Shown here: one piece after another, positions 1-64,000 of the stretch | Layout: the number at the start of each line of letters is the position of its first letter | Position numbering within the stretch: position 1 is the stretch's first letter | DNA from: Oscillospiraceae bacterium | Lineage (GTDB): Bacteria; Bacillota; Clostridia; Oscillospirales; Ruminococcaceae | Reading direction: 5' to 3' | Assembly: GCA_017848115.1 (NCBI GenBank) | Contig: JAGAKZ010000021.1 | Location: forward strand, 1-64,000 | DNA length: 64,000 bases | Made by a program: the position numbers and the translations under genes | The notes under the pieces: generated by a model | Seen by the model: the letters and a program-made list of their open reading frames with translations, nothing else | What the model was told of the DNA's origin: nothing | Databases searched by the model: none

Positions 1-113
1 CAAATGTTAAAGAATTAAAAAAAGTTCTTTCTGCTTTGGGGATTAATCTTGAACCAAAATTATTTTCTATATCCGAACTGAAAGCTATTAAAAAATCTGT
101 TAAAATCTTCTGA
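1..113 (+). CDS. 3' end of an unidentified gene
   Basis: The last 36 codons of a + strand gene enter from the left edge and end at TGA 111-113. The visible tail is lysine- and leucine-rich with a predicted helical character and has no motif I recognise. A strong terminator follows 30 bases later, which supports this being a real gene end rather than chance. The function cannot be told from this fragment. Confidence 0.55.
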   Translation, partial: NVKELKKVLSALGINLEPKLFSISELKAIKKSVKIF

Positions 114-144
114 ATATATGAATACAAAAAAATTATGAAATCAT

Positions 145-185
145 AGCCGTCAAACCCTGATTTTATAAGGGTTTGACGGCTTTTT
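145..185 (+). terminator. Rho-independent terminator
   Basis: A perfect 14-bp stem (145-158 pairing with 168-181) with a 9-base loop is followed by a run of T. It closes the partial gene at the left edge and insulates the tRNA-Ser gene downstream. Confidence 0.9.
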
Positions 186-201
186 AAGTGGCAAACTCGG
201 G

Positions 202-246
202 AAGTAAATGCAACAAGTATTTATTTCCAAGGTGCATTTACTTTGA
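202..246 (+). repeat. Inverted repeat with TGCATTTACTTTGA motif
   Basis: AAGTAAATGCA at 202-212 is the exact reverse complement of TGCATTTACTT at 233-243. The right arm extends to the 14-mer TGCATTTACTTTGA (233-246), which recurs in near-identical form twice upstream of the second tRNA cluster (43330-43343 and 43350-43363). It sits between a terminator and a tRNA promoter in both places. Its function is unknown; it could be a protein-binding site or the remnant of an intergenic repeat. Confidence 0.45.
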
Positions 247-290
247 CAATTAATTTAACAAATTGATATTTTATTTGTATGAAAAAACTA

Positions 291-319
291 TTGACAACTC
301 ATAAAAATTATGATATAAT
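291..319 (+). promoter_or_regulatory. Promoter of tRNA-Ser
   Basis: TTGACA (291-296) and TATAAT (314-319) are both perfect consensus boxes with a 17-base spacer, 36 bases before the tRNA. This is a textbook housekeeping sigma promoter for a stable RNA. Confidence 0.9.
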
Positions 320-355
320 ATTAAAGCGTTATTGATAAATAGCATATGTTTATAT

Positions 356-441
356 GGAGAGGTGTCCGAGTGGTTTAAGGAGCTGGTCTTGAAAACCAGT
401 GATCCCGCAAGGGACCGTGGGTTCGAATCCCACCCTCTCCG
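356..441 (+). tRNA. tRNA-Ser (anticodon UGA)
   Basis: The acceptor stem GGAGAGG/CCTCTCC, the T-loop GTTCGAATC and a long variable arm mark a class II tRNA. The anticodon loop CTTGAAA reads TGA, so it decodes UCA-type serine codons. The discriminator is G441 and the CCA end is not encoded. Its own promoter lies upstream and a terminator follows directly. The radical SAM cluster begins less than 100 bases downstream. tRNA-Ser genes are common integration sites, but I found no direct repeat of its 3' end elsewhere in the window. Confidence 0.95.
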
Positions 442-461
442 TTATTATTAAAAAATAAAAG

Positions 462-500
462 ACTCCGGTTTGCCTTGATTGCAAAGACCGGAGTTTTTTG
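462..500 (+). terminator. Terminator after tRNA-Ser
   Basis: ACTCCGGT (462-469) pairs with ACCGGAGT (487-494), with an inner TTGC/GCAA pairing, followed by a T run. It lies 36 bases before the first radical SAM gene, so the operon downstream needs its own promoter or read-through. I see no good -35/-10 pair between them; TACAAT at 505-510 lacks a matching -35. Confidence 0.85.
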
Positions 501-535
501 CTAATACAATACGTTTTAAGACAGAGGAAAACACA

Positions 536-1852
536 ATGAAAATAACATTCATAAGACTTAACATGTTTGAAAATATAAGTTCTGATGCAATGAAGCCGGT
601 TCTTTTCGGAATAATAAAAAATATTACTCCCAAAAAACATCAAATAGATTTTATAGACGAACGTGCGGAGAAGCTTCCTGAAAAGATAGATTCTGACATT
701 ATTGCTTTCTCTGTTGAAACCTTTACTGCCAAAAGAGCATACATACTCGCAAAAAAATACAAAACCCCGAAAAATATCATCGTCATGGGAGGTTTTCACG
801 CCTGCGTGATGAGTGATGAAATGCTGAATTTTGCTGATTCGGTGCTTATAGGCGATGCAGAAGATACGTGGAATGATTTTCTTGAAGACTGTGAAAAAAG
901 AACGCCTTTGAAAAAATATTTTTCCAAGGAAAATCTTCCTCTTGAAAGTTTTCATGAGGACACTTCTGTTTACAAACATAAATACTATGGGGTTGGCGTA
1001 TATCAGATATCAAGAGGCTGTAAGTTCAACTGTGATTTTTGTTCTATAAAAACTATGTACAAATGTGTCAGAAGAAAATCAGCAGATATGATAGCAGCAG
1101 AACTTGCGACTTCACGTGAAAAAATAATTTTTTTTGTAGACGATAATCTTTTTTACGATAAACAAAGTGCCATGCAGCTTTTCAAAAAAATTGCACCGCT
1201 TAAAAAGAAATGGGCTTGTCAGATAAGTATGGATGCCGCACAGGACGATGAGATACTTACCCAAATGAAAAATTCAGGCTGTTTTCTTGTCCTCATCGGC
1301 TTTGAAAGTCTGAATAAGGAAAGTCTCGGTCAGATGCATAAGTCAGCAAATATAAAAGCAGACTATGAAGCAACTATCAAACGCATATACAAGCACAGAA
1401 TGCTTATCTACGGAACTTTTGTTCTGGGGTGTGACGGAGATAACAGCGATGTTTTTGAACGAACACTTGATTTTGCAGTCAGAAACGGTATAGCTGTCAC
1501 AAACTTCAATCCGCTCATTCCTATGCCCGGAACAAGCGTATACGAAAAATTCAGTAAAGAAAACAGACTCCTGTATAAAAAATGGTGGATATCAGACAAA
1601 TACCATTACGGAGATACCGCTTTTATCCCCAAAAATATGACTCCCGATGAGCTTCATGACGGATGTCTCAGGATCAGAACCGAATTCTATTCTTTTAGTT
1701 GTATAATAAAAAGACTTTTTTCCAACCGTTCAAATTTTAGTCCCACTAATCTTTTGATTTTCCTTCTTGTAAACTTTATCTCAAGACGGGAAATACACAG
1801 AAAACAGGGACAGCTTCTTGGAGGGATCCTTAATGAAACTGACGTTGATTAA
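536..1852 (+). CDS. B12-binding-type radical SAM protein (1 of 4)
   Basis: A 438-residue enzyme of the cobalamin-binding radical SAM class. The N-terminal Rossmann-like half carries the VETFTAKRAY block and a GGFHA segment typical of the family's B12-binding domain. The central half has the CX3CX2C cluster motif (RGCKFNCDFC) that binds the 4Fe-4S/SAM pair, then the usual GFES block. The start is ATG 536, after an AGAGGA ribosome site; upstream in-frame codons fall inside the tRNA terminator. It overlaps the next gene by 20 bases. This family includes methylases and ring-forming enzymes, so the reaction cannot be named. It is paralogous to the products at 1833, 5439 and 6786. Confidence 0.85.
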   Translation: MKITFIRLNMFENISSDAMKPVLFGIIKNITPKKHQIDFIDERAEKLPEKIDSDIIAFSVETFTAKRAYILAKKYKTPKNIIVMGGFHACVMSDEMLNFADSVLIGDAEDTWNDFLEDCEKRTPLKKYFSKENLPLESFHEDTSVYKHKYYGVGVYQISRGCKFNCDFCSIKTMYKCVRRKSADMIAAELATSREKIIFFVDDNLFYDKQSAMQLFKKIAPLKKKWACQISMDAAQDDEILTQMKNSGCFLVLIGFESLNKESLGQMHKSANIKADYEATIKRIYKHRMLIYGTFVLGCDGDNSDVFERTLDFAVRNGIAVTNFNPLIPMPGTSVYEKFSKENRLLYKKWWISDKYHYGDTAFIPKNMTPDELHDGCLRIRTEFYSFSCIIKRLFSNRSNFSPTNLLIFLLVNFISRREIHRKQGQLLGGILNETDVD

Positions 1853-3179
1853 ACCAAATATAGGCAGACGCGAACACAGCCTTTATGTCGATGAAGCAAG
1901 AATGGAGCCTCTTGGGCTTGGAATACTTGCTGCACTCACACCTGAGGATATCGAGGTTGTTATGTATGATGACCGTATGGAACAGATACCATATGACGAA
2001 CCTACTGATATAGTAGCTATAACCGTTGAAACCTTTACCGCAAGAAGAGCGTATGAAATAAGTGACGAATACCGAAGAAGAGGTGTTGCAACAGTTATGG
2101 GAGGTATGCATGCAGTCCTGATTCCAGAAGAAGTTGCTGAACACTGTGACTGTGTTATATCAGGTGACGCAGAGCCTGTATGGGCGGATATGCTTGCAGA
2201 TTTCAGAAACGGCTGTCTGAAAAAACACTATATTCCCGTACAACCTGAATTTCCTCAGAAAAACATTATTGCAAGACGTGATATTTTTGAAGGTAAAGGA
2301 TACCTTCCTATAACGTTGTTACAGTTTTCAAGAGGATGCAGCCACAAGTGCAGTTTCTGCGCTTCATCAGTCTACTTCAAGGCACATCATTACTGCCGTC
2401 CTGTAGAAGACGTAGTAAAAGAAATAAAATCTCAGAAAAGAAAACTTTTGTTTTTTGTAGATGATAATATAGTATGCGACCGTAAAAAAGCAAAGGAACT
2501 TTTTAAGGCGCTTATCCCACTCAAAATAAAATGGGTAAGTCAGGGAAGTCTTGATATGCTCGAAGATGATGAACTTATGCGCCTCATGGTCAGAAGCGGA
2601 TGTCTGGGACTTGTAATAGGCTTTGAATCTATCACGCCTGACTGTATAAATGAAATGAAAAAATATACAAACAGGAAAGCTGCCGGAGACCTTTACAGTA
2701 CTGAAATAAAAAAACTACGAAAATGGGGTCTTCAGACATGGGCAGCTTTTACTGTAGGACACGACAGTGATACAATGGAAAGCATAAAAGCAACTTGCGA
2801 TTTTGCTATAAAAAACAAATTTACATTTGCAGCATTCAATATCCTTATGCCTTATCCCAACACCCCGTTGTACGAAAAAATGCAGAAAGAAGGACGTCTG
2901 CTTTATGACGGAAAATGGTGGCTCCATGAGGATTATAGATTCAACTATGCAAGTATAGTTCCGAAAAATATGACTCCTGATGAACTTACGGACATATCTT
3001 TCAGATGTCGCAGTCGTTTCAACAGTCCCTGGTCTATCTTTACAAGAGCTTTGGAATTGCATACAAATATGCGCACACCATACAGATTTGGGACATATCT
3101 GATATATAACCCACTTTTCAGAAAAGAGGTTTTCAAAAAACAGGGAATGAGATTCGGACTTGAGGAAAAGAAGGAGTGA
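1833..3179 (+). CDS. B12-binding-type radical SAM protein (2 of 4)
   Basis: 448 residues with the same layout as its upstream neighbour: an N-terminal B12-domain-like region with VETFTARRAY and GGMHA blocks, a radical SAM core with RGCSHKCSFC (CX3CX2C), and GFES. The C-terminal segment carrying the FNILMPYPNTPLYEK block is shared across three of the four paralogues. The start is ATG 1833, seven bases after GGAGGG; it sits inside the 3' end of the first gene, so translation is probably coupled. The presence of four diverged copies in one operon suggests successive steps on one molecule rather than redundancy (inference). Confidence 0.85.
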   Translation: MKLTLIKPNIGRREHSLYVDEARMEPLGLGILAALTPEDIEVVMYDDRMEQIPYDEPTDIVAITVETFTARRAYEISDEYRRRGVATVMGGMHAVLIPEEVAEHCDCVISGDAEPVWADMLADFRNGCLKKHYIPVQPEFPQKNIIARRDIFEGKGYLPITLLQFSRGCSHKCSFCASSVYFKAHHYCRPVEDVVKEIKSQKRKLLFFVDDNIVCDRKKAKELFKALIPLKIKWVSQGSLDMLEDDELMRLMVRSGCLGLVIGFESITPDCINEMKKYTNRKAAGDLYSTEIKKLRKWGLQTWAAFTVGHDSDTMESIKATCDFAIKNKFTFAAFNILMPYPNTPLYEKMQKEGRLLYDGKWWLHEDYRFNYASIVPKNMTPDELTDISFRCRSRFNSPWSIFTRALELHTNMRTPYRFGTYLIYNPLFRKEVFKKQGMRFGLEEKKE

Positions 3180-3183
3180 TATT

Positions 3184-3882
3184 ATGCTTAAAGGAACTAT
3201 AAAACCTGTAGACAAATTCAGTCAGGAAGAAATAGCTTCTATGTACAGTCTTATGGCACAGTTTTATGATAATACTGATGAGGATGTTTTCAGACGTGAT
3301 TTTTATGACAAGGACTATTGTCTGGTGCTACAGGACGAAAATGCTGTCATTGTCGGCTTTACTACCCAAAAAGTAATAGCTGTTGATGTGGAAGGACGGA
3401 CAGTACACGGAGTTTTTTCGGGAGACACAATAATTCATAAGGATCACTGGGGCGAAACAGAGCTTTTCAGAGTGTGGGCAAGATTCTGGTTTGACTATGC
3501 TGAAAAGTACGATGAATTTTACTGGTTCCTTATCTGTAAAGGCTATAAAACGTACCGCATTCTGCCGGTGTTCTGGGAACACTTTTATCCTGATTACCGT
3601 AGAGAAACACCTTCCTACGAAAAAAAGATAATCGATGCCTATGCAAGTGCTTTGTATCCTGACGAATATAATCCCGAAAGTGGTGTTATAGAATACAAGT
3701 CACAAAAGGACCGGCTAAAGTCAGGCGTTTCTGATATCGGAGAACATGAAATGAAAAACAAGGATATTGCATTTTTCTGCAATGCAAATCCAGGACATAC
3801 AGTCGGAAATGATATAGCGTGTCTTGCCCGTATAAACAGAACATATATGAAAAAACGTACTGAAAGGCTGTTGTTCGGATGA
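3184..3882 (+). CDS. GNAT-like acyltransferase, uncharacterised
   Basis: 232 residues. The first 150 residues have the strand-helix pattern of a GNAT fold: an IVGFTTQKV strand pair, a central GVFSGDTIIHKDH segment where GNAT proteins carry the acyl-CoA loop, then FYWFLICKGYKTYRILP. The canonical R/Q-x-x-G-x-G/A loop is not clear, so the assignment is structural and tentative. It starts at ATG 3184 after AAGGAG, four bases downstream of the second radical SAM gene. Its last four bases overlap the GH3-like gene (ATGA). The context suggests it loads or transfers an acyl group for the cluster product. It could also be a diverged GNAT with a lost active site. Confidence 0.55.
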   Translation: MLKGTIKPVDKFSQEEIASMYSLMAQFYDNTDEDVFRRDFYDKDYCLVLQDENAVIVGFTTQKVIAVDVEGRTVHGVFSGDTIIHKDHWGETELFRVWARFWFDYAEKYDEFYWFLICKGYKTYRILPVFWEHFYPDYRRETPSYEKKIIDAYASALYPDEYNPESGVIEYKSQKDRLKSGVSDIGEHEMKNKDIAFFCNANPGHTVGNDIACLARINRTYMKKRTERLLFG

Positions 3883-5396
3883 GCCTTGTATGCAGATTTT
3901 TAAACGGAATATGTCAGTTACTTTATTATAGTGAATACAGACGCTTTTTAGCATCATGTGATATAAAAAAAGTACAGGAAAAATACCTCACAAAGCTTCT
4001 TGACAAAAACAAGAACACTGTTTACGGAAAAAAATGTAATTTTGAAAATATAAAAAACTATGAGGATTTTGTAAAAAATGTTCCTCTTACAGTATACGAA
4101 GACTACGAGCCATATATAGAAGCTATGGCAAACGGTGAGAAAAATATTCTGACGTCACAAAAACTGAAACTTTTTGAGCTGACGAGCGGTTCATCGGGTG
4201 GAAAGAAAATGATACCATATACAAAATCACTAAGTCATGAGTTTTTACGTGGAATAAAGCCATGGTTATATGATATCGGAAAATCAATACGCAAATCATC
4301 ATACGGGAAAAGCTACTGGTCAATAACACCTGTCACTGAAGGGAAAAGTTTTACAAAAGGCGGTATTTCCGTTGGTTTTGAAGAGGACTCAGAATATTTC
4401 GGAGCAATCGCAAGAACTGTTATGAATAAGTTGTTTGCTGTTGATTCAAGTGTAAAATTTTCTGAAGATATGCAGGATTTTTATTTTAAAACAGCTTCAC
4501 AGCTTATATGCTGTCGTGAACTTTCACTTATATCAGTATGGAATCCTACATTTCTCACTATCCTATGTGATTTTATAAGTGAAAATACTCAAAAGCTCTC
4601 GGCTTTATTGCCTGTTAAACACAGAGAAACCTTTCTTTTGGCGGTATCTGAAAAACGATTCGACAAAGTATTTCCAAATCTTGCAGTGATAAGCTGCTGG
4701 GCAGACGGAAGTGCCGCAGATTATGTACCCCAGCTTCAAAGACTGTTTCCGGGAGTCTTGATCCAGCCTAAAGGAATCCTTGCTACAGAGTGTTTTATAT
4801 CTTTTCCGCTTTGCGGAGAAGACGGAAGCAGGCTTAGCGTTTATTCTCATTTTTTTGAGTTTCGCAGTATGACAGACGGACAGATAGTAACTGCTGACAG
4901 ACTTACCGAAGGCGAATATGAAATCATAGTAACTACAGGCGGAGGTTTTTACAGATACTGTATAGGTGATATAATCAAAGTTTTAAAAGTTTTCAAAGAC
5001 AGACCTCCGCTTATAAGATTTTTAAGAAGAAACGGTATATCAGTCGATATGTTCGGCGAAAAGCTTACTGAAGATTTTGTACGCAATGTATGTATAAAAC
5101 TCGGTATTTCAGAAAATTTCTGTATGCTTGCTCCTGATAATAACCGTTATTGTCTGTATACAGATTCAGAAAAAATATCCGGGGATGAACTTGATACTAT
5201 GTTATGTGAAAGCTATCACTATAACTACTGTCGCAAACTCGGACAGCTTAATAAGGCAGAAGTAAAAGTAGTCAGCAAAGACCCTGCAAAAACCTATATA
5301 GAACGGCTCACATCAGAAGGCATGAGGGCCGGAAATATAAAGCCATCATATCTCAGCGCAAAAAAAGACTGGGAAAAATACTTTGAATTACAGTAA
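3879..5396 (+). CDS. GH3-like acyl-adenylating amide synthetase
   Basis: 505 residues resembling the GH3 (auxin-responsive promoter) family of adenylate-forming enzymes. Visible signatures are the P-loop-like TSGSSGGKKMIPYTK around residues 101-115, the GGGFYRYCIGDII block and FGEKLTEDF, which match the ATP/acyl-adenylate-binding blocks of the family. Plant GH3 enzymes activate a carboxylic acid as acyl-AMP and join it to an amino acid. Bacterial members are mostly uncharacterised and occur in biosynthetic clusters. The start overlaps the acyltransferase stop by four bases. Here it probably activates a carboxylate made or modified by the radical SAM enzymes and forms an amide; substrates are unknown. 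Confidence 0.8.
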   Translation: MSLVCRFLNGICQLLYYSEYRRFLASCDIKKVQEKYLTKLLDKNKNTVYGKKCNFENIKNYEDFVKNVPLTVYEDYEPYIEAMANGEKNILTSQKLKLFELTSGSSGGKKMIPYTKSLSHEFLRGIKPWLYDIGKSIRKSSYGKSYWSITPVTEGKSFTKGGISVGFEEDSEYFGAIARTVMNKLFAVDSSVKFSEDMQDFYFKTASQLICCRELSLISVWNPTFLTILCDFISENTQKLSALLPVKHRETFLLAVSEKRFDKVFPNLAVISCWADGSAADYVPQLQRLFPGVLIQPKGILATECFISFPLCGEDGSRLSVYSHFFEFRSMTDGQIVTADRLTEGEYEIIVTTGGGFYRYCIGDIIKVLKVFKDRPPLIRFLRRNGISVDMFGEKLTEDFVRNVCIKLGISENFCMLAPDNNRYCLYTDSEKISGDELDTMLCESYHYNYCRKLGQLNKAEVKVVSKDPAKTYIERLTSEGMRAGNIKPSYLSAKKDWEKYFELQ

Positions 5397-5438
5397 ATAT
5401 AAAAAAACGATATATTACTGAAAGGGATGAATGGAAAG

Positions 5439-6773
5439 ATGATAAAAATAGCTTTGCTTGCACCGGCAGGCGCCATGCACAGATACTCGGGAAGCTTCGG
5501 AAAATCACTGCACTATGCACCGCTTACACTTACCACTCTTGCAGCACTTGTTCCTGAAGATGTAGACGCTGAGGTTGTTATTTATGATGAGACCGCAGAA
5601 AAAATTCCGCTTGATATAGACGCAGAACTTATTGGTATAACCTGTATTACAGGTACTGCTCCCCGATGCTATGCATATGCAGATTATTTCCGTAAAAAAG
5701 GAAAGACAGTCATGCTTGGAGGCGTTCACCCGTCAATGCTTCCAAATGAAGCAGCAGAACACGCAGATGTTGTGTTTACAGGATTTTCTGAACAGACATT
5801 TCCACAGTTTATCCGTGATTATGCCAAGGGCAGTTATCAGAAGTTCTACCATCAGAACAGTGACTACACTATAGAGGGAAAACCTGTTCCCCGAAGAGAA
5901 CTCCTGAAGTCCAAACGGTATATCACTACAAAAACCGTAGAAGCTATACGTGGTTGCTGTCATACATGTACTTTCTGTGCGTATCCGGCTGCGTTTGGCA
6001 AGCACGTCTGGAAACGTCCTGTAAAAGAAGTAGTAGCGGAGATAGAGGCACTTGATACAAAACATGTATTGTTTCCTGATGTAAATCTTATTACGGACAG
6101 GTCCTATGCAATAGAGCTTTTTACTGCTCTTATCCCTCTTAAAGTAATATGGCTCGGACTTGTTACATCTTCTGTCGGAATCGATGATGAACTTATGACC
6201 GTATTCAGAAAAAGCGGATGTCGCGGACTTCTGATAGGTTTTGAATCAATAACACAGGAGTCACAAAAATATATTCACAAGGGAGTCAATAAGGTAGACA
6301 GTTATGTTACACTTATGGAAAAGCTCCATGACAACGGCATTCTTGTCCAGGGTTGCTTTGCATTTGGCGGCGATGAAGAAGATGAAAGCGTTTTTGACCG
6401 TACTGTTGAAATGATAATAAAAGCAAAGATAGACCTCCCGCGTTATTCTATACTTACACCTTTTCCGCAGACCGGTTACTACAAACAGCTGGAAGCTGAA
6501 GGACGAATAACAGAACATAACTGGGCTATGTATGATGTACAGCACTGTGTTTTCAAGCCTAAACTTATGACAGCCAAACAGCTTGAAGAAGGAACAGACC
6601 GTGCGTGGAGAACTACATATTCAAATATAAACATTCTTAAAAGACTTGCACCGTTTAATCACAGTCCTTGGCTTTCGCTTCCTCTTAACCTTGGCTACAA
6701 GGGATATGCTGACAAATGGCACAAGTTCACAAGAGATGTTATGTGTGATAATTCGGATATACCTGTACTATAA
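5439..6773 (+). CDS. B12-binding-type radical SAM protein (3 of 4)
   Basis: 444 residues, the most divergent of the four paralogues: the VETFTA block is replaced by ITCITGTAPRCY, though the GGVHPSMLPNE segment and RGCCHTCTFC (CX3CX2C) remain, with GFES at mid-protein. The start could be ATG 5427 or ATG 5439. I chose 5439 because AAAGGG (5421-5426) abuts 5427 with no spacing, and the paralogues begin with a strand right after the first residue. It lies 42 bases after the GH3-like gene and 12 bases before the fourth radical SAM gene. The divergence implies a different step or substrate. Confidence 0.85.
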   Translation: MIKIALLAPAGAMHRYSGSFGKSLHYAPLTLTTLAALVPEDVDAEVVIYDETAEKIPLDIDAELIGITCITGTAPRCYAYADYFRKKGKTVMLGGVHPSMLPNEAAEHADVVFTGFSEQTFPQFIRDYAKGSYQKFYHQNSDYTIEGKPVPRRELLKSKRYITTKTVEAIRGCCHTCTFCAYPAAFGKHVWKRPVKEVVAEIEALDTKHVLFPDVNLITDRSYAIELFTALIPLKVIWLGLVTSSVGIDDELMTVFRKSGCRGLLIGFESITQESQKYIHKGVNKVDSYVTLMEKLHDNGILVQGCFAFGGDEEDESVFDRTVEMIIKAKIDLPRYSILTPFPQTGYYKQLEAEGRITEHNWAMYDVQHCVFKPKLMTAKQLEEGTDRAWRTTYSNINILKRLAPFNHSPWLSLPLNLGYKGYADKWHKFTRDVMCDNSDIPVL

Positions 6774-6785
6774 GAGGGCTTTAAC

Positions 6786-8117
6786 ATGAAAATAAGTTTT
6801 ATTCTTCCGGCAATAGGAAAAAAACCGGGCAAAAAATATATAGGCACATGGAAAATGGAGCCTCTGACTATAGCAGTGCTTAAAGCACTGACACCAGAAG
6901 GCGTGGAAACAGAACTTTTTGATGACCGTATAGAACTTATAGACTATGATACAAAAACAGATCTTGTTTCTATTACAGTTGAAACCTATACAGCAAAGAG
7001 AAGCTACCAAATAGCAGAAAAATTCAGAGCAAGAGGAATACCTGTAATAATGGGTGGCTATCATGTAACGTTGTGCCCTGAAGAAGCGACAGAATACTGT
7101 GATGCAGTAATAATCGGAAATGCCGAAACAGTATGGAATGATGTTATAAAAGACGCTGAAAATAAAACACTAAAAAAAATATATCATGGTGGAGTAGGAG
7201 AATATACTGTCCGTCCTGACAAGAGCATTTTTAAGGGAAAAAAATATCTTCCTGTATCTCTCGTGGAAACAGGACGCGGATGCTGTCACAGCTGTGAATT
7301 CTGCTCTATATCCAAGTTTTACTGCAGTAAATATTATTGTCGTGAACACAGTCTTGTTGTTGATGATATAAAAAATTCTCCTCACAAATATACTTTCCTT
7401 GTTGATGACAATCTTGTTGCTGATCACAATAATGCTATGAGTCTTTTTGAAGATATAACACCACTCGGAATAAAATGGGCCGGTCAGGGAACTCTGTCCA
7501 TGGCAAAGAACGAAAAACTTCTTAAAGCTATGAAAAAAAGTGGATGTGAGATAATTCTGATAGGTTTTGAAAGTCTTAACAAAGAAAACCTTGAACAGAT
7601 GAACAAATCCTTCAACTACGCTATGGGAGAACGTGATGAACTTGTAAAGCGTATTCATGATGCAGGTATAGGGATCTATGCAACGTTTGTTTTTGGTTAT
7701 GATAATGACAATGAAAAAACAGTAAACGATGCTCTTGAGTTTGCAAAAAAACATAATTTTTATACAGCAGCGTTCAATCACCTTCTACCTTTTCCAAATA
7801 CAGCACTGTATGACAGACTAAAAGCTGACAACAGACTGATATACGACAAATGGTGGCTGGAAGACGGATACAACTATGGCGAACTTGCTTTTCATCCCAA
7901 ACTTGTAACCGCAGAAAAAATGAGTATGCTTTGCCGTGATGCAAGAAAAGCGTTTTCTTCGCCTCGTACAGTTATAAACAGAGGCTTTGCATCTCTTGGC
8001 AGAACAAGTCCGCTTATGTGGGGGCTTTTTTGGGGAATGAACCTGCGTCTTGGCGAAGAAATTGACCAGAAAATGAACGTCCCGATCGGAGAAAACCTTG
8101 ATGAACTTCCAAAGTAA
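6786..8117 (+). CDS. B12-binding-type radical SAM protein (4 of 4)
   Basis: 443 residues, close in layout to copies 1 and 2: VETYTAKRSY and GGYHVTLCPEE in the N-terminal B12-type domain, RGCCHSCEFC (CX3CX2C) in the radical SAM core, GFESLNKENL, and the shared FNHLLPFPNTALYDR block. GAGGG lies eight bases before ATG 6786. The 3' end overlaps the next gene by 17 bases. The family uses SAM and cobalamin for methyl transfer or radical rearrangements on unactivated carbon; the actual chemistry is unknown. Confidence 0.85.
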   Translation: MKISFILPAIGKKPGKKYIGTWKMEPLTIAVLKALTPEGVETELFDDRIELIDYDTKTDLVSITVETYTAKRSYQIAEKFRARGIPVIMGGYHVTLCPEEATEYCDAVIIGNAETVWNDVIKDAENKTLKKIYHGGVGEYTVRPDKSIFKGKKYLPVSLVETGRGCCHSCEFCSISKFYCSKYYCREHSLVVDDIKNSPHKYTFLVDDNLVADHNNAMSLFEDITPLGIKWAGQGTLSMAKNEKLLKAMKKSGCEIILIGFESLNKENLEQMNKSFNYAMGERDELVKRIHDAGIGIYATFVFGYDNDNEKTVNDALEFAKKHNFYTAAFNHLLPFPNTALYDRLKADNRLIYDKWWLEDGYNYGELAFHPKLVTAEKMSMLCRDARKAFSSPRTVINRGFASLGRTSPLMWGLFWGMNLRLGEEIDQKMNVPIGENLDELPK

Positions 8118-9132
8118 CAGATACACCCTAAGATTTGCCGACAGCAATGATGACAGCGGAATAAAAGAAATATTTCTCAGCGGAAGCTTTGACGGTGGGA
8201 TGAACATACAGTATCTTCGTGACCCCTCTCCATATGACTCCTTCTTAGCGGACGGAGACAAAGCAAATATCATCGTAGCTGTTGATAATAAAATTGACAG
8301 AATTATTGCGCTCGGAGGCGCTGTTATCAGACACGAATATGTAAACGGCGTAAGAGAAAAATGTGCATATATGACCGGTCTCAAAGTTCATCCTGATTAT
8401 CAAAGAAAAGTAACATTTATAGCAAAAGCATACAGCCTTCTGAAAAATTCAATATCAGACTGCCGTTATGTATACACCACGGTTCTTGACGATAACAAAG
8501 ACGCGGTTGCACTATTTGAAAAAAAACATAAAAATATGCCAGAATACAGATATCTCGGACATTACACGACATACTGCCTTCATGGCGGAAAAAAAATTCT
8601 TGAGCTTGAAAAAAACAACACTGACGGTTTTAATGACCTTATAGAAAAATATTTTTCAAAACAAAGTTTTGTTCCATGTGATCCTGACTACAGAGGTTTC
8701 GGAGAAAAAAATTTTTTTTGCTTAAGAGAAAACGGTAAAATCATTGCTTCATGCTTTGTAGGAAACCAACAGGCACTTAAACAATACAAAATGTGCGGAT
8801 ATAACGGCATTTACAGGATCTTGTCAAAATTTCCGACATCTCTTATAGGTTATCCGTCGTTTCCAAAACCCGACAGTATAATTAACCACGGCGTTATATC
8901 ATACCTGTACATAAAAGATAATGATAAAAAACTGTGTTCTGATTTTTTGAGAACAGTTGCATCAGAAGCAGGTTTTTCTCTTCTGATATGGGGCGGATTT
9001 GAAAACAATCCACTCTGCAAAGCTATGGACAAGATGAAGACTGTACACTACGGAAGCCGACTTTATTCTGTAGTATGGGATAAGTATGAAGAAATAAACG
9101 GAACTATAGGAGTAGAAGCGTCACTTCTGTAA
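8101..9132 (+). CDS. GNAT-type N-acetyltransferase, two-domain
   Basis: 343 residues. The N-terminal half is a GNAT domain: TLRFADSNDDSGIKEIF as the first strand and helix, MTGLKVHPDYQRKVTF in the position of the acetyl-CoA loop, then YVYTTVLDDNKDAVALFEKK, the usual last strand and helix. The acyl-CoA loop has lost the glycine pattern (QRKV instead of Q/R-G-x-G). The C-terminal half (residues 190-343) looks like a second, degenerate GNAT-like repeat. ATG 8101 is inside the preceding gene and GGAG sits nine bases upstream. It is the last gene before a strong terminator, so it closes the operon. Confidence 0.7.
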   Translation: MNFQSNRYTLRFADSNDDSGIKEIFLSGSFDGGMNIQYLRDPSPYDSFLADGDKANIIVAVDNKIDRIIALGGAVIRHEYVNGVREKCAYMTGLKVHPDYQRKVTFIAKAYSLLKNSISDCRYVYTTVLDDNKDAVALFEKKHKNMPEYRYLGHYTTYCLHGGKKILELEKNNTDGFNDLIEKYFSKQSFVPCDPDYRGFGEKNFFCLRENGKIIASCFVGNQQALKQYKMCGYNGIYRILSKFPTSLIGYPSFPKPDSIINHGVISYLYIKDNDKKLCSDFLRTVASEAGFSLLIWGGFENNPLCKAMDKMKTVHYGSRLYSVVWDKYEEINGTIGVEASLL

Positions 9133-9147
9133 TAATCTATACAAAAC

Positions 9148-9190
9148 AAAAAAGCGATACAGATTTTTCATGACTCTGTACCGCTTTTTT
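9148..9190. terminator. Bidirectional terminator between convergent operons
   Basis: AAAAAAGCG-TACAG pairs with CTGTA-CGCTTTTTT around an AT-rich loop, giving A and T tracts on both sides. It ends the radical SAM operon on the + strand and the LytTR operon on the minus strand. Confidence 0.85.
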
Positions 9191-9191
9191 A

Positions 9192-10229
9192 TTAATGTGC
9201 CAGTGTATTTCCGTTTTCATCGAGGATTGTATCTGGTTCTCGTTTCTGCGGGATATTTGCATCCGGTGTATAGGCATCAGTCATATATGCATCACCATTC
9301 TGAAGATTATGATGATAAATTTCTCTTCTGTGCCTGTAACCATATTCATCGACACCTTCTGCAATTATCTTAATACTGCTGTCACTGTCTGCTTTATAAC
9401 GCTTTTCAGTATCGACCCTTCCATCTGATACATCTATGGTTTCAACTACCTTATTATCGATCATAAAAATAAGCTTATTATCTGACATTCCGGATTTACC
9501 GCAATGTCCGCTGACACTTCCTGTGCCATAAGAAAATTTTATACTAAAATATTCACCATCAAACTTTTGTTTGTGCACTCCAAACGATCCGCTTAAATAT
9601 GTAAGACACGTTTCATAAAATGCATCGTAATCATCAGAAACTTTTTCCGTACTTTTTACTCCACCGTCTTTGACAATAACACTTATCTGACCACATGAAC
9701 TATCAAACAACGGTAAATTTTTCACTGCTGTGTATACATCATCATCTCTTGTCAGAGCTATTGTATCCTCTCCGATACGAACTGAAATACTTGTGTTTTC
9801 AGTAACTGTTTTTGGGATACATGTAATTTTTGTTTCAACGGTATTATCTTCAGTATTGATACCTTTAAAGTGCAGATCAAACTCATTTAAAATAGAATTT
9901 CCTTCTTCTGCTTCGCTTAATAATATCTCTACCTGGCGTTCAAGTCTGTTTATACGGGATATAAGATTATTATTTGTAGTTTTGATGTTGGAATCTATTA
10001 TTGAAAGTTTTGCCATTATCAAAATAAAAATAATTATAGTACCAACAAGCATCAACGTTTTTCCGACATTTTCTGCTGAAACCATTGAAATATGTGTCAT
10101 GCTTTCATTACGTTTCAGCTTTTTGTTAATTTTCTTCTGATACACATTTGAATAAACCAGATACCCTATAAAAAATAAACCGATAATACCTATCATAATA
10201 TAGCCTAACTGTATTTTCATCGCACTCAT
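9192..10229 (-). CDS. Membrane protein with coiled coil and external beta domain
   Basis: 345 residues, not a family I recognise. Two transmembrane helices are visible (about residues 9-28 and 57-77), with a basic linker between them. A coiled coil rich in N, L and E follows (about 80-115). The rest (about 120-345) is a strand-rich region with only three cysteines that should face outward and looks like two Ig-like modules. AGGAGG lies five bases before ATG 10229. It is ten bases downstream of a LytTR regulator gene and so is co-transcribed. LytTR genes of this size are often paired with a membrane partner that restrains them; that role is an inference here. Confidence 0.65.
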   Translation of the reverse strand: MSAMKIQLGYIMIGIIGLFFIGYLVYSNVYQKKINKKLKRNESMTHISMVSAENVGKTLMLVGTIIIFILIMAKLSIIDSNIKTTNNNLISRINRLERQVEILLSEAEEGNSILNEFDLHFKGINTEDNTVETKITCIPKTVTENTSISVRIGEDTIALTRDDDVYTAVKNLPLFDSSCGQISVIVKDGGVKSTEKVSDDYDAFYETCLTYLSGSFGVHKQKFDGEYFSIKFSYGTGSVSGHCGKSGMSDNKLIFMIDNKVVETIDVSDGRVDTEKRYKADSDSSIKIIAEGVDEYGYRHRREIYHHNLQNGDAYMTDAYTPDANIPQKREPDTILDENGNTLAH

Positions 10230-10239
10230 AAATGCCTCC

Positions 10240-10692
10240 TTATATTCCGAAAAAATCTTTAAACGAACTGTAGTAACTTCGTGTTACATCAACTAAAGAA
10301 CCATCAGACATTGTAAGAATGAACTTCATTGATATTGACGGTTTTATTCTTTTAACGTGCAGTCTTGCTATGATCGCGCAGTTACTGACACGGATAAATT
10401 TTGTATTATCAAGAATTGATGTCAGCTGATACAGCCGGTCCAATGCATAATAACATTCGCCGTCTGTGCTATGTATCACTACACTGTGACCAAAACTTTC
10501 GATAAATATTATCTCTTCCGATTTAAGTCTTAGTTTTTCCCCATTTTTGTTTTTCACCGCTATATATGAGGTAAATTTATCTTTTTGCGTAATAATAAAT
10601 TCCGCCTCATCATCAATAACAAATCCTGCTGATAATAATTTCTTCTCCAGTTCCGAATAATATTCATCACTTACGTTCAGACGTATTTTCAT
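10240..10692 (-). CDS. LytTR-domain DNA-binding regulator
   Basis: 150 residues. The C-terminal 95 residues form a LytTR DNA-binding domain: LRLKSEEIIFIESFGHSVVIH, then LDRLYQLTSIL and FIRVSNCAIIARLHVKRIKP. There is no receiver domain, only a short N-terminal region, as in stand-alone LytTR proteins. ATG 10692 follows GGGAGG by seven bases; longer in-frame starts upstream lack a ribosome site. It is the first gene of a two-gene operon with the membrane protein at 9192. It probably regulates its own operon. Confidence 0.85.
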   Translation of the reverse strand: MKIRLNVSDEYYSELEKKLLSAGFVIDDEAEFIITQKDKFTSYIAVKNKNGEKLRLKSEEIIFIESFGHSVVIHSTDGECYYALDRLYQLTSILDNTKFIRVSNCAIIARLHVKRIKPSISMKFILTMSDGSLVDVTRSYYSSFKDFFGI

Positions 10693-10732
10693 AAAGTTCC
10701 TCCCTTCGACATATTTTGTTCTTGCAATTTTT

Positions 10733-10760
10733 ATTATACACAAATAAAATTTTATTTCAA
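10733..10760 (-). promoter_or_regulatory. Promoter of the LytTR operon
   Basis: On the minus strand TTGAAA (10755-10760) and TATAAT (10733-10738) are separated by 16 bases, about 40 bases upstream of the regulator start. I could not define paired LytTR operator repeats with confidence. Confidence 0.55.
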
Positions 10761-10801
10761 TATATCATGCACAAATTGCATTTTCCTGTTCATAAAATGC
10801 A

Positions 10802-10836
10802 GTAAACCGCACCTGAAAATTTCAGGTGCGGTTTAC
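10802..10836. terminator. Hairpin after the CDF exporter gene
   Basis: GTAAACCGCACCTGAAA is followed almost at once by its exact reverse complement, giving a 15-17 bp stem just past the stop of the minus-strand exporter. The T run after it is poor, so it may act as a weak terminator or an mRNA-stabilising hairpin. Confidence 0.6.
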
Positions 10837-10848
10837 ATAATGCTTATA

Positions 10849-11772
10849 CTATTGATTATCTGTATCTGCCGGATTTACATGAACCATGATATGTTTTACT
10901 TTCAGGAACTCCCGTTCAATATCATCATGTACCATTTCCGCTATATCGTGTGCTTTTTTTAGAGTATATGACGGGTCTGCCTGAATTTCTACATCCACAT
11001 AAATCTTATTTCCGAAAATACGTGTATGCAACAGATCTATTCCCATTACATCCTCATTTCTCATGACACAATCATGAAGCTGTTTTTCGGTTTCTTCATC
11101 GCAGGAGCGATCTACCATTTTATCCATTGCGTCCTTAAAAATATCAAAGGCTGCTTTTACGATAAACACAAAGATCACAAGACTTGCAATTGAATCCATT
11201 ATCGGAAAACCAAGTCTTGCACCTCCGATACCTACCAGAGCACCTACTGACGAAAATGCATCCGAACGATGATGCCATGCATCTGCCATCAATGCACTCG
11301 AATCAATCTTCTTTGCATAGTATCGTGTATACCAGTACATTCCTTCCTTACTGACAATCGACACAATAGCTGCTACCAAAGCAAGTATTCCCGGCACCTG
11401 CAGGTCATTATAATGACCGCCCAGAATGTTTTTAACTGCACTGATACCAATACCCAGACCTGTAAACAGAAGAACCATAGACAAAATAATAGCTGCCACA
11501 CATTCTAGTCTTTCATGGCCGTAAGGATGCTCCTTATCAGGTTTCTTTGATGCCAGCTTAATGCCGATAATAACCACAAATGTACTGAACACATCAGAAG
11601 CTGAATGGATCGCATCACTTATCATAGAACTTGAATGCGCCACGATACCTGCCACAAGCTTAAATGCAGACAGAATCACATTTCCGATGATGGTGATAAC
11701 CGACACCTTATTTGCAATCTTCTGAAACTCTGTCTTTGCGACCATTTCCTTTGTTATTTCGCTTTTTTCCAT
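10849..11772 (-). CDS. Cation diffusion facilitator metal exporter
   Basis: 307 residues, the usual CDF length. Six membrane helices are followed by a C-terminal cytoplasmic ferredoxin-like domain (about 215-300) that ends in a histidine-containing strand. Helix 2 carries SDAIHSASD and helix 5 carries ADAWHHRSDA, the two metal-site motifs. The family exports divalent metals such as Zn, Mn, Fe, Co or Ni in exchange for protons. GGGAGG lies before ATG 11772. The leader upstream folds as a probable NiCo-type riboswitch (11864-11976), which points to Co, Ni or Fe export. The symbol is left blank because the metal is unproven. Confidence 0.9.
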   Translation of the reverse strand: MEKSEITKEMVAKTEFQKIANKVSVITIIGNVILSAFKLVAGIVAHSSSMISDAIHSASDVFSTFVVIIGIKLASKKPDKEHPYGHERLECVAAIILSMVLLFTGLGIGISAVKNILGGHYNDLQVPGILALVAAIVSIVSKEGMYWYTRYYAKKIDSSALMADAWHHRSDAFSSVGALVGIGGARLGFPIMDSIASLVIFVFIVKAAFDIFKDAMDKMVDRSCDEETEKQLHDCVMRNEDVMGIDLLHTRIFGNKIYVDVEIQADPSYTLKKAHDIAEMVHDDIEREFLKVKHIMVHVNPADTDNQ

Positions 11773-11863
11773 AACTGTTACCTCCCATAAAAATAAAGAT
11801 TACTCTATGCAACTCAATATATGCGGGAGCTTTACACAAATTGATTATTTGATAAAAAAGTAT

Positions 11864-11976
11864 AAAAAAACACCCACGAATCAGTATAGCAACACTGTCC
11901 CGCGGATGATAATTCCACTGTCACTCATGTGACCCGACTCCATAACATAATGTCACGGTCTGCTCAGTTTGTACTG
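11864..11976 (-). promoter_or_regulatory. Probable NiCo (czcD)-type metal riboswitch with terminator
   Basis: The leader of the CDF exporter folds on the minus strand as a multi-helix junction. P1 is CAGTA (11972-11976) with TACTG (11882-11886); inside are hairpins GTCAC/GTGAC and GTGGA/TCCGC and a further stem, joined by linkers containing GACAG twice. A mutually exclusive terminator pairs ATCCGC-GGG-CAGT (from 11907) with ACTG-TTC-GTGGGT (to 11872), followed by seven T (11864-11870). This shape, the repeated GACAG linkers and the CDF gene downstream fit the NiCo/czcD riboswitch, which has been reported to sense Co(II), Ni(II) or Fe(II). The class call is from memory of its features. The rest of the 11773-12078 gap is AT-rich. 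Confidence 0.6.
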
Positions 11977-12007
11977 TAGATTTGTATGCAGTGCAAAGAG
12001 TATATAT

Positions 12008-12036
12008 AGGATAGCATATATTTTTTATTTTGTCAA
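12008..12036 (-). promoter_or_regulatory. Promoter of the metal riboswitch and exporter
   Basis: On the minus strand TTGACA (12031-12036) and TATCCT (12008-12013) have a 17-base spacer. Transcription would start about 25 bases before the riboswitch P1 stem. Confidence 0.7.
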
Positions 12037-12078
12037 GATAAATTTTTTCATTCTTATTAATTACATAACCAAAATAAA

Positions 12079-12270
12079 CTATATTAGTAAAAAGTCTTTC
12101 ATTTCAACTGAACTTCTCGAATTTTTATCCTGCCAGTCAAGGTCTGCTGTCGTGTAAGGTACTGCCGGCATGATTTCAAAAAGGTCTGTTTTTGCTACTT
12201 CGGAAAGTGTCTTTGCCACTTTTTCAGTTACTCCACTTGCTGAAAAATATGCTGTAAGTTTTTTGCTCAT
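12079..12270 (-). pseudogene. Truncated flavodoxin
   Basis: 63 codons matching the N-terminus of a secreted-type or NADPH-linked flavodoxin: an [16 protein letters not shown] first strand and FMN phosphate loop, then [18 protein letters not shown] and SRSSVEM. Full-length members are about 160-180 residues, so the rest of the FMN-binding fold is missing. The reading frame ends in AT-rich DNA at 12079 with no further flavodoxin sequence. It overlaps the RibD-like gene stop by four bases (ATGA), so the pair was once a functional operon. It is most likely a deletion remnant. Confidence 0.7.
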
Positions 12271-12986
12271 AATAAATCCTCCCTGTCTGATTTTCTTTTA
12301 TAGTTCAAAATAAGATTTCCGTCTGTATTTTCAGCTTTCACAAGCTCAAAATCTGATATCGTACTGTCTGTAAACAATGGTTTATCTGCTTTATCTGCTA
12401 TCTTCGGTGCTACAACAAGACTAAGTTCATCAATAGCATCTGCACGCTGAAATGTACCGTTTATAATACTTCCGCCTTCAAGCAGAAGAGTTTTACAACC
12501 TATGATATTTTTTAATTTTTCAAGTGCAAGTTTTACATCTATCACTGTTTTGCCTGCAAAAATATACGGTATTTTCAAAGTCTGAAGATAACCAAGATAA
12601 CGTTCATCTGCCTGCTCGGTAAGTACTTCTATTATCTGTGCTCCATCATATCCGGGGTCACCGTCAGGATCTGTTATTTTGTCTGACTTCCAGCCAAGTT
12701 TACCTTTCGGGTCAAAAGCAACTGCATAAAATCCCGAAAGCTCCTCTGGAACAAAGTCCTCTTTACTTTTTATTGTTTCATACTCTGCAAGTTCAGGATA
12801 ATAACCACCTGTAAAACTTCCTTCCATAGTAATGCGTCCGCAAATAAAACCATCTGCTTTGAGTTTTCTGTTTATGTCATAATAAATCTCTGTTGCTTTC
12901 TTGCAACCGTAATCAAAGAGAAAATCCCCTGTAACTTTTCCGTCAATGGACATTACCATGTGACATATTATGTACGGTCTGTTCAT
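12267..12986 (-). CDS. RibD C-terminal / dihydrofolate-reductase-like protein
   Basis: 239 residues of the RibD_C family, which shares the dihydrofolate reductase fold and binds NADPH. Visible marks are [13 protein letters not shown] near the N-terminus, [13 protein letters not shown], and [15 protein letters not shown], the usual GG(S/P)xxN motif near residue 175. The deaminase half of riboflavin RibD is absent, so it is a stand-alone reductase of unknown substrate. GAGGTG lies six bases before ATG 12986. It was coupled to a flavodoxin that is now truncated. Confidence 0.8.
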
Positions 12987-13078
12987 ATTTCACCTCGTTT
13001 GCTTTTATCTTTCCGATAATATTTATTATACTACTGCAAAAAAATAATATCAATGATTTTTTTAAGATACTACAACAA

Positions 13079-13100
13079 TGCCCCCTCTGCCAAAAGGGGC
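13079..13100. terminator. GC-rich hairpin after the duplicated membrane gene
   Basis: GCCCC and GGGGC flank a loop just beyond the stop of the minus-strand gene ending at 13108. No T run follows, so termination would be weak. Confidence 0.4.
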
Positions 13101-13107
13101 ATATGAA

Positions 13108-13755
13108 TTATTTTAAGCTATTTATAACATTTCTTCTTTTATTCTCACATATCACTAACGATATAGTCATCACTATAATAATTACTACACCGTATAATGC
13201 TTTTCCTTCACCAAGCAGATTGTATATATGCTTTTCAACATCACCCAATTCACAAAATGCCAAAAATACCGAAAACAAAATATACACTACAACAAAAAAC
13301 TTATAATTAACGTTCTTGAAAAAACCATTATCAAAAACTTTCATTTTGTATGTGCAAAATATTGTCTGCATTAACAGCAATATACTTACCAGCATAAATC
13401 CGGCACCGGCAACTGTGGGATTTACTATATTTACAACACCGGCAACTATCATCAATATACTAAAAATATATGTATATCTTCTCATACTTAAATATGATTT
13501 GACAACCAAAGACTTATTTATAGGCAATACATTATTCAAACGTTCAACAAATCCGCTATTCAGATCATTGTGCATTCTATATATAAATAGTTCTGTGATA
13601 AGATGATACATTAAAATAACACTAAAAAACATTCGTTGTGCAACAATAGATGATATTATTGTTGAAGGTAAATTCGTTACCATTCCTATCCCCAAAAGCC
13701 ACATACGATCTTTATTTAATGCATACAATATTTTACGATACTCTGATACACTCAT
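13108..13755 (-). CDS. Membrane protein, ABC-transporter-associated (second copy)
   Basis: 215 residues with about five to six membrane helices and no soluble domain. It is a clear paralogue of the protein at 13909-14541: both open with MSVSEY-K-LYALHK/NKD, share the RLN(N/D)-LP-NK-LVV-SYL-MRRY block and the C-terminal LLGEGKALYGVVIIIVMTIS. GGAGGG precedes ATG 13755. It is the last gene of the GntR-controlled ABC operon and is probably one of the permease-like subunits. It follows a fragment of a second permease copy, so it arose by tandem duplication. Confidence 0.7.
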   Translation of the reverse strand: MSVSEYRKILYALNKDRMWLLGIGMVTNLPSTIISSIVAQRMFFSVILMYHLITELFIYRMHNDLNSGFVERLNNVLPINKSLVVKSYLSMRRYTYIFSILMIVAGVVNIVNPTVAGAGFMLVSILLLMQTIFCTYKMKVFDNGFFKNVNYKFFVVVYILFSVFLAFCELGDVEKHIYNLLGEGKALYGVVIIIVMTISLVICENKRRNVINSLK

Positions 13756-13759
13756 ACTT

Positions 13760-13910
13760 TTATCCCTCCTTCACTCTTTGACCATCATGTGCATAATCTT
13801 TTCTGAGATTCAAAACAGACAGATGTGTATATATTTCAAAAATAACATATGATTCAACCATAAAAAGCAATCCTTTTGCTAAACTTATTATAAAAATATC
13901 CGATATTTTT
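13760..13910 (-). pseudogene. Remnant of a duplicated ABC permease C-terminus
   Basis: Reading from about 13909 down to the stop at 13760-13762 gives 49 codons that match the last 49 residues of the intact permease at 14547-15257. Both share the (V/I)IFE(V/I)YTHLSVLN block, then RKDYAH and GQRVKEG. The first three quarters of this copy are gone, and the remnant begins at the last bases of the upstream gene. It shows that a permease A plus membrane protein B unit was duplicated in tandem and then partly deleted. It has no start codon of its own. Confidence 0.85.
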
Positions 13911-14541
13911 AATGTTTTAAGCTATTTATAATACTTCTTCTTTTATTCTCACATATCACTAACGATATAGTCATCACTATGATAATTACTACACCGTACA
14001 ATGCTTTTCCTTCGCCTAGCAGGTCATATAAATATTCATCGATAGAATCATGTGTACAAAACAACAAGAATATTATATATGCTAGTGATACAAATTTTTT
14101 TAAAGTACTATCTGTATTTTTTCCTTTGTAAGTATATGCTATTGTCTGTATCGATAGCAAAATGCTTGTCAGCAAATGAGCCGAACTAATGACAGTGGTA
14201 TTTATTATATCCGCAAGACCAAGCACAACCATCAATATATACATAAACAAATATATATATCTTCTCATATTAAGATATGATTGTACAACCAACACCTTAT
14301 TCATCGGCAATATATCATTTAAGCGTTCAACAGATTTATTACTGTTGTCCCTGCCATAATGCATATTGTATATCAACTGTTCTATCAGAAGATCATACAT
14401 CAAAAACATATAAAAAAAGCAATCTTGCATAACTATAGACATAGCCATAAAAAATGTTGATATTATAGCCAGTACACCATAAATCCATATGTCGACCTTA
14501 TGTAATGCATACAATACTTTCCAATACTCCGATACACTCAT
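13909..14541 (-). CDS. Membrane protein, ABC-transporter-associated (first copy)
   Basis: 210 residues with five to six predicted membrane helices. Paralogue of 13108-13755, with the same start, the RLNDILPMNKVLVVQSYLNM segment and the same C-terminal GKALYGVV block. A GAAGGA ribosome site precedes ATG 14541, five bases after the permease stop. Its end is fused to the decayed permease remnant, so the last residues (SLKH) may not be ancestral. It is likely a membrane subunit or accessory of the ABC transporter encoded upstream. Substrate unknown. Confidence 0.7.
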   Translation of the reverse strand: MSVSEYWKVLYALHKVDIWIYGVLAIISTFFMAMSIVMQDCFFYMFLMYDLLIEQLIYNMHYGRDNSNKSVERLNDILPMNKVLVVQSYLNMRRYIYLFMYILMVVLGLADIINTTVISSAHLLTSILLSIQTIAYTYKGKNTDSTLKKFVSLAYIIFLLFCTHDSIDEYLYDLLGEGKALYGVVIIIVMTISLVICENKRRSIINSLKH

Positions 14542-14546
14542 ATTTT

Positions 14547-15257
14547 TTATCCTTCCTTCACTCTTTGACCGTTATGTGCATAATCTTTTCTGATATTCAA
14601 AACAGATAGATGTGTATATACTTCAAAAATAATATATGGTACAATCATCAAAAACAATCCTTCTGCCGAACTTATCATAAAAATATCCGCTATCTCCGAT
14701 ATAATCATTATTACAAAAAGAAATATTGGAAGAATAATATATATAAGCCATGATAATATCTTTATTGCACCATTATTTGTAAAACATATTATCGTCCATA
14801 TAAGCCAGTTTAGTGATATTATCCCCGAAAACATCAGCCAGTTGCCGATTTCAATATTCTCGGATACAAATTTCTCCAAAATCATACAAACAACTGTTGA
14901 CGCAATAAATGTCACCCATATTTTTCTTGTTCTGTTAACGAACAAGACGGTTAACTCTCTGTGTTTTAAAGGTAATACTGATATCATCGTTAACAGTGAT
15001 TTGTTTTTTCGGTTATCAAATAATTCCGACAACCCTGTACCGCTCTTTACAGGATAAATATCTCCGACAACAGCCATATATGCAAGTGTAAATATTATTA
15101 CAAGAGATGACATGATTACACTTCCCTTACCATAACAAAACATTGCCAATACAGGCGCAAAAACTGCAACTATGATCTGAATGATATATGTCCTTTTATT
15201 ATCTTTGCTGTTTGTAACCAAATCAAGAATCTGTTTTAGTTTTTTCAAAATCATCAC
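14547..15257 (-). CDS. ABC-2-type permease subunit
   Basis: 236 residues with about six hydrophobic segments, consistent with a single-domain ABC-2 permease of the small YtrC/D or bacteriocin-exporter type. It overlaps the ATPase gene by four bases, which indicates coupled translation and a shared complex. A partial copy of its 3' end survives at 13760-13910. The operon order GntR, ATPase, membrane proteins resembles the B. subtilis ytr operon, which responds to cell-wall antibiotics; equivalence is not shown. Confidence 0.75.
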   Translation of the reverse strand: MMILKKLKQILDLVTNSKDNKRTYIIQIIVAVFAPVLAMFCYGKGSVIMSSLVIIFTLAYMAVVGDIYPVKSGTGLSELFDNRKNKSLLTMISVLPLKHRELTVLFVNRTRKIWVTFIASTVVCMILEKFVSENIEIGNWLMFSGIISLNWLIWTIICFTNNGAIKILSWLIYIILPIFLFVIMIISEIADIFMISSAEGLFLMIVPYIIFEVYTHLSVLNIRKDYAHNGQRVKEG

Positions 15258-16108
15258 TCCCCACGTTTTCCCGAAATAGTATACATCAAAATATCCTCAT
15301 ATGTAGGGTTTCTGACTGTAACATCATCAAAATATGCAAGATTTTCACGAAGAACTAGTCCCTCATATCCTATTTCTGATTTTTTCATTCCTATAAGATA
15401 TTTTTCTATACCATCAGTTTTATCACCCGAAACAACTGCATATTTTTCCTGTGTTTCGTCTGCCGTAAGTACCTCTGTTATTTTACCATTACTCACCACT
15501 GCGATATAGTCGGCTGTTTTATCGAGATCACTTGTTATATGTGTAGAAAATATTACTGATTTTTCACCATCAGAAACAAATTCTCTGAATATATCAAGCA
15601 GTTCCGCTCTGGCATGAGGGTCAAGTCCGTCTGTCGGTTCATCAAGTATCAGCATCTCAGGTTGATGTCCGAGAGCAAGTGCGATCATAACTTTGATTTT
15701 TGCACCTTTTGAAAGTTGGGAACATAATTGAGTGATGTCTATGTTCCACTGATTTATATATTTATCGAAAATCTCCTGCTTCCAGTTGCTGAAAGCACAT
15801 GAAAAAGCTTGTGCGATTCGCTTTACGCTTATAGTATCATAAAGATAATCTTCTACCACAAAACCTGTTCTGTTTTTAAATTCAGGCTCATCTCTGATAT
15901 TGTCAACATTTCCGTATGCAGTTATTTTTCCGCTGTCTCTGCCGTAAGCGTTCATTATAAGTTTCAGAATAGTAGTCTTTCCTGCACTGTTTTCACCTAT
16001 CATTCCGAAAATTGTTCCACGTGGAACATCAAAACTTACATCTGATATCTCAAACTTACTGTTTTCAAATTTTTTTGAAAGATTTTTTACCTCTAAAATG
16101 TTCTCCAT
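15254..16108 (-). CDS. ABC transporter ATP-binding protein
   Basis: 284 residues, one nucleotide-binding domain. Walker A is GENSAGKTT near residue 38. The signature motif is unusual (LSKGA in place of LSGGQ). Walker B is MLILDEPTDGLD, and the H-loop is STHITSD. The C-terminal 70 residues are a family-specific extension. It would energise the permease and paired membrane proteins downstream. A perfect parS-like palindrome (16013-16028) is embedded in codons for VPRGT. The gene lies 22 bases after the GntR regulator stop. Confidence 0.9.
   Translation of the reverse strand: MENILEVKNLSKKFENSKFEISDVSFDVPRGTIFGMIGENSAGKTTILKLIMNAYGRDSGKITAYGNVDNIRDEPEFKNRTGFVVEDYLYDTISVKRIAQAFSCAFSNWKQEIFDKYINQWNIDITQLCSQLSKGAKIKVMIALALGHQPEMLILDEPTDGLDPHARAELLDIFREFVSDGEKSVIFSTHITSDLDKTADYIAVVSNGKITEVLTADETQEKYAVVSGDKTDGIEKYLIGMKKSEIGYEGLVLRENLAYFDDVTVRNPTYEDILMYTISGKRGE
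16013..16028. promoter_or_regulatory. parS-like centromere site 1
   Basis: TGTTCCACGTGGAACA is a perfect 16-bp palindrome matching the conserved parS core (TGTTnCACGTGnAACA) that ParB loads onto. It sits inside the ABC ATPase gene, about 18 kb from the origin. An identical site lies at 21232-21247. Confidence 0.75.
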
Positions 16109-16130
16109 AATTCTCCTCCATGAAAATTAA

Positions 16131-16469
16131 TTACGTCTTTTCTGATATATTTTCTATAGCCGTAATAAGTTCTTCTTTACTGTACCCCTCATTAAGAAGG
16201 GATGATACATATTCGGAAAACTCACAAAGCTTTTTTTCTCTGAATTGTTGTATAAGAAGATTTTTATCCGGCGCTTTTACAAATGTTCCTTTTCCGCTTG
16301 AAGTGTATATAATTCCCTCATGTTCCAGATCAGAATATGCACGCTTTACGGTTATTGCACTTATATTAAGCTGTGCCGACAAGGCTCTTACACTCGGTAG
16401 CATATCGTTATTTTTTACATCTCCCTCAAATACAGCTTTTCGTATATATTCTTTTATCTGCTCATACAT
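16131..16469 (-). CDS. GntR-family (YtrA-type) repressor
   Basis: 112 residues as called from ATG 16469. The winged helix is clear: LPSVRALSAQLNISAITVKRAYSDLEHEGII, then the wing with a GKGTFV turn. The C-terminal 40 residues are a short helical tail, as in YtrA-like proteins, not a ligand domain. In-frame codons upstream read INIKLNPVSDKP, which is the normal N-terminus of this family, but they contain no ATG, GTG or TTG; the real start may be a rare ATA. It is the first gene of the ABC operon and probably represses it through the palindrome at 16528-16567. Confidence 0.85.
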   Translation of the reverse strand: MYEQIKEYIRKAVFEGDVKNNDMLPSVRALSAQLNISAITVKRAYSDLEHEGIIYTSSGKGTFVKAPDKNLLIQQFREKKLCEFSEYVSSLLNEGYSKEELITAIENISEKT

Positions 16470-16527
16470 AGGTTTATCACTTACAGGATTTAATTTTATA
16501 TTTATTGTTCATCACCATCTTTCAAAC

Positions 16528-16586
16528 GTGATATAGTGTGTATATCAGTATATACACACTATATCACATTATTTTATTATTGTCAA
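16528..16586 (-). promoter_or_regulatory. Promoter and perfect palindromic operator of the GntR-ABC operon
   Basis: Minus-strand TTGACA (16581-16586) and TATAGT (16558-16563) have a 17-base spacer. A perfect 17-bp inverted repeat, GTGATATAGTGTGTATA at 16528-16544 and its complement at 16551-16567, covers the -10 box and start site. AGTGT/ACACT half sites fit YtrA-type GntR operators, so binding would block the promoter. Confidence 0.8.
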
Positions 16587-16604
16587 GTGGGTTTATAAAA
16601 AAAG

Positions 16605-16646
16605 AGTAACATTGAATTTTTTTTAGTCTTCAATGTTACTTTTTTT
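16605..16646. terminator. Terminator after the XRE operon
   Basis: AGTAACATTGA (16605-16615) pairs with TCAATGTTACT (16630-16640), flanked by A and T tracts on both sides. It ends the minus-strand gene at 16669. Confidence 0.8.
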
Positions 16647-16668
16647 ATGTTTTGGATATACTACAATC

Positions 16669-17148
16669 TCAGGTTTCTTCATCTTCTGCCTGATTGATTA
16701 TCTTGTTATTTTTCTTTGAAATTGCACCAAGTATTATAAAAGTTGCAACCAGAATTATCATATATATACCTGCAACTATCCCAAACAATTCACCATCTCT
16801 AAAATAATGACAACTGTACACTACGCCTAATATAACATAACCGACAATCGTTCCAGGTCGTGCCATATATTTAGAAAACATAGGATTTATAGCACCTATC
16901 TTTGATGATTTGATTCCAAAAATAATATATATCATATTTATCAGAAGTTCGATTACCAAAGCTGTTACCGCAAAAATAACTGATTCTTCTACAGCAACTG
17001 CCAGCATTACCATAACAAATGAAATAACAAACATTATACAATACATAGCTTTAAAACATTTAAAAGCCAGATTATACGCATATGCTTTCTGCATCTCATC
17101 AAGTCCGCTGTCATTTAATAAATCATGAGTATCTCCGATTATTTTCAT
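16669..17148 (-). CDS. Four-helix membrane protein paired with an XRE regulator
   Basis: 159 residues with a soluble N-terminal 30 residues followed by four hydrophobic helices. It resembles the small integral membrane proteins that sit next to short XRE regulators in Firmicutes (DUF6773-like; family call tentative). The N-terminal region with an LDEMQKAYAYN helix is conserved-looking. It lies 13 bases after the XRE gene. A sensing or anti-regulator role is possible but unproven. Confidence 0.6.
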   Translation of the reverse strand: MKIIGDTHDLLNDSGLDEMQKAYAYNLAFKCFKAMYCIMFVISFVMVMLAVAVEESVIFAVTALVIELLINMIYIIFGIKSSKIGAINPMFSKYMARPGTIVGYVILGVVYSCHYFRDGELFGIVAGIYMIILVATFIILGAISKKNNKIINQAEDEET

Positions 17149-17161
17149 AAAAAATCACTCC

Positions 17162-17359
17162 TTATTCTTCCCAGAACAACTCATCAAGAGTTTTGTCCAA
17201 CACTTTACATATTGCTATACATAGATTAATGGTAGGATTATAGTCACCCTTTTCAATAGCACTTATTGTCTGTCTTGAGACTCCTACCGCTTCCGCAAGT
17301 GCCTGCTGGGACATATCTTTTATAGCTCTTGCAGATTTTAGTTTTAAATTTTTTGCCAT
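17162..17359 (-). CDS. Small XRE-family HTH regulator
   Basis: 65 residues, almost entirely a helix-turn-helix of the Cro/CI type: ARAIKDMSQQALAEAVGVSR, QTISAIEKGDYNPT, and an LDKTLDELFWEE tail. This is the common YozG/YvaO-like short regulator of Firmicutes. GAGGTGATGAC precedes ATG 17359. It forms a two-gene operon with the downstream membrane protein and probably controls its own promoter at 17387-17415. Confidence 0.9.
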   Translation of the reverse strand: MAKNLKLKSARAIKDMSQQALAEAVGVSRQTISAIEKGDYNPTINLCIAICKVLDKTLDELFWEE

Positions 17360-17386
17360 GTCATCACCTCGGTAATTTATAAATTT

Positions 17387-17415
17387 ATGATATCATACCA
17401 ATAGCGTTTTGTCAA
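17387..17415 (-). promoter_or_regulatory. Promoter of the XRE operon
   Basis: Minus-strand TTGACA (17410-17415) and TATCAT (17387-17392) with a 17-base spacer. The -10 region lies in the palindrome ATGATATCAT, a likely regulator half-site pair. Confidence 0.75.
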
Positions 17416-17484
17416 GTATATTTTACATAAAACAAAATATATTTTTCATATCGTAAAACATAATTTTCGTTTCTGCTTATTTTT

Positions 17485-17787
17485 TTATTTAAACAACACT
17501 ATACTCCTGCTTGAAAATAATAACAAAAATGCACATATCTCATGTTGACATAACGGAGATATGTGCAATATTTTTTTGAATATAATTTCTTTTTCACGTG
17601 ATTTTTTTGCAGTAACAGATGGTATATCTTTCAAATGGTCAAGTCCGCAAACATGAGTAAATTTATCTGCATCTGAAGATAGTATGGAAATAATAATTTT
17701 TCTTTTACTTGTCCCACCAATAAGAATATATTCATAATTCATCAATTCTTTATAAGCCTCTGCTGCTTTGAATAATAAATCGTCCAT
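17485..17787 (-). pseudogene. Truncated PBECR4-like nuclease-domain protein
   Basis: The first 70 residues look like a PBECR4 domain, a RelE/barnase-type nuclease relative found in phage and mobile elements: KAAEAYKELMNYEYILIGG, then FTHVCGLDHLKDIP. After about residue 72 the frame runs through a hairpin with arms GCACATATCTC and GAGATATGTGC plus a T-rich flank, so the last 30 residues are not domain sequence. Full domains are longer. It is probably a 3'-truncated gene; the family call is from motif memory. Confidence 0.5.
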
Positions 17788-17804
17788 GTTTCACTTCCAG
17801 TCAC

Positions 17805-18015
17805 TAAAAAAGCCTTGCATACGCAAGGCTTTAAAGTCATATTTTTCAAAAGTAACATCTAATTACTTTCTTATTCAAGCCGGGCTGATATGCAACCACC
17901 ATATAGGTTCAGAAATGTATCCGCTTGACTAAACACATTCATCATCACCTAATAAACAATCTAGTTGTTTATCCGACAGCCCACGCTGTCTGCACGATAA
18001 ATTATCTCTATCGCT
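17805..18015 (-). ncRNA. Candidate structured small RNA
   Basis: On the minus strand a TATAAT (18022-18027) precedes about 210 bases that contain successive stems and no long frame, then a strong terminator (AAAGCCTTGC/GCAAGGCTTT, 17809-17832, T run to about 17805). Stems in order are GACAGC/GCTGTC, ATAAACAA/TTGTTTAT, TCAAGC/GCTTGA enclosing CTGA/TCAG and ATATG/CATAT. A 24-codon frame (MMNVFSQADTF...) lies inside, after AGGTG. It matches no riboswitch class I know. This fills the 17788-18088 gap. It could be a small RNA, or a leader of the truncated gene downstream. Confidence 0.4.
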
Positions 18016-18088
18016 ATTATTATTATAACTTTAAAATATGAATTTCTTTTTACGTTTATTTAAATTTCAAATTAACTTTATATAAGTA

Positions 18089-18580
18089 TCAGATATTAGC
18101 GTTATAAAGAATCATTTCCTTACATTCCCACTTTTCGCCCAAAACACAATATGACTCGGTCGCATCAGTCAAAACGTCCTCAAAGCCAACTGATTTATAA
18201 CAATGGTATGCCAAAAGATTATTTTCAAAAACTCCTAATGATAGCTTTTTAGCACCATATATATCAAACGCAAACTTTACTCCCAGCCTTAGCATAGCTT
18301 TTCCATATCCTTTTTGGCGTTTATCAGGGTCTACAATAACAAATCCCAGACGCAGTTCATCTGTCGATTCATCCGGATTTCTCAGCGTAAAAAATCCTAT
18401 TATTCCTGTTTTGTCAAACGCCGTAAAAGGCATAAGTGATTCAACAAACATGAAATCATTTTCCGTAACCGGAAAATCACCAAGTATTCCTGCTGTCCAC
18501 TGATAAAATGATTTTTCATCACTGCACCACGATAATATTGTACTCGCATCTGAGGCTTTATACGGTCTTATTCTTATCAT
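18089..18580 (-). CDS. GNAT acetyltransferase
   Basis: 163 residues, complete GNAT fold. RIRPYKASDASTILSW opens it; the acetyl-CoA loop is DKRQKGYGKAML (R/Q-x-x-G-x-G/A), preceded by the LRLGFVIVD strand; NLLAYHCYKSVGFE is the usual last helix and strand. Proteins of this RimJ-like type acetylate ribosomal protein N-termini or small amines; the substrate here is not evident. AAAGGAG precedes ATG 18580. The SAP-domain gene lies four bases upstream, so they form an operon. Confidence 0.85.
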   Translation of the reverse strand: MIRIRPYKASDASTILSWCSDEKSFYQWTAGILGDFPVTENDFMFVESLMPFTAFDKTGIIGFFTLRNPDESTDELRLGFVIVDPDKRQKGYGKAMLRLGVKFAFDIYGAKKLSLGVFENNLLAYHCYKSVGFEDVLTDATESYCVLGEKWECKEMILYNANI

Positions 18581-18584
18581 TTCT

Positions 18585-19175
18585 CTATCGCTCCTTTGTA
18601 TTTTTCTCTAATGCTACAAGGTCAGAAGGTTCATAACGATTATGACCACGGCGGGATTTTTTATATTTCCAGCATATAATGGCTTCTTCTAAACTTTTTC
18701 CCTTATTATCTTCAAAGAAATCACGAATATATGTATTATATTCAAACTGCTTATCTATAACTGTTTTTCCCTTTTTCTTTTCTTCTAAAATCTTATAATA
18801 AGCCTCTACTGCCTCTTTATAAGTCTTACCTGAATTACTTTTTAGCCATTTCTGAAATGCAACGTTAAAGGAAAATGTTCTGCCTATCTTTTCTGTAAAA
18901 AATGCTCTGTGTTTCTCCGAACAAACAATATCTGCTTCAATAAAAGTATCTTCTGTAATATTCCCCGTATAAACTACTGACTTTTTCTTTACATCCGGCT
19001 TTAACACTTCACCTGTTTTCAAAAAATATGCAATTCGTTCAGTTAGCTCTGCCTTTGTACCCGAAACAGGAAGCTTGTTCTCACTGCAAAACTCCACCAG
19101 TTCCGCCTTGAGATAGTAAAAACTTCTGAATGTTTCTGCATCTGTTTTGACTGTCAGATCAGGTCTTTGTTCCAT
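18585..19175 (-). CDS. SAP-domain protein, DUF6434-like
   Basis: 196 residues. Residues 15-53 form a SAP motif (helix-turn-helix-like nucleic-acid-binding module): FYYLKAELVEFCSENKLP, then SGTKAELTERIAYFL. The remaining part resembles the domain of unknown function usually joined to it, with FSFNVAFQKWLKSNSGKTYKEA and a repeated FFEDNKGKSLEEAI block, then a basic KYKKSRRGHNRYE tail. It probably binds DNA or RNA. It is upstream of, and coupled to, the GNAT gene. Confidence 0.7.
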   Translation of the reverse strand: MEQRPDLTVKTDAETFRSFYYLKAELVEFCSENKLPVSGTKAELTERIAYFLKTGEVLKPDVKKKSVVYTGNITEDTFIEADIVCSEKHRAFFTEKIGRTFSFNVAFQKWLKSNSGKTYKEAVEAYYKILEEKKKGKTVIDKQFEYNTYIRDFFEDNKGKSLEEAIICWKYKKSRRGHNRYEPSDLVALEKNTKER

Positions 19176-19280
19176 CGTACATCCTCCGTATAAATTTATT
19201 TTTATTGTTGATTTTAAAATTTGTATATGATATAATGAATCAAATAATATTCCACATTAAGTCAGGAGGGCGAAAAATCT

Positions 19281-20552
19281 ATGATAAATAAAACAGAGAT
19301 TACTATATTGAAACGAATTGAAAATGGATTAATTATAGCTGTAACAGGTGCAAAAGGAACACTAAAATGTCAACGTCTCCCCAAAGAAGAAAACAGAGAA
19401 GAACTGACTATACCAATGGTGATGACACTCAATGAGGTTCCTATAGTACAGATGTCACCAAATTACTGTCCGACTTGCTGTGGATTGCTTGCAACAGGAT
19501 ATGGAATTGATAATGCAAATTGTTCGGAACTTCTTGAAATTTCCGACTATATCAACAGTGAATTCAGAGATCTTGAAAGCTTAACTGAAAAAATAAAACC
19601 GTTGATCGGTCTTTTAGAAGATGGTATTTACCTTATCAGAGATATAAAAACCTTTCCTACAGACGGAAATAATAATTTTTTCTGGAATGTTTCAAACAAG
19701 CCTGAATATTACCGCGCCTTTACTGATGCATATTACATATCGGAAATTTTGGAAACCGCAAATATTGATGGTGTGTTTCTCTATCCTACCCAATCACCTG
19801 AAAAATATAATGAGCAACGTGTTCAGTATTATATGGATCTGTTTAGCAGATCAGACAATCCACCCCGTGCTATAGCATATAACGCTATGCGTGGTATGAG
19901 CGCCTTGCTTGACGGACATCACAAAGCCTGTGCTACTGCAAGACTCCATAAACCGCTCGATACAATAATGATTACACCGGGCAGATTATGCAACGAGCAA
20001 CATATTCTATATGCTGAGTTTGGTTATTACAATAAAGATCTGCATTTCACTATCGATAACAATGCGAATATTCCTGATGTATTATATAAAAGTCTTAATA
20101 ATACATTTAAAAACAATTCAATATATTACCACAATATAGTTGCAGGAAGATTTACTGAGCGTAAATGGGAAAACTGCTACCAGGAAAGTGTGAAATTCTA
20201 CCCTACAGCCGAACAATATGCAGTGGATTTAATTTTACAATATGATAAAATTTATGATATGACAGAAGATGAAATTTATCAGTACATTCTCCGTCAGGAA
20301 AGCCCACAATATTACGCTGAGATGATTTTACATTATCTATACCGTCATCATCTGAATCAGATCAACCCTATAATAAAAAAATTCATAAATGTACCTGTAA
20401 ACGGAGAAACATCGAAAATAATAGGTACAGCGTTAAGATATCTTATGAATTTTAAAAATGAAGAAACCGAAAAAATTTGCTTAGAATTTGTAATCGGAGA
20501 CAATGAATATCTTGCTGATATTGCCAAGGATTACTGGGCAGATGAAGAGTAG
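19281..20552 (+). CDS. ParB-fold DGHH-motif protein with CPTCC motif
   Basis: 423 residues. A ParB/sulfiredoxin-like signature, LLDGHHKACATARL (about 210-222), follows a block that is typical of the ParB-like family (SPEKYNEQRVQYYMDLF, about 172-188). A CPTCC cysteine group at residues 63-67 could bind a metal. The C-terminal third (about 310-423) looks like helical HEAT-type repeats. ParB-fold proteins use nucleotides or act as nucleases; no parA or plasmid genes are adjacent. AGGAGGG lies upstream of ATG 19281. It stands alone between minus-strand genes. Function unknown. Confidence 0.55.
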   Translation: MINKTEITILKRIENGLIIAVTGAKGTLKCQRLPKEENREELTIPMVMTLNEVPIVQMSPNYCPTCCGLLATGYGIDNANCSELLEISDYINSEFRDLESLTEKIKPLIGLLEDGIYLIRDIKTFPTDGNNNFFWNVSNKPEYYRAFTDAYYISEILETANIDGVFLYPTQSPEKYNEQRVQYYMDLFSRSDNPPRAIAYNAMRGMSALLDGHHKACATARLHKPLDTIMITPGRLCNEQHILYAEFGYYNKDLHFTIDNNANIPDVLYKSLNNTFKNNSIYYHNIVAGRFTERKWENCYQESVKFYPTAEQYAVDLILQYDKIYDMTEDEIYQYILRQESPQYYAEMILHYLYRHHLNQINPIIKKFINVPVNGETSKIIGTALRYLMNFKNEETEKICLEFVIGDNEYLADIAKDYWADEE

Positions 20553-20622
20553 GCGTCTTTGATTTTCATTTTTTGAGCTTTAAATTCCTTCTGCTCTTAG
20601 ATTCTTCAAAATCAAATCAACA

Positions 20623-21207
20623 TTAATTTTTCAACAACTCTTTTATCGCTTCACTTTCATCATTATATTTTCCAAATTTATCAAGTATCTCCGGAACTTG
20701 TGAAAGGACTATTTTTGAATAGTAATAAAAACTATAGAACAGGTCATCAGGGATTGCATCAGGGTCTTCAAAAATTTCTTCCAGTTCATCTTCATCACAT
20801 TCTTCTGACAAAAGATATTTGTCATCAAGCATATCGGAAAAATTTTCGAGTGGCTGAGAATGTTCCATTTCATCGGCTTCACTGCATATCTGAGCATAAT
20901 ATGTAAATTGGTCTATCAATTTTTTTGCTATAATATCAGCTGATTTTGTTTTACTGCCAAGAAGTTTTTCCAGAATTCTCACAAGGAACACCAAAACAAA
21001 CGGTGCCGGATAAAACATTGTACTCTGATGTTCAAAATCAGAAATAGCATCATATGTTTCTTCCCATTCTTCTGTGTCAAGAGTTTGCTCAAGAACAGAC
21101 AGCAATTCATCATAATCCTCCGCTGTTCCATAAGCAGTAAACATTCTGTGCCATGGAATGTTTTCACTTTTCAAACTGTCGATATATTCTTTAATGTCTT
21201 TGTTCAT
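20623..21207 (-). CDS. Acidic protein of unknown function
   Basis: 194 residues, highly acidic, with a hydrophobic helix at about 65-82 (PAPFVLVFLVRILEKLL) in an otherwise soluble, helix-rich protein. The last third contains runs of D and E. GGGGGA precedes ATG 21207; longer in-frame frames upstream read through the parS-like site and lack a ribosome site. I do not recognise the family. Its size, acidity and isolated position would fit an immunity-type or DNA-mimic protein, but nothing proves it. Confidence 0.55.
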   Translation of the reverse strand: MNKDIKEYIDSLKSENIPWHRMFTAYGTAEDYDELLSVLEQTLDTEEWEETYDAISDFEHQSTMFYPAPFVLVFLVRILEKLLGSKTKSADIIAKKLIDQFTYYAQICSEADEMEHSQPLENFSDMLDDKYLLSEECDEDELEEIFEDPDAIPDDLFYSFYYYSKIVLSQVPEILDKFGKYNDESEAIKELLKN

Positions 21208-21231
21208 TTTTAATTCCCCCATACAAATTAG

Positions 21232-21247
21232 TGTTCCACGTGGAACA
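21232..21247. promoter_or_regulatory. parS-like centromere site 2
   Basis: TGTTCCACGTGGAACA, identical to the site at 16013-16028, here 25 bases upstream of a minus-strand gene in non-coding DNA. It is about 13 kb from the origin, a normal distance for parS. Confidence 0.8.
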
Positions 21248-21338
21248 TTTTTAATTTTACTTTTACAATACATTATCACGTATTGCATTATCATAATTAT
21301 ACTACATATCATAAATCGTTTCAATAAAGAAAATGCAA

Positions 21339-21378
21339 AAACTCTGAAATTTCCACATCAAAAGAAATTTCAGAGTTT
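21339..21378. terminator. Terminator after the alkylsulfatase-like gene
   Basis: AAACTCTGAAATTT (21339-21352) and AAATTTCAGAGTTT (21365-21378) form a 14-bp stem; A-rich and T-rich flanks make it work in both directions. Confidence 0.8.
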
Positions 21379-21388
21379 CTTTATTATT

Positions 21389-24136
21389 TTAGACCTTATT
21401 TTCAGTTTCAATCAATCCAAGCAGTTCCTTATATGACGCACTCAATCGTTCTGTCAGTTCACTTAAACTAAATACATCTTTGTCCTCGCCTTGCAAATAC
21501 CACCATGCCACTTTATCCTCTGCGTCTATCTTATATCCGCTCTTATCAGCATCTGCGAAATATTCGGGGAGATAGGACTCAAGAAGGACAATCTTTTTCT
21601 TTAGCTTAGCGATTTTCTCGACATTATCTGTCGTACCACGATATTCGCAATCGTTATTTATATACTTTCGACCAAGATATCTGTATAAGCTATACAAAGT
21701 ATACCGATATTCATTTTCAACAAAGATGCAATCTTTACCGATCCCGAGGTTACCGTCATTGTTAAACGAAAAGAAATCGCCGTCCATAATTACATTGGTT
21801 TCTTCTTTGAGTATATTATAGTAATTCAGCCATGTTATCCGGTCATTGCCTTCAAACCTGATACTCTTGCCAGTTAAAAGAGTTTTCATATTAGTTTCAT
21901 TTAAAGAACAAAGGAAATCGATACATTCTCTTACCACCGTTTCCAGATCGTATGTGCTACTGTAAATCCGTACTTCACTGTCGTGTTTACCGATAATATC
22001 AAAAAATCTATATCTGTCCACCGATAAATTGATCATACAAGATGCTATTTTCTGAAGAAACTCAACATTTACAGCATCATGTTCAAGAAGCTTCTGGTAT
22101 ATACCATACTTTGAAATTTTCATCTGTGTCAGACTTATCAAATAAGAAAGCGTTTCTTTCTTAAGTGAAATTTCTGCATCTTTTCCGAGAGCGTATTCAC
22201 ATTTACCATCACTTAAAGAATAATACATTATTGCACCGTTTCTGATGACAAAAGCAAATCTCTCACCCGAAATGTTCAGTACACCATCATAAGTAACACG
22301 CGCAGACGCAATTTCTCCGTCAAAAAGGATAGAAATATAATCAAGCAGCATCTCTGCAGTCATACTATTCATAGTATCAGAACTTCTGCTCGCACTTACC
22401 CTGCCCTTACCGTTTCTCAACTCATAAGATGCACATAAATACGCATTTCTCCATATTCCCGACTCGCACTGATAACCTAACTGCTCAAGTGCATCAGCAC
22501 ACAACTCACGTGCTTTGTTTACAGTATCATTATCTTTGTGTCCTAAAACTATCTGCTGTGCCATATATGCTGCTATCCAGTAGTTTCCCCTGGAAATATC
22601 AGCTTTTATCTCTGAAAGTATACCTTCTGTTCCGCCCGAAACCATCATATATCTCATCTGTTCCCGTGCAAGCTGTTCAGGAGGCAATTCTTCAAGATGC
22701 AGAGGATTTGCGTCATACCAGCCGAGATATTTCTGATATACAGCTTTGGCGTTGTGCTTTGGTGTGCCATAGAAAGGTTTTGTACACCAGTTTTTCTGTA
22801 AACGTCGTGGAATAGTAAGCATATCTGCGGCTTCATTCATCTTGTAGCCTTGATTCATGTAATGAAGTGTCTGATCGTTTATATATTTATAGATAGAAGC
22901 CGTATCCAACAAAAATTCACGTATATCCGTACTATCCTTCCAATGTGGCCAGTTATGGCTCTGGAAAATAACATCCGTTCTGTTTCCGTACATTGCAGCT
23001 GATTCCACAAGGAATTTTGCCCATTCCTTTCCGTCTCTCACCTGTGCGCCTCTGAGCGTATACAGATTGTGCAGAGTTCCCGTGCAGTTTTCTGCCAGCC
23101 ACAGTGCATTGTATTCATGGAAATAATTATTCATTTCAGCAGGTGCTTCTGTACCGGGTGTTAACTGACAATCGAAATGCAGTTCTTCTATCACTAACAT
23201 CTGATTTCTTCTGACTTCATATGTAGGTGCACAAAAACTTATCGTTCCCGTAGACTGACCCTGACCTATCCCTATACTTATACTGCCTGTATAATCATTT
23301 TCTCCGTCAGGCTTTATAAAACTTCCGTACTGATACGAAGCTCGTCTTCCCATTGCATTTCCGACATAGACATTTTCACTCACGGAATGTTCTGTAAAAC
23401 CTTCAGGTACGATAATATCGCCGCTTACATCATCATCTGCCTTTTCTTTATCATACTCGCACAGATAGTCTTGTAAATATCCCATTCCACCATAATGATC
23501 CACATGAGAATGACTGATTATAATACCGCTGATTTTATTTTTCAGACTGATTTTATTTTCAGATTTACCATTGTAAAGTTTATAATTGATATAATCAGCA
23601 AATAAATTCATTGACGCCTCTGTACACTCTGTACTCATAAGCGTATCAAGTACAAGCCAGTGGTCATCTTCTGTAAAACCGGTTTTATCAATATTGTTGG
23701 TCTTTACAAATGAGATATTTGCCATGTCATAACCGCGCACCTGATAAATTCTTCCCGGAAGAACCTCAAATACACCCGATAAAAGATTGTTTGTACCGTT
23801 GTTCCAGAGTGCCGGATGTACCGAAAGTGTGTCATCTGAATATTTTTGTGATAAAAAATCATACTGTTTCTGACTCCATACGATTTTTTCTGAACCACCA
23901 TTTAAAGCCACCTTGATTTCCGGATAGTCATTGTATTCTGCTTTATCATCTCTTCCACGACAAGCATATTTGTATTCACTTGAATACACACAATCAAGTT
24001 TTTCACTGCCGTTTTCATTTCTTACATCAGTTATTATACCGCATCTGCATCCTGCAAAAATATTTTTTACACGCACTGACGCTGATGCAGGGTTATTTTT
24101 GTTTTCTTTACAAGTTCCATATAATTTTTTCTCCAT
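21389..24136 (-). CDS. Alkylsulfatase-like metallo-beta-lactamase-fold hydrolase, extended
   Basis: 915 residues, longer than the usual 620-680 of linear alkylsulfatases (SdsA1/BDS1 type). The catalytic domain has HSHVDHYGG (about residues 207-215), the HxHxDH dinuclear zinc motif, with further family blocks VIFQSHNWPHW and TLRGAQVRDGKEW, and an alkylsulfatase dimerisation-like region (about 450-560). A lipid-transfer-like segment follows (about 585-680). The last 230 residues are a helical extension I cannot place. No signal peptide is seen, so it would be cytoplasmic. GGAGG lies nine bases before ATG 24136. It would cleave alkyl sulfates or related esters; substrate unknown. Confidence 0.75.
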   Translation of the reverse strand: MEKKLYGTCKENKNNPASASVRVKNIFAGCRCGIITDVRNENGSEKLDCVYSSEYKYACRGRDDKAEYNDYPEIKVALNGGSEKIVWSQKQYDFLSQKYSDDTLSVHPALWNNGTNNLLSGVFEVLPGRIYQVRGYDMANISFVKTNNIDKTGFTEDDHWLVLDTLMSTECTEASMNLFADYINYKLYNGKSENKISLKNKISGIIISHSHVDHYGGMGYLQDYLCEYDKEKADDDVSGDIIVPEGFTEHSVSENVYVGNAMGRRASYQYGSFIKPDGENDYTGSISIGIGQGQSTGTISFCAPTYEVRRNQMLVIEELHFDCQLTPGTEAPAEMNNYFHEYNALWLAENCTGTLHNLYTLRGAQVRDGKEWAKFLVESAAMYGNRTDVIFQSHNWPHWKDSTDIREFLLDTASIYKYINDQTLHYMNQGYKMNEAADMLTIPRRLQKNWCTKPFYGTPKHNAKAVYQKYLGWYDANPLHLEELPPEQLAREQMRYMMVSGGTEGILSEIKADISRGNYWIAAYMAQQIVLGHKDNDTVNKARELCADALEQLGYQCESGIWRNAYLCASYELRNGKGRVSASRSSDTMNSMTAEMLLDYISILFDGEIASARVTYDGVLNISGERFAFVIRNGAIMYYSLSDGKCEYALGKDAEISLKKETLSYLISLTQMKISKYGIYQKLLEHDAVNVEFLQKIASCMINLSVDRYRFFDIIGKHDSEVRIYSSTYDLETVVRECIDFLCSLNETNMKTLLTGKSIRFEGNDRITWLNYYNILKEETNVIMDGDFFSFNNDGNLGIGKDCIFVENEYRYTLYSLYRYLGRKYINNDCEYRGTTDNVEKIAKLKKKIVLLESYLPEYFADADKSGYKIDAEDKVAWWYLQGEDKDVFSLSELTERLSASYKELLGLIETENKV

Positions 24137-24374
24137 TTCTCATACCTCCAAAAAATTAAGATAGGCATATTATAATTCTTTAAAAAAATTATGTCAATAC
24201 ATTTTCGTCAAATCACAATTATTTTCTGCTTTTTCACTATATTTTTTAGGCATATTTATGTATATAAACAAAATTGGAACGTTACTATTTAATTTTAACT
24301 AACAGCACCGATATAACAAGTATGAGTTGAAAATACTCAAATATATTTTTTTACAAACCCAAGGAGGAAATTTT

Positions 24375-24887
24375 ATGAAGAAAAAAAACAAGAGAATCAT
24401 CTCACTTTTAGCGTCTTTAGCTATGATGTCAGCAATGGGTGCTATGACTGTCAGTGCTGAAGATTATGATCCGGCAGATCATGATCCGGAGGAAATGTGG
24501 TGCCGTCTTCACAGATGCTTCGATGGTTGTCATTCTTTACACGACGTTGATCACATTGATATGAAAGCAGAAATGATAACCAAAGAAGATATACTTAGCA
24601 GAATCGCAGAACAAATGCTTAGCCAAGCTAAGTTAGGTACTCCACAATCAGTTCTTTTACTTTTAGACGATGGCCATCCAATAACTACAACTATAACAAT
24701 ATCACCAACTACTAACCCAACTACTAAATTTCCTCTACCAGCTTTAACTGTCACTCCAAATAATCCATCACCGGAAACCATTAAAAACTTTGAGAAGTTA
24801 AGTCTTAAAATAAGTGAACCTGACAACAGTTTTAGCTTCGAAGACTGCACAACTAAACCAGGCGTGCCTATCAGTATAGTTCAATAA
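24375..24887 (+). CDS. Small secreted protein, unknown
   Basis: 170 residues with a clear Sec signal peptide (basic MKKKNKR, hydrophobic core, cleavage near VSAED at about 31). The mature N-terminus is acidic and has a cysteine/histidine group, WCRLHRCFDGCHSLHDVDH (about 44-62), that could bind metal or form a disulfide. A threonine/proline-rich linker follows (about 100-135). AGGAGG lies before ATG 24375; upstream in-frame starts lack a ribosome site. It is transcribed alone between two minus-strand genes. Function unknown. Confidence 0.6.
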   Translation: MKKKNKRIISLLASLAMMSAMGAMTVSAEDYDPADHDPEEMWCRLHRCFDGCHSLHDVDHIDMKAEMITKEDILSRIAEQMLSQAKLGTPQSVLLLLDDGHPITTTITISPTTNPTTKFPLPALTVTPNNPSPETIKNFEKLSLKISEPDNSFSFEDCTTKPGVPISIVQ

Positions 24888-24937
24888 TATTTATTCAACT
24901 TGCGATCACTCCTGTTTTACAGAATATATAACAACAC

Positions 24938-24968
24938 AAAACGGACATCTCATTGAAATGTCCGTTTT
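24938..24968. terminator. Bidirectional terminator
   Basis: AAAACGGACAT (24938-24948) and ATGTCCGTTTT (24958-24968) form an 11-bp stem between the secreted protein gene and the convergent noc-like gene; it can serve both strands. Confidence 0.8.
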
Positions 24969-24983
24969 ATATTGTTATATCAA

Positions 24984-25796
24984 CTATTTACTCATCGGTA
25001 TCCTCACCCTGTACTCCACAAAATCATCATACTGTATCTTACACGAATCCGCCGATATTCCTGCGGCTTTCATCGTTTCCACAGCCTTGTTTATAGAATT
25101 TATAAACAGTCTCACATCTGAAAATACCTTGCTTCTTTTTCTGTAACTCTCCTTGACATTATTCTGCTCTATGTACTCTTCTATGATCTGCTCTGTTTTT
25201 TCAACGTTGAGCTTATACTTTACGATTCTGTTTATTATCAGCATTCTGTCCTCAGGAGAACCGAGTTTGAGAAGAGCCCTGGCGTGACGCTCTGTAAGAT
25301 TATATCTTGTAATTACGAGTTTTTCCTCATCTGAAAGTCTTAAAAGTCTTAGTTTATTTGCTATCGTGCTCTGTGCCTTGCCAAGCTTTATTGCCGCATC
25401 TTCCTGAGTCATTCCGTAAAAATTTATAAGCTTTTCAATAGCCGAAGCTTCATCAAAAAATGAAAGGTCCTGACGCTGAATATTTTCAACAAGAGCGAGT
25501 ATCGCCGAATTTCTTTCACTTACATTCATCACGATACATGGAACATACTGAAGTTTTGCAAGCTTTGCCGCCCTGAGTCTGCGCTCTCCGGCAATTATCT
25601 CATAACGGTCTTCAACTTTTCTTACAGTAAGCGGTTGCAAAATTCCGTTTTGTCGTATACTTTCAGACAGAGAAAATATATCTCCTCCTTCAAACTCTGT
25701 TCTCGGCTGGTGCGGATTCGGGTCAATGTCATTAATATCGATCTGCACAACCTTATTTATCTGCTTTTCCTTTGTAAAACCAAGAAATGCTGCCAT
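24984..25796 (-). CDS. noc: Noc-type ParB-family protein
   Basis: 270 residues. The ParB N-terminal domain carries PNPHQPRTEF and the CTP-binding GERRLRAAK (about residues 77-85), then the ENIQRQDLSFFDEA block and a helix-turn-helix with MTQEDAAIKLGKAQSTIANK. The Q and K of QSTIANK and the R of TERHARALL are the residues reported to set Noc rather than ParB DNA specificity. Noc is a CTP switch that spreads on DNA and blocks division over the nucleoid. AAAGGAG precedes ATG 25796. It follows rsmG, as noc does in Bacillus, and no parA lies beside it. ParB proper is the alternative. Confidence 0.8.
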   Translation of the reverse strand: MAAFLGFTKEKQINKVVQIDINDIDPNPHQPRTEFEGGDIFSLSESIRQNGILQPLTVRKVEDRYEIIAGERRLRAAKLAKLQYVPCIVMNVSERNSAILALVENIQRQDLSFFDEASAIEKLINFYGMTQEDAAIKLGKAQSTIANKLRLLRLSDEEKLVITRYNLTERHARALLKLGSPEDRMLIINRIVKYKLNVEKTEQIIEEYIEQNNVKESYRKRSKVFSDVRLFINSINKAVETMKAAGISADSCKIQYDDFVEYRVRIPMSK

Positions 25797-25926
25797 AAAA
25801 AATACTCCTTTCGCAATATGCGATTTCAACTTCTTTGGTGTTAATGTTTGTCCTTGTTTGTATTATACACTAAGCAGGAAATATTTTCTAGTAGAAGTTT
25901 TCGTACTTTTTCGACACAAATCCAAA

Positions 25927-25952
25927 AAAACCGCTGTTTTTACAGCGGTTTT
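25927..25952 (-). terminator. Terminator overlapping the rsmG stop
   Basis: AAAACCGCTGT (25927-25937) and ACAGCGGTTTT (25942-25952) form an 11-bp stem whose minus-strand transcript ends in a T run; the rsmG stop codon is inside it. It separates rsmG from noc. Confidence 0.85.
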
Positions 25953-26644
25953 GATTTTATACGACCTGATGCCCTAGGGTATTTTGGCGAAATATCTGAA
26001 ATTTTCCTTATTTTTACTATTCTTCTTTTTTCACCATTAAGCTCATACGAAATATCTTCTTCGAGCTTTCCGCCAAGAAGTTTTATAGCATTTTCTGCGG
26101 CTGAAATATCCTCAGTCGGCCCCTTCATTGCACAGAAAATACCACCTTTTTTTACAAAAGGCATGCAGTATTCACTAAGAACGGGCATTGCTGATACTGC
26201 TCTTGCCGTTGCAATATCATACTTTTCCCTGTACTCTTCTTTTCGTGCAAGAAGTTCAGCTCTTTCATGGATACATTCTGCTTTAAGCTCCAGTTTTTCG
26301 CAAAGTTCACTTAAAAATTTTATTCTCTTATTGTTTCCGTCAAGAAGTGTTATCTCAAGCTGTGGCTTGTATATCTTCACGGGAAGAAGCGGAAATCCGG
26401 CCCCTGTTCCCACGTCTACCGCCTTCATGCCATCTGAGAAATCAACATACTTTGTTATGAGTATACTGTCTGTAAAATGTTTTATAAACACTTCCATAGG
26501 CTCTGTTATGGCAGTAAGATTCATCACTTCATTTGTCTTTACGAGAAAATCAGCGTATATATCAAGTCTTTCATATATTTTTTCTGTCAGTTCCAGTCCG
26601 TTTTCCTCAAAAATTTTACAGCAAATATCGTACTGAGGCAGCAT
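25940..26644 (-). CDS. rsmG: 16S rRNA (guanine527-N7)-methyltransferase
   Basis: 234 residues, the normal length for RsmG (GidB). The SAM-binding motif is VDVGTGAGFPLLPVKI (about residues 70-85), preceded by the family block MNLTAITEP and followed by NNKRIKFL and TARAVSAMPVLSEYC. It methylates N7 of G527 in 16S rRNA; loss confers low-level streptomycin resistance in many bacteria. It starts two bases after the mnmG stop, so the two are translated together, the conserved order near the origin. Confidence 0.95.
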   Translation of the reverse strand: MLPQYDICCKIFEENGLELTEKIYERLDIYADFLVKTNEVMNLTAITEPMEVFIKHFTDSILITKYVDFSDGMKAVDVGTGAGFPLLPVKIYKPQLEITLLDGNNKRIKFLSELCEKLELKAECIHERAELLARKEEYREKYDIATARAVSAMPVLSEYCMPFVKKGGIFCAMKGPTEDISAAENAIKLLGGKLEEDISYELNGEKRRIVKIRKISDISPKYPRASGRIKSKPL

Positions 26645-26646
26645 TA

Positions 26647-28530
26647 TTATTCTTCCTCCTTTTTATTCTGTTCAAGCCATATGAGAAGCACAGAAATATC
26701 AGCAGGAGAAACACCTGAAATACGTGAAGCATGACCGATACTGTAAGGTCTGAACTTTCCGAGCTTTTCAACGGCTTCAAGTCTGAGGCCCTTTATCTGT
26801 TTGTAGTCTATATCCTCAGGAAGAATTCGCTTGTTGAGTTTTCTCATATGCTCAACCTGCTCTATCTGTTTCTGTATATATCCGTCATATTTTATTTTCA
26901 GGTCAACCTGTTCGCATACTTCAAAATCAAGTTTCGGTCTGTCCTTATCAAATTTTTCAAGCATAAAATAGTTGAGCTGTGGTCTTCTCATCAGGTCTAC
27001 AAGCTTACAGCCCGTACTCATGGCAGTAGTGCCGTTTTCCTCTAAAAATCTGTTGAGTTCTTCAGAAGGAGCAACATTCAATCTGCTTACTCTTTCAAAC
27101 TCTTCTTTTATCTGCTTTTGCTTGAGAATGAGTTTTTCATATCTCTCATCACTGATAAGCCCTATCTCATGGCCTATAGGAGTAAGTCTCTGATCACAGT
27201 TATCCTGTCTTAGAAGAAGTCTGTATTCACTTCTTGAAGTCATCATTCTGTACGGGTCATCACAACCTTTTGTAACCAGATCGTCAATAAGTGTACCTGT
27301 ATATGAGCTTGCTCTGTCAAGTATAACCTCTTTTTTACCCTGTATCTTGCGTACTGCATTTATACCTGCAACAAGTCCCTGAGCCGCAGCTTCTTCATAA
27401 CCGCTTGTACCGTTGAACTGTCCTGCTCCGTACAGACCGCTTAAGTTTTTGAACTCAAGAGTAGGAAGAAGTTCTGTAGGATCGCAACAGTCATATTCTA
27501 TAGCGTATGCCGGTCGCATGATCTCTACATTTTCAAGACCTTTTATAGTTCTTAAAAATTCAAGCTGTACGTCTTCAGGAAGTGAAGAGGACATTCCCTG
27601 CAGATAAAACTCATCAGTATCAAGTCCCATAGGCTCAATAAACAGCTGATGTCTTTCCTTATCTGCAAATCTTACTACCTTATCTTCTATAGACGGACAG
27701 TATCTCGGTCCTATCCCCTCTATTCTTCCGCCGTAAAGAGGTGAACGGTGAAGATTTTCCTTTATTACTCTGTGAGTTTCAGCATTTGTATAGCTTATAT
27801 AACAGCTTACCTGATTTTTAAGTGTGCTCTTGTCTGTTTCAAAAGAAAACGGAACTATATCATCATCTCCGTCCTGTTTTTCAAGTACATCAAAGTTTAT
27901 ACTTCTTCTGTGAACACGACAAGGCGTACCTGTCTTGAATCTTCTGAGCGTTATACCGTTTTCGGCAAGAGAATCGGAAAGTGTCATAGGTGCTATAGTA
28001 TAATCGGGTCCGCCTGTATATGACGCTTCACCTATATGGATCTTGCCTTTGAGATAAGTTCCTGTAGCTATTATAACTGCCTTGGCATGATAAACCGCTC
28101 CGAGATTTGTTCTTATTCCCTTTATGCAGTTATCTTCAACTATGATACCTGCAACTTCTGCCTGCTTTATATCGAGCAAAGGTTCACTTTCACATACTCT
28201 TTTCATATAGGTATGAAAAAGTTTTCTGTCTGCCTGTGCTCTTAAACTATGCACTGCCGGACCTCTTCCTCTGTTTAGCATACGGCTCTGAATAAAACAT
28301 TTGTCAGCCGCTCTGCCCATTTCTCCTCCGAGAGCATCTATTTCCCTTACAAGATGACCTTTGGCAGTTCCGCCGATAGAAGGATTGCAAGGCATATTGC
28401 TTATAGCATCAAGAGATATAGTAAAAAGTGCAGCCGAACAGCCGAGTCTTGCACTTGCAAGTGCAGCTTCAACACCTGCATGACCTGCTCCGACAACTAT
28501 TACATCATAGCTTCCCATTACATATTCCAT
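26647..28530 (-). CDS. mnmG: tRNA uridine-5-carboxymethylaminomethyl enzyme, FAD subunit
   Basis: 627 residues, full length. The FAD dinucleotide motif [15 protein letters not shown] is at about 13-27, followed by the MnmG hallmark [20 protein letters not shown]. The central insertion has cysteines, and the C-terminal helical domain ends with [18 protein letters not shown] for MnmE contact. With MnmE it adds carboxymethylaminomethyl to U34 of tRNAs using methylene-THF and FAD. The start could be ATG 28530 or ATG 28518; the former has AGGACAGG upstream. It is 26 bases after mnmE. Confidence 0.95.
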
Positions 28531-28556
28531 GTAAATTCCTGTCCTTTCAATACGAT

Positions 28557-29918
28557 TTATTTTCCTACACAGAAACGTGAAAATACTTCATTTACAACAC
28601 TTTCTGTAACGCTCTCGCCTGTAAGTTTGAGAAGATTTGCAAGAGCTTCATCTATTACAACCGTAACCGCATCAAGACTTTCTCCGTTTTTCAGAATTTC
28701 GAGCGCATTGCTTATCTCTGAAAGAGCCGATTCAAGACAGAGTTTCTGTCTTTCATTAGCTATGATACCGTTATTGGCCTGAATTTCCTCGTTTATAAAC
28801 ATCTTTTCAAGACATTCTTCAAGTCCGTCTATTCCCGACGAATTTTTAGCTGATATTTCTATCATATATTTAAAATGTTTCTCAAGATAATCACTGTCTG
28901 CAACTCTGGATTTATCTGATTTGTTGAGTATAGCAACAGCATTTTTACCGTCTAGAGCCGCTATTATCTTCTTATCGTCCTCCGAAATTTCTTCAGAACT
29001 GTCAAATACGGCAAGAACAAGATCAGCTTCATTTATTTTACCAAAAGCGATCTCTACGCCACGCTGTTCTATCATATCTTCTGTTTCTCTGATACCTGCT
29101 GTATCAGAAAGACGTATCGCCAGCTCGCCTATCTTTACATATTCTTCGACAACATCTCTTGTTGTGCCTGCGATATTTGTAACTATACTGCGTTCATAAC
29201 CGCTAAGACAATTCATAAGTGTTGATTTTCCTACGTTAGGTCTGCCGACTATTACTGTATTTATTCCGTCTTTTATTATCTTTCCGTAATCATAGGTTCT
29301 TGAAAGTTCAATCAGTTCTTTTTTTATTTCTTCAAGTTCGGATTCAAGATTTACAGGATCCACATAAGGGATATCCTCTTCGGGATAATCAGCCCATGCA
29401 GCCAGATCTCCGAGACTTTTAACAATTTTCTTTCTGATTGTTGAAATTCGCTTGAACATAGCACCGTCTTTAAGTGCAACGGCATATTTTAACTCATTTT
29501 TTCCGTTCGCTGAAATAACATCCATTACAGCTTCTGCCTGAGTAAGAGACATTTTACCGTTAAGAAATGCTCTTTTTGTGAACTCACCGGGCTGTGCAAG
29601 TTCTGCACCTGCATCTAAAATAAGGCGAAGTATCTGTCTGGTTATAAAAAGTCCGCCATGACACGATATCTCCACAACATCTTCGCCTGTATAGCTTTTA
29701 GGGGAACGGAAAACAGTAAGCACAACATCATCAAGCTTTTGCTCTTTTTCCGATATCTCACCGTAAGCACATGTATAGCCCTGCATCTCACAGGCTTTTA
29801 TTCCGTTATAGGCACGAAATACCTTATCTGCTACTTGAAAAGCATTTTCTCCGGAAATTCTTATAACAGATATACCACCTACTGCATTCGGTGTTGATAT
29901 TGCAGCTACTGTTGACAT
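28557..29918 (-). CDS. mnmE: tRNA modification GTPase MnmE
   Basis: 453 residues. The N-terminal folate-binding domain (TAxSTPN-type start, [10 protein letters not shown]) is followed by a helical domain with the G domain inserted: [10 protein letters not shown] (about 222-231), DTAGIRET and NKSD. The C-terminus is FCVGK, matching the essential CxGK motif. It partners MnmG in the U34 modification of tRNA and uses potassium-dependent GTP hydrolysis to drive the complex. GGAGG precedes ATG 29918. It sits between jag and mnmG in the conserved origin-proximal order. Confidence 0.95.
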
Positions 29919-29940
29919 ACTTAATTTCCTCCTTAAAATA

Positions 29941-29973
29941 ATTCCCCGATGAATCAGACTTCACCGGGGAAAA
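29941..29973 (-). terminator. Hairpin between jag and mnmE
   Basis: TTCCCCG-TGA pairs with TCA-CGGGGAA in the 73-base gap; the T run on the minus strand is short, so it may be a partial terminator or RNA-processing site. Confidence 0.5.
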
Positions 29974-29991
29974 CATTTTTAAAAGCTGTGT

Positions 29992-30942
29992 TTATATTTC
30001 GATTTTTCCGTACAAACCGGCTTTAATATCATCTTCCGGCTTTGGTTTTTTATAATCCTTTTCAAAGCTGGTCTTCAGATCAAGTGACTTAGGTTCAAAA
30101 TTTTTAGGTCTTCTGTTATTGTTTCTGCGCCTGTCACCCTTCTTGTTTCCGTTTGAGCCGCGTCTGTTATCTTTCTTATTGAGTGATGAAATGATTATCT
30201 TTCTGTATGGCTCTTCACCTACTGAACGTGAAGAAACGCCTTCGATAGTAGAAATCATCGAATGTATAATTCTTCTCTCATACGGATTCATTGGTTCAAG
30301 CACTGTTGAACGACCTGATCTGAGAACATTCTTTGCGATCTTCTTTGCAAGATCTTCAAGAGTTTTCTTTCTCTTATCTCTGTATCCGTTGCTGTCGAGA
30401 ACTACTCTGTAGTATTCATCATCAAGTCTGTTGCAGAACATTGATGCGAGATACTGTATAGCATCAAGATTTTCGCCTCTTCTGCCTATGATAAAGCTTG
30501 TGTCGTCACTCTTGAGATTAATAAGTACGCCTGCTTCATTCTCTTCAGCTGTATATTCAGCGGTAACGCCCATTTTTTCAAAAATATTGAATATATATTT
30601 TACAGCTTCATCTGCTTTATTACCTTCAAATTTAGGTTTTGACGGTGTTTTTTCATCTGACTCATTTTCAAGAGCAGCAATTATTTCTGCTTCCTTATCA
30701 GATATCTTTTCATCTTCTGAAACTGTTTCCTCTTTTTGAACTTCGATAACTTCTTCACTTAACGCCTGAGTTGCAGGTTCATATTCTGCTTCTACTCTTG
30801 CTTCCCCTTTAAGTTTTCCAAAAAGGCCTTTCTTAGGCTCTTCAATTACAGTAAATTTAATCTCTGAAATATCCGCTCCGAAAGCACTTGCGGCATTAGC
30901 CTTAGCCTCTTCTATTGTTTTTCCAACAAATACGTCTTTCAT
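29992..30942 (-). CDS. jag: Jag / KhpB RNA-binding protein
   Basis: 316 residues. A Jag_N domain with VFVGKTIEEAKANA is at the start, followed by an acidic linker (about 75-120), a KH domain (about 130-210) with FIIGRRGENLDAIQYL, and an R3H domain with PYERRIIHSMISTIE and the EEPYRKI end. A basic tail with runs of K, R and N follows. It binds RNA with KhpA and affects cell elongation and division in Firmicutes. AAGGAG is eight bases before ATG 30942; the upstream GTG three codons earlier overlaps the ribosome site. It sits directly after yidC. Confidence 0.92.
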   Translation of the reverse strand: MKDVFVGKTIEEAKANAASAFGADISEIKFTVIEEPKKGLFGKLKGEARVEAEYEPATQALSEEVIEVQKEETVSEDEKISDKEAEIIAALENESDEKTPSKPKFEGNKADEAVKYIFNIFEKMGVTAEYTAEENEAGVLINLKSDDTSFIIGRRGENLDAIQYLASMFCNRLDDEYYRVVLDSNGYRDKRKKTLEDLAKKIAKNVLRSGRSTVLEPMNPYERRIIHSMISTIEGVSSRSVGEEPYRKIIISSLNKKDNRRGSNGNKKGDRRRNNNRRPKNFEPKSLDLKTSFEKDYKKPKPEDDIKAGLYGKIEI

Positions 30943-30980
30943 TTCAATCACTCCTTTTTCTTAATAAAAAGTTATAATCC

Positions 30981-32093
30981 TTAATCATTATCTTCGGTGT
31001 ATTCATCACCATATTTTTCAGCCATACGTTTTCTGGCCTCATTTATTGCTTTTCTGTTGAATTCATTAAATTCGGATTTTGAAAGGTCACCTCTTGCTGA
31101 GCGTGAACCTGAACCTGATGCATTCTGCTGCTGAGCAAGTAACTGTTGCTGTTGCTGCATATATGTCTGCATAAATCCCGGCTTCTTGTCCTTATTTTTT
31201 TCCTTGTCAGCTTTAAGTATCTGTTCGCAACGTTCAGCAGTATAATAATTGTTGAGTGCTATCATCTGTATAAATCCCATGATACCCGATACTGTCCAGT
31301 AAAAAGCCGCACCTGAAGGGATACTGAAAGAGAACCATACATAAAAGATTGACATACCGTACATCATAAGATTCATACTACCCATTGAAGGAGCAGTCGG
31401 ATTCATCTTCTTCTGATGTATATGAGAGTAAATAGTCTGAATAAGGTTTACAATACCTGAAAGCAACGGAATAACTATAAGTGCAACAGCACCCGCTGTC
31501 CATTTTTCAGGATGAAAATCTGCCATAGCTCCAAGATCTATAAATCCAAGAAAATTATTTTTTTCACTGAACTCGGTTATTTTACTGGTAAACTCACCGC
31601 CAAGTTCGCTGAAGTAACTCTGATATTCCGGATCAGATGCATATTTTAAAATCATAAGCTCTTCATAAGAAGAAGCCTTGCTGTCCATTCCCGGAATAGT
31701 AAACAGTATATCCTTCGCCTTTGTGATAACATCTTTACTCATACGAAGAATATGTGTAAGCGGTTTGTAAACAACGTCAATAATACCAAAGAGTATCGGG
31801 AACTGAATAAGCATAGGAAGACAACCCGACATCGGACTTACTCCCTCTTCAGCATAAAGCTTCATCTGCTCTTCCTGGAGTCGCTGAGGATTATTTGAAA
31901 AACTTTTTCTGAGCTTTTCAAGCTTAGGATTAAGAGCACGCATCTTAGCCGAACTTCTCTGGCTTTTAACATTTAACGGCAAAAGTAACATTTTAGTGAG
32001 AAGTGCAAAAATTATAAGTGCAAGACCGTAATTTTTACAGAAATAAAAAATGCCATACATTATCCAACCTAATGGATAGCCTAAAATTTTCAA
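30981..32093 (-). CDS. yidC: Membrane protein insertase YidC (SpoIIIJ type)
   Basis: 370 residues, with the short N-terminus of Gram-positive YidC and no lipobox. The helices are MKILGYPLGWIMYGIFYFC, then LALIIFALLTKMLLLPLNVKSQ, and later segments at about 95-120, 190-215 and 235-280. The cytoplasmic hairpin after helix 1 and the conserved R in the groove are in the expected place. A Q-rich C-terminal tail follows. It inserts membrane proteins alone or with SecYEG. I chose TTG 32093 as the start because GGAGG lies eight bases upstream. Confidence 0.92.
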   Translation of the reverse strand: MKILGYPLGWIMYGIFYFCKNYGLALIIFALLTKMLLLPLNVKSQRSSAKMRALNPKLEKLRKSFSNNPQRLQEEQMKLYAEEGVSPMSGCLPMLIQFPILFGIIDVVYKPLTHILRMSKDVITKAKDILFTIPGMDSKASSYEELMILKYASDPEYQSYFSELGGEFTSKITEFSEKNNFLGFIDLGAMADFHPEKWTAGAVALIVIPLLSGIVNLIQTIYSHIHQKKMNPTAPSMGSMNLMMYGMSIFYVWFSFSIPSGAAFYWTVSGIMGFIQMIALNNYYTAERCEQILKADKEKNKDKKPGFMQTYMQQQQQLLAQQQNASGSGSRSARGDLSKSEFNEFNRKAINEARKRMAEKYGDEYTEDND

Positions 32094-32095
32094 AA

Positions 32096-32371
32096 TCAAT
32101 CTCCTCCATTTTGCCTTTTCTTATTTTTTTTCTTAAAAAAATCAAATTCTTCGGGCACATTATCAATTCCGCCTTTAAAAAGCGGATTGCACCTGAGCAG
32201 TCTTAAAACTGCAAGAAGAGATCCTTTAATTATACCAAATCTTTCAATTGCTGTAATAGCATACGCAGAGCATGTAGGAGTAAACCGACAACACGGCGGT
32301 GTAAGAGGTGAAATATATTTCCTGTACAACTTTATAGGAAAAATCAGTATTTTCTTTAAAAACTCATTCAC
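32096..32371 (-). CDS. yidD: Membrane protein insertion factor YidD
   Basis: 91 residues. The signature is [20 protein letters not shown], followed by [23 protein letters not shown]. The N-terminal helix is amphipathic. YidD assists YidC in membrane protein insertion. GTG 32371 follows CCGGAG by a good spacing and overlaps the rnpA end by eight bases; a TTG further upstream lacks a site. Only two bases separate it from the yidC start. The set rnpA-yidD-yidC is the standard arrangement. Confidence 0.93.
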
Positions 32372-32729
32372 TTTTTTTATCTCCGGGCAAATCAAAAATA
32401 GATCTGACAGTGCTTATAACATTATTTCTTATGTACGCACTGAGATAATCAGACTTAACCTCTGTAGCCGATTTTCTCGCAACAAAAATAATATCAATTC
32501 CGAGCGGAAACAAAATTTCGTTTTCACGATAAGCTTGTCTTATTATTCTTTTAGCACGATTTCGCATAACAGCATTTCCGACTTTCTTCCCTGCTGTTAT
32601 ACCAAATCTGTTATAAGGCAAACCATTCTTCTTTACGTAAATAACAACGCTCTTTGAAACTATCGATCTGCCTTTTTTGTAAAGATTTAAAAAATCTCTG
32701 TTTTTATTCAAAATCTCTGTATAAAACAT
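32364..32729 (-). CDS. rnpA: Ribonuclease P protein component
   Basis: 121 residues, basic. The family motif is present as [16 protein letters not shown] (about residues 56-71), preceded by [15 protein letters not shown] and followed by [10 protein letters not shown]. It binds RNase P RNA and helps it remove tRNA 5' leaders. The start is ATG 32729 after AAGAAAAG, a weak site. It overlaps yidD and lies 126 bases downstream of rpmH. Confidence 0.95.
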
Positions 32730-32752
32730 ATTTTTCTTTTCTTAAATAAATA

Positions 32753-32832
32753 AGCCACAAAATTTAAATAATGTGGCCTCTCTGACATGGTTATTTATAT
32801 GCCTATACGGAATAAAAGTCCCGTATAGGCAC
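32753..32832. other. Two hairpins between rpmH and rnpA
   Basis: GCCACA/TGTGGC arms (32753-32777) and GCCTATACGG/CCGTATAGGC arms (32801-32830) form two adjacent stems with no T run. They probably mark a processing or partial termination point between the two genes, which are needed in very different amounts. Confidence 0.5.
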
Positions 32833-32855
32833 ACAGTTTTCCGCAAAGACAGAAA

Positions 32856-32990
32856 TTAGTGAGAAAGTCTTGCTCTTCCCTTTAAACGTCTTCTAGCTAA
32901 AACCTTACGTCCGTTGCGTGTAGACATTCTCTTTCTGAAGCCGTGCTCCTTCTTTCTGTGAAGTTTCTTTGGCTGATAAGTTCTTTTCAT
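32856..32990 (-). CDS. rpmH: Ribosomal protein L34
   Basis: 44 residues, [19 protein letters not shown] at the N-terminus and [18 protein letters not shown] at the end; it matches L34 across its whole length. The protein packs into 23S rRNA of the 50S subunit. AGGAGGG lies seven bases before ATG 32990. It is the first gene of the leftward rpmH-rnpA-yidD-yidC-jag operon that diverges from dnaA. Confidence 0.97.
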
Positions 32991-33404
32991 TAACATTCCC
33001 TCCTAATCGAATACAAAATTTATTATAAAACCACAATAAGTAGCTTATCATCATATTCATCTGATAAATGAATAAACAACATAGCCCTGCAATAATAAAT
33101 TATATCCCAACTTCTTTAGTGATGTCAAGTGTTTTTAGAAATTTTTAAAATTTATTTATCAATCCCACAAATCAAACAATAAAAAACTATGTTAACTGAC
33201 ACAAATGCATAAAACAAACCGTCTATAACGTTAACGGTAAAACAACCAAAATATTAATCATTTTCTTGACTTGAAAAAAAACTGAAACTGTGATATAATT
33301 ATGATAATTGTAATTGCAGTTAACGCAAGCACATAAAAACCTTGAAAAAACGGAATCCGGGTGAATATCCGGTGATTTTAAAACTGGGAGGATGAAAAAA
33401 TATT
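32991..33404. other. Divergent rpmH-dnaA spacer, left part of the origin region
   Basis: A 414-base AT-rich gap between divergent genes. It carries a possible rpmH -10 (ATTATA on +, 33022-33027) and the dnaA promoter (33271-33299). GTTAAC occurs three times (33191, 33230, 33319). I see no clear consensus DnaA boxes here. The gene strands switch at this point. Confidence 0.7.
33271..33299 (+). promoter_or_regulatory. Promoter of dnaA
   Basis: TTGAAA (33271-33276), 17-base spacer, and an extended TGATATAAT (-10 TATAAT 33294-33299), about 106 bases before the dnaA start. A GTTAAC site lies 20 bases downstream of the -10 (33319-33324), where a repressor could act. Confidence 0.7.
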
Positions 33405-34763
33405 ATGAACTCCTTTGAAGAACTTTTTGATCGTGTCAAAAAGTATTGTGCAGATTCAGGCGGTGTACAGAAAACAGCTTACGACCTCTGGATCAAACCG
33501 ATTGAAACAAGAGGATTTGACGGAAAACAAGTAATTCTGTTCTTTCCGACTGAGTTTCAAAAAGATACTTTTTTGAACAACTATGAATCATTATTCAAAC
33601 AGGCTTTCAAAGCAGTAACAGGAATAGACGTTGATATTCTGGTCACAATACAGGATACGGAAAATCCCGTACCTAAAGTGGATATGGACGAACTTGAAGA
33701 AAAGCATCAGCAACTTGAAAAAAGTTTTGAAGGTGCTGAATACGACTACACCTTTGATACATTTATAGTCGGAAAATCAAACGAATTTGCATATGCAGCA
33801 TGTACTGCAGTTGCTAAGGACAACAACGGAAGTACATACAATCCACTTTTTATACACGGTCCTTCCGGACTTGGAAAAACACATCTGTTGACGGCTATAT
33901 CAAATGAAATGAAAAGCAAACGCCCTGATATAAATATCATATATGTAACAGGTGAAACATTCTCAAATGAACTTATCGACGCCATCAAAATGAAAAAAGA
34001 AACAACAACTTTCCACGAAAAGTACAGAAATGCAGATGTACTGCTCGTAGACGATGTTCAGTTCATAGCAGGCAAGGAAAGTACACAGGAAGAGTTTTTC
34101 CACACATTCAACGAACTCCACAAAGACGGCAGACAGATCGTACTTACATCAGATAAACCGCCAAAGGATATCCAAACACTCGAAGACAGAATCAGAACAA
34201 GATTTGAATGGGGACTCATTGCCGACATTTCAACACCTGATTTTGAAACAAGAATCGCAATCATCAGAAGAAAAGCAGAACTTTTGAATCTCAATCTTCC
34301 TGATGAAGTTGCAGAATTTATAGCAAACAGATTAAAAACAAATATCAGACAGCTCGAAGGTGCTGTTAAAAAACTAAAAGCGTTAAAACATTTGGCAGGC
34401 AGTCCGCCGACAATGGCAATGGCGCAAAGTGTAATACGTGATATATTAAACGACGATCAGCCGATACCGATAACTGTTGAAAAAATTATTTGCGAAGTAG
34501 CAAACGTATACTCAGTAACACCAGAAGACCTAAGATCAAACAAACGTTCTGCCCAGATCTCCAACGCACGAAAAATAGCGATCTATGTTGTAAGAGAAAT
34601 AACACAGATGTCGCTTGTAGCCATAGGTCTCGAGTTTGGAGGAAGAGATCATTCTACTATAGTATATTCTATAAATAGTGTAGAACACAACCTCAAAAAA
34701 GATCCGGGACTCAGAGAAATGGTAAATGATATCATAAAAAATATACGAGACAAAGGCAAATAA
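33405..34763 (+). CDS. dnaA: Chromosomal replication initiator DnaA
   Basis: 452 residues. The N-terminal domain (1-80) is followed by a linker and an AAA+ core with Walker A GPSGLGKTH (about 151-159) and Walker B VLLVDDVQF, then the initiator-specific region. Domain IV has the DNA-binding signature GGRDHSTIVYS near the C-terminus. It binds DnaA boxes, melts the origin and also represses its own gene in many bacteria. GGGAGG (33386-33391) precedes ATG 33405 with a slightly long spacing. It opens the rightward replication operon. Confidence 0.97.
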   Translation: MNSFEELFDRVKKYCADSGGVQKTAYDLWIKPIETRGFDGKQVILFFPTEFQKDTFLNNYESLFKQAFKAVTGIDVDILVTIQDTENPVPKVDMDELEEKHQQLEKSFEGAEYDYTFDTFIVGKSNEFAYAACTAVAKDNNGSTYNPLFIHGPSGLGKTHLLTAISNEMKSKRPDINIIYVTGETFSNELIDAIKMKKETTTFHEKYRNADVLLVDDVQFIAGKESTQEEFFHTFNELHKDGRQIVLTSDKPPKDIQTLEDRIRTRFEWGLIADISTPDFETRIAIIRRKAELLNLNLPDEVAEFIANRLKTNIRQLEGAVKKLKALKHLAGSPPTMAMAQSVIRDILNDDQPIPITVEKIICEVANVYSVTPEDLRSNKRSAQISNARKIAIYVVREITQMSLVAIGLEFGGRDHSTIVYSINSVEHNLKKDPGLREMVNDIIKNIRDKGK

Positions 34764-35230
34764 ACACAAACAAACAACTTCTCCACAAAGTTTTCAACAA
34801 CATGTTGAAAGTGATGTTAAAAAACGATCCGCTCAAAACTCTGCCGTTAACCGACATTCCGCAATTCTATTCACAATAAACAAACACTATATCAACACAT
34901 TGTTGTTAGTTAACATGAGCGTCATTTCAACAAAGAAGTTAACGCAAAAAAGTTTTCAATAAAATATTCAACAAACTTTTAAATTCAACTCCACAAAAAA
35001 TCAACATCTAAACAAAGCAAAAAGTTTTCAAAAAAAGTAAACACACTTAAAACATCTCTGTGTTGAATTATCAAAAAAGATAAAACCGAAGTTCAGAAGC
35101 TGTTTCAACAAATAAACACGCCCTACTACTACGACTGATAAAATATAATTATTTTATTTTTATTATAAGTCGCAAGGCAGTTAACCTCTGACGGTTAACT
35201 GTTCAAACATTTCTCAGAAAGGTTTATTAT
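34764..35230. other. oriC: Candidate replication origin (oriC) between dnaA and dnaN
   Basis: A 467-base AT-rich gap. Single-mismatch DnaA boxes are TTCTCCACA (34779-34787) and CTATTCACA (34867-34875). A recurrent variant with core TTTCAACA appears at 34791, 34803 (reverse), 34924 and about 35102, with TTCAACA relatives elsewhere. GTTAAC occurs at 34846, 34909, 34938, 35180 and 35194. Clostridial and Bacillus origins lie in this spacer. Genes face left before it and right after it. The exact unwinding element is not defined. Confidence 0.75.
35178..35201. promoter_or_regulatory. Inverted repeat of GTTAAC sites before dnaN
   Basis: CAGTTAACC (35178-35186) and its exact complement GGTTAACTG (35193-35201) flank six bases, 30 bases before the dnaN start. 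It resembles a two-half-site operator, or a stem in the mRNA leader. Confidence 0.55.
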
Positions 35231-36391
35231 ATGAACAATATAAATTTTAACTGTAACAGAACCAAACTTCACGAAGCAGTGAACAATGTATCCAAAGCTG
35301 TACCATCAAAATCAAATATGGCAGCTTTGGAAGGAATAAAACTTTCACTTAGCAACAACACTCTGGAGTTAACAGGTTACGATCTTGAACTTGGAATAAA
35401 AACCACTCTGGAGGTTAACAGCTCTGACAAGGGTGAACTAATTGTAAATGCTCGTCTCTTTAACGAAATACTAAGAAAAATGTCTTCTGATGAAGTTACA
35501 ATAAATATAGATGAAAAATTAAACATAACGATCAGCGGAAATGCAACTACTTACAATATATCAGCAATACCTGCTACCGAATATCCTGATTTCCCATCTA
35601 TAACAAATGAAGAACCAATTGAAATTCCACAATATATTCTTCGTAATATGATCGATCATACCAAACATGCAGTTGCAACAAACGAGAATAAACCAATTCT
35701 TACCGGTCAATTATTTGATATAGAAGACGGATTATTCAGAATGGTTGCTATTGACGGTTTCAGACTAGCCGTACGAAATGAACGAATAACGGCAAGCGAC
35801 AAACTTAACTTTGTTGTTCCGTCAAAAGCTCTCAGTGAAATTTCAAAAATCCTTTCTAAAAACGATCCGATACAATCTAACCCGGAAAATCAGGAATCAA
35901 AAGCAGACAAGCCTGAACTTTTATGTAAGATATATAAGGATTTAAAACACATAACATTTGAAATTTCCGGATATTATGTTGTTTCCAGATTACTTACAGG
36001 TGAATTTCATAATTATAAAGCAAGTATTCCGGAAAATTTTACAACAGAAGTTGTAATAAAAACAAAAGAATTTACCGATAGCATAGACAGATGTTCACTT
36101 CTCATAAACGAACAAACCAAATGTCCTATAAAATGCACTTTTGAGAATAACTCTCTGAAAGTTAACTGTAAAACATCAATCGGAAAAGTCGATGACGTGA
36201 TAGAGGCAGAGGTTAACGGCGACCCGATAGAAATAGGCCTTAACAGCAGATTTTTACTTGATGCCCTCAAAGCTTGCGATACAGATAAGATAAGAATACA
36301 ACTTCAGGCACCTAACAGACCTGTAAAAATTTTACCGATGATAGGTGACAGTTTTGTTTTCTTACTTATGCCTATACAGCTCAAAAACTAA
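35231..36391 (+). CDS. dnaN: DNA polymerase III sliding clamp (beta)
   Basis: 386 residues, close to the usual 370-380. The three clamp domains are recognisable by GIKLSLSNNTLELTGYDLE in domain 1, the central RMVAIDGFRLAVR block and the C-terminal PIQLKN, the usual hydrophobic-pocket end (PMR/QL). It encircles DNA and tethers polymerase III and other enzymes. AGAAAGG precedes ATG 35231. The N-terminal region includes a small insertion near residues 215-230 (NPENQESKADKP). Confidence 0.95.
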   Translation: MNNINFNCNRTKLHEAVNNVSKAVPSKSNMAALEGIKLSLSNNTLELTGYDLELGIKTTLEVNSSDKGELIVNARLFNEILRKMSSDEVTINIDEKLNITISGNATTYNISAIPATEYPDFPSITNEEPIEIPQYILRNMIDHTKHAVATNENKPILTGQLFDIEDGLFRMVAIDGFRLAVRNERITASDKLNFVVPSKALSEISKILSKNDPIQSNPENQESKADKPELLCKIYKDLKHITFEISGYYVVSRLLTGEFHNYKASIPENFTTEVVIKTKEFTDSIDRCSLLINEQTKCPIKCTFENNSLKVNCKTSIGKVDDVIEAEVNGDPIEIGLNSRFLLDALKACDTDKIRIQLQAPNRPVKILPMIGDSFVFLLMPIQLKN

Positions 36392-36408
36392 ATTAAGGAC
36401 GGTCTTAT

Positions 36409-36627
36409 ATGGAAAAAAATATTATAAACATTAAGATAAAAACAGAGTTTATAAAGCTTGACTCACTTCTGAAGTTTGCTGGTGTAACTGAAACAGGCGG
36501 CGAAGCAAAGGAAGTGGTTCAGGGTGGAGAAGTTTCATACAACGGTGAAATCTGTACTATGAGAGGAAAAAAAGTTCGTCCCGGTGATGTTGTTGAATAT
36601 GATGGAAATATCATAAACGTTGAATAA
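36409..36627 (+). CDS. yaaA: S4-domain RNA-binding protein YaaA
   Basis: 72 residues forming a single S4 RNA-binding module: [23 protein letters not shown], then GEVSYNGEI and [15 protein letters not shown]. This YlmH/YaaA-type small S4 protein is found between dnaN and recF in most Firmicutes. AAGGAC lies before ATG 36409, and the next gene starts three bases after its stop, so they are coupled. Its RNA target is not established. Confidence 0.93.
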
Positions 36628-36630
36628 TCT

Positions 36631-37749
36631 ATGTATATAGAAAAAATTTACATTGATGGTTTTAAAAATCTGAAAAAAATCGATTTTTCCCCTGCTGAAT
36701 CATTCAACATAATATACGGTCAGAATGCTCAGGGAAAAACCAATCTTCTTGAAGCGTTGTGGATAGCAACAGGCTGTCGGAGTTTCAGAGGATCAAAAGA
36801 AAAAGATTATGTATCATTTGATTCTGATTTTTTTGAGATAAATATAATTTTTCGTGACACTCAGCGTCAGCAAAAAATTGAATACCGTATGGAAAGAAAA
36901 AATCTGAAAAACAAACAGATATTTTTAAACGGTGTCAAACAAAATAATGGAAACGGATTATTTGAAAATTTCAAATGTATTGCATTTCTGCCCGGTGATA
37001 TTGAACTGATAAAGGGTATGCCTGACAGAAGACGAAGCTACATAGATCTTTGCTACTCTCAGTTAAAACCTCGTTCTATGAATTATATAAGAAAATACAA
37101 TCAACTTATTTTACAGAGAAATGCGGTTATAAAAAATATAATACTTGGAAAAGACTGTGTGGAAAGTCTTGATATATGGGACAGACAACTTGCTGTTGCC
37201 GGTTCATATATTTCGTTTATGAGAAATCAATACATTTTGAACCTTGATAAATGCAGTGGAAAATTGTATGAAAAAATAGCAGGCGGTACAGAAAAACTCA
37301 GAATAGAATATAATTCGAATGTTTATCCATCTGATTATAAATATCCTTCCTCTCCCGATAATGAAATGTCAGAAATATATTATAACAGGCTTAAAAAAAG
37401 CATAAACGATGATATACGCCTCGGATACACTCATGCGGGTGTTAACCGTGATGATATATCACTTAAAATAAACGGTCTGAGTGTAAAAGACTATGGTTCT
37501 CAGGGACAGCAGAAAAGTACAGCACTTGTTATGCGATTGTCTCAGGCTCAGATATACAAAGATATGAAAAAAGAAGCTCCGGTTATACTTCTTGATGATG
37601 TTATGGGTGAGCTTGATGAAAACAGACAGAAGCTTGTATGCAGCATAATTGCGGATATGCAGGTATTTGTTACCACCTGTAATCACAGAGCTATTATTCA
37701 CAGATGTGAAAATATTTTTGAAATGCGTGACGGCAAGCTAAATATCTGA
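36631..37749 (+). CDS. recF: DNA repair and gap-filling protein RecF
   Basis: 372 residues, normal length. Walker A is YGQNAQGKTNLLEAL (about 30-44), the ABC signature is in the YGSQGQQKSTALVM block (about 287-300) and Walker B is PVILLDDVMGELDENR (about 315-330). It binds gapped DNA and, with RecO and RecR, loads RecA. The third gene of the dnaN operon, three bases after yaaA. Confidence 0.95.
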   Translation: MYIEKIYIDGFKNLKKIDFSPAESFNIIYGQNAQGKTNLLEALWIATGCRSFRGSKEKDYVSFDSDFFEINIIFRDTQRQQKIEYRMERKNLKNKQIFLNGVKQNNGNGLFENFKCIAFLPGDIELIKGMPDRRRSYIDLCYSQLKPRSMNYIRKYNQLILQRNAVIKNIILGKDCVESLDIWDRQLAVAGSYISFMRNQYILNLDKCSGKLYEKIAGGTEKLRIEYNSNVYPSDYKYPSSPDNEMSEIYYNRLKKSINDDIRLGYTHAGVNRDDISLKINGLSVKDYGSQGQQKSTALVMRLSQAQIYKDMKKEAPVILLDDVMGELDENRQKLVCSIIADMQVFVTTCNHRAIIHRCENIFEMRDGKLNI

Positions 37750-37769
37750 AAGATATCGGAGGCGTGAAA

Positions 37770-38027
37770 ATGTATATACATCTCGGAAATGAGATTTCTA
37801 TAAGCGATAAAAGAATAGTGGGAATATTTGATCTTGAAGGCTCTTCTCTCGGAAATGACACAAGAGAATATCTGAAAAAGTCCACAGCCAAAAATCAGAT
37901 TGTAAATGTTTCTATGGAGATGCCTAAAAGTTTTATCGTATGCAATGATAATAAAACCGGAGATAAAGTTTTTATATCGCCGATATCGGTAACAACTTTG
38001 CACAAGCGTGCCGATACGAGCATTTAA
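37770..38027 (+). CDS. remB: RemB/YaaB-like DUF370 protein
   Basis: 85 residues from ATG 37770, chosen because GGAGG lies seven bases before it; the GTG two codons upstream overlaps that spacing. MYIHLGNEISISDKRIVGIFD is typical of the DUF370 (RemA/RemB) family, as is the position between recF and gyrB. RemA-type members bind DNA and control matrix genes in Bacillus; the role of YaaB/RemB is weaker. Function in this organism is an inference from position. Confidence 0.85.
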   Translation: MYIHLGNEISISDKRIVGIFDLEGSSLGNDTREYLKKSTAKNQIVNVSMEMPKSFIVCNDNKTGDKVFISPISVTTLHKRADTSI

Positions 38028-38044
38028 AAAATAAACTCATGTAA

Positions 38045-40033
<1,989 letters not shown>

Positions 40034-40049
40034 AGGAAAAATACAAAAA

Positions 40050-40667
40050 ATGAATGATAAACCGATTCTTACAAAAGAATATAATATTCCTCTTGAGATG
40101 TTTGCAAATGCATTCAAGGATTTTCAGAAGAAGTTCGTATATCCTAAAAACATTGCCATGACTGTTGTCGGCGGACTTATAGCGATAGCATATATATATT
40201 CATTGATACAGGACCCTTCAAATTCGGTTTGTATAATGATAATAATAGGCTGTGCTTTCCTGATATCAATGACATGGTTAAAACCTCTTATGGTAAGAAA
40301 AAATCTTCTTAATTCCATAGACGGAATACAGGAAGACCGCTATATATTCGAACTTTTTGATACCAAAGTTGGTATCAGTACCTTCGACTCACCTGATGCC
40401 GGGGCAGATATTCCTGAGACTCAGCAAGCAGAAGAAGAAACAGAAGAAGATGATTTCTTTAAGGAAATAAACAAGGAAGAAGAAATTCCTAAGACGATCA
40501 TAAACTTCAATATGGGCGGTGTAAAAGTTCTTGAGAAGAAAGATTATTTTATAATCTATATTGTAAGACATATGTTCTACATTGTTCCGAAAGAACACTT
40601 CAGTGATGAAGAAAGAGAAATGCTCATAAAATGCTTTAAAAATGCACAGTTTATCCCTGAAAAATAG
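40050..40667 (+). CDS. YcxB-like membrane protein between gyrB and gyrA
   Basis: 205 residues. Two transmembrane helices lie close together (about 35-52 and 57-74). A long acidic insert follows (about 120-150, with runs of E and D), and the C-terminal 50 residues have the YFIIYIVRHMFYIVPKEHFSDEE pattern of YcxB-like C-terminal domains. That domain is widespread in Firmicutes but has no known function. It starts 16 bases after gyrB and is co-transcribed with both gyrase genes. The acidic insert is unusual for the family. Confidence 0.65.
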   Translation: MNDKPILTKEYNIPLEMFANAFKDFQKKFVYPKNIAMTVVGGLIAIAYIYSLIQDPSNSVCIMIIIGCAFLISMTWLKPLMVRKNLLNSIDGIQEDRYIFELFDTKVGISTFDSPDAGADIPETQQAEEETEEDDFFKEINKEEEIPKTIINFNMGGVKVLEKKDYFIIYIVRHMFYIVPKEHFSDEEREMLIKCFKNAQFIPEK

Positions 40668-40716
40668 AAAACAGTGATTTTATAAACCAAAACCAATAAG
40701 GAAAGGGCTGATATAT

Positions 40717-43266
40717 TTGGATTTTGCTAATGCAAATGCTAATACAAAAATGATACCAAGAAACATAGAAAAAGAAATGGAAAAATCATTCCTTGATTAT
40801 TCTATGTCGGTAATTGTTTCAAGAGCATTGCCTGATGTACGTGACGGTCTTAAACCGGTACACAGAAGAATTTTGTACACGCTTCATGAAAACGGACTTA
40901 CACCTGATAAGGCATACAGAAAGTGTGCCGATACAGTCGGTGCCGTTCTCGGTAGATATCACCCTCACGGTGACTCATCTGTATACGATGCACTTGTAAG
41001 ACTTGCACAGAAGTTTTCACTCCGTTATCCACTTGTAGACGGTCACGGAAACTTCGGTAGCGTAGACGGTGACCCGCCTGCTGCTTACCGTTATACAGAA
41101 GCAAAGATGACAAAAATGGCAGTGGAAATGCTCACTGACATAAACAAAGAAACAATACCGTATACATCAAACTATGATGATCGTCTTAAAGAACCTGTTG
41201 TACTTCCTTCAAGGTTTCCAAACCTTCTTGTAAACGGTTCTGTAGGTATCGCTGTAGGTATGGCAACAAATATTCCGCCACACAACCTCGGAGAAGTTAT
41301 AGACGGAATAAACCTTGTAATCGACAATCCTGACTGTACGCTCGATGAGATAATGGAATATATAAAAGCGCCTGATTTCCCTACAGGTGGCGTTATCATG
41401 GGACGTTCGGGAATGAGAGCAGCATACGGTACAGGACGAGGAAAGATAACACTCAGAGCAGAAACTTCTATCGAAGAAATAAAGGGAAGAACCTGCATCA
41501 TCGTAACTGAGATACCGTACATGGTAAACAAGGCACGACTTATCGAAAATATAGCAAATCTCGTTAAGGAAAAGCGTGTTGAAGGTATCCATACCATCAG
41601 AGATGAGTCCGACAGAGAAGGTATGCGAATAGTTATAGAGCTTAAAAAAGATGCTATTGCACAGATAGTTCTCAATAAACTCTTTACTTTTACACAGCTT
41701 CAGGATACAGTCGGCGTTATCATGCTTGCTCTTGTAAACGGTGAACCTAAGGTTCTCACATTAAAGCAGATGCTTGAAAAATATGTTGAGTTCCAGGTTG
41801 AAGTAATTACAAACAGAACAATATTTGAGTTAAGAAAAGCCAAGGAAAGAGCTCATATACTCGAAGGTCTGGTTATAGCAGCCGATAATATCGATGAAGT
41901 AATAAAGATATGCCGTAGTTCTAAAAATATAAATGAGATCAAGGAAAGACTCTGCGAAAGATTCGGACTTACAGATATCCAGGCTGAAGCTATAGCAAGA
42001 ATGCAGCTTTATCAGCTTTCAAATATGGAAAGACAGAAAATCCTTGATGAACTCGCTGAACTCAATATAAAAATTGCTGAATTTGAAGCAATACTTGCTG
42101 ATGAACATAAGGTAAAAGAGATCATCAAGGAAGAACTTGCTGTAATCAGAAAGAAATTCAATGATGAAAGACGTACAAAGATAGAAAATGTCAGCGGTGA
42201 AGTGGACATAGAAGATCTTATCCCTGTTGAAGACTGTGTTCTCACATACACAAATATAGGTTATATCAAGCGTATGCCTGTTGATGTATACAAGACACAG
42301 AAACGTGGTGGCAGAGGTGTCAGCGGTATGAAACAGCGTGACGAAGATGTAGTAAGCGAAATGTTTATTGCGTCAACTCATGATAATATTCTTTTCATAA
42401 CAAACAAGGGTACTATGTACAAGCTCAAATGTTATGAAGTTCCTGAGGGTTCAAAAGCTTCAAGAGGTCTTAACATAGTAAATCTCCTTCCTCTTGGTGA
42501 AGATGAAAAAGTCGCTGCGATGATAAAGACAGAAGACTTTGATGCAGGAAAGTTCCTCATACTTGTCACTAAAAACGGTAAGATAAAGAGAACTAACCTG
42601 TCTGCATACAAAAATGTACGTAAAAACGGTCTTATAGCTATAGGTCTTGATGAAGGCGATGAAATAGCAGGTGTACGCATGACAGATGGCAATGCACAGC
42701 TTCTCATAGCCACAAGAAACGGTATGGCAATAAGAATAGAAGAAAATACAGTACGTCCTCTCTCAAGATCTGCACATGGTGTAAAAGCTATCAGACTGCG
42801 TGAAGGTGACAGTGTAGTTTCTATTGCAAGAGTACGCGAAGGCGCTACAGTTCTTACAGTATCAGATAAGGGTCTCGGAAGAAGATCAGAACTTTCAACA
42901 TACAGAATCCAGAACAGAGGCGGATACGGACTTCTCAACTATAAAGCATCTGAAGAAAAGGGATATGTATGCGGAATTAAGGTTGTAGATGAAACCGATG
43001 ATATCATACTTATTTCTTGTGATGGTATAGTTATAAGAATAAGAACCAGTGATATACGTATAATGGGTCGTTATGCAACTGGTGTAAAGGTAATGAGATT
43101 AAATGCTGAAGATAAGGTAGTTACATTTACAAGAGCTGAGCATGACGAAGAAGCTCAGATAGAAACAGTTGATGCTCCTTCAGCAGAAGACATGGCAGAA
43201 GCGATGAAAGCTGAAGAAGAAGAAAAAAATGAAGTCATCGAAGATGATACAGTGATTGATGATTAA
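40717..43266 (+). CDS. gyrA: DNA gyrase subunit A
   Basis: 849 residues. The breakage-reunion domain has [19 protein letters not shown], and the active-site tyrosine is Y126 in AAYRYTEAK. The quinolone region is wild type in form (HGDSSVYD, S87 and D91 equivalent to E. coli S83 and D87). The GyrA box ([10 protein letters not shown]) lies in the C-terminal beta-pinwheel, near residue 527. An acidic tail ends the protein. I accept TTG 40717 because GGAAAGGG lies upstream; ATG 40750 is the alternative. It completes the replication operon. Confidence 0.96.
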
Positions 43267-43274
43267 TAAAAAAA

Positions 43275-43311
43275 TGACGGTTCTCCCCTTTCGGAGTTCC
43301 GTCGTTTTACT
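43275..43311 (+). terminator. Terminator after gyrA
   Basis: GACGG..CTCC and GGAG..CCGTC form a stem with a 2x2 internal loop, followed by TTTTACTTTTTA, just past the gyrA stop. Confidence 0.75.
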
Positions 43312-43329
43312 TTTTAGTGATTTTTAAGT

Positions 43330-43363
43330 TGCATTTGCTTTGAAGGTGTTGCGTTTACTTTGA
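43330..43363 (+). repeat. Two copies of a TGCATTTACTTTGA-like motif
   Basis: TGCATTTGCTTTGA (43330-43343) and TGCGTTTACTTTGA (43350-43363) lie exactly 20 bases apart, upstream of the tRNA-Pro promoter. The same motif precedes the tRNA-Ser promoter at 233-246. The two-helical-turn spacing would suit a protein site on one DNA face. Confidence 0.45.
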
Positions 43364-43405
43364 AAAAAATTTTTTAAAAAAAATAAAAAAAATTAAAAAA
43401 AACGC

Positions 43406-43434
43406 TTGACAAACATATTTTTTTAGTGTATAAT
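43406..43434 (+). promoter_or_regulatory. Promoter of the tRNA-Pro/Thr cluster
   Basis: Perfect TTGACA (43406-43411) and TATAAT (43429-43434) with a 17-base spacer, 43 bases before tRNA-Pro. The A/T tracts just upstream (43362-43402) look like an UP-type element. Confidence 0.9.
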
Positions 43435-43477
43435 TAAGAAGCTGTCGGACGAACAGCGAATGATTAAGAATAAACAA

Positions 43478-43551
43478 CGAGGCGTAGCTCAGTTTGGTAG
43501 AGTGCTTGGTTTGGGACCAAGATGCCGCAGGTTCGAGTCCTGTCGCCTCGA
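43478..43551 (+). tRNA. tRNA-Pro (anticodon UGG)
   Basis: The acceptor stem CGAGGCG/CGCCTCG, T-loop GTTCGAGTC and anticodon loop TTTGGGA (anticodon TGG) define it. Discriminator A; CCA not encoded. First of four tRNAs between gyrA and typA. Confidence 0.95.
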
Positions 43552-43556
43552 TTGAT

Positions 43557-43629
43557 GCTGGTGTAGCTCAGTTGGTAGAGCAGCTGATTTGTAATCAGCA
43601 GGTCGGGGGTTCGAGTCCGTCCACCAGCT
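43557..43629 (+). tRNA. tRNA-Thr (anticodon UGU), copy 1
   Basis: Acceptor stem GCTGGTG/CACCAGC, anticodon loop TTTGTAA with anticodon TGT, T-loop GTTCGAGTC. It starts five bases after tRNA-Pro. Copy 2 at 43703-43775 is identical in all 73 bases. CCA not encoded. Confidence 0.95.
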
Positions 43630-43662
43630 TCAAAAAAATTCTTAAAAAATTTCAAAAAAGTC

Positions 43663-43691
43663 TTGACAAAGAGTTTAGATTGTGATATAAT
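43663..43691 (+). promoter_or_regulatory. Promoter of the second tRNA-Thr copy
   Basis: Perfect TTGACA (43663-43668) and TATAAT (43686-43691), 17-base spacer, 11 bases before the second tRNA-Thr gene. The cluster therefore has two strong promoters. Confidence 0.88.
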
Positions 43692-43702
43692 CTAATTGCT
43701 GT

Positions 43703-43775
43703 GCTGGTGTAGCTCAGTTGGTAGAGCAGCTGATTTGTAATCAGCAGGTCGGGGGTTCGAGTCCGTCCACCAGCT
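43703..43775 (+). tRNA. tRNA-Thr (anticodon UGU), copy 2
   Basis: Identical to the tRNA at 43557-43629, including about 12 bases of the 3' flank (CAAAAAAAT), which indicates a recent local duplication. It has its own promoter. Confidence 0.95.
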
Positions 43776-43791
43776 TCAAAAAAATAATAAT

Positions 43792-43876
43792 GGGAGAGTT
43801 CCCGAGTGGCCAAAGGGGGCAGACTGTAAATCTGTTGCTTTCAGCTTCGATGGTTCGAATCCATCCTCTCCCACCA
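43792..43876 (+). tRNA. tRNA-Tyr (anticodon GUA)
   Basis: A class II tRNA with acceptor stem GGGAGAG/CTCTCCC, anticodon loop CTGTAAA (GTA) and a long variable arm. It is the only tRNA in the window that encodes its CCA end (43874-43876). Confidence 0.95.
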
Positions 43877-43886
43877 ACAATTTGAG

Positions 43887-43917
43887 TTTCCTACATTTTT
43901 GATGTAGGAAATTTTTT
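43887..43917 (+). terminator. Terminator after the tRNA cluster
   Basis: TTTCCTACAT (43887-43896) and ATGTAGGAAA (43902-43911) form a 10-bp stem followed by a T run to 43917. Confidence 0.9.
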
Positions 43918-44040
43918 ATGCAATTTTTTTTTAGCAATATAATCAATAGTTTTTTTATATAAAAAGAATTTATTGTATTTATAGCTGAAAATTCAATATT
44001 TTAACCGATTCACTCGCCCATTTTTAGGAGGAAAAAATTT

Positions 44041-45861
44041 ATGGTAAGAAACGATCTGAGAAATATCGCAATTATAGCTCACGTTGACCATGGCAAAACT
44101 ACACTCGTTGATGAAATGTTAAAACAAGGCGGCGCATTCAGAGAAAACCAGTCTGTTTCAGAAAGAGTAATGGACAGCAATGATATCGAAAAAGAACGTG
44201 GTATCACAATTCTTGCAAAAAACACTTCTGTATGCTATAACGGAACAAAGATAAATATTATCGACACTCCTGGACATGCTGATTTTGGTGGCGAAGTTGA
44301 ACGTGTACTCAACATGGTAGACGGCGTTCTTCTGCTTGTTGACGCTGCTGAAGGTCCAATGCCTCAGACACGTTTTGTTCTTTCAAAAGCTCTTGAAATG
44401 GGACATAAGATAATAATAGTTGTAAACAAGATAGACAAGCCTGATGCAAGACTCGATGAAATCGGTGATGAAGTTCTTGAGCTTCTTCTCGATCTCGATG
44501 CAAATGATGAACAGCTCGAAAGCCCTATACTTTTCTGTTCAGGCAGAAGCGGTACAGCATCTCTCAGCCAGTACGAAGAAGGCAAGGATCTCACTCCCCT
44601 CTTTGATACAATAATAGACTACATCTGCCCTCCTGAAGGCGATGAAAACGAAAGCCTCAGTATGCTCATCTCTTCAATAGACTACAACGAATACGTAGGC
44701 CGTATCGGTATCGGCCGTATCCAGAGCGGTTCTGTAAAGGTTGGTCAGAACGTTACTGTAGGTGACTACTTTGATTCAAAGAAACCTTACAACGCTAAAA
44801 TCGTAAGCGTACTTCAGATACAGGAACTCAAAAGAGTACCGGTTGAAACAGCTACAGTCGGCGATATAGTATGGATAAGCGGTATCGAAAATATCACAAT
44901 CGGTGATACGGTCTGCGACGCTACAGCTGAATTCAAGGCTCTCCCTGTTGCAAAGATCAGTGAACCTACAGTAGAAATGACATTTGCAGTAAACGACAGC
45001 CCGTTTGCAGGCAAAGAAGGTAAGTTCGTAACATCACGTCAGCTTCGTGACAGACTCTTCAAAGAACTCCTCAAGGACGTTTCACTCAGAGTTACAGAAA
45101 CAGAAAATACAGACGCTTTTTCAGTTTGCGGACGTGGCGAAATGCACCTCTCTATACTTATAGAAAATATGCGTCGTGAAGGCTATGAACTTTCAGTTTC
45201 CACTCCAAGAGTTCTTTTAAAAGAAATTGACGGAGAGATCTGCGAACCTATGGAACTTCTGGTTATAGACGTACCTGAAGAATGTGTTGGTTCTGTTATG
45301 GAAAAGATGGGTACAAGAAAAGCAGAAATGCTCACTATGCACCCACAAGGAAGCAGAATGCGTCTTGAATTTTCAGTTCCTGCAAGAGGACTTTTCGGAT
45401 ACAAGAGCGAATTCCTTACTGATACAAAGGGTGAAGGTATCATGAGCAGTATCTTCAACGGATATGAAAAATATAAAGGTGATATCTCAAGAAGAAAGAG
45501 CGGTTCACTTATTTCATTTGAAACAGGTGACGCTGTAACATACGGACTTTTCAACGCACAGGAAAGAGGCTCTCTCTTTATTGAAGCAGGTACTCCTGTT
45601 TACGAAGGTATGATCGTTGGTGTATCTCCTAAGTCTGAAGACCTCGTAGTAAACGTATGTAAGAAGAAACATCTCACAAATACACGTGCAAGCGGAAGCG
45701 ATGACGCTTTAAGACTTATCCCGCCAAGAAAACTCAGCCTTGAAGAAAGTCTTGAATTCCTTGCTGACGATGAATTACTTGAGATCACTCCTAAAAACAT
45801 AAGAATAAGAAAGAGAATTCTTTCAAATACCCTCAGAGCTAAGACAAAGGCTAAAGGTTAA
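44041..45861 (+). CDS. typA: Ribosome-associated GTPase TypA/BipA
   Basis: 606 residues, the standard length. G1 is [14 protein letters not shown] (about 16-29), G2 is in the [10 protein letters not shown] block, G3 is [14 protein letters not shown] and G4 is NKID. EF-G-like domains II, III and V follow, then the BipA-specific C-terminal domain. It binds the 70S ribosome and aids 50S assembly and stress growth. AGGAGG lies before ATG 44041; a terminator follows. No promoter consensus is clear in the 120 AT-rich bases upstream. Confidence 0.96.
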
Positions 45862-45920
45862 TATAAAGTTTTTTAAAAGAGACATTTACTAAAAACCAAT
45901 CATTATATAGAAAATCTTAA

Positions 45921-45963
45921 AACCAAAAATTCCTCCCGAGTAATTCAGGAGGAATTTTTGGTT
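45921..45963. terminator. Bidirectional terminator between typA and a convergent gene
   Basis: AACCAAAAATTCCTCC (45921-45936) and GGAGGAATTTTTGGTT (45948-45963) form a perfect 16-bp stem with A and T tracts, serving typA on + and the kinase gene on the minus strand. Confidence 0.9.
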
Positions 45964-45972
45964 TTTGATTTA

Positions 45973-46578
45973 TTATGATTCAGATGCAAGCTTGACTATA
46001 AGCTTTGCACACATTTCTATTCCTATATTTGCACTGTTAAGACATAGATCGTAATTATCTTTTGCGCCCCACTTCTGTCCGGTGTTCAGATTATAGTAGG
46101 TAGATCTTTTTTTGTCATGTTTTCTTAAAACAGCGTATACATCATCAGGATTTTCGCCGTATTCATCTATAGCTCTTTTTACTCGTGCATCACTGTCGGC
46201 GTATATAAACACGTTAAGGACATCATCACGTATACCTTTTAAAATGTTGTCGGCACATCTGCCAACTATGACACAAGGTCCTTTTTGTGCGAGTGTTTTT
46301 ATAATTTCTCGTTCTTCGATATATATTCTGTCGTTTATTGGTAGTGATACTGATGTACTGAGATTGCTCATGAGTGACATACTGTAAAGTAAACTGCTGG
46401 CTGCCGTTTCATCTGCAAATTTTACATCTTCAGCTGACATCTTCAGATTTTCTGCTGCCATATGCAAAATCTCTTTATTGTAAAACGGTATTCCTAATGT
46501 TTCAGCTACAAGCTTACCGATCTCTCTGCCGCCGCTTGCATATTCCCTTCCTATAGTAATAATGTTAGTTTTAGCCAT
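45973..46578 (-). CDS. Cytidylate kinase-like protein
   Basis: 201 residues. It belongs to the cytidylate kinase-like family rather than Cmk itself: the start is IITIGREYASGGREIGKLVAE, with a P-loop variant that has SGG in place of the GxxxxGK motif. PFYNKEILHMAAE and the CVIVGRCADNILK strand are typical. Activity of this family is not well defined; nucleotide monophosphate phosphorylation is assumed. ATG 46578 has AAGGAGG ten bases upstream; an ATG three codons earlier is too close to the site. It is transcribed alone. Confidence 0.85.
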   Translation of the reverse strand: MAKTNIITIGREYASGGREIGKLVAETLGIPFYNKEILHMAAENLKMSAEDVKFADETAASSLLYSMSLMSNLSTSVSLPINDRIYIEEREIIKTLAQKGPCVIVGRCADNILKGIRDDVLNVFIYADSDARVKRAIDEYGENPDDVYAVLRKHDKKRSTYYNLNTGQKWGAKDNYDLCLNSANIGIEMCAKLIVKLASES

Positions 46579-46723
46579 AGAAAACATGCCTCCTTCTTAT
46601 AGTAATATAATATATTATAGTATATTATCACCAATTTGTCAACACAATTTTAAGAGAATGTATGAAAAATGTTGCTATTAAGCGATTGTTTTGAAGCGTA
46701 GAATAATTATTGGCAAATTTTAT

Positions 46724-49246
46724 TTATTGCGTTTCGAAAACTTTTCGGAGCGATGATATCAGATTATCAATATTTATAGGTTTTGAGATAAATCCGTTCA
46801 TTCCACATTTTTCTGCGGCTAGTTTATCTTCTTTAAATGCATTTGCTGTCATTGCAACAATAGGTGTATATGCAAGTGTTTTATTTTCTAAACAACGTAT
46901 CTGTTTGGTTGCTTCGTGTCCGTCCATAACAGGCATATGTACATCCATGAGTATAATGTCATAAATGTCTTTTTCAGAAAGTTTTACTTTTTCAACTGCT
47001 TCAGAACCATCATTTGCTGTTTCAACGCAAAATCCGAATTTTTTCAGAATATTTTCCGCTATTTCACGATTTAATTCGTTGTCTTCGACTAAAAGAACTC
47101 TTTTTCCCTCAAAAATCTTTTGTGTGGATTTAAGATCTAAGTTCTTTTTAGGTTTTGGTTTTTGAGGGGATTTTTTTTGAACTTTAAATTTCAGAGAAAT
47201 GATAAATTCAGTTCCTTTTCCCGATTCAGTTACAACTTTTACTGTTCCATTCATAAGGTCTATAATGTTTTTGGCAATAGCCATACCAAGTCCGGAACCT
47301 TCTATTCCACTTACAGTTGAAGTTTGTTCCCGTTCAAAAGGTTCAAATATTTTCTTTGCAAACTCAGCACTCATTCCTATTCCGGTATCTTTTACTTTAA
47401 AAATATACACAGAAGTATTATTTTGAGAAACTGATTCCTGTGAGACAGAAAGTGAAACTTTTCCACCTAAAGGAGTGAATTTTATAGCATTTATCAGAAT
47501 ATTAAGTATCACCTGTTCAAGATGAACTTTGTCACAGATAACGTGATCATCGTATAAACCATCGGTATTTATATCAAAAGAAAGATTTTTATCTCGTATC
47601 TGACCGCTTACTATGGTACGTATATCATTAATTACGTCTGATAAACAAACCTCATTTTCTTCAAGATGTACTTTTCCGCTCTCTATCATACTCATGTCAA
47701 GAACATCATTTATAAGTGAAAGAAGATGTTTGCCGGACAGATTAATTTTTTCAAGATAGTCACGTACTTTTATCTGATCATCAATATCAGAAGCTGCCAG
47801 CACAGAAAATCCTATAATAGCATTCATAGGAGTTCGTATATCATGCGAAATATTTGAAAGGAATGTACTTTTTGCTTTATTTGCTGCCTGAGCGTTCCCA
47901 AGAGCATTTTGAAGTTCAAGTTTAGCTTTTACTTCTTTGGTGCGGTTTGACATTACAACAATATATCTTATAACGCTTTCGACATCAGCACATAGCACAG
48001 TTATTGTAAACCATACTTTTTCATTTGTATTATGATTTATGTAACAGCATTGTTCAAGTTCAATGCGTTTACCTGTTTTTAAGTCGTTTAATTTTCCGAT
48101 AATGTCCATATCATAGTCGCTATCTGCAGTTTTTTCTATTATGTGCATATCGTTTATTACGTCGTCTTCAGAAATTCCAAGTATTGTATCAATATTTTCA
48201 CTTACGTAACTTACTTTCATAGAATCTTTGTCTATAACTATAAAAACATCATCTACGTTATCTGAAAGAGCGGTAAACAGTTTTTCACGGTATTTTATTT
48301 CTGTTCCCATTCTTTTTAATCTGCTGCGGCTTTTGTGAACCATGATAAATCCGATAGTAAACATTATAAGTGATACACTTCCAATACCAACGAAAAGAGT
48401 CAGTATCTGAAGTTTGGTCATGTTCTGGTTTACGACTTTTTGAGGAACAAGCCCTATTAACGTCCAGTCATCAAAGTTTACCGGTTGGTATACAAGATAA
48501 AATTTTTCTTTATCCATTTCAAATGTCATTACGCCATTTTTTTTGTTATCAATATCTTCTCTTATCGTTTCTATCTCATGTTCAGACAGGTCGGAATGTT
48601 CTTTTATCATACCAAGAAAATTGTAAACACTTCTTTTATTCTGGCCGACATTGTCAAGCCAGACTCTACCATCAGAATGTATAACATATGTGCTTGCATC
48701 TTCGTTGTATACTTTATTTTCAAGAGTTTCTATCAGTCTGTCATTGTCAAGTGATATTGCAAAGGCCTCATATTTAAAGTCTTTATATTCTCCGGGATAA
48801 CATGGTATACCAAAAAGTTCGAACTCATCTTGTCCGTGAAACGCTGCTTTGAGAGCGATATTTTCTTTATCAATCATAAGCTTTGTAAGATTTTCTCCAA
48901 GATTTATATATCCTGTTTTTCCGTCAGTAGTAATATATTCACCTTCCTGAGAAAGAAAGTAAAATTCTATAAATCCGTTATTTTCTTTGAGATGGTTTAT
49001 GTATTCATCTGTTTTATAGTCACTTTGTGAGTCTTTGAAATAATTTGCCCAATCTTTCATGCAAGCCCATTTTTTACCTACTAATTGTTTTAAAGATTGG
49101 TTTGACTGTGAAAATACTTCTTCAAGATGAGATGCGCTGTCCTTAAAAATAAGGTGAGATGTGAATTTATAATAACCTGCCCCTACTGTAATGAGAATAA
49201 TGGATATAATAATTATATTTGAAAATATAAAAAGTTTTTTTTTCAT
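46724..49246 (-). CDS. Membrane hybrid histidine kinase with receiver domain
   Basis: 840 residues. One helix at the N-terminus (about 7-26), a 250-residue external region of the Cache type (about 30-280), and a second helix (about 283-305). A PAS domain follows (about 325-440). The HisKA phosphoacceptor block is NISHDIRTPMNAIIGF (H near 467), then the HATPase N-box NILINAIKFTPLGG and G-boxes, and a receiver domain whose phosphoacceptor Asp is in DIILMDVHMPVMDG (near 767). GAGG lies seven bases before ATG 49246. It is the last gene of an operon with two solute-binding lipoproteins, which may present ligands to it. No response-regulator gene with an output domain is adjacent. Confidence 0.9.
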   Translation of the reverse strand: MKKKLFIFSNIIIISIILITVGAGYYKFTSHLIFKDSASHLEEVFSQSNQSLKQLVGKKWACMKDWANYFKDSQSDYKTDEYINHLKENNGFIEFYFLSQEGEYITTDGKTGYINLGENLTKLMIDKENIALKAAFHGQDEFELFGIPCYPGEYKDFKYEAFAISLDNDRLIETLENKVYNEDASTYVIHSDGRVWLDNVGQNKRSVYNFLGMIKEHSDLSEHEIETIREDIDNKKNGVMTFEMDKEKFYLVYQPVNFDDWTLIGLVPQKVVNQNMTKLQILTLFVGIGSVSLIMFTIGFIMVHKSRSRLKRMGTEIKYREKLFTALSDNVDDVFIVIDKDSMKVSYVSENIDTILGISEDDVINDMHIIEKTADSDYDMDIIGKLNDLKTGKRIELEQCCYINHNTNEKVWFTITVLCADVESVIRYIVVMSNRTKEVKAKLELQNALGNAQAANKAKSTFLSNISHDIRTPMNAIIGFSVLAASDIDDQIKVRDYLEKINLSGKHLLSLINDVLDMSMIESGKVHLEENEVCLSDVINDIRTIVSGQIRDKNLSFDINTDGLYDDHVICDKVHLEQVILNILINAIKFTPLGGKVSLSVSQESVSQNNTSVYIFKVKDTGIGMSAEFAKKIFEPFEREQTSTVSGIEGSGLGMAIAKNIIDLMNGTVKVVTESGKGTEFIISLKFKVQKKSPQKPKPKKNLDLKSTQKIFEGKRVLLVEDNELNREIAENILKKFGFCVETANDGSEAVEKVKLSEKDIYDIILMDVHMPVMDGHEATKQIRCLENKTLAYTPIVAMTANAFKEDKLAAEKCGMNGFISKPINIDNLISSLRKVFETQ

Positions 49247-49255
49247 TTTCAAGCC

Positions 49256-51112
49256 TCATTTTAGTATATTAAGATACTCGGTGGGTTCCTCAAACTTTTC
49301 GATTTCAAGAACCATATCATCTATATGACTATCAATGTTCTTGGTATCTGCTATGACTATATCACTTATTTTTTCAGGCATAGGACAATTTCCAAATGCT
49401 TCGTCTTCGATTGCAATATTGTCTCCTATCAGGACAACGCTATACTGTTTGTTTTCATCAATCTTTTTGCCGTTTAATGTAACTGAAACAAGTTCAAATC
49501 TACCTTCTCCCTTGTCCTTGATAGTGTATTCAATACCGCTTGTTACAGGTAACATATTACGGTGAAGAACAGGGTTCGAATCATCGGATTCTGAATTTAT
49601 AAGCCATTCCATAGTTTCTTTTACAAGGCTTCCGTTCATTTCTGCTGTACGTATAGCAGCTCGCTGGTGGATAAGCCATTTCAGTTCCTGCAATGTATAT
49701 CCACCTTTGAAAACAGATGATGTAACGAAGGGAGAATAGGTAATCAGGATATCTGAACCAAGATGGTTTCGTAATGTATTGGCAACGGAGGACGAAGCCT
49801 GACATCCGTTTTCTGATTCATAATAAGGATATTCCTTGTCTTGTGTAAATATGATTTCAGGTGCAATATCGATCTCTTTTTCTAAAAGTTGCTTATTAAA
49901 ATCTTCATATGCATCTTTGACACTATATTCTTTTTTTATCATTTTCTGAGCAACGTTTAATGAGATTTCGAACATTTCTTTTGAAGAGATACGTTGATAC
50001 AAATGGTTCTTCTTTATACAGTCATTGAGTGGCTCGAAACATTTGTTTGTTTCAAGATTTGAGGCACCATTATATGAAAGTACAACTGAACCTGTTGCAG
50101 CCTTTGTTTGTCCTGTTTCGGAGAACATTGCCCTGAGAACTTCCATTATGATTTTATATTTTTTTTCATCCTGTTCAACATTTTTATTTACTGCAATCTG
50201 GTACATAGGATATGTTAATATCCAGTTATCTTCAGAAGTATCACCATAGTACGGAAGCATTACACAGTTTATATCTGTTATACTATCAAGATTTACACAG
50301 TCATTTCCTGTACCTCTGAGCATTGCACATTTGTTTTCTAAAAAAAGATCTTTTGCCTGGTAAAAAGTACGTTTTATATCATCTTCACCTGCATATGTAT
50401 CGTTGAGAAAATTTTCAAATCTTTTTAAAACAGCAGACCATACTTCAAAATCAAGACCTACCGGAGTACCTGGCTGTTCATTGGCATATTTTATTCTCCA
50501 ATCCATACCTTTTCGGCTCATAAGCTCTGCAGCTGCACATCCTTGTAAGGCTTCCAGGCAACTATAATCATACGCATAGTCGTTGTAAAATGCACCTATA
50601 TCATTTTCTTCGAAAACTTTACATGCATTGGCAAATTGTTCATAGTTTTCGGGCAATGGGAGATTATATTTATCAAAAAGATCCTTGTTTGCTATTATTC
50701 CATCTATTTCAGCACACATAGGGAGCCATTTTATTGCACCGGTCATATCTCTGTAATTTTCAATGAATGTTGTATGAAATGTACCGACAAGTTCAGTTTC
50801 ACTCATATCAAGCAGAGCGTCTGATAAGTTTATACCATCATTCATTGAAAACTGACGGCATGTGAAAATATCGGGTAATTTTCCTCTGTTATTGAGTGAT
50901 TCATAAAATTCTATGTTGTCATATCCTGCAATGAAGACAAACTCAACATCAGGAAATTCTTCCTCAAGCCATGGTGTGAGTTGTTTGCACATAGATTTAT
51001 CCCATATATACATAGTGATTTTTGTTTTTTTGTTAATATTACTACATGCTGTTATAAATAAGAACAAGGAAATCATAACTAAGAGAAATACATATTTAAT
51101 TTTCTTTTTCAA
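49256..51112 (-). CDS. Lipoprotein: solute-binding domain fused to 5'-nucleotidase C-terminal domain (second)
   Basis: 618 residues. A lipoprotein signal ends at a lipobox-like LFITAC (Cys about 23). Residues 30-420 resemble family 1 ABC solute-binding proteins (ITMYIWDKSMCKQL start, DIFTCRQFSMNDG, a KWLPMCAEIDGIIANKDLF hinge). The C-terminal part (about 435-600) matches the 5'-nucleotidase C-terminal ligand-binding domain: TYSPFVTSSVFKGGYTLQEL, then LVSVTLNGKKIDENKQYSV. The catalytic metallophosphatase domain is absent, and no ABC permease is nearby. TTG 51112 follows GGAGG by eight bases, just after the upstream stop. It probably binds a ligand outside the cell for the kinase at 46724 (inference). 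Confidence 0.75.
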   Translation of the reverse strand: MKKKIKYVFLLVMISLFLFITACSNINKKTKITMYIWDKSMCKQLTPWLEEEFPDVEFVFIAGYDNIEFYESLNNRGKLPDIFTCRQFSMNDGINLSDALLDMSETELVGTFHTTFIENYRDMTGAIKWLPMCAEIDGIIANKDLFDKYNLPLPENYEQFANACKVFEENDIGAFYNDYAYDYSCLEALQGCAAAELMSRKGMDWRIKYANEQPGTPVGLDFEVWSAVLKRFENFLNDTYAGEDDIKRTFYQAKDLFLENKCAMLRGTGNDCVNLDSITDINCVMLPYYGDTSEDNWILTYPMYQIAVNKNVEQDEKKYKIIMEVLRAMFSETGQTKAATGSVVLSYNGASNLETNKCFEPLNDCIKKNHLYQRISSKEMFEISLNVAQKMIKKEYSVKDAYEDFNKQLLEKEIDIAPEIIFTQDKEYPYYESENGCQASSSVANTLRNHLGSDILITYSPFVTSSVFKGGYTLQELKWLIHQRAAIRTAEMNGSLVKETMEWLINSESDDSNPVLHRNMLPVTSGIEYTIKDKGEGRFELVSVTLNGKKIDENKQYSVVLIGDNIAIEDEAFGNCPMPEKISDIVIADTKNIDSHIDDMVLEIEKFEEPTEYLNILK

Positions 51113-51113
51113 T

Positions 51114-53066
51114 TTATTTTTCCTCCCAAACGATAGTAGTCGTAAGTTCCGGTGCCTTTATAGCGCCGCCTTTTTTACCGATCCACATTTTAAAATTTTC
51201 TTCCCATGAACCTGACAGAATAGTTTCGCCCGGAACGACTTCAAGTGTTTTATTATTTTCTGTTCTTAAACTTCCGGTATAGTATGCAACCTTGTATTCT
51301 TTTTCCGGATCAAGTTCCTGTCCGTCAGGAAGTTTACATGAAATAAGTCGTTTTCCTGGAGTGTTCCATGGTGCGAATACTACATCAAGACCGGAAGCAA
51401 TTGTGTAGTTATGTTTTGAATTTCCGTCATATCCGTTTAAAATGTCCATGATTTGTCTGCCTGTCATCATTGCCCATGCTATTCCTGCCGGATCTGTGTA
51501 AGCTCGCCGTGAGGGAGAAATGCAGCTGAAAGTATCGTCTGTAATATCTCCTTTGTAGATTTTTCCCGTAACACCATCGTTATCAGAACCAACAAATACA
51601 AGGGCTATCTCAGCTTCTGTAAGTTCACGATACATATTACCTACCAGTTGAACTGTTTCAAGATGTGAAAAATTATCTACAGATATGCCATAAGATGTTT
51701 TGTTGTCTTTATTATTAAGAAAATTATCTCTTGCTGTATCAGCGAGACCAAGCCAATCATCAACAGATATAGTTTTTTCTATAAGTGCTGCGGCATTGTT
51801 ACGCATTACTATTTCTACAGTTCGTTTATTGTCGCCAGAAACCAGGCTGAAATTATTTATTATTCTCCCTGATTCAAGTGTTTTTGCTATATTTTCTGAT
51901 AAATCAGTAAATTCTATTGCTACGCCTTCAACCGGTGAAAGTTTGAGACTATCTCCTATCAGTTTCTTCTGAGTGTCAGGCTGACTCAGAAAATCAAAAA
52001 TATCAAAAAGAATTTTTCCGTTATCCTTATCAGCCGAATTTTTATTTATAGCCATATAGTACGAAGGAATGGAGTATACAAAATCACTGTCAGGCTTGTC
52101 GGAAATATAGAATGGAAAAATACCAACCTCATGTTTTATTGTTTCATCTGTTTGAAATTCTATATTATTTTTTTCAAAATTCATATTTTCAAATATCATT
52201 GCTGTTGTATGATATTTGTAGATGGCATTGCTTCTTTCCCACGGACGTCTGTCAAAATCTCCTGAATCGATAACGCCTGCATCTGCAAGTTCTATAAAAA
52301 TTTCAGCAGCTGATTCCATATGTCCTTTCATGGAGTTTTCGCCTAGTCTGTACTCCTGAAGCCATTTCTGATTTGTTGCTCCCTTGTAAACTTTTTCATA
52401 ACCAAAAGTATTGAAAACTATCTGAAAAGCATCGGCAAATTTTAGCGAAAGATCTACAGCTTCCACAGGATATATATTTTCGCCGTCATCTACAGTAAGA
52501 CCGGAATTGTTGATAGTTTCAACAAGAGAAATAAATTCAGAGTAACTATGAGGAATTTCCCATCCGTTTTCTTCGAACATGGTTCTGTCATAGACTATAC
52601 CATAAATGTCTGATAATCCCGGAAGATAGTATATGGCTCCGTTTTTATCAATGCATGGTTCTATACTGCTCACATAATACTGACCACTGAATTTTTGTGA
52701 AGAAAGGTCTGCAAAATACGTTGATGCATTATTAACAGCCGGAATATCAACTGAAAATATAATATCCTGTTCCTGTCCCAGTTCAAGATTTTTTTGCATA
52801 CTATATGCAGAGTTATTGGAACCGCCGTGTTTCATGACGATATCAATATCAGGAAATTGTTCTTCAATAATGTTTTCAAGTTCCTGATGCGGTACACCGC
52901 TTTCGTAACGTGCGGTAATCATAGTTTTGTTTTTATCGACAGGAGTAAGTGTCAGGATATCACTCGGTTTTACATCATTGGATACTTCTGCAGGTTCTGC
53001 ACTCTGGCACCCTGAAAGTAGCAAGAGTGTTGACATGAAAATGATAGTTTTCTTAAAAAAATTCAT
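51114..53066 (-). CDS. Lipoprotein: solute-binding domain fused to 5'-nucleotidase C-terminal domain (first)
   Basis: 650 residues, a diverged paralogue of its downstream neighbour. The lipobox is LLSGC (Cys about 20). Residues 45-430 are solute-binding-like, with AIYYLPGLSDIYGIVYDRTMF as the conserved hinge block and FPFYISDKP near the end of the second lobe. Residues 465-620 match the 5'-nucleotidase C-terminal domain (IALVFVGSDNDGVTGKIYKG, then AWAMMTGRQIMDILNGYD). The catalytic domain is missing. AAGGAG lies 14 bases before ATG 53066. It is the first gene of the three-gene sensory operon. The ligand may be a nucleoside-like or sugar compound; untested. Confidence 0.75.
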   Translation of the reverse strand: MNFFKKTIIFMSTLLLLSGCQSAEPAEVSNDVKPSDILTLTPVDKNKTMITARYESGVPHQELENIIEEQFPDIDIVMKHGGSNNSAYSMQKNLELGQEQDIIFSVDIPAVNNASTYFADLSSQKFSGQYYVSSIEPCIDKNGAIYYLPGLSDIYGIVYDRTMFEENGWEIPHSYSEFISLVETINNSGLTVDDGENIYPVEAVDLSLKFADAFQIVFNTFGYEKVYKGATNQKWLQEYRLGENSMKGHMESAAEIFIELADAGVIDSGDFDRRPWERSNAIYKYHTTAMIFENMNFEKNNIEFQTDETIKHEVGIFPFYISDKPDSDFVYSIPSYYMAINKNSADKDNGKILFDIFDFLSQPDTQKKLIGDSLKLSPVEGVAIEFTDLSENIAKTLESGRIINNFSLVSGDNKRTVEIVMRNNAAALIEKTISVDDWLGLADTARDNFLNNKDNKTSYGISVDNFSHLETVQLVGNMYRELTEAEIALVFVGSDNDGVTGKIYKGDITDDTFSCISPSRRAYTDPAGIAWAMMTGRQIMDILNGYDGNSKHNYTIASGLDVVFAPWNTPGKRLISCKLPDGQELDPEKEYKVAYYTGSLRTENNKTLEVVPGETILSGSWEENFKMWIGKKGGAIKAPELTTTIVWEEK

Positions 53067-53216
53067 AAATTATCTTAGTTCTCCTTATGCTGATATTTAA
53101 GGATATATCAGTATTATTTTTACAAAACAAAAAGCAATATAGATAAACAGGATTTTTTTGCTTAAAATTTTGCCATATAATTATACCATATTTAATTAAA
53201 ACAAGTCAATAAAAGT

Positions 53217-53253
53217 AAAATGCAGAGCCAATAAAATAACTCTGCATTTTTTA
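53217..53253. terminator. Terminator after the GH16 gene
   Basis: AATGCAGAG and CTCTGCATT arms enclose an AT-rich loop, with T run on either side; it ends the minus-strand glucanase gene and separates it from the lipoprotein operon promoter region. Confidence 0.8.
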
Positions 53254-53263
53254 TTGTATTTAC

Positions 53264-55321
53264 TTATTTTCCAAGAATAACATCATCTTTTGAAACATAC
53301 TGTTTATAGTGTGCAAGATCTGCTATATCTACTTTTCCGTCAGCGTTTACATCTGCAAGACTTACTTGCAGATCATCAAACTTCATATCTTTAAGAAGAT
53401 AGAGCGATAAATAAGTCAGGTCTGTAAGATCAGTTTTTCCATCTTTGTTAAGGTCACCTGTCTTGTATGTATCCGCTTTGTCTGATACAGTTGTATCTTC
53501 TGTTGCCGATGTTATAGTTGTTACCAACGGCTCTGTTTTTTCCTCTGACCATTTCAGATTTGAAATAACTACTTTATGCACACCGAGAGATGAAGCATTT
53601 TCTATATTTCCGAGAAGAAACTTTACGTCAACTATATCATCTTTTTCAAATGTGCAGTCATAATGATAGTGTACTGCTTCACCTGTAAGCGAAAGTGTCT
53701 TATCAAAGTATCTGTCGTAAACAGAATTTTCTACTGTTACATTTACTGCTCTGTCTTTGTCTGAATAGATGTCAAAATCAAGCGTATACTTTGTGTCCTT
53801 CTTTACACTTATATTTTCAAGTGCCGCCATTGCGCTGTATGTCTGTGTTCCGACTTCTGCAATGTTCATGGTTGTACCTTCAAAAGAATTTAGCAGTACA
53901 CCATTTCCGCCTTCCATAAAGTATGATTTCAGAGGTATCTGAGTGTTTACAGGTTTCTGGGTAACAGGAGGTTCTGTAACCGGAGCATCAGGGTCAGTCC
54001 ATTTAAGATTTGAAATAACTACATCATGTGCGCCGACTGCTGATGCATCACCTATATTTCCAAGCTGGAACTTCAAGTCTATCTTCTCATCATTTTCAAA
54101 TGTACACTCATAATGATAATGTGTATTTGTTCCGTTTACAGTAACTTCTTTTTCAAGAAATCTGTCATATACCGCATTTTCCGCTGTTACTATCATTGGA
54201 CGTTTAGCAGTTGAAATTACATCAAAGTCAAGTTCGTATGTCTTTCCTTTTTTTACATCAATATTTTCAAGTGTCGCCATTGCACTGTACTGCTGAGTTC
54301 CGACTTCAGAAATGCTGACAGTAGTTCCCGAATCTGTATTTGAGAGAAGACCCTGACCGCCTTCCATGAAGTAGCCTTTCATAGCCACTTGTGACGGTGC
54401 TGACGGTGTATGTGTGATACCGTCTTTCTGATATACTCTTACATAGTCTACTTCCAGCTCCTTTGGACCATCTGCAAATATTGACGGATCTGCGTGTATT
54501 CCATCTACACCGTCAAAATGACCGCCTACTGCAAGATTGAGAATAAGATAAAAATTCTGGTCAAAAGGTGCAGGAAAATCTCTTCCGTTTGAACTCCACG
54601 CATTTTGTGTGCTGTAAAGTTCACCGTCAACATACCATCTGATTTCGCCTTCTTCCCACTCTATACTGTAAACATGCCAGTTCTCAGTAGAATCACCGTT
54701 TTCAAAATGGTATTCATTTGTAAGGTATGTATTTCCGGGCCATGTATCACCAAAGTGTATTGTACCGCATATTTTTTCGGGGGTACTTCCCCACCCCTCC
54801 ATGATATCTATTTCTCCTGAAGCAGCCCATTTGCCGTAAACAGAATCTTCAGGAAGCATCCAGAGTGCAGGCCAGAGAGATTTTCCAGAATCAACTCTTG
54901 CACGTATATCTATTTTTCCGTAGCATACCGAAAACTTATTTTGTGTGATAAGTTTTGATGAAGTATATTCATATGTACCCTGAACAGGGTCGGTATAGTT
55001 TTCTTTTTTAGCCTGAATTTTCAGTGTACCGTCACTTATAACAGTATTTTTATCAGTATAAAACTCCTGTTCATTATTCCCCCAGCCCGATGTTTCATAG
55101 TTTCCCTTTTCATCGAGTTTCCAGTTGCCGATATCATAAGTCCACTTGGTCATATCCAGTGTATCGCCTTCAAATTCGTCAGACCAGGTAAGTACCCAGT
55201 TATCTGTTGATTCTTCAGCGGTTACCTTACTGTTTTTCTTCATGTTTTCACCTGTGTAACCAAATGCAGATACTGCAACCAGACAAGCAAGTGCCATTGA
55301 CATCAATCGAATTTTTTTCAT
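53264..55321 (-). CDS. Secreted GH16 beta-glucanase with two repeat modules and type I dockerin
   Basis: 685 residues from ATG 55321 (AAGGAAG upstream; an ATG two codons earlier is too close). A signal peptide (1-20) precedes a GH16 domain (about 40-300) with the catalytic motif SGEIDIMEGWG (near 168), the E-x-D-x-x-E form of laminarinases and lichenases. Two related 125-residue beta-rich modules follow (about 310-445 and 460-595), each beginning Y/SYFMEGG and containing GTTxxISEVGTQ; they are likely carbohydrate-binding. A type I dockerin ends it, with two GDLNKDGKTD/ADVNADGKVD-type calcium loops. It degrades beta-1,3 or mixed-linkage glucans and docks to a cellulosome-type scaffoldin. Confidence 0.9.
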   Translation of the reverse strand: MKKIRLMSMALACLVAVSAFGYTGENMKKNSKVTAEESTDNWVLTWSDEFEGDTLDMTKWTYDIGNWKLDEKGNYETSGWGNNEQEFYTDKNTVISDGTLKIQAKKENYTDPVQGTYEYTSSKLITQNKFSVCYGKIDIRARVDSGKSLWPALWMLPEDSVYGKWAASGEIDIMEGWGSTPEKICGTIHFGDTWPGNTYLTNEYHFENGDSTENWHVYSIEWEEGEIRWYVDGELYSTQNAWSSNGRDFPAPFDQNFYLILNLAVGGHFDGVDGIHADPSIFADGPKELEVDYVRVYQKDGITHTPSAPSQVAMKGYFMEGGQGLLSNTDSGTTVSISEVGTQQYSAMATLENIDVKKGKTYELDFDVISTAKRPMIVTAENAVYDRFLEKEVTVNGTNTHYHYECTFENDEKIDLKFQLGNIGDASAVGAHDVVISNLKWTDPDAPVTEPPVTQKPVNTQIPLKSYFMEGGNGVLLNSFEGTTMNIAEVGTQTYSAMAALENISVKKDTKYTLDFDIYSDKDRAVNVTVENSVYDRYFDKTLSLTGEAVHYHYDCTFEKDDIVDVKFLLGNIENASSLGVHKVVISNLKWSEEKTEPLVTTITSATEDTTVSDKADTYKTGDLNKDGKTDLTDLTYLSLYLLKDMKFDDLQVSLADVNADGKVDIADLAHYKQYVSKDDVILGK

Positions 55322-55458
55322 AAACATTCTTCCTTTTCACATACTTTGAAATATAGCTATCATTTCAAGGATATTATATCATAAATATATTACGATTGAT
55401 ATAGAAAAAATAATTTTCGGTAAAAAAATATATATTTTAAGCCTATTTAATTCCCGAT

Positions 55459-56196
55459 TTAATCAAAGTATTTAAATGTCGGCATGAGTTGCAATTTAAA
55501 CAGATTTTTCTTATGCATATCATCTATTTTTTTCTTGATTTCCTTATCGGGTTCTATGCCTTCTCTTATATATTTATCAAGTGTTTCGTAAGTAAATCCA
55601 AGATTGTCTTCGTCTGTCTTTCCGCAAAGGCCGTCAATAGGCGGTTTCTCGATAAATTTTTCATCAAGTCCGATTTCTCTGCCTATTGCTTTTACCTCTG
55701 CTACCGTAAAGCATGACAACGGACTGAAATCTCCTGCCGCATCGCCGTAACGTGTTGAATAACCTACCCAGTCTTCTGACAAGTTACAGGTATTTGCCAC
55801 TCGTCCGTTTTTAGACTGTGAAACGGCATACAGAACAGACATACGCACTCTTGCAGGGAGATTAAATTTTGTCTGCTGTGATATATCTATTTTTCCATCA
55901 AGATTTTTATATATCCCGTCAATTGCATCTTTGATATTTACTGTTATATTTTCTATTCCGAGTGATTTGCATAAATCAATTGAGTAATCTATATCGAACT
56001 GTTCACCCTGTGGCATCATTACTCCGATAACTCTTTCTTTACCGAGTGCCTTACAGCAAAGAGCCGCCACAACAGAACTGTCCTTTCCACCTGATATTCC
56101 TACAACGGCATTACAACCCTTACCGTTTTCTTCAAACCATTCTCTTATCCACGCAACACATTTTTCTGTAGCATCTTTTACATCAAATCTGTACAT
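55459..56196 (-). CDS. nadE: Ammonia-dependent NAD synthetase
   Basis: 245 residues, short form with no glutaminase domain. The PP-loop is SGGKDSSVVAALC (about 35-47), and CNLSEDWVGYSTRYGDAAGDF and EKPPIDGLCGKTDEDNLGF are the conserved deamido-NAD and ATP blocks. It adenylates nicotinate adenine dinucleotide and amidates it with ammonia. AAAGGA precedes ATG 56196. It is monocistronic, with the GNAT gene 150 bases upstream. Confidence 0.95.
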   Translation of the reverse strand: MYRFDVKDATEKCVAWIREWFEENGKGCNAVVGISGGKDSSVVAALCCKALGKERVIGVMMPQGEQFDIDYSIDLCKSLGIENITVNIKDAIDGIYKNLDGKIDISQQTKFNLPARVRMSVLYAVSQSKNGRVANTCNLSEDWVGYSTRYGDAAGDFSPLSCFTVAEVKAIGREIGLDEKFIEKPPIDGLCGKTDEDNLGFTYETLDKYIREGIEPDKEIKKKIDDMHKKNLFKLQLMPTFKYFD

Positions 56197-56347
56197 AATC
56201 CATTATCCTTTCTTTTCACCGATATTTTCAGTGCTTGTTTATTCTTTATTATATTCCTCGCCAAAGAGATTGTCAAGCGATATTATAGAAAATCTCACCA
56301 AATACCCGCCACCTTGATTGATGACGGGTTAGCTTTCCTATGTAGTT

Positions 56348-56821
56348 TTAAAATTTGCAGACCATTATGTATTCTTCTTCGTTTTCATCAATAACGACAA
56401 AACCGACCTTTTTATACATTTTCACGGCATAGTTTGCTTTCTGGACAGCAAGCGAGGAACTTTTGTAGCCTTTTCTCTTTAACTCCGCAAGCATAGTTTT
56501 CATAAGCTCCGTGCCTATTCCAAAGTTGCGATACTCCTTATAAAGTGAGATAGCAAAAGAAGGCACACCATCGGCTATATGTCCGTAATCGTTCATATCA
56601 CGTACCCATACCGCACCGATAACCGTTCCGTTGACTTCTGCCACAAAACATATATCATCTTTTTCCTGTCCAAAATCTTTAACATATACCTGCAAATCAG
56701 GCTGATAAATAATAGACTTTGGCGGTGGCTCTACACCATCGGGAATAAAAATTGCCTCATATATGAAATCATCTAAAAGATTGTATTCGTCCTCACGGAT
56801 TTTTCTGATATTATAATTCAT
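56348..56821 (-). CDS. GNAT acetyltransferase
   Basis: 157 residues. NIRKIREDEYNLLDDFIYEA is the opening strand and helix; SFAISLYKEYRNFGIGTELMK is strand 4 with the acetyl-CoA loop (R-x-F-G-I-G-T); AVKMYKKVGFVVID is the last helix and strand. Substrate cannot be inferred. GGAGG lies before ATG 56821. It is transcribed alone. Confidence 0.85.
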   Translation of the reverse strand: MNYNIRKIREDEYNLLDDFIYEAIFIPDGVEPPPKSIIYQPDLQVYVKDFGQEKDDICFVAEVNGTVIGAVWVRDMNDYGHIADGVPSFAISLYKEYRNFGIGTELMKTMLAELKRKGYKSSSLAVQKANYAVKMYKKVGFVVIDENEEEYIMVCKF

Positions 56822-56947
56822 TTTTTACCTCCAATTATTATGATTTTAATTGGATAACATTCCACACATAACGATGCCACCTTTCATAAATTTGATTTAT
56901 TATTTGCATTGAAAACCTGTCTGATTTATTAGACCTATTTTCAATGA

Positions 56948-57553
56948 TTATAATTCGCTTGATTTATATGTAGTATAGCCTTCATAATAGTAGCTTGTAT
57001 CGATACCTTTCATGTACATTTCACGATCATTGATTTTATCGATAAGAGCATTTTTAAGAACGTATTTTATTTCAATATCTCTCACAGGACTGCGTTCCAT
57101 AGCAAGAAGATAATCTTCTTTATCTACACAACTCCAGTCAATAACCATATGAAGTTCAGAACGCAACATATGATCAAGCCATATCCTTCCGCTTCGGCCA
57201 TTACCTTCACGAAAAGGGTGTGCTACATTCATCTCAACATACTTTTCCACTATTTCATCAAAAGTAGACTGTGGCATCTTATCAATATGATCAAGTGCAA
57301 CTTCAAGATACATTACAGGTGCAAATCTGAAATTGCTTTTTGCGATATTCACATTACGTATCTTCCCTGCAAAATCATAAATATCCTCAAACATTACACG
57401 GTGTATTTCAGAAAGAGTCTTAAAAGTACCTGCTTTAAGCGTATCAAGATATCCACTTTCAAAAAGTCTGATGGCATTTTTCTTACTGATACGTTCTTCC
57501 TCTCGTGCAAGCTCAGCAGGATTTGTTATTCCAAGCTTATTTTCGAGTATCAT
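56948..57553 (-). CDS. Fic/DOC-fold AMP-transferase, class III
   Basis: 201 residues. The catalytic motif is HPFREGNGRSGR (about 110-121), matching HxFx(D/E)GNGRxxR; the GKIRNVNIAKSNFRFAP block forms the target-binding flap. The C-terminal end has SYYYEG (about 187-192), which fits the (S/T)xxxE(G/N) inhibitory motif in class III position, so the enzyme is probably self-inhibited. Fic proteins AMPylate hydroxyl side chains of targets such as gyrase. There is no separate antitoxin gene beside it. The ribosome site (AAGGAG) precedes ATG 57553. Confidence 0.88.
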   Translation of the reverse strand: MILENKLGITNPAELAREEERISKKNAIRLFESGYLDTLKAGTFKTLSEIHRVMFEDIYDFAGKIRNVNIAKSNFRFAPVMYLEVALDHIDKMPQSTFDEIVEKYVEMNVAHPFREGNGRSGRIWLDHMLRSELHMVIDWSCVDKEDYLLAMERSPVRDIEIKYVLKNALIDKINDREMYMKGIDTSYYYEGYTTYKSSEL

Positions 57554-57614
57554 AGCGCTACTCCTTTATATATTTGATTTATTGTAAATATTATACTACT
57601 TTCTTATGGTGAAA

Positions 57615-59060
57615 TCAAGAAAATTTTGCTGTTACATACTTCTGTTTTTTACTTTTAGGTTTTTCTGGAATTGTCAGTCGAAGCATTCCGCTTTCTACTA
57701 AAGGATGAATATATTTTGTCATGACATAAGCGATAGTCATACGATCTGAAAACAGTATTTCCAGTTCAGCACGACTTTTAGGCTGTGTACAAAACGCTAA
57801 TATTTCTTTTGTTTCATCATCTTCCGGCACAAGCATATTAGATATTTTGTTATACAGAGTCACTCGGAATACACCACGGTCATCAACAAACACCGGTGCC
57901 GGGAGACCATATTCCTTCATTGCGTGAATGACAGTAGGAATACCGCTATAACGATTTTCGGTTTCTCCGATAATTTCTAATGCGTTTGCAATAAATGGAT
58001 TTCTGGTATCAGCAGATACTTGTCCCAAACGATCAATTGTCATACGGCCATACAAACCTCCGGGATTTTCAATTTCCATTCTGTCACTATACATTCTTAT
58101 AGTAATGGGAGTAGATTCTGTATGAACGCTGTAATCCCGATGTACAAGTGAATTGATTACAAGCTCTCTTATTGCAACTATAGGATATTCTGTTCGGTCT
58201 GTTCTTTTACCGGTTACAGGATCAATAATAGTTGCTTCTTTCATATTTTTACGGATGAAATTCATTGTATCCACAATCATTTGAGGAATTGTACCTTCAA
58301 TTTTTTTGCTATCTATAAAACGTTCTCCAACAGCTCCTGTCACGCTCATTTCTGTTCCCGGAACAGAAACAGCTGTAATGCAAAGTTGTGGAAAAAACGT
58401 TTGCGGATAAAGCGAAAACAACATAATTCCAGCAAGTGTTGGTGTTCCCTCATTAGTAAACCCCTGCAGATCGCAAAGTATTTCGTCAGATAAGTTTGCA
58501 AAATTAGGTTTCTTACTTTTTAGTTCCAATATATATTTTGCAAAATCTGTTGTTATAAGATGTTTTTTCTTTGCTCTTGGTACATCACGCAACTCGTCCT
58601 GCAATTTTTGTTTAAATGCTTCATAACTGTAAACTTCATATTCTGTCATTAATCTGTCGCCATCTGCAACACGTATATATGACCCTTTTAATCTGCCTTT
58701 ACCTTTATAAAAACATGGCTTTGAAAAGTGATCAATTTCTTGAATTTCAGCACAAACCACAGTTTTACCATCGATTAAAGTAACCGTGCAGAGCGGACGT
58801 ACCTCCGGTTCCATCTGTAAACTCTGCTCCATAATCTTTTTTTGTAAATCTGCAGCATCATAGACACCACAAACCGTATAATTCTGTCGCTCGTCTACAC
58901 CAAACAGAATCTTTCCGCCTCCCGGCTGATTTGAAAATGCAGACAACGTATCTGTGATTTTCGGACAACCCTCCGCAGCCGCTTTAAGTTCTATATAATT
59001 ACTCTCACATTGTTGTAATTGTATTTTTTTTACAAGTTCATAAAGTTCTTGCTCAAGCAT
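57615..59060 (-). CDS. AlbA_2/Schlafen-type ATP-binding transcriptional regulator
   Basis: 481 residues. The N-terminal part is an AlbA_2 (Schlafen-like) domain, with YIELKAAAEGCPKITDTLSAF and GGGKILFGVDE (about 20-60). The centre carries a GHKL-like ATP-binding region typical of the RecG-like regulators: REEL-type VAIRELVINSLVHRDYS, and RMEIENPGGLYGRMT. A winged-helix-type region ends it (about 405-470). GGGAGG lies before ATG 59060. Its promoter holds a repeated TTCTTATAA operator, so autoregulation is likely. Family members are often defence or stress regulators; function unknown. Confidence 0.8.
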   Translation of the reverse strand: MLEQELYELVKKIQLQQCESNYIELKAAAEGCPKITDTLSAFSNQPGGGKILFGVDERQNYTVCGVYDAADLQKKIMEQSLQMEPEVRPLCTVTLIDGKTVVCAEIQEIDHFSKPCFYKGKGRLKGSYIRVADGDRLMTEYEVYSYEAFKQKLQDELRDVPRAKKKHLITTDFAKYILELKSKKPNFANLSDEILCDLQGFTNEGTPTLAGIMLFSLYPQTFFPQLCITAVSVPGTEMSVTGAVGERFIDSKKIEGTIPQMIVDTMNFIRKNMKEATIIDPVTGKRTDRTEYPIVAIRELVINSLVHRDYSVHTESTPITIRMYSDRMEIENPGGLYGRMTIDRLGQVSADTRNPFIANALEIIGETENRYSGIPTVIHAMKEYGLPAPVFVDDRGVFRVTLYNKISNMLVPEDDETKEILAFCTQPKSRAELEILFSDRMTIAYVMTKYIHPLVESGMLRLTIPEKPKSKKQKYVTAKFS

Positions 59061-59082
59061 AATATCGCCTCCCACTATTTAA

Positions 59083-59169
59083 ATTATAAGAATTTTATAA
59101 GAAAATGTCAAGTGAATTTCGCATAGTTTTTCGCATAATTTTCTTATAAAATTATATTTTTTCTTATAA
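59083..59169 (-). promoter_or_regulatory. Promoter with four TTCTTATAA operator copies
   Basis: Minus-strand TTGACA (59106-59111) and TATAAT (59083-59088), both perfect, have a 17-base spacer. TTCTTATAA occurs on the minus strand at 59084-59092 and 59095-59103 (11 bases apart, inside the promoter) and on + at 59141-59149 and 59161-59169 (20 apart). Two of them form a perfect 15-bp inverted repeat (59092-59106 with 59138-59152). The rest of the 59061-59355 gap is AT-rich with no gene. Confidence 0.7.
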
Positions 59170-59355
59170 TTGCGATTACATTCGTATAAAATTTGTAAAG
59201 CATATATTATTTACGAAAATTTATTTTAGAAGCGAAAAATCCTTAATTTAATTTTTTATATATTTGTTTGTATATTATTAACACAAAATGCAGACAATAA
59301 AAAAGCAGGCAGAAAAAATTCAAAAAAATTAAGTTATATATGGAGGTATTTCAAA

Positions 59356-59895
59356 ATGAAAGCTACCGGTATTGTCAGAAGAATAGACGATCTTGGAAGG
59401 GTCGTTATCCCTAAAGAAATCAGACGCACTATGAGAATACGTGAGGGAGATCCTCTCGAAATATACACAAGCAATGACGGCGAAGTTATCTTCAAAAAAT
59501 ATTCTGCTATAAGTGAAATGTCCGAAAATGCGACTCAGGTTGCAGATATAATGGGAAAACTCGCAGGTTGTCCTGTTGTTATTTTCGACAGAGATCATGT
59601 TGTTGCAGTTTCAGGTGTTTCAAAGAAAGAATTTAACGAAAGACGTGTTTCTCCTGCTCTTGAAGATATCATTGAGAGCAGAAAGAATTATTTTAAGACC
59701 GAAAGTGACAGTCACAACGTTCTCCCGGTTGAAGGTATAGACAAGCCTGCAATAGCCTGTGCACCGATAATATCATCAGGAGATGTTACAGGTGCAGTTG
59801 CATTTTTAGAAGAAGGAAACATAAAGACAGCTTCAGAATTGCAGATCTCACTCATTCAGGCAGCATCTCAGTTTCTTGGAAGACAGGTAGAATAA
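59356..59895 (+). CDS. spoVT: Stage V sporulation protein T (AbrB-type regulator)
   Basis: 179 residues, the SpoVT length. The N-terminal 50 residues are the AbrB swapped-hairpin DNA-binding domain (MKATGIVRRIDDLGRVVIPK, then REGDPLEIY). A GAF-like domain fills the rest (about 58-175), with GCPVVIFDRDHVVAVSGVSK. In Bacillus it tunes late forespore genes; its presence supports a spore-forming ancestry. GGAGG lies eight bases before ATG 59356. No clear housekeeping promoter is visible; a sporulation sigma site is possible. Confidence 0.93.
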   Translation: MKATGIVRRIDDLGRVVIPKEIRRTMRIREGDPLEIYTSNDGEVIFKKYSAISEMSENATQVADIMGKLAGCPVVIFDRDHVVAVSGVSKKEFNERRVSPALEDIIESRKNYFKTESDSHNVLPVEGIDKPAIACAPIISSGDVTGAVAFLEEGNIKTASELQISLIQAASQFLGRQVE

Positions 59896-59909
59896 CAGGT
59901 ACTTTCTCC

Positions 59910-59938
59910 TTGACTTTATAACTTAAATATGTTATGAT
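59910..59938 (+). promoter_or_regulatory. Promoter of ybaK
   Basis: TTGACT (59910-59915) and TATGAT (59933-59938) with a 17-base spacer, 36 bases before the ybaK start. Confidence 0.75.
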
Positions 59939-59974
59939 TAGTCCGTAAAATTTTAAGTTATACAAGGAGATACT

Positions 59975-60454
59975 ATGGCTAAGGAACTAAAAACAAACGC
60001 AATGCGTTTTCTTGATAAAAATAAGATCAACTACGAAATAACAGTATACGACTGCCCTGAGTTTATTGACGGTGCCACTGTTGCACGTAAACTCGGACAG
60101 CCAGAAGAGGAAACTTTTAAAACTCTTGTAGCACAAGGCAAAAGCGGAAACTACTACTGTTTTCTGATACCTGTACTTCTTGAGCTTGATATGAAAAAGG
60201 CGGCAAAAAGCGTCGGAGAAAAGTCTGTTGAACTTATAGCCGTTAAGGATATTACCAAGATCACAGGATATGTGAGAGGTGGCTGTACTCCTATAGGAAT
60301 GAAAAAACAGTTTGTTACTGTTGTTCACAATACAGCAGAAAAACTTTCACTGTTTTATATAAGCGGTGGCAGAATAGGTACACAGATACAACTTTCTCCG
60401 TCAGAACTTGTAGATGCTATAAGGGGAAGTTTTGCTGATATAGTGCTTGACTAA
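59975..60454 (+). CDS. ybaK: Cys-tRNA(Pro)/Cys-tRNA(Cys) deacylase YbaK
   Basis: 159 residues, YbaK/EbsC family. TNAMRFLDKNKINYEI is the N-terminal helix and strand; GATVARKLGQPEEETFKTLVAQGKS carries the conserved lysine; GGCTPIGMKKQF is the GxxxP-type catalytic loop; SGGRIGTQIQLSP ends the fold. It clears mischarged Cys from tRNA-Pro. AAGGAG precedes ATG 59975. A terminator follows. Confidence 0.93.
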   Translation: MAKELKTNAMRFLDKNKINYEITVYDCPEFIDGATVARKLGQPEEETFKTLVAQGKSGNYYCFLIPVLLELDMKKAAKSVGEKSVELIAVKDITKITGYVRGGCTPIGMKKQFVTVVHNTAEKLSLFYISGGRIGTQIQLSPSELVDAIRGSFADIVLD

Positions 60455-60462
60455 ATAAATTT

Positions 60463-60496
60463 GAGGCTGTTCTTTGCGAACAGCCTCTGTTTTTTA
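60463..60496. terminator. Bidirectional terminator after ybaK
   Basis: GAGGCTGTTC (60463-60472) and GAACAGCCTC (60478-60487) form a perfect 10-bp stem with a T run on +; the convergent minus-strand gene ends inside the T run. Confidence 0.9.
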
Positions 60497-61114
60497 ATGT
60501 ACATCATGATAATGAACATTCTGTATTTCTATCGCTTGCTTTGAATCATATTGTTCAAGTGTTATTTCTTCCGCTTTATATTTCTCATCAACGCAATAAC
60601 ACACACATACTTCTTTAAGCTCACAGTAAAGTTTTACATAGATTTTTCTGTCTTCTGCCCATTTAATTTCTGCGTCGGCGACACCATCAGTTATAGTAAC
60701 GCCATCTATGATATCTTTTGAAAATAAAAATGCAACAGGACGTTTTATTTTTACAGTAGACAGATGTATAGGATTATCGTACTCTATGATAATAGTTTTT
60801 CCGTCATACGAAGGATTGCATACTTTTCCTTCTTCAGTATATAAAAACGGGAAAAAGCAATCTTTGAACAAAATCGCACAAGCCAGAAACGTTAAAAGAG
60901 ATTTTCTGTTATTGTGCCCTGTTTCTCTTTTCTTTATGATTCTTCTTGATATCAATACTGTGATAAAAAGAATTCCGGAATACATAAATGGTTCTGAATA
61001 TTTATCTATACCATTTATGTAATATGTGATGTCTGTTATATGAAAAAACAATTCACCTATAAAAACTATTGCTACTGAGATATTGTAAATTAAATCTGCT
61101 TTTTTCATAAGCAT
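60494..61114 (-). CDS. Four-helix membrane protein with external C-terminal domain
   Basis: 206 residues, family unknown. Four hydrophobic segments lie in the first half (about 8-28, 38-57, 75-90 and a shorter one), then a strand-rich C-terminal domain (about 95-206) with a lone CYC cluster. The start is ATG 61114 or the second ATG at 61108; neither has a strong ribosome site. It begins nine bases after the M48 protease stop and is the last gene of that operon. It could be a membrane partner or substrate of the protease. Confidence 0.55.
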   Translation of the reverse strand: MLMKKADLIYNISVAIVFIGELFFHITDITYYINGIDKYSEPFMYSGILFITVLISRRIIKKRETGHNNRKSLLTFLACAILFKDCFFPFLYTEEGKVCNPSYDGKTIIIEYDNPIHLSTVKIKRPVAFLFSKDIIDGVTITDGVADAEIKWAEDRKIYVKLYCELKEVCVCYCVDEKYKAEEITLEQYDSKQAIEIQNVHYHDVH

Positions 61115-61123
61115 TTACCATAA

Positions 61124-62503
61124 CTATTTTCTGTACAGATTTTCCTTACCGCAGTATTCACAGAATCGTGATGAAGCGGAGATTCTCTTACCGCAATGAG
61201 AACAATATACATCTTTATCAAAAAGTGAAGACAATATCTTATCGGGTTTGCGTTCGGCTTTTCTTCTTTCATTTACATTGTATATCTTGCTGTACTCACC
61301 GTTATCATACCATGTACGCAACTCTTTTGCACGCATAACTGTCCATGGGTGATTTTTGTAGAGTACACTGAAAAGTTTCATAAGTTTATCAAAGAGATTG
61401 TTATCAAAGTTTTCAAACTCTACTGCCTGTTCAAGGAAGAGTTTATTATCTATTTCATCATAGTGACTCGGTGGATATCCTGACAGTTTTGCCATGACGG
61501 TGATAGCGGCATCAATATTTTGACACGCAAGAAGTCCTGCTCTGTCGGCGGTAAGTTCAGACATTCTGTACCAGCGGTAAAGTAAAAGAACAACACCTTT
61601 TACAGCTATTTCTCCTATTCCGAGTGTAAGGTTTCCTACTATATTGGCAATATACGGAATGAAGTTTCCTATAGAGTGATAAAGCACATGCTGACTCTTG
61701 ATATGACCGACTTCATGACCGAGTATAAAGAGAAGTTCATCATATGTAAGCAGACTCAGACATATTCCCGAAATAACTATTATAGGCTTTGACGAACCTA
61801 TAGTGCAGGCATTGAGTGAACCGGGAGCCACATAGAGCGGTGGCATCTCCTTTACGTCAAGAACCTCGCATACGGTTTTCAGTGCATTATAAAGATATGG
61901 AAGATTTTTTTCGGTTACACGTATATTTGAACCGGTGTACTGTACTGTTACAAGTCGCTCAAAATTGTATTCGGAGTACAGTTTCATTATCTTCTCTATA
62001 ACCTTATTTGTATTCAGATTGTCAAGATAAGCCCTGTCTGTCGGATGCTCATACTCACTCGAAGAAATATTTGTAAATATTTTCTTATCCTGATAAAGTG
62101 GCTGCATTACCGCTTGTTCAAGCATATTGGTTATATAACTTTCATTGTTCATGAAAATATCATGAGCCGCCCTTCCTTTACTTGCAAATTCATCAAGTAT
62201 AAACTGAATTCTCTTTTTGGTTATAACGTTCATACTGTTTACAGCAATGGAATTCGGAAGTGAAAATGCCTTTATAAGCTTATTTAACGGTGTTGTTTCC
62301 TGCATTGTAAGCTTACAGTACAGATAACAGTAGTGATAAATAAGTGCTGCCTGATTTTCAGATATCTTGTTTTTGGCGAGAATATCATCAAGGTGTTTTT
62401 CTGAAAATTCACCGAAATAGTTATAATATTCTGCTATATCATAAAGCTCATCAAGTGATACTACCTTTGATACAGCAGCAATGAGTACAGCTGTCATATT
62501 CAT
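61124..62503 (-). CDS. M48-family metalloprotease with C-terminal zinc ribbon
   Basis: 459 residues. The zinc protease motif HEVGHIKSQH lies at about 259-268, with the third ligand block ELTADRAGLLAC about 65 residues later, as in HtpX/Ste24 peptidases. Between them is a hydrophobic segment (about 275-315) that could enter the membrane. The N-terminal 170 residues are helical. The C-terminus is a zinc ribbon with two CxxC pairs (CSHCG and CEYCG, about 432-454), an unusual addition. AGGAGG lies seven bases before ATG 62503, which overlaps a small upstream gene. It probably cleaves misfolded membrane proteins; target unknown. Confidence 0.85.
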   Translation of the reverse strand: MNMTAVLIAAVSKVVSLDELYDIAEYYNYFGEFSEKHLDDILAKNKISENQAALIYHYCYLYCKLTMQETTPLNKLIKAFSLPNSIAVNSMNVITKKRIQFILDEFASKGRAAHDIFMNNESYITNMLEQAVMQPLYQDKKIFTNISSSEYEHPTDRAYLDNLNTNKVIEKIMKLYSEYNFERLVTVQYTGSNIRVTEKNLPYLYNALKTVCEVLDVKEMPPLYVAPGSLNACTIGSSKPIIVISGICLSLLTYDELLFILGHEVGHIKSQHVLYHSIGNFIPYIANIVGNLTLGIGEIAVKGVVLLLYRWYRMSELTADRAGLLACQNIDAAITVMAKLSGYPPSHYDEIDNKLFLEQAVEFENFDNNLFDKLMKLFSVLYKNHPWTVMRAKELRTWYDNGEYSKIYNVNERRKAERKPDKILSSLFDKDVYCSHCGKRISASSRFCEYCGKENLYRK

Positions 62504-62652
62504 TTGTTGTCCTCCTCGTCTACACCGCAACTTTTTATGTACAGTTCTTCTGCACTTTCCTTTTTAGCTCCAAAAAGTTCTTCTTTCTTTTTTTCATGCT
62601 CTGCCTTTTTGATAATGTCATCAATGTTCTGCAAATGCTTCAAAAAATTCAT
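62500..62652 (-). CDS. Small protein coupled to the M48 protease
   Basis: 50 residues, MNFLKHLQNIDDIIKKAEHE at the start, then a charged K/E-rich helix and a tail with a single Cys. AGGAGG lies seven bases before ATG 62652, and the TGA overlaps the protease ATG (ATGA), so it is translated and coupled. A strong promoter (62710-62739) drives the pair. The family is unknown; an adaptor, inhibitor or leader role for the protease is possible. Confidence 0.7.
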   Translation of the reverse strand: MNFLKHLQNIDDIIKKAEHEKKKEELFGAKKESAEELYIKSCGVDEEDNK

Positions 62653-62709
62653 ATCATTGTCCTCCTGATTCTTTTGATAATAGTTTCATTATTTTATGAT
62701 ACTAAAAAA

Positions 62710-62739
62710 ATTATAACCGTTTTAACAGTATCTTGTCAA
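62710..62739 (-). promoter_or_regulatory. Promoter of the small protein-M48 operon
   Basis: Minus-strand TTGACA (62734-62739) and TATAAT (62710-62715), both perfect, with an 18-base spacer, about 58 bases before the small gene. Confidence 0.8.
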
Positions 62740-62769
62740 CAAAATTCACAAAAAAATAATATAAATAAT

Positions 62770-62798
62770 TTGCAATTAGTTGTGTGATGTGTTACAAT
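62770..62798 (+). promoter_or_regulatory. Promoter of the DUF3990 operon
   Basis: TTGCAA (62770-62775) and TACAAT (62793-62798) with a 17-base spacer, 31 bases before ATG 62829. It diverges from the M48 operon promoter 31 bases away. Confidence 0.7.
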
Positions 62799-62828
62799 TA
62801 TCGTACAACAACAAAGGAGGAGAAAAAT

Positions 62829-63317
62829 ATGATGTTGACATTGTATCATGGAAGTAATGTAGTTGTTGAAAAACCCGCTCTTATTAAACAAAACAGATTT
62901 CTTGACTTTGGTTATGGTTTCTATACAACTACAAATGAAGAACAGGCAAAAGATTTTGCTGTAAAAGTAACTAAAAAACGAAAAGAAGGTACAGCTACCC
63001 TGAATATATATGAAATAGATGAAAAAAAAGCTTTCGAAGAATGTAGTCTTCTGAACTTTGATGAACCAGATGAAAAATGGCTCGATTTTGTTGCAGAAAA
63101 CAGACAAGGCACATATCATGGAGAAAAGTACGACCTTGTATATGGACCTGTTGCAAATGATGATGTTTACAGAACAATTACTTTGTATATGACAGGAATA
63201 CTCTCAAAAACTCAGACACTTGAAGCACTGAAAATAAGAAAATTATACAATCAACTTGTTTTCAAATCTGAAAAATCTCTTGAATATATAAAATTTCAGC
63301 GGAGGATTTTTATATGA
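62829..63317 (+). CDS. DUF3990 protein (ADP-ribosyltransferase-like toxin candidate)
   Basis: 162 residues. [15 protein letters not shown] at the N-terminus and [18 protein letters not shown] follow the pattern of DUF3990, a family with an ADP-ribosyltransferase-like fold: the H of YHGS, the GFYTT block and a later Y-rich strand ([14 protein letters not shown]) fit the H-Y-x core. DUF3990 genes usually sit beside DUF3791 genes, as here. AAGGAGG lies eight bases before ATG 62829 (ATGATG). It overlaps the next gene by four bases. A toxin role is inferred from context. Confidence 0.7.
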
Positions 63318-63553
63318 ACAAAAATCAATTTAACTCACTTCTTACACTTATTGTTCCTCAGATAATTGATAAAATAACAGAAAACAGTAATATTACCGAG
63401 ATAAATGCAATAAACCAATTTTATCATTCCAGACTTTATAGTGAACTATCAGATGAAGAAACTAAGTTATGGCATTACAGTCCATTACTTTTATATACTA
63501 TGTATCAGGATGAACTACTTACAGGAACTTATGATTATCCGGAGGAGGCATAA
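63314..63553 (+). CDS. Small protein of the DUF3990 operon
   Basis: 79 residues, helical and acidic. [25 protein letters not shown] is the first helix pair, then [21 protein letters not shown]. This pattern (helix, SRLYxxLxDxExxxW, then LLYxxYxxE) resembles small antitoxin-like or DUF3791-related partners. The ATG overlaps the DUF3990 stop (ATGA); a further DUF3791-like gene starts three bases after its end. Probably an antitoxin or targeting partner; not proven. Confidence 0.6.
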
Positions 63554-63556
63554 ATA

Positions 63557-63778
63557 ATGAGCAGAGAAAGTGAATTTCTTATATATTGCATGGAACGTTA
63601 TCGATATTATAAAAATCTCACCGGAAAAGAAGTAGCAGAACTTTTTGAAAAAAGTGATGTTCAGACATATATAATCAACTGTTTTGGTGCACTTCATACC
63701 GTAGGAGAAGAATATCTTATAAACGATATAGAAGAATACATTAACAGAGACAATAATTCAAAAGGAGCACTTTTATGA
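63557..63778 (+). CDS. DUF3791-like protein
   Basis: 73 residues: EFLIYCMERYRYYKNLTGKEVAELFEKSDV followed by YIINCFGALHTVGEEYLINDIEEYI, the typical DUF3791 layout (helix, Y-rich turn, then a YI-x-x-x-YxxLHTxGxxYxxxDIxxYI block). DUF3791 proteins neighbour DUF3990 genes widely and are thought to be their antitoxin-type partners. GGAGG lies before ATG 63557. The stop overlaps the next gene (ATGA). Confidence 0.72.
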   Translation: MSRESEFLIYCMERYRYYKNLTGKEVAELFEKSDVQTYIINCFGALHTVGEEYLINDIEEYINRDNNSKGALL

Positions 63779-64000
63779 CACAACAGGAAATGAACATACT
63801 TGTTCCAAAAAAACTTCAGGAAATCGAAAAAGAATACAATGTAACCATTCTTCTTGCAGTAGAATCAGGTAGCAGAGCGTGGGGATTTGCTTCGCCTGAC
63901 AGTGACTTTGATGTAAGATTTATCTACAAACGTCCGAAAAATGAATATCTGAAACTAAATACAGACCGTGATGTAATAGAGCTTCCGGTTGATGATACAT
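63775..64000 (+). CDS. DNA-polymerase-beta-superfamily nucleotidyltransferase, partial
   Basis: 75 codons before the window edge. The motif ESGSRAWGFASPDSDFDVRF (about 32-51) is the GS(R)x..DxD-type nucleotidyltransferase signature of the YcgL/RlaP-like family (RNA-ligase-associated). The two carboxylates are D47 and D49 (D-F-D) region. ATG 63775 overlaps the DUF3791 stop, so it is part of this operon. The 3' part lies outside the window, so domain architecture is incomplete. Such proteins often modify tRNA or protein; role here unknown. Confidence 0.75.
   Translation, partial: MTQQEMNILVPKKLQEIEKEYNVTILLAVESGSRAWGFASPDSDFDVRFIYKRPKNEYLKLNTDRDVIELPVDDT

Follow-up and report, generated by a model that had tools for sequence, protein, structure and literature searches.

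A candidate horizontally spread gene cassette combining cobalamin-type radical SAM proteins with a GH3-family amide synthetase

Several described systems resemble parts of the locus analyzed here. In chlorophyll synthesis, the oxygen-dependent AcsF can replace BchE, a cobalamin radical SAM enzyme that is named as an oxidative cyclase; the likeness lies in the use of a cobalamin-type radical SAM protein in anaerobes and of an oxygen-dependent metalloenzyme in aerobes. The HpnJ and TIGR04072 families (lipid biosynthesis B12-binding/radical SAM proteins) rank with the top models by score for the operon's radical SAM proteins; HpnJ is not known to methylate. According to excerpts of PMC13142503, BchE performs a six-electron oxidation under anaerobic conditions, and cobalamin radical SAM enzymes are for the most part methylases, so that oxidation is not the default expectation for this class. 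The OlsH/OlsI system of Singulisphaera acidiphila, as portrayed in excerpts of PMC12493201, involves ATP-dependent amide synthesis by a GH3-family protein with nucleotide-binding motifs, the product of OlsH being N-acyl ornithine; a lipid amide is also proposed here. In contrast to OlsI, none of the seven proteins of the present operon contains an alpha/beta hydrolase domain; instead, the operon encodes proteins of the GNAT type alongside four radical SAM proteins. Where BchE is a single enzyme, the operon encodes several radical SAM proteins, whose substrate is not known to be a tetrapyrrole.

The window, that is, the whole analyzed stretch of 64,000 nucleotides from an Oscillospiraceae bacterium related to Ruminococcus (contig JAGAKZ010000021.1), bears out the operon that an earlier note had described at positions 536-9132. 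The ORF listing gives seven genes, all on the forward strand, in the order rS1, rS2, GN1, GH3, rS3, rS4, GN2; the text of that note counted six, although its own title names seven. The gene starts used are those of the note or our own choice, as against longer ORF forms that begin with TTG at 479, 1818, 3160 and 8098 and with ATG at 5427. As had been claimed, the genes are tightly packed and share one terminator: three of the six junctions are overlaps of 4-20 bases, the other three are gaps of 4, 42 and 12 bases, and the operon ends at a terminator-like hairpin with a U tract (9148-9190; folding of 9133-9192 gives -16.2 kcal/mol, z -7.0), which is probably common to the operon and the convergent gene at 9192-10229. 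Upstream lie a tRNA-Ser(TGA) gene identified by tRNA search (355-442, forward strand), probably outside the pathway, and, between this gene and the operon, a separate forward-strand terminator-like hairpin belonging to the tRNA gene (456-500; folding of 443-505 gives -21.4 kcal/mol, z -5.5). No B12 riboswitch is detected in the window at the Rfam gathering score. In agreement with the initial description, Pfam searches reveal no PKS or NRPS domain in the seven proteins, and a RiPP precursor gene cannot fit between the operon genes because the largest internal gap is 42 bases; the operon contains neither a carrier protein gene nor a fatty acid gene, a point against the explanation preferred below.

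The radical SAM proteins rS1 (536-1852, 438 aa), rS2 (1833-3179, 448 aa), rS3 (5439-6773, 444 aa) and rS4 (6786-8117, 443 aa) were delineated by Pfam and motif searches, supplemented by NCBIfam for rS1, rS2 and rS4, a group profile check for rS1 and synteny for rS3. All four contain the radical SAM domain (PF04055 above the gathering score) and an intact CX3CX2C motif, which is present in 56 of 56 radical SAM sequences checked, 12 of these being single relatives. The assignment of all four to the B12 type is borne out at the gathering score for two, rS2 and rS4; rS3 falls just short for the B12-binding domain PF02310 (31.6 against 32.1) and rS1 scores weakly (21.2), with PF02310 matched at E<=0.001 in all nine members of the rS1 group. 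In the phylogenetic tree, rS1, rS2 and rS4 form one clade, whereas rS3 belongs, together with the additional protein rS0, to another, as expected for the diverged copy that rS3 had been taken to be. Within these clades the sequences group by operon position (one group each for rS1, rS2, rS4 and rS0, and all but one sequence for rS3). The best NCBIfam model for rS1, rS3 and rS4 is HpnJ, followed by BchE, and that for rS2 is PhpK, with ArsL and AprD4 also among the matches. The operon proteins are not members of the lipid-associated families, with scores of 86-98 for HpnJ (TIGR03471; best 97.9, cut-off 577.6) and 50-73 for TIGR04072 (best 73.0, cut-off 360), and the cut-offs are likewise not reached for BchE (TIGR02026; 74-79, best 78.6 against 481.35) and PhpK (TIGR04479; best 90.5 against 600). 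The best solved-structure match of rS3 is 6fd2, an apramycin biosynthetic oxidoreductase. A defence system was considered and rejected, since PADLOC pointed to one candidate model, a weak one that involved rS1 and rS2.

The GH3 gene (3879-5396) encodes a 505-aa protein predicted to be an acyl-acid amido synthetase, as the note had proposed, given that the domains PF03321, PF23571 and PF23572 all exceed the gathering score of 23.6 (166.2, 48.9 and 25.0 bits, respectively). A check of the ATP-binding residues finds the three nucleotide-binding motifs recognizable as TSGSSGGKK, LATE and GFYRYCIGD by comparison with those in excerpts of PMC12493201; there, OlsH and plant GH3 proteins carry S in motif 2, where the window protein has T. 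The sole NCBIfam match is OlsH (NF052613), at 57.5 against a cut-off of 620 that is not reached; the same model is matched at E<=0.001 by 11 of 12 cassette GH3 proteins. A GH3 tree, from which one partial sequence (L040) was left out, places all 15 cassette proteins in one clade (support 100/99), apart from 11 other GH3 proteins.

The claim of two GNAT-like acyltransferases holds for GN2 (8101-9132, 343 aa), which shows PF00583 at 32.8 against a gathering score of 20.7 and has an additional C-terminal region with no detectable repeat of the N-terminal half by profile comparison. PF00583 is matched at E<=1 in six of ten aligned GN2 proteins; those of Burkholderia and Acinetobacter, with just 20-23% identity to the others, match it below the cut-off or not at all. 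Weak solved-structure matches of GN2 are to aminoglycoside and protein N-terminal acetyltransferases. For GN1 (3184-3882), a conserved protein of 232 aa that falls in no named family and serves as a core marker of the cassette, the claim finds weak support in profile evidence. Neither Pfam (E<=0.1) nor NCBIfam (E<=0.01) has a model that the window protein matches, and among 12 GN1 members a Pfam GNAT match is found in none, three chance-level families each matching one member (best E 0.03). A profile match to the N-terminal half of GN2 (P=5e-4, probability 30%) and a match of the Citrobacter GN1 to PF00583 below the cut-off (E=0.04) suggest that GN1 possibly adopts a GNAT fold. The best solved-structure match of GN1, a Duffy binding protein (E 5e-4), was discarded, as it consists of two stretches with individual E values of 0.75 and 4.9.

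Within Bacillota, GN1, GH3 and rS3 are clustered at 12 of the 13 GN1-bearing loci examined, rather than scattered, and rS3 is present at all 12 loci with both GN1 and GH3. Of the 13, those found in new genomes with GN1 as the query were clustered in three of three cases and then in none of one (G1067), the rest having been reached via GH3 or rS3. The full seven-gene order is kept at five other loci, three of which add the fifth radical SAM gene, rS0. In the phylum, rS3 occurs in 29 places, of which 18 besides that of the window were examined, in 17 regions (L028 and L005 duplicate the DNA of L002 and were counted once, and L115 and L119 are one record; the short loci L001, L006-L027, L041-L044, L048-L076 and L094-L096 are in part cuts of places read elsewhere). 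As controls, GN1, GN2 or rS3 is found near none of 11 other GH3 loci (3-13 kb fetched each), and GN1, GN2 or GH3 near none of 12 single radical SAM relatives (11-20 kb each), these 12 drawn from the 22 of 398 genomes with nothing beyond a 340-406-bit rS3 match. The loci L102 (Acetoanaerobium), L098 (Paraclostridium) and L099 (Treponema) were rejected as cassettes, having radical SAM relatives without GN1, GN2 and GH3, as was L114 (Streptomyces), where GH3 occurs without GN1, GN2 and rS3. Taken with the grouping of the trees by position, this conservation in several lineages supports the idea that several radical enzymes and a GH3 amide synthetase work in a single pathway. The cassette is separable, given that L080 (G883) retains rS3, rS1, rS2, rS4 and GN2 with GN1 absent there and GH3 undetectable genome-wide, that L100 has GN1 without GH3, and that Azospirillum plasmids show GN1 in eight records (three examined), none of them among the six with GH3. 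The open-access literature yielded no paper on this gene cluster, so far an unnamed family.

Proteobacteria were sampled through plasmid records, of which rS3 matched 79 (four examined among ten listed), GH3 six (four examined, with a second Acinetobacter and Bernardetia left out) and GN1 12 (six examined: Burkholderia, Citrobacter, one of two Acinetobacter and three of eight Azospirillum). A 159-kb, IncF-typed Citrobacter plasmid carries all eight components along with PAP2 phosphatase and fatty acid desaturase genes. In Burkholderia arboris (L101), homologous GN1, GN2 and GH3 are accompanied by a Rieske oxygenase, a flavin monooxygenase and three proteins with desaturase domains, and there is no match for radical SAM proteins. 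The PAP2 part in Burkholderia is below its Pfam cut-off. The L101 cluster is unannotated in its record, and our literature searches turned up no account of it; the region at 5067-5960, which by eye resembled an alpha/beta hydrolase and thus a counterpart of OlsI, has no Pfam match. In Acinetobacter baumannii, GN1, GH3 and GN2 lie with SurE and an HlyD/MFS/outer-membrane efflux set, and in Azospirillum a gene for an NAD_binding_4 ("male sterility") reductase adjoins GN1.

The relatives without radical SAM proteins suggest that GN1-GH3-GN2, rather than the radical enzymes that had been placed at the center of the cluster, is the core, with the radical SAM array seemingly an anaerobic tailoring set; tailoring is not essential to the core, given that Acinetobacter has neither set. 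On the basis of sequence comparisons, we consider it an even chance that this core builds an acyl amide, probably lipid-like, that anaerobes tailor with radical enzymes and some aerobes with oxygenases. The GH3 protein would adenylate a carboxylate with ATP and join it to an amine, GN2, and perhaps GN1 too, would add or move an acyl group, and the two radical SAM clades, rS3 and its sister rS0 on one side and rS1, rS2 and rS4 on the other, would carry out several separate C-H functionalizations of the hydrocarbon part, the candidates being oxidation, desaturation, ring closure or methylation. By analogy with AcsF and BchE, the desaturases, Rieske oxygenase and flavin monooxygenase of some aerobic relatives may take the place of the radical enzymes beside the same core. 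This scheme, which predicts amide formation, a lipid-like substrate, an order of steps and an equivalence of the radical SAM and oxygenase sets, draws on the observed gene content and order, positional orthology (exceptions apart), the GH3 clade and motifs, and the co-occurring genes.

In the same pathway, the radical SAM proteins could instead act mainly as C-methyltransferases, which place methyl branches on a single chain, and would then not be counterparts of the desaturases, a possible but doubtful reading that is favored by the prevalence of methylation in the class (excerpts of PMC13142503) and by PhpK, a P-methyltransferase, as the best model for rS2. The best models for rS1, rS3 and rS4, HpnJ followed by BchE, point the other way, but all these scores are far below the cut-offs, so the argument from HpnJ and BchE versus PhpK is weak; the pairing of the same core with oxygenases in Burkholderia, with no radical SAM match, also counts against the methylation reading. 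We view as unlikely a small polar product, such as an amino acid or dipeptide-like antimetabolite, for which GH3 would couple two small blocks, acetylation by the GNAT proteins would protect the producer, and the radical SAM proteins would methylate or rearrange the product. The PhpK, ArsL and AprD4 matches, the apramycin-related structure matched by rS3, the acetyltransferase structures matched by GN2 and the Acinetobacter efflux set are all in line with such a product, whereas the desaturase and PAP2 genes by the core in Citrobacter and Burkholderia (PAP2 under the cut-off in the latter) and the reductase gene next to GN1 in Azospirillum suit a hydrocarbon substrate, and no exporter is found among the genes common to the Bacillota clusters. 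The desaturase family also has non-lipid substrates. Finally, lone rS3 relatives do occur in many genomes, but the conserved order, the grouping by position and the lack of cassette genes near the 12 single relatives make it extremely improbable that these are unrelated housekeeping paralogs and transferases adjacent by chance.

Acquisition by transfer, also suggested in the earlier note, is supported by the patchy occurrence, the plasmid copy and the weak dependence of rS3 identity on that of one housekeeping marker (marker loci L103-L113, L120 and L121). The tRNA-Ser gene does not emerge as the integration site: apart from the window, it precedes the operon in one congener (L002), and no repeat of its end is seen among 20 listed of 39 repeat families. 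ARAGORN finds no tRNA-Ser in L003, L004 and L029, the first two of which stop not far upstream of the operon. In a comparison for an empty site among congeners, with the downstream transporter as the query, two of four same-genus genomes matched, at 60-64%. A search of complete E. coli genomes with 3.6 kb of the Citrobacter cassette gave no DNA-level match, and phages gave none with rS3. A horizontally spread biosynthetic cassette that makes a tailored acyl amide is our preferred explanation, which, judged jointly as a whole, seems to us as apt to be right as wrong.

A compact, transferable cluster combines as many as five radical SAM enzymes of the cobalamin type with a candidate amide-forming core, so that the role of unassigned B12-type radical SAM proteins in anaerobes could be tested on one product. 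Clusters with oxygenases and those with the bare core offer natural comparisons, and if the products have a common scaffold, radical enzymes can be matched to oxygen-dependent steps. The presence of a copy on a plasmid of Citrobacter, a genus near E. coli, makes heterologous expression realistic. Tentatively, and with less confidence than we place in the preferred explanation, we propose that the cassette encodes a lipid-like amide pathway in a form that needs no oxygen, with a core that can be plugged into either a radical SAM or a desaturase/oxygenase set. If that is true, such cassettes would give heavily modified acyl amides of a new class and would move from phylum to phylum, among other routes on the IncF-typed plasmid of Citrobacter.

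The seven genes of the operon form one compact run on the + strand, with three overlapping junctions and gaps of at most 42 bases. Pfam and NCBIfam scans identify rS1 (536-1852), rS2 (1833-3179), rS3 (5439-6773) and rS4 (6786-8117) as radical SAM proteins, GH3 (3879-5396) as an acyl-acid amido synthetase with all three GH3 domains, and GN2 (8101-9132) as a GNAT protein; GN1 (3184-3882), a conserved 232-aa protein, matches no family in either collection. The operon closes directly 3' of GN2 with a strong hairpin and its U tract, and a second hairpin lies between the tRNA-Ser gene and the operon. The best promoter-like site in the region (TTGACA-17-TATAAT, 291-319) precedes the tRNA, so the operon would be transcribed by read-through or from an unrecognized promoter.

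The genome assembly spans 3.34 Mb over 108 contigs and is 81% complete; among the relatives found, the nearest that carry a name are MAGs labelled Ruminococcus and Ruminiclostridium. The genes dnaA, gyrB and gyrA (33405-43266) and a sign change of the GC skew (near 36 kb) fall in the same window, which places the end of the operon about 24 kb from the likely origin region. Elsewhere in the window, a NiCo riboswitch (11893-11977, - strand) precedes a gene (10849-11772) that reads as cation-efflux-like, and a dockerin-bearing GH16 glycoside hydrolase (53264-55327) suggests a cellulosome-type host. A block of tRNA-Pro, tRNA-Thr and tRNA-Tyr followed by TypA occurs both in the window (43478-45861) and in L029 (3460-5785), a locus from the related genome G085; the cassette directly adjoins this block in G085 and lies 34 kb from it in the window.

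In the first set of relatives, found with GH3 as the query, the seven-gene order is identical in L002, from the same genus (86-98% identity per protein), and in L003, L004 and L029 (60-92%). In the latter three, an additional radical SAM gene, rS0, lies directly upstream, L003 starting inside it. Flanking genes vary, being by sequence reading SbcCD-like and cysteine-synthase-like in L004, and TypA and polyphosphate-kinase-like in L029. Since searches of the window's own genome with rS3 and with rS0 match the operon's four radical SAM proteins alone (E<=0.001), rS0 is absent from the assembled part of that genome.

A GN1 search of the class yielded matches in 4 of 391 genomes, the window's own included, and GH3 and rS3 follow GN1 in each; the order is rS1-rS2-GN1-GH3-rS3-rS4-GN2 in L045, GN1-GH3-rS3-rS4-GN2 in L046 and rS2-GN1-GH3-rS3 in L047. 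When the phylum was searched with rS3, 28 of 398 genomes matched at E<=1e-100, six of them above 500 bits (own genome included) and the remaining 22 at 340-406 bits. GN1 and GH3 share a cluster with rS3 in five of the six: the window, L077 (rS1-rS2-GN1-GH3-rS3-rS4, then the contig end), L078 (a different radical SAM gene, then rS0-GN1-GH3-rS3 and the contig end), L079 (GN1-GH3-rS3-rS4-GN2) and L081, where the order is rearranged to rS3-rS4-GN2-GN1-GH3. The gene preceding rS0 in L078 (269-1540) encodes a radical SAM-like protein with a cysteine-containing C-terminal part, by eye unlike the B12-type set. The radical SAM protein common to the 12 loci with GN1 and GH3 is rS3. It is not always the best conserved: rS2 is equal or closer to the window protein in L045 (74 vs 71% identity), L077 (75 vs 74%), L080 (60 vs 54%) and Citrobacter (59 vs 45%).

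Altogether, GH3 and rS3 cluster with GN1 at 12 of 13 GN1-bearing Bacillota loci, most of which were found by GH3 or rS3 query; with GN1 as the query in previously unseen genomes, both lie alongside in 3/3 cases (class search) and 0/1 (the search that gave L100). In L080, from the sixth genome above 500 bits, rS3-rS1-rS2-rS4-GN2 (1273-9859) occur without GN1, and a GH3 search of the genome gave no match while 9 of 10 genomes in the same search did; this shows that GN1 and GH3 need not accompany the radical SAM group and GN2. Beside this cluster lie genes read as encoding a permease-like protein and one that bears a GGGTGR motif. L100 carries GN1 alone on an 11.7-kb contig, and its genome, which is 8% contaminated, has no GH3 match in a search that had no positive beside it.

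GH3 matches were detected in 14 of 297 genomes of the family; 11 of these carry a distant GH3, with neither GN1, GN2 nor rS3 at any of the 11 loci (3.4-13 kb fetched each). Of the 22 genomes with a single radical SAM relative, 12 loci were opened, and neither GN1, GN2 nor GH3 lies near any of them. In Acetoanaerobium noterae, four consecutive radical SAM genes (L102, 4670-10679) are distant from the cassette enzymes, and GN1, GN2 and GH3 were not found near them. The 15 cassette GH3s all group in a single clade, apart from 11 other GH3s (100/99; two rows flagged long). A second tree covers 56 radical SAM proteins, the Citrobacter proteins having been assigned by BLAST instead. In it, rS1, rS2, rS4 and rS0 each fall on one side of a branch, as does rS3 except for that of L081, placed beside rS0 (93/83). 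rS1, rS2 and rS4 form one clade (100/99) and rS3 and rS0 another (100/99), in line with the earlier note's division into three related copies and one diverged; this tree is flagged for long branches that meet, and support for the rS4 group is modest (83/59).

Several observations bear on horizontal transfer. Identity of TypA, the single housekeeping marker used, is weakly related to that of rS3 (Spearman 0.26, p 0.054; 55 non-independent pairs from 11 genomes), with one pair at 62% TypA and 87% rS3 and another at 68% TypA and 56% rS3. The cassette GH3 is missing from 3 of 5 same-genus genomes (own included). The clearest case of transfer is a 159-kb Citrobacter portucalensis plasmid (L097; IncFIB/IncFII, MOBP) that carries, in this order, GN1, GH3, rS3, rS4, GN2, rS1, rS2, a PAP2 phosphatase and a small protein, with rS0 and a fatty acid desaturase on the opposite strand. 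Identities to the window are 29% (GN1), 35% (GH3), 45% (rS3), 43% (rS4), 22% (GN2), 42% (rS1) and 59% (rS2); the best match of its rS0 is that of L078 (49%). There was no match in E. coli complete genomes at the DNA level, and none in phages.

Plasmid records searched with Citrobacter GH3 and Burkholderia GN1 led to clusters without radical SAM genes. In Burkholderia arboris (L101), on a nearly unannotated 3.5-Mb replicon, GN1, GN2 and GH3 (gene limits set by us, GH3 start uncertain) accompany two fatty acid desaturases, a PF10118 protein, a Rieske oxygenase and a flavin monooxygenase. A further desaturase there is fused to a PAP2-like segment that scores 19.9 bits, below the cut-off of 27.2; no cassette radical SAM matches within 17.4 kb. 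In Acinetobacter baumannii (L119), HlyD and MFS genes precede GN1 and GH3; an outer-membrane efflux gene, GN2, SurE and LysR follow in that order, and the 24.7 kb contain no match to a radical SAM protein. Profile E-values, scaled to a database of 100,000 sequences, come to about 1e-54 vs 1e-48 for GN1, 1e-105 vs 5e-83 for GH3 and 4e-19 vs 4e-29 for GN2 (Burkholderia vs Acinetobacter). The 4.1-Mb source of L119, listed in PLSDB as a plasmid, is probably a chromosome; the A. baumannii records that PLSDB lists in this way are NZ_CP104448.1 and NZ_CP064203.1, and their four-megabase size suggests chromosomes. Azospirillum accounts for 8 of 12 plasmid-collection records with GN1, none of the eight being among the 6 GH3 records; in three opened large Azospirillum plasmids (L116, L117, L118), GN1 without GH3 lies near position 12000, in L118 between NAD_binding_4 reductase and porin genes (Pfam scan of this locus).

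No description of this cluster was found among titles and abstract starts listed in searches of an open-access library. GH3 enzymes adenylate a carboxylate and then form an amide, as PMC12493201 states for plant enzymes and shows for the N-acyl ornithine synthetase OlsH. The window GH3 retains recognizable versions of the three nucleotide-binding motifs and would catalyze the same reactions; GN2, and possibly GN1, is predicted to transfer an acyl group. Cluster motifs are intact in all four window radical SAM proteins, with B12-domain signals of varying strength; these proteins most resemble HpnJ, BchE and PhpK but score far under the membership cut-offs. The desaturases beside the core suggest that the substrate may be a hydrocarbon, and the PAP2 and SurE phosphatases that some versions may involve a phosphorylated intermediate. 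The radical SAM and oxygenase sets could have been swapped between cluster versions, with a precedent in BchE, which carries out an anaerobic oxidation (PMC13142503), and AcsF, the oxygen-dependent diiron cyclase to which PMC7319587 assigns the corresponding step in other organisms. We conclude that the clusters of Bacillota, Citrobacter, Burkholderia and Acinetobacter probably share GN1-GH3-GN2 as their core, with radical SAM proteins and oxygenases as apparent alternatives added to it, while GN1 also occurs more widely on its own.
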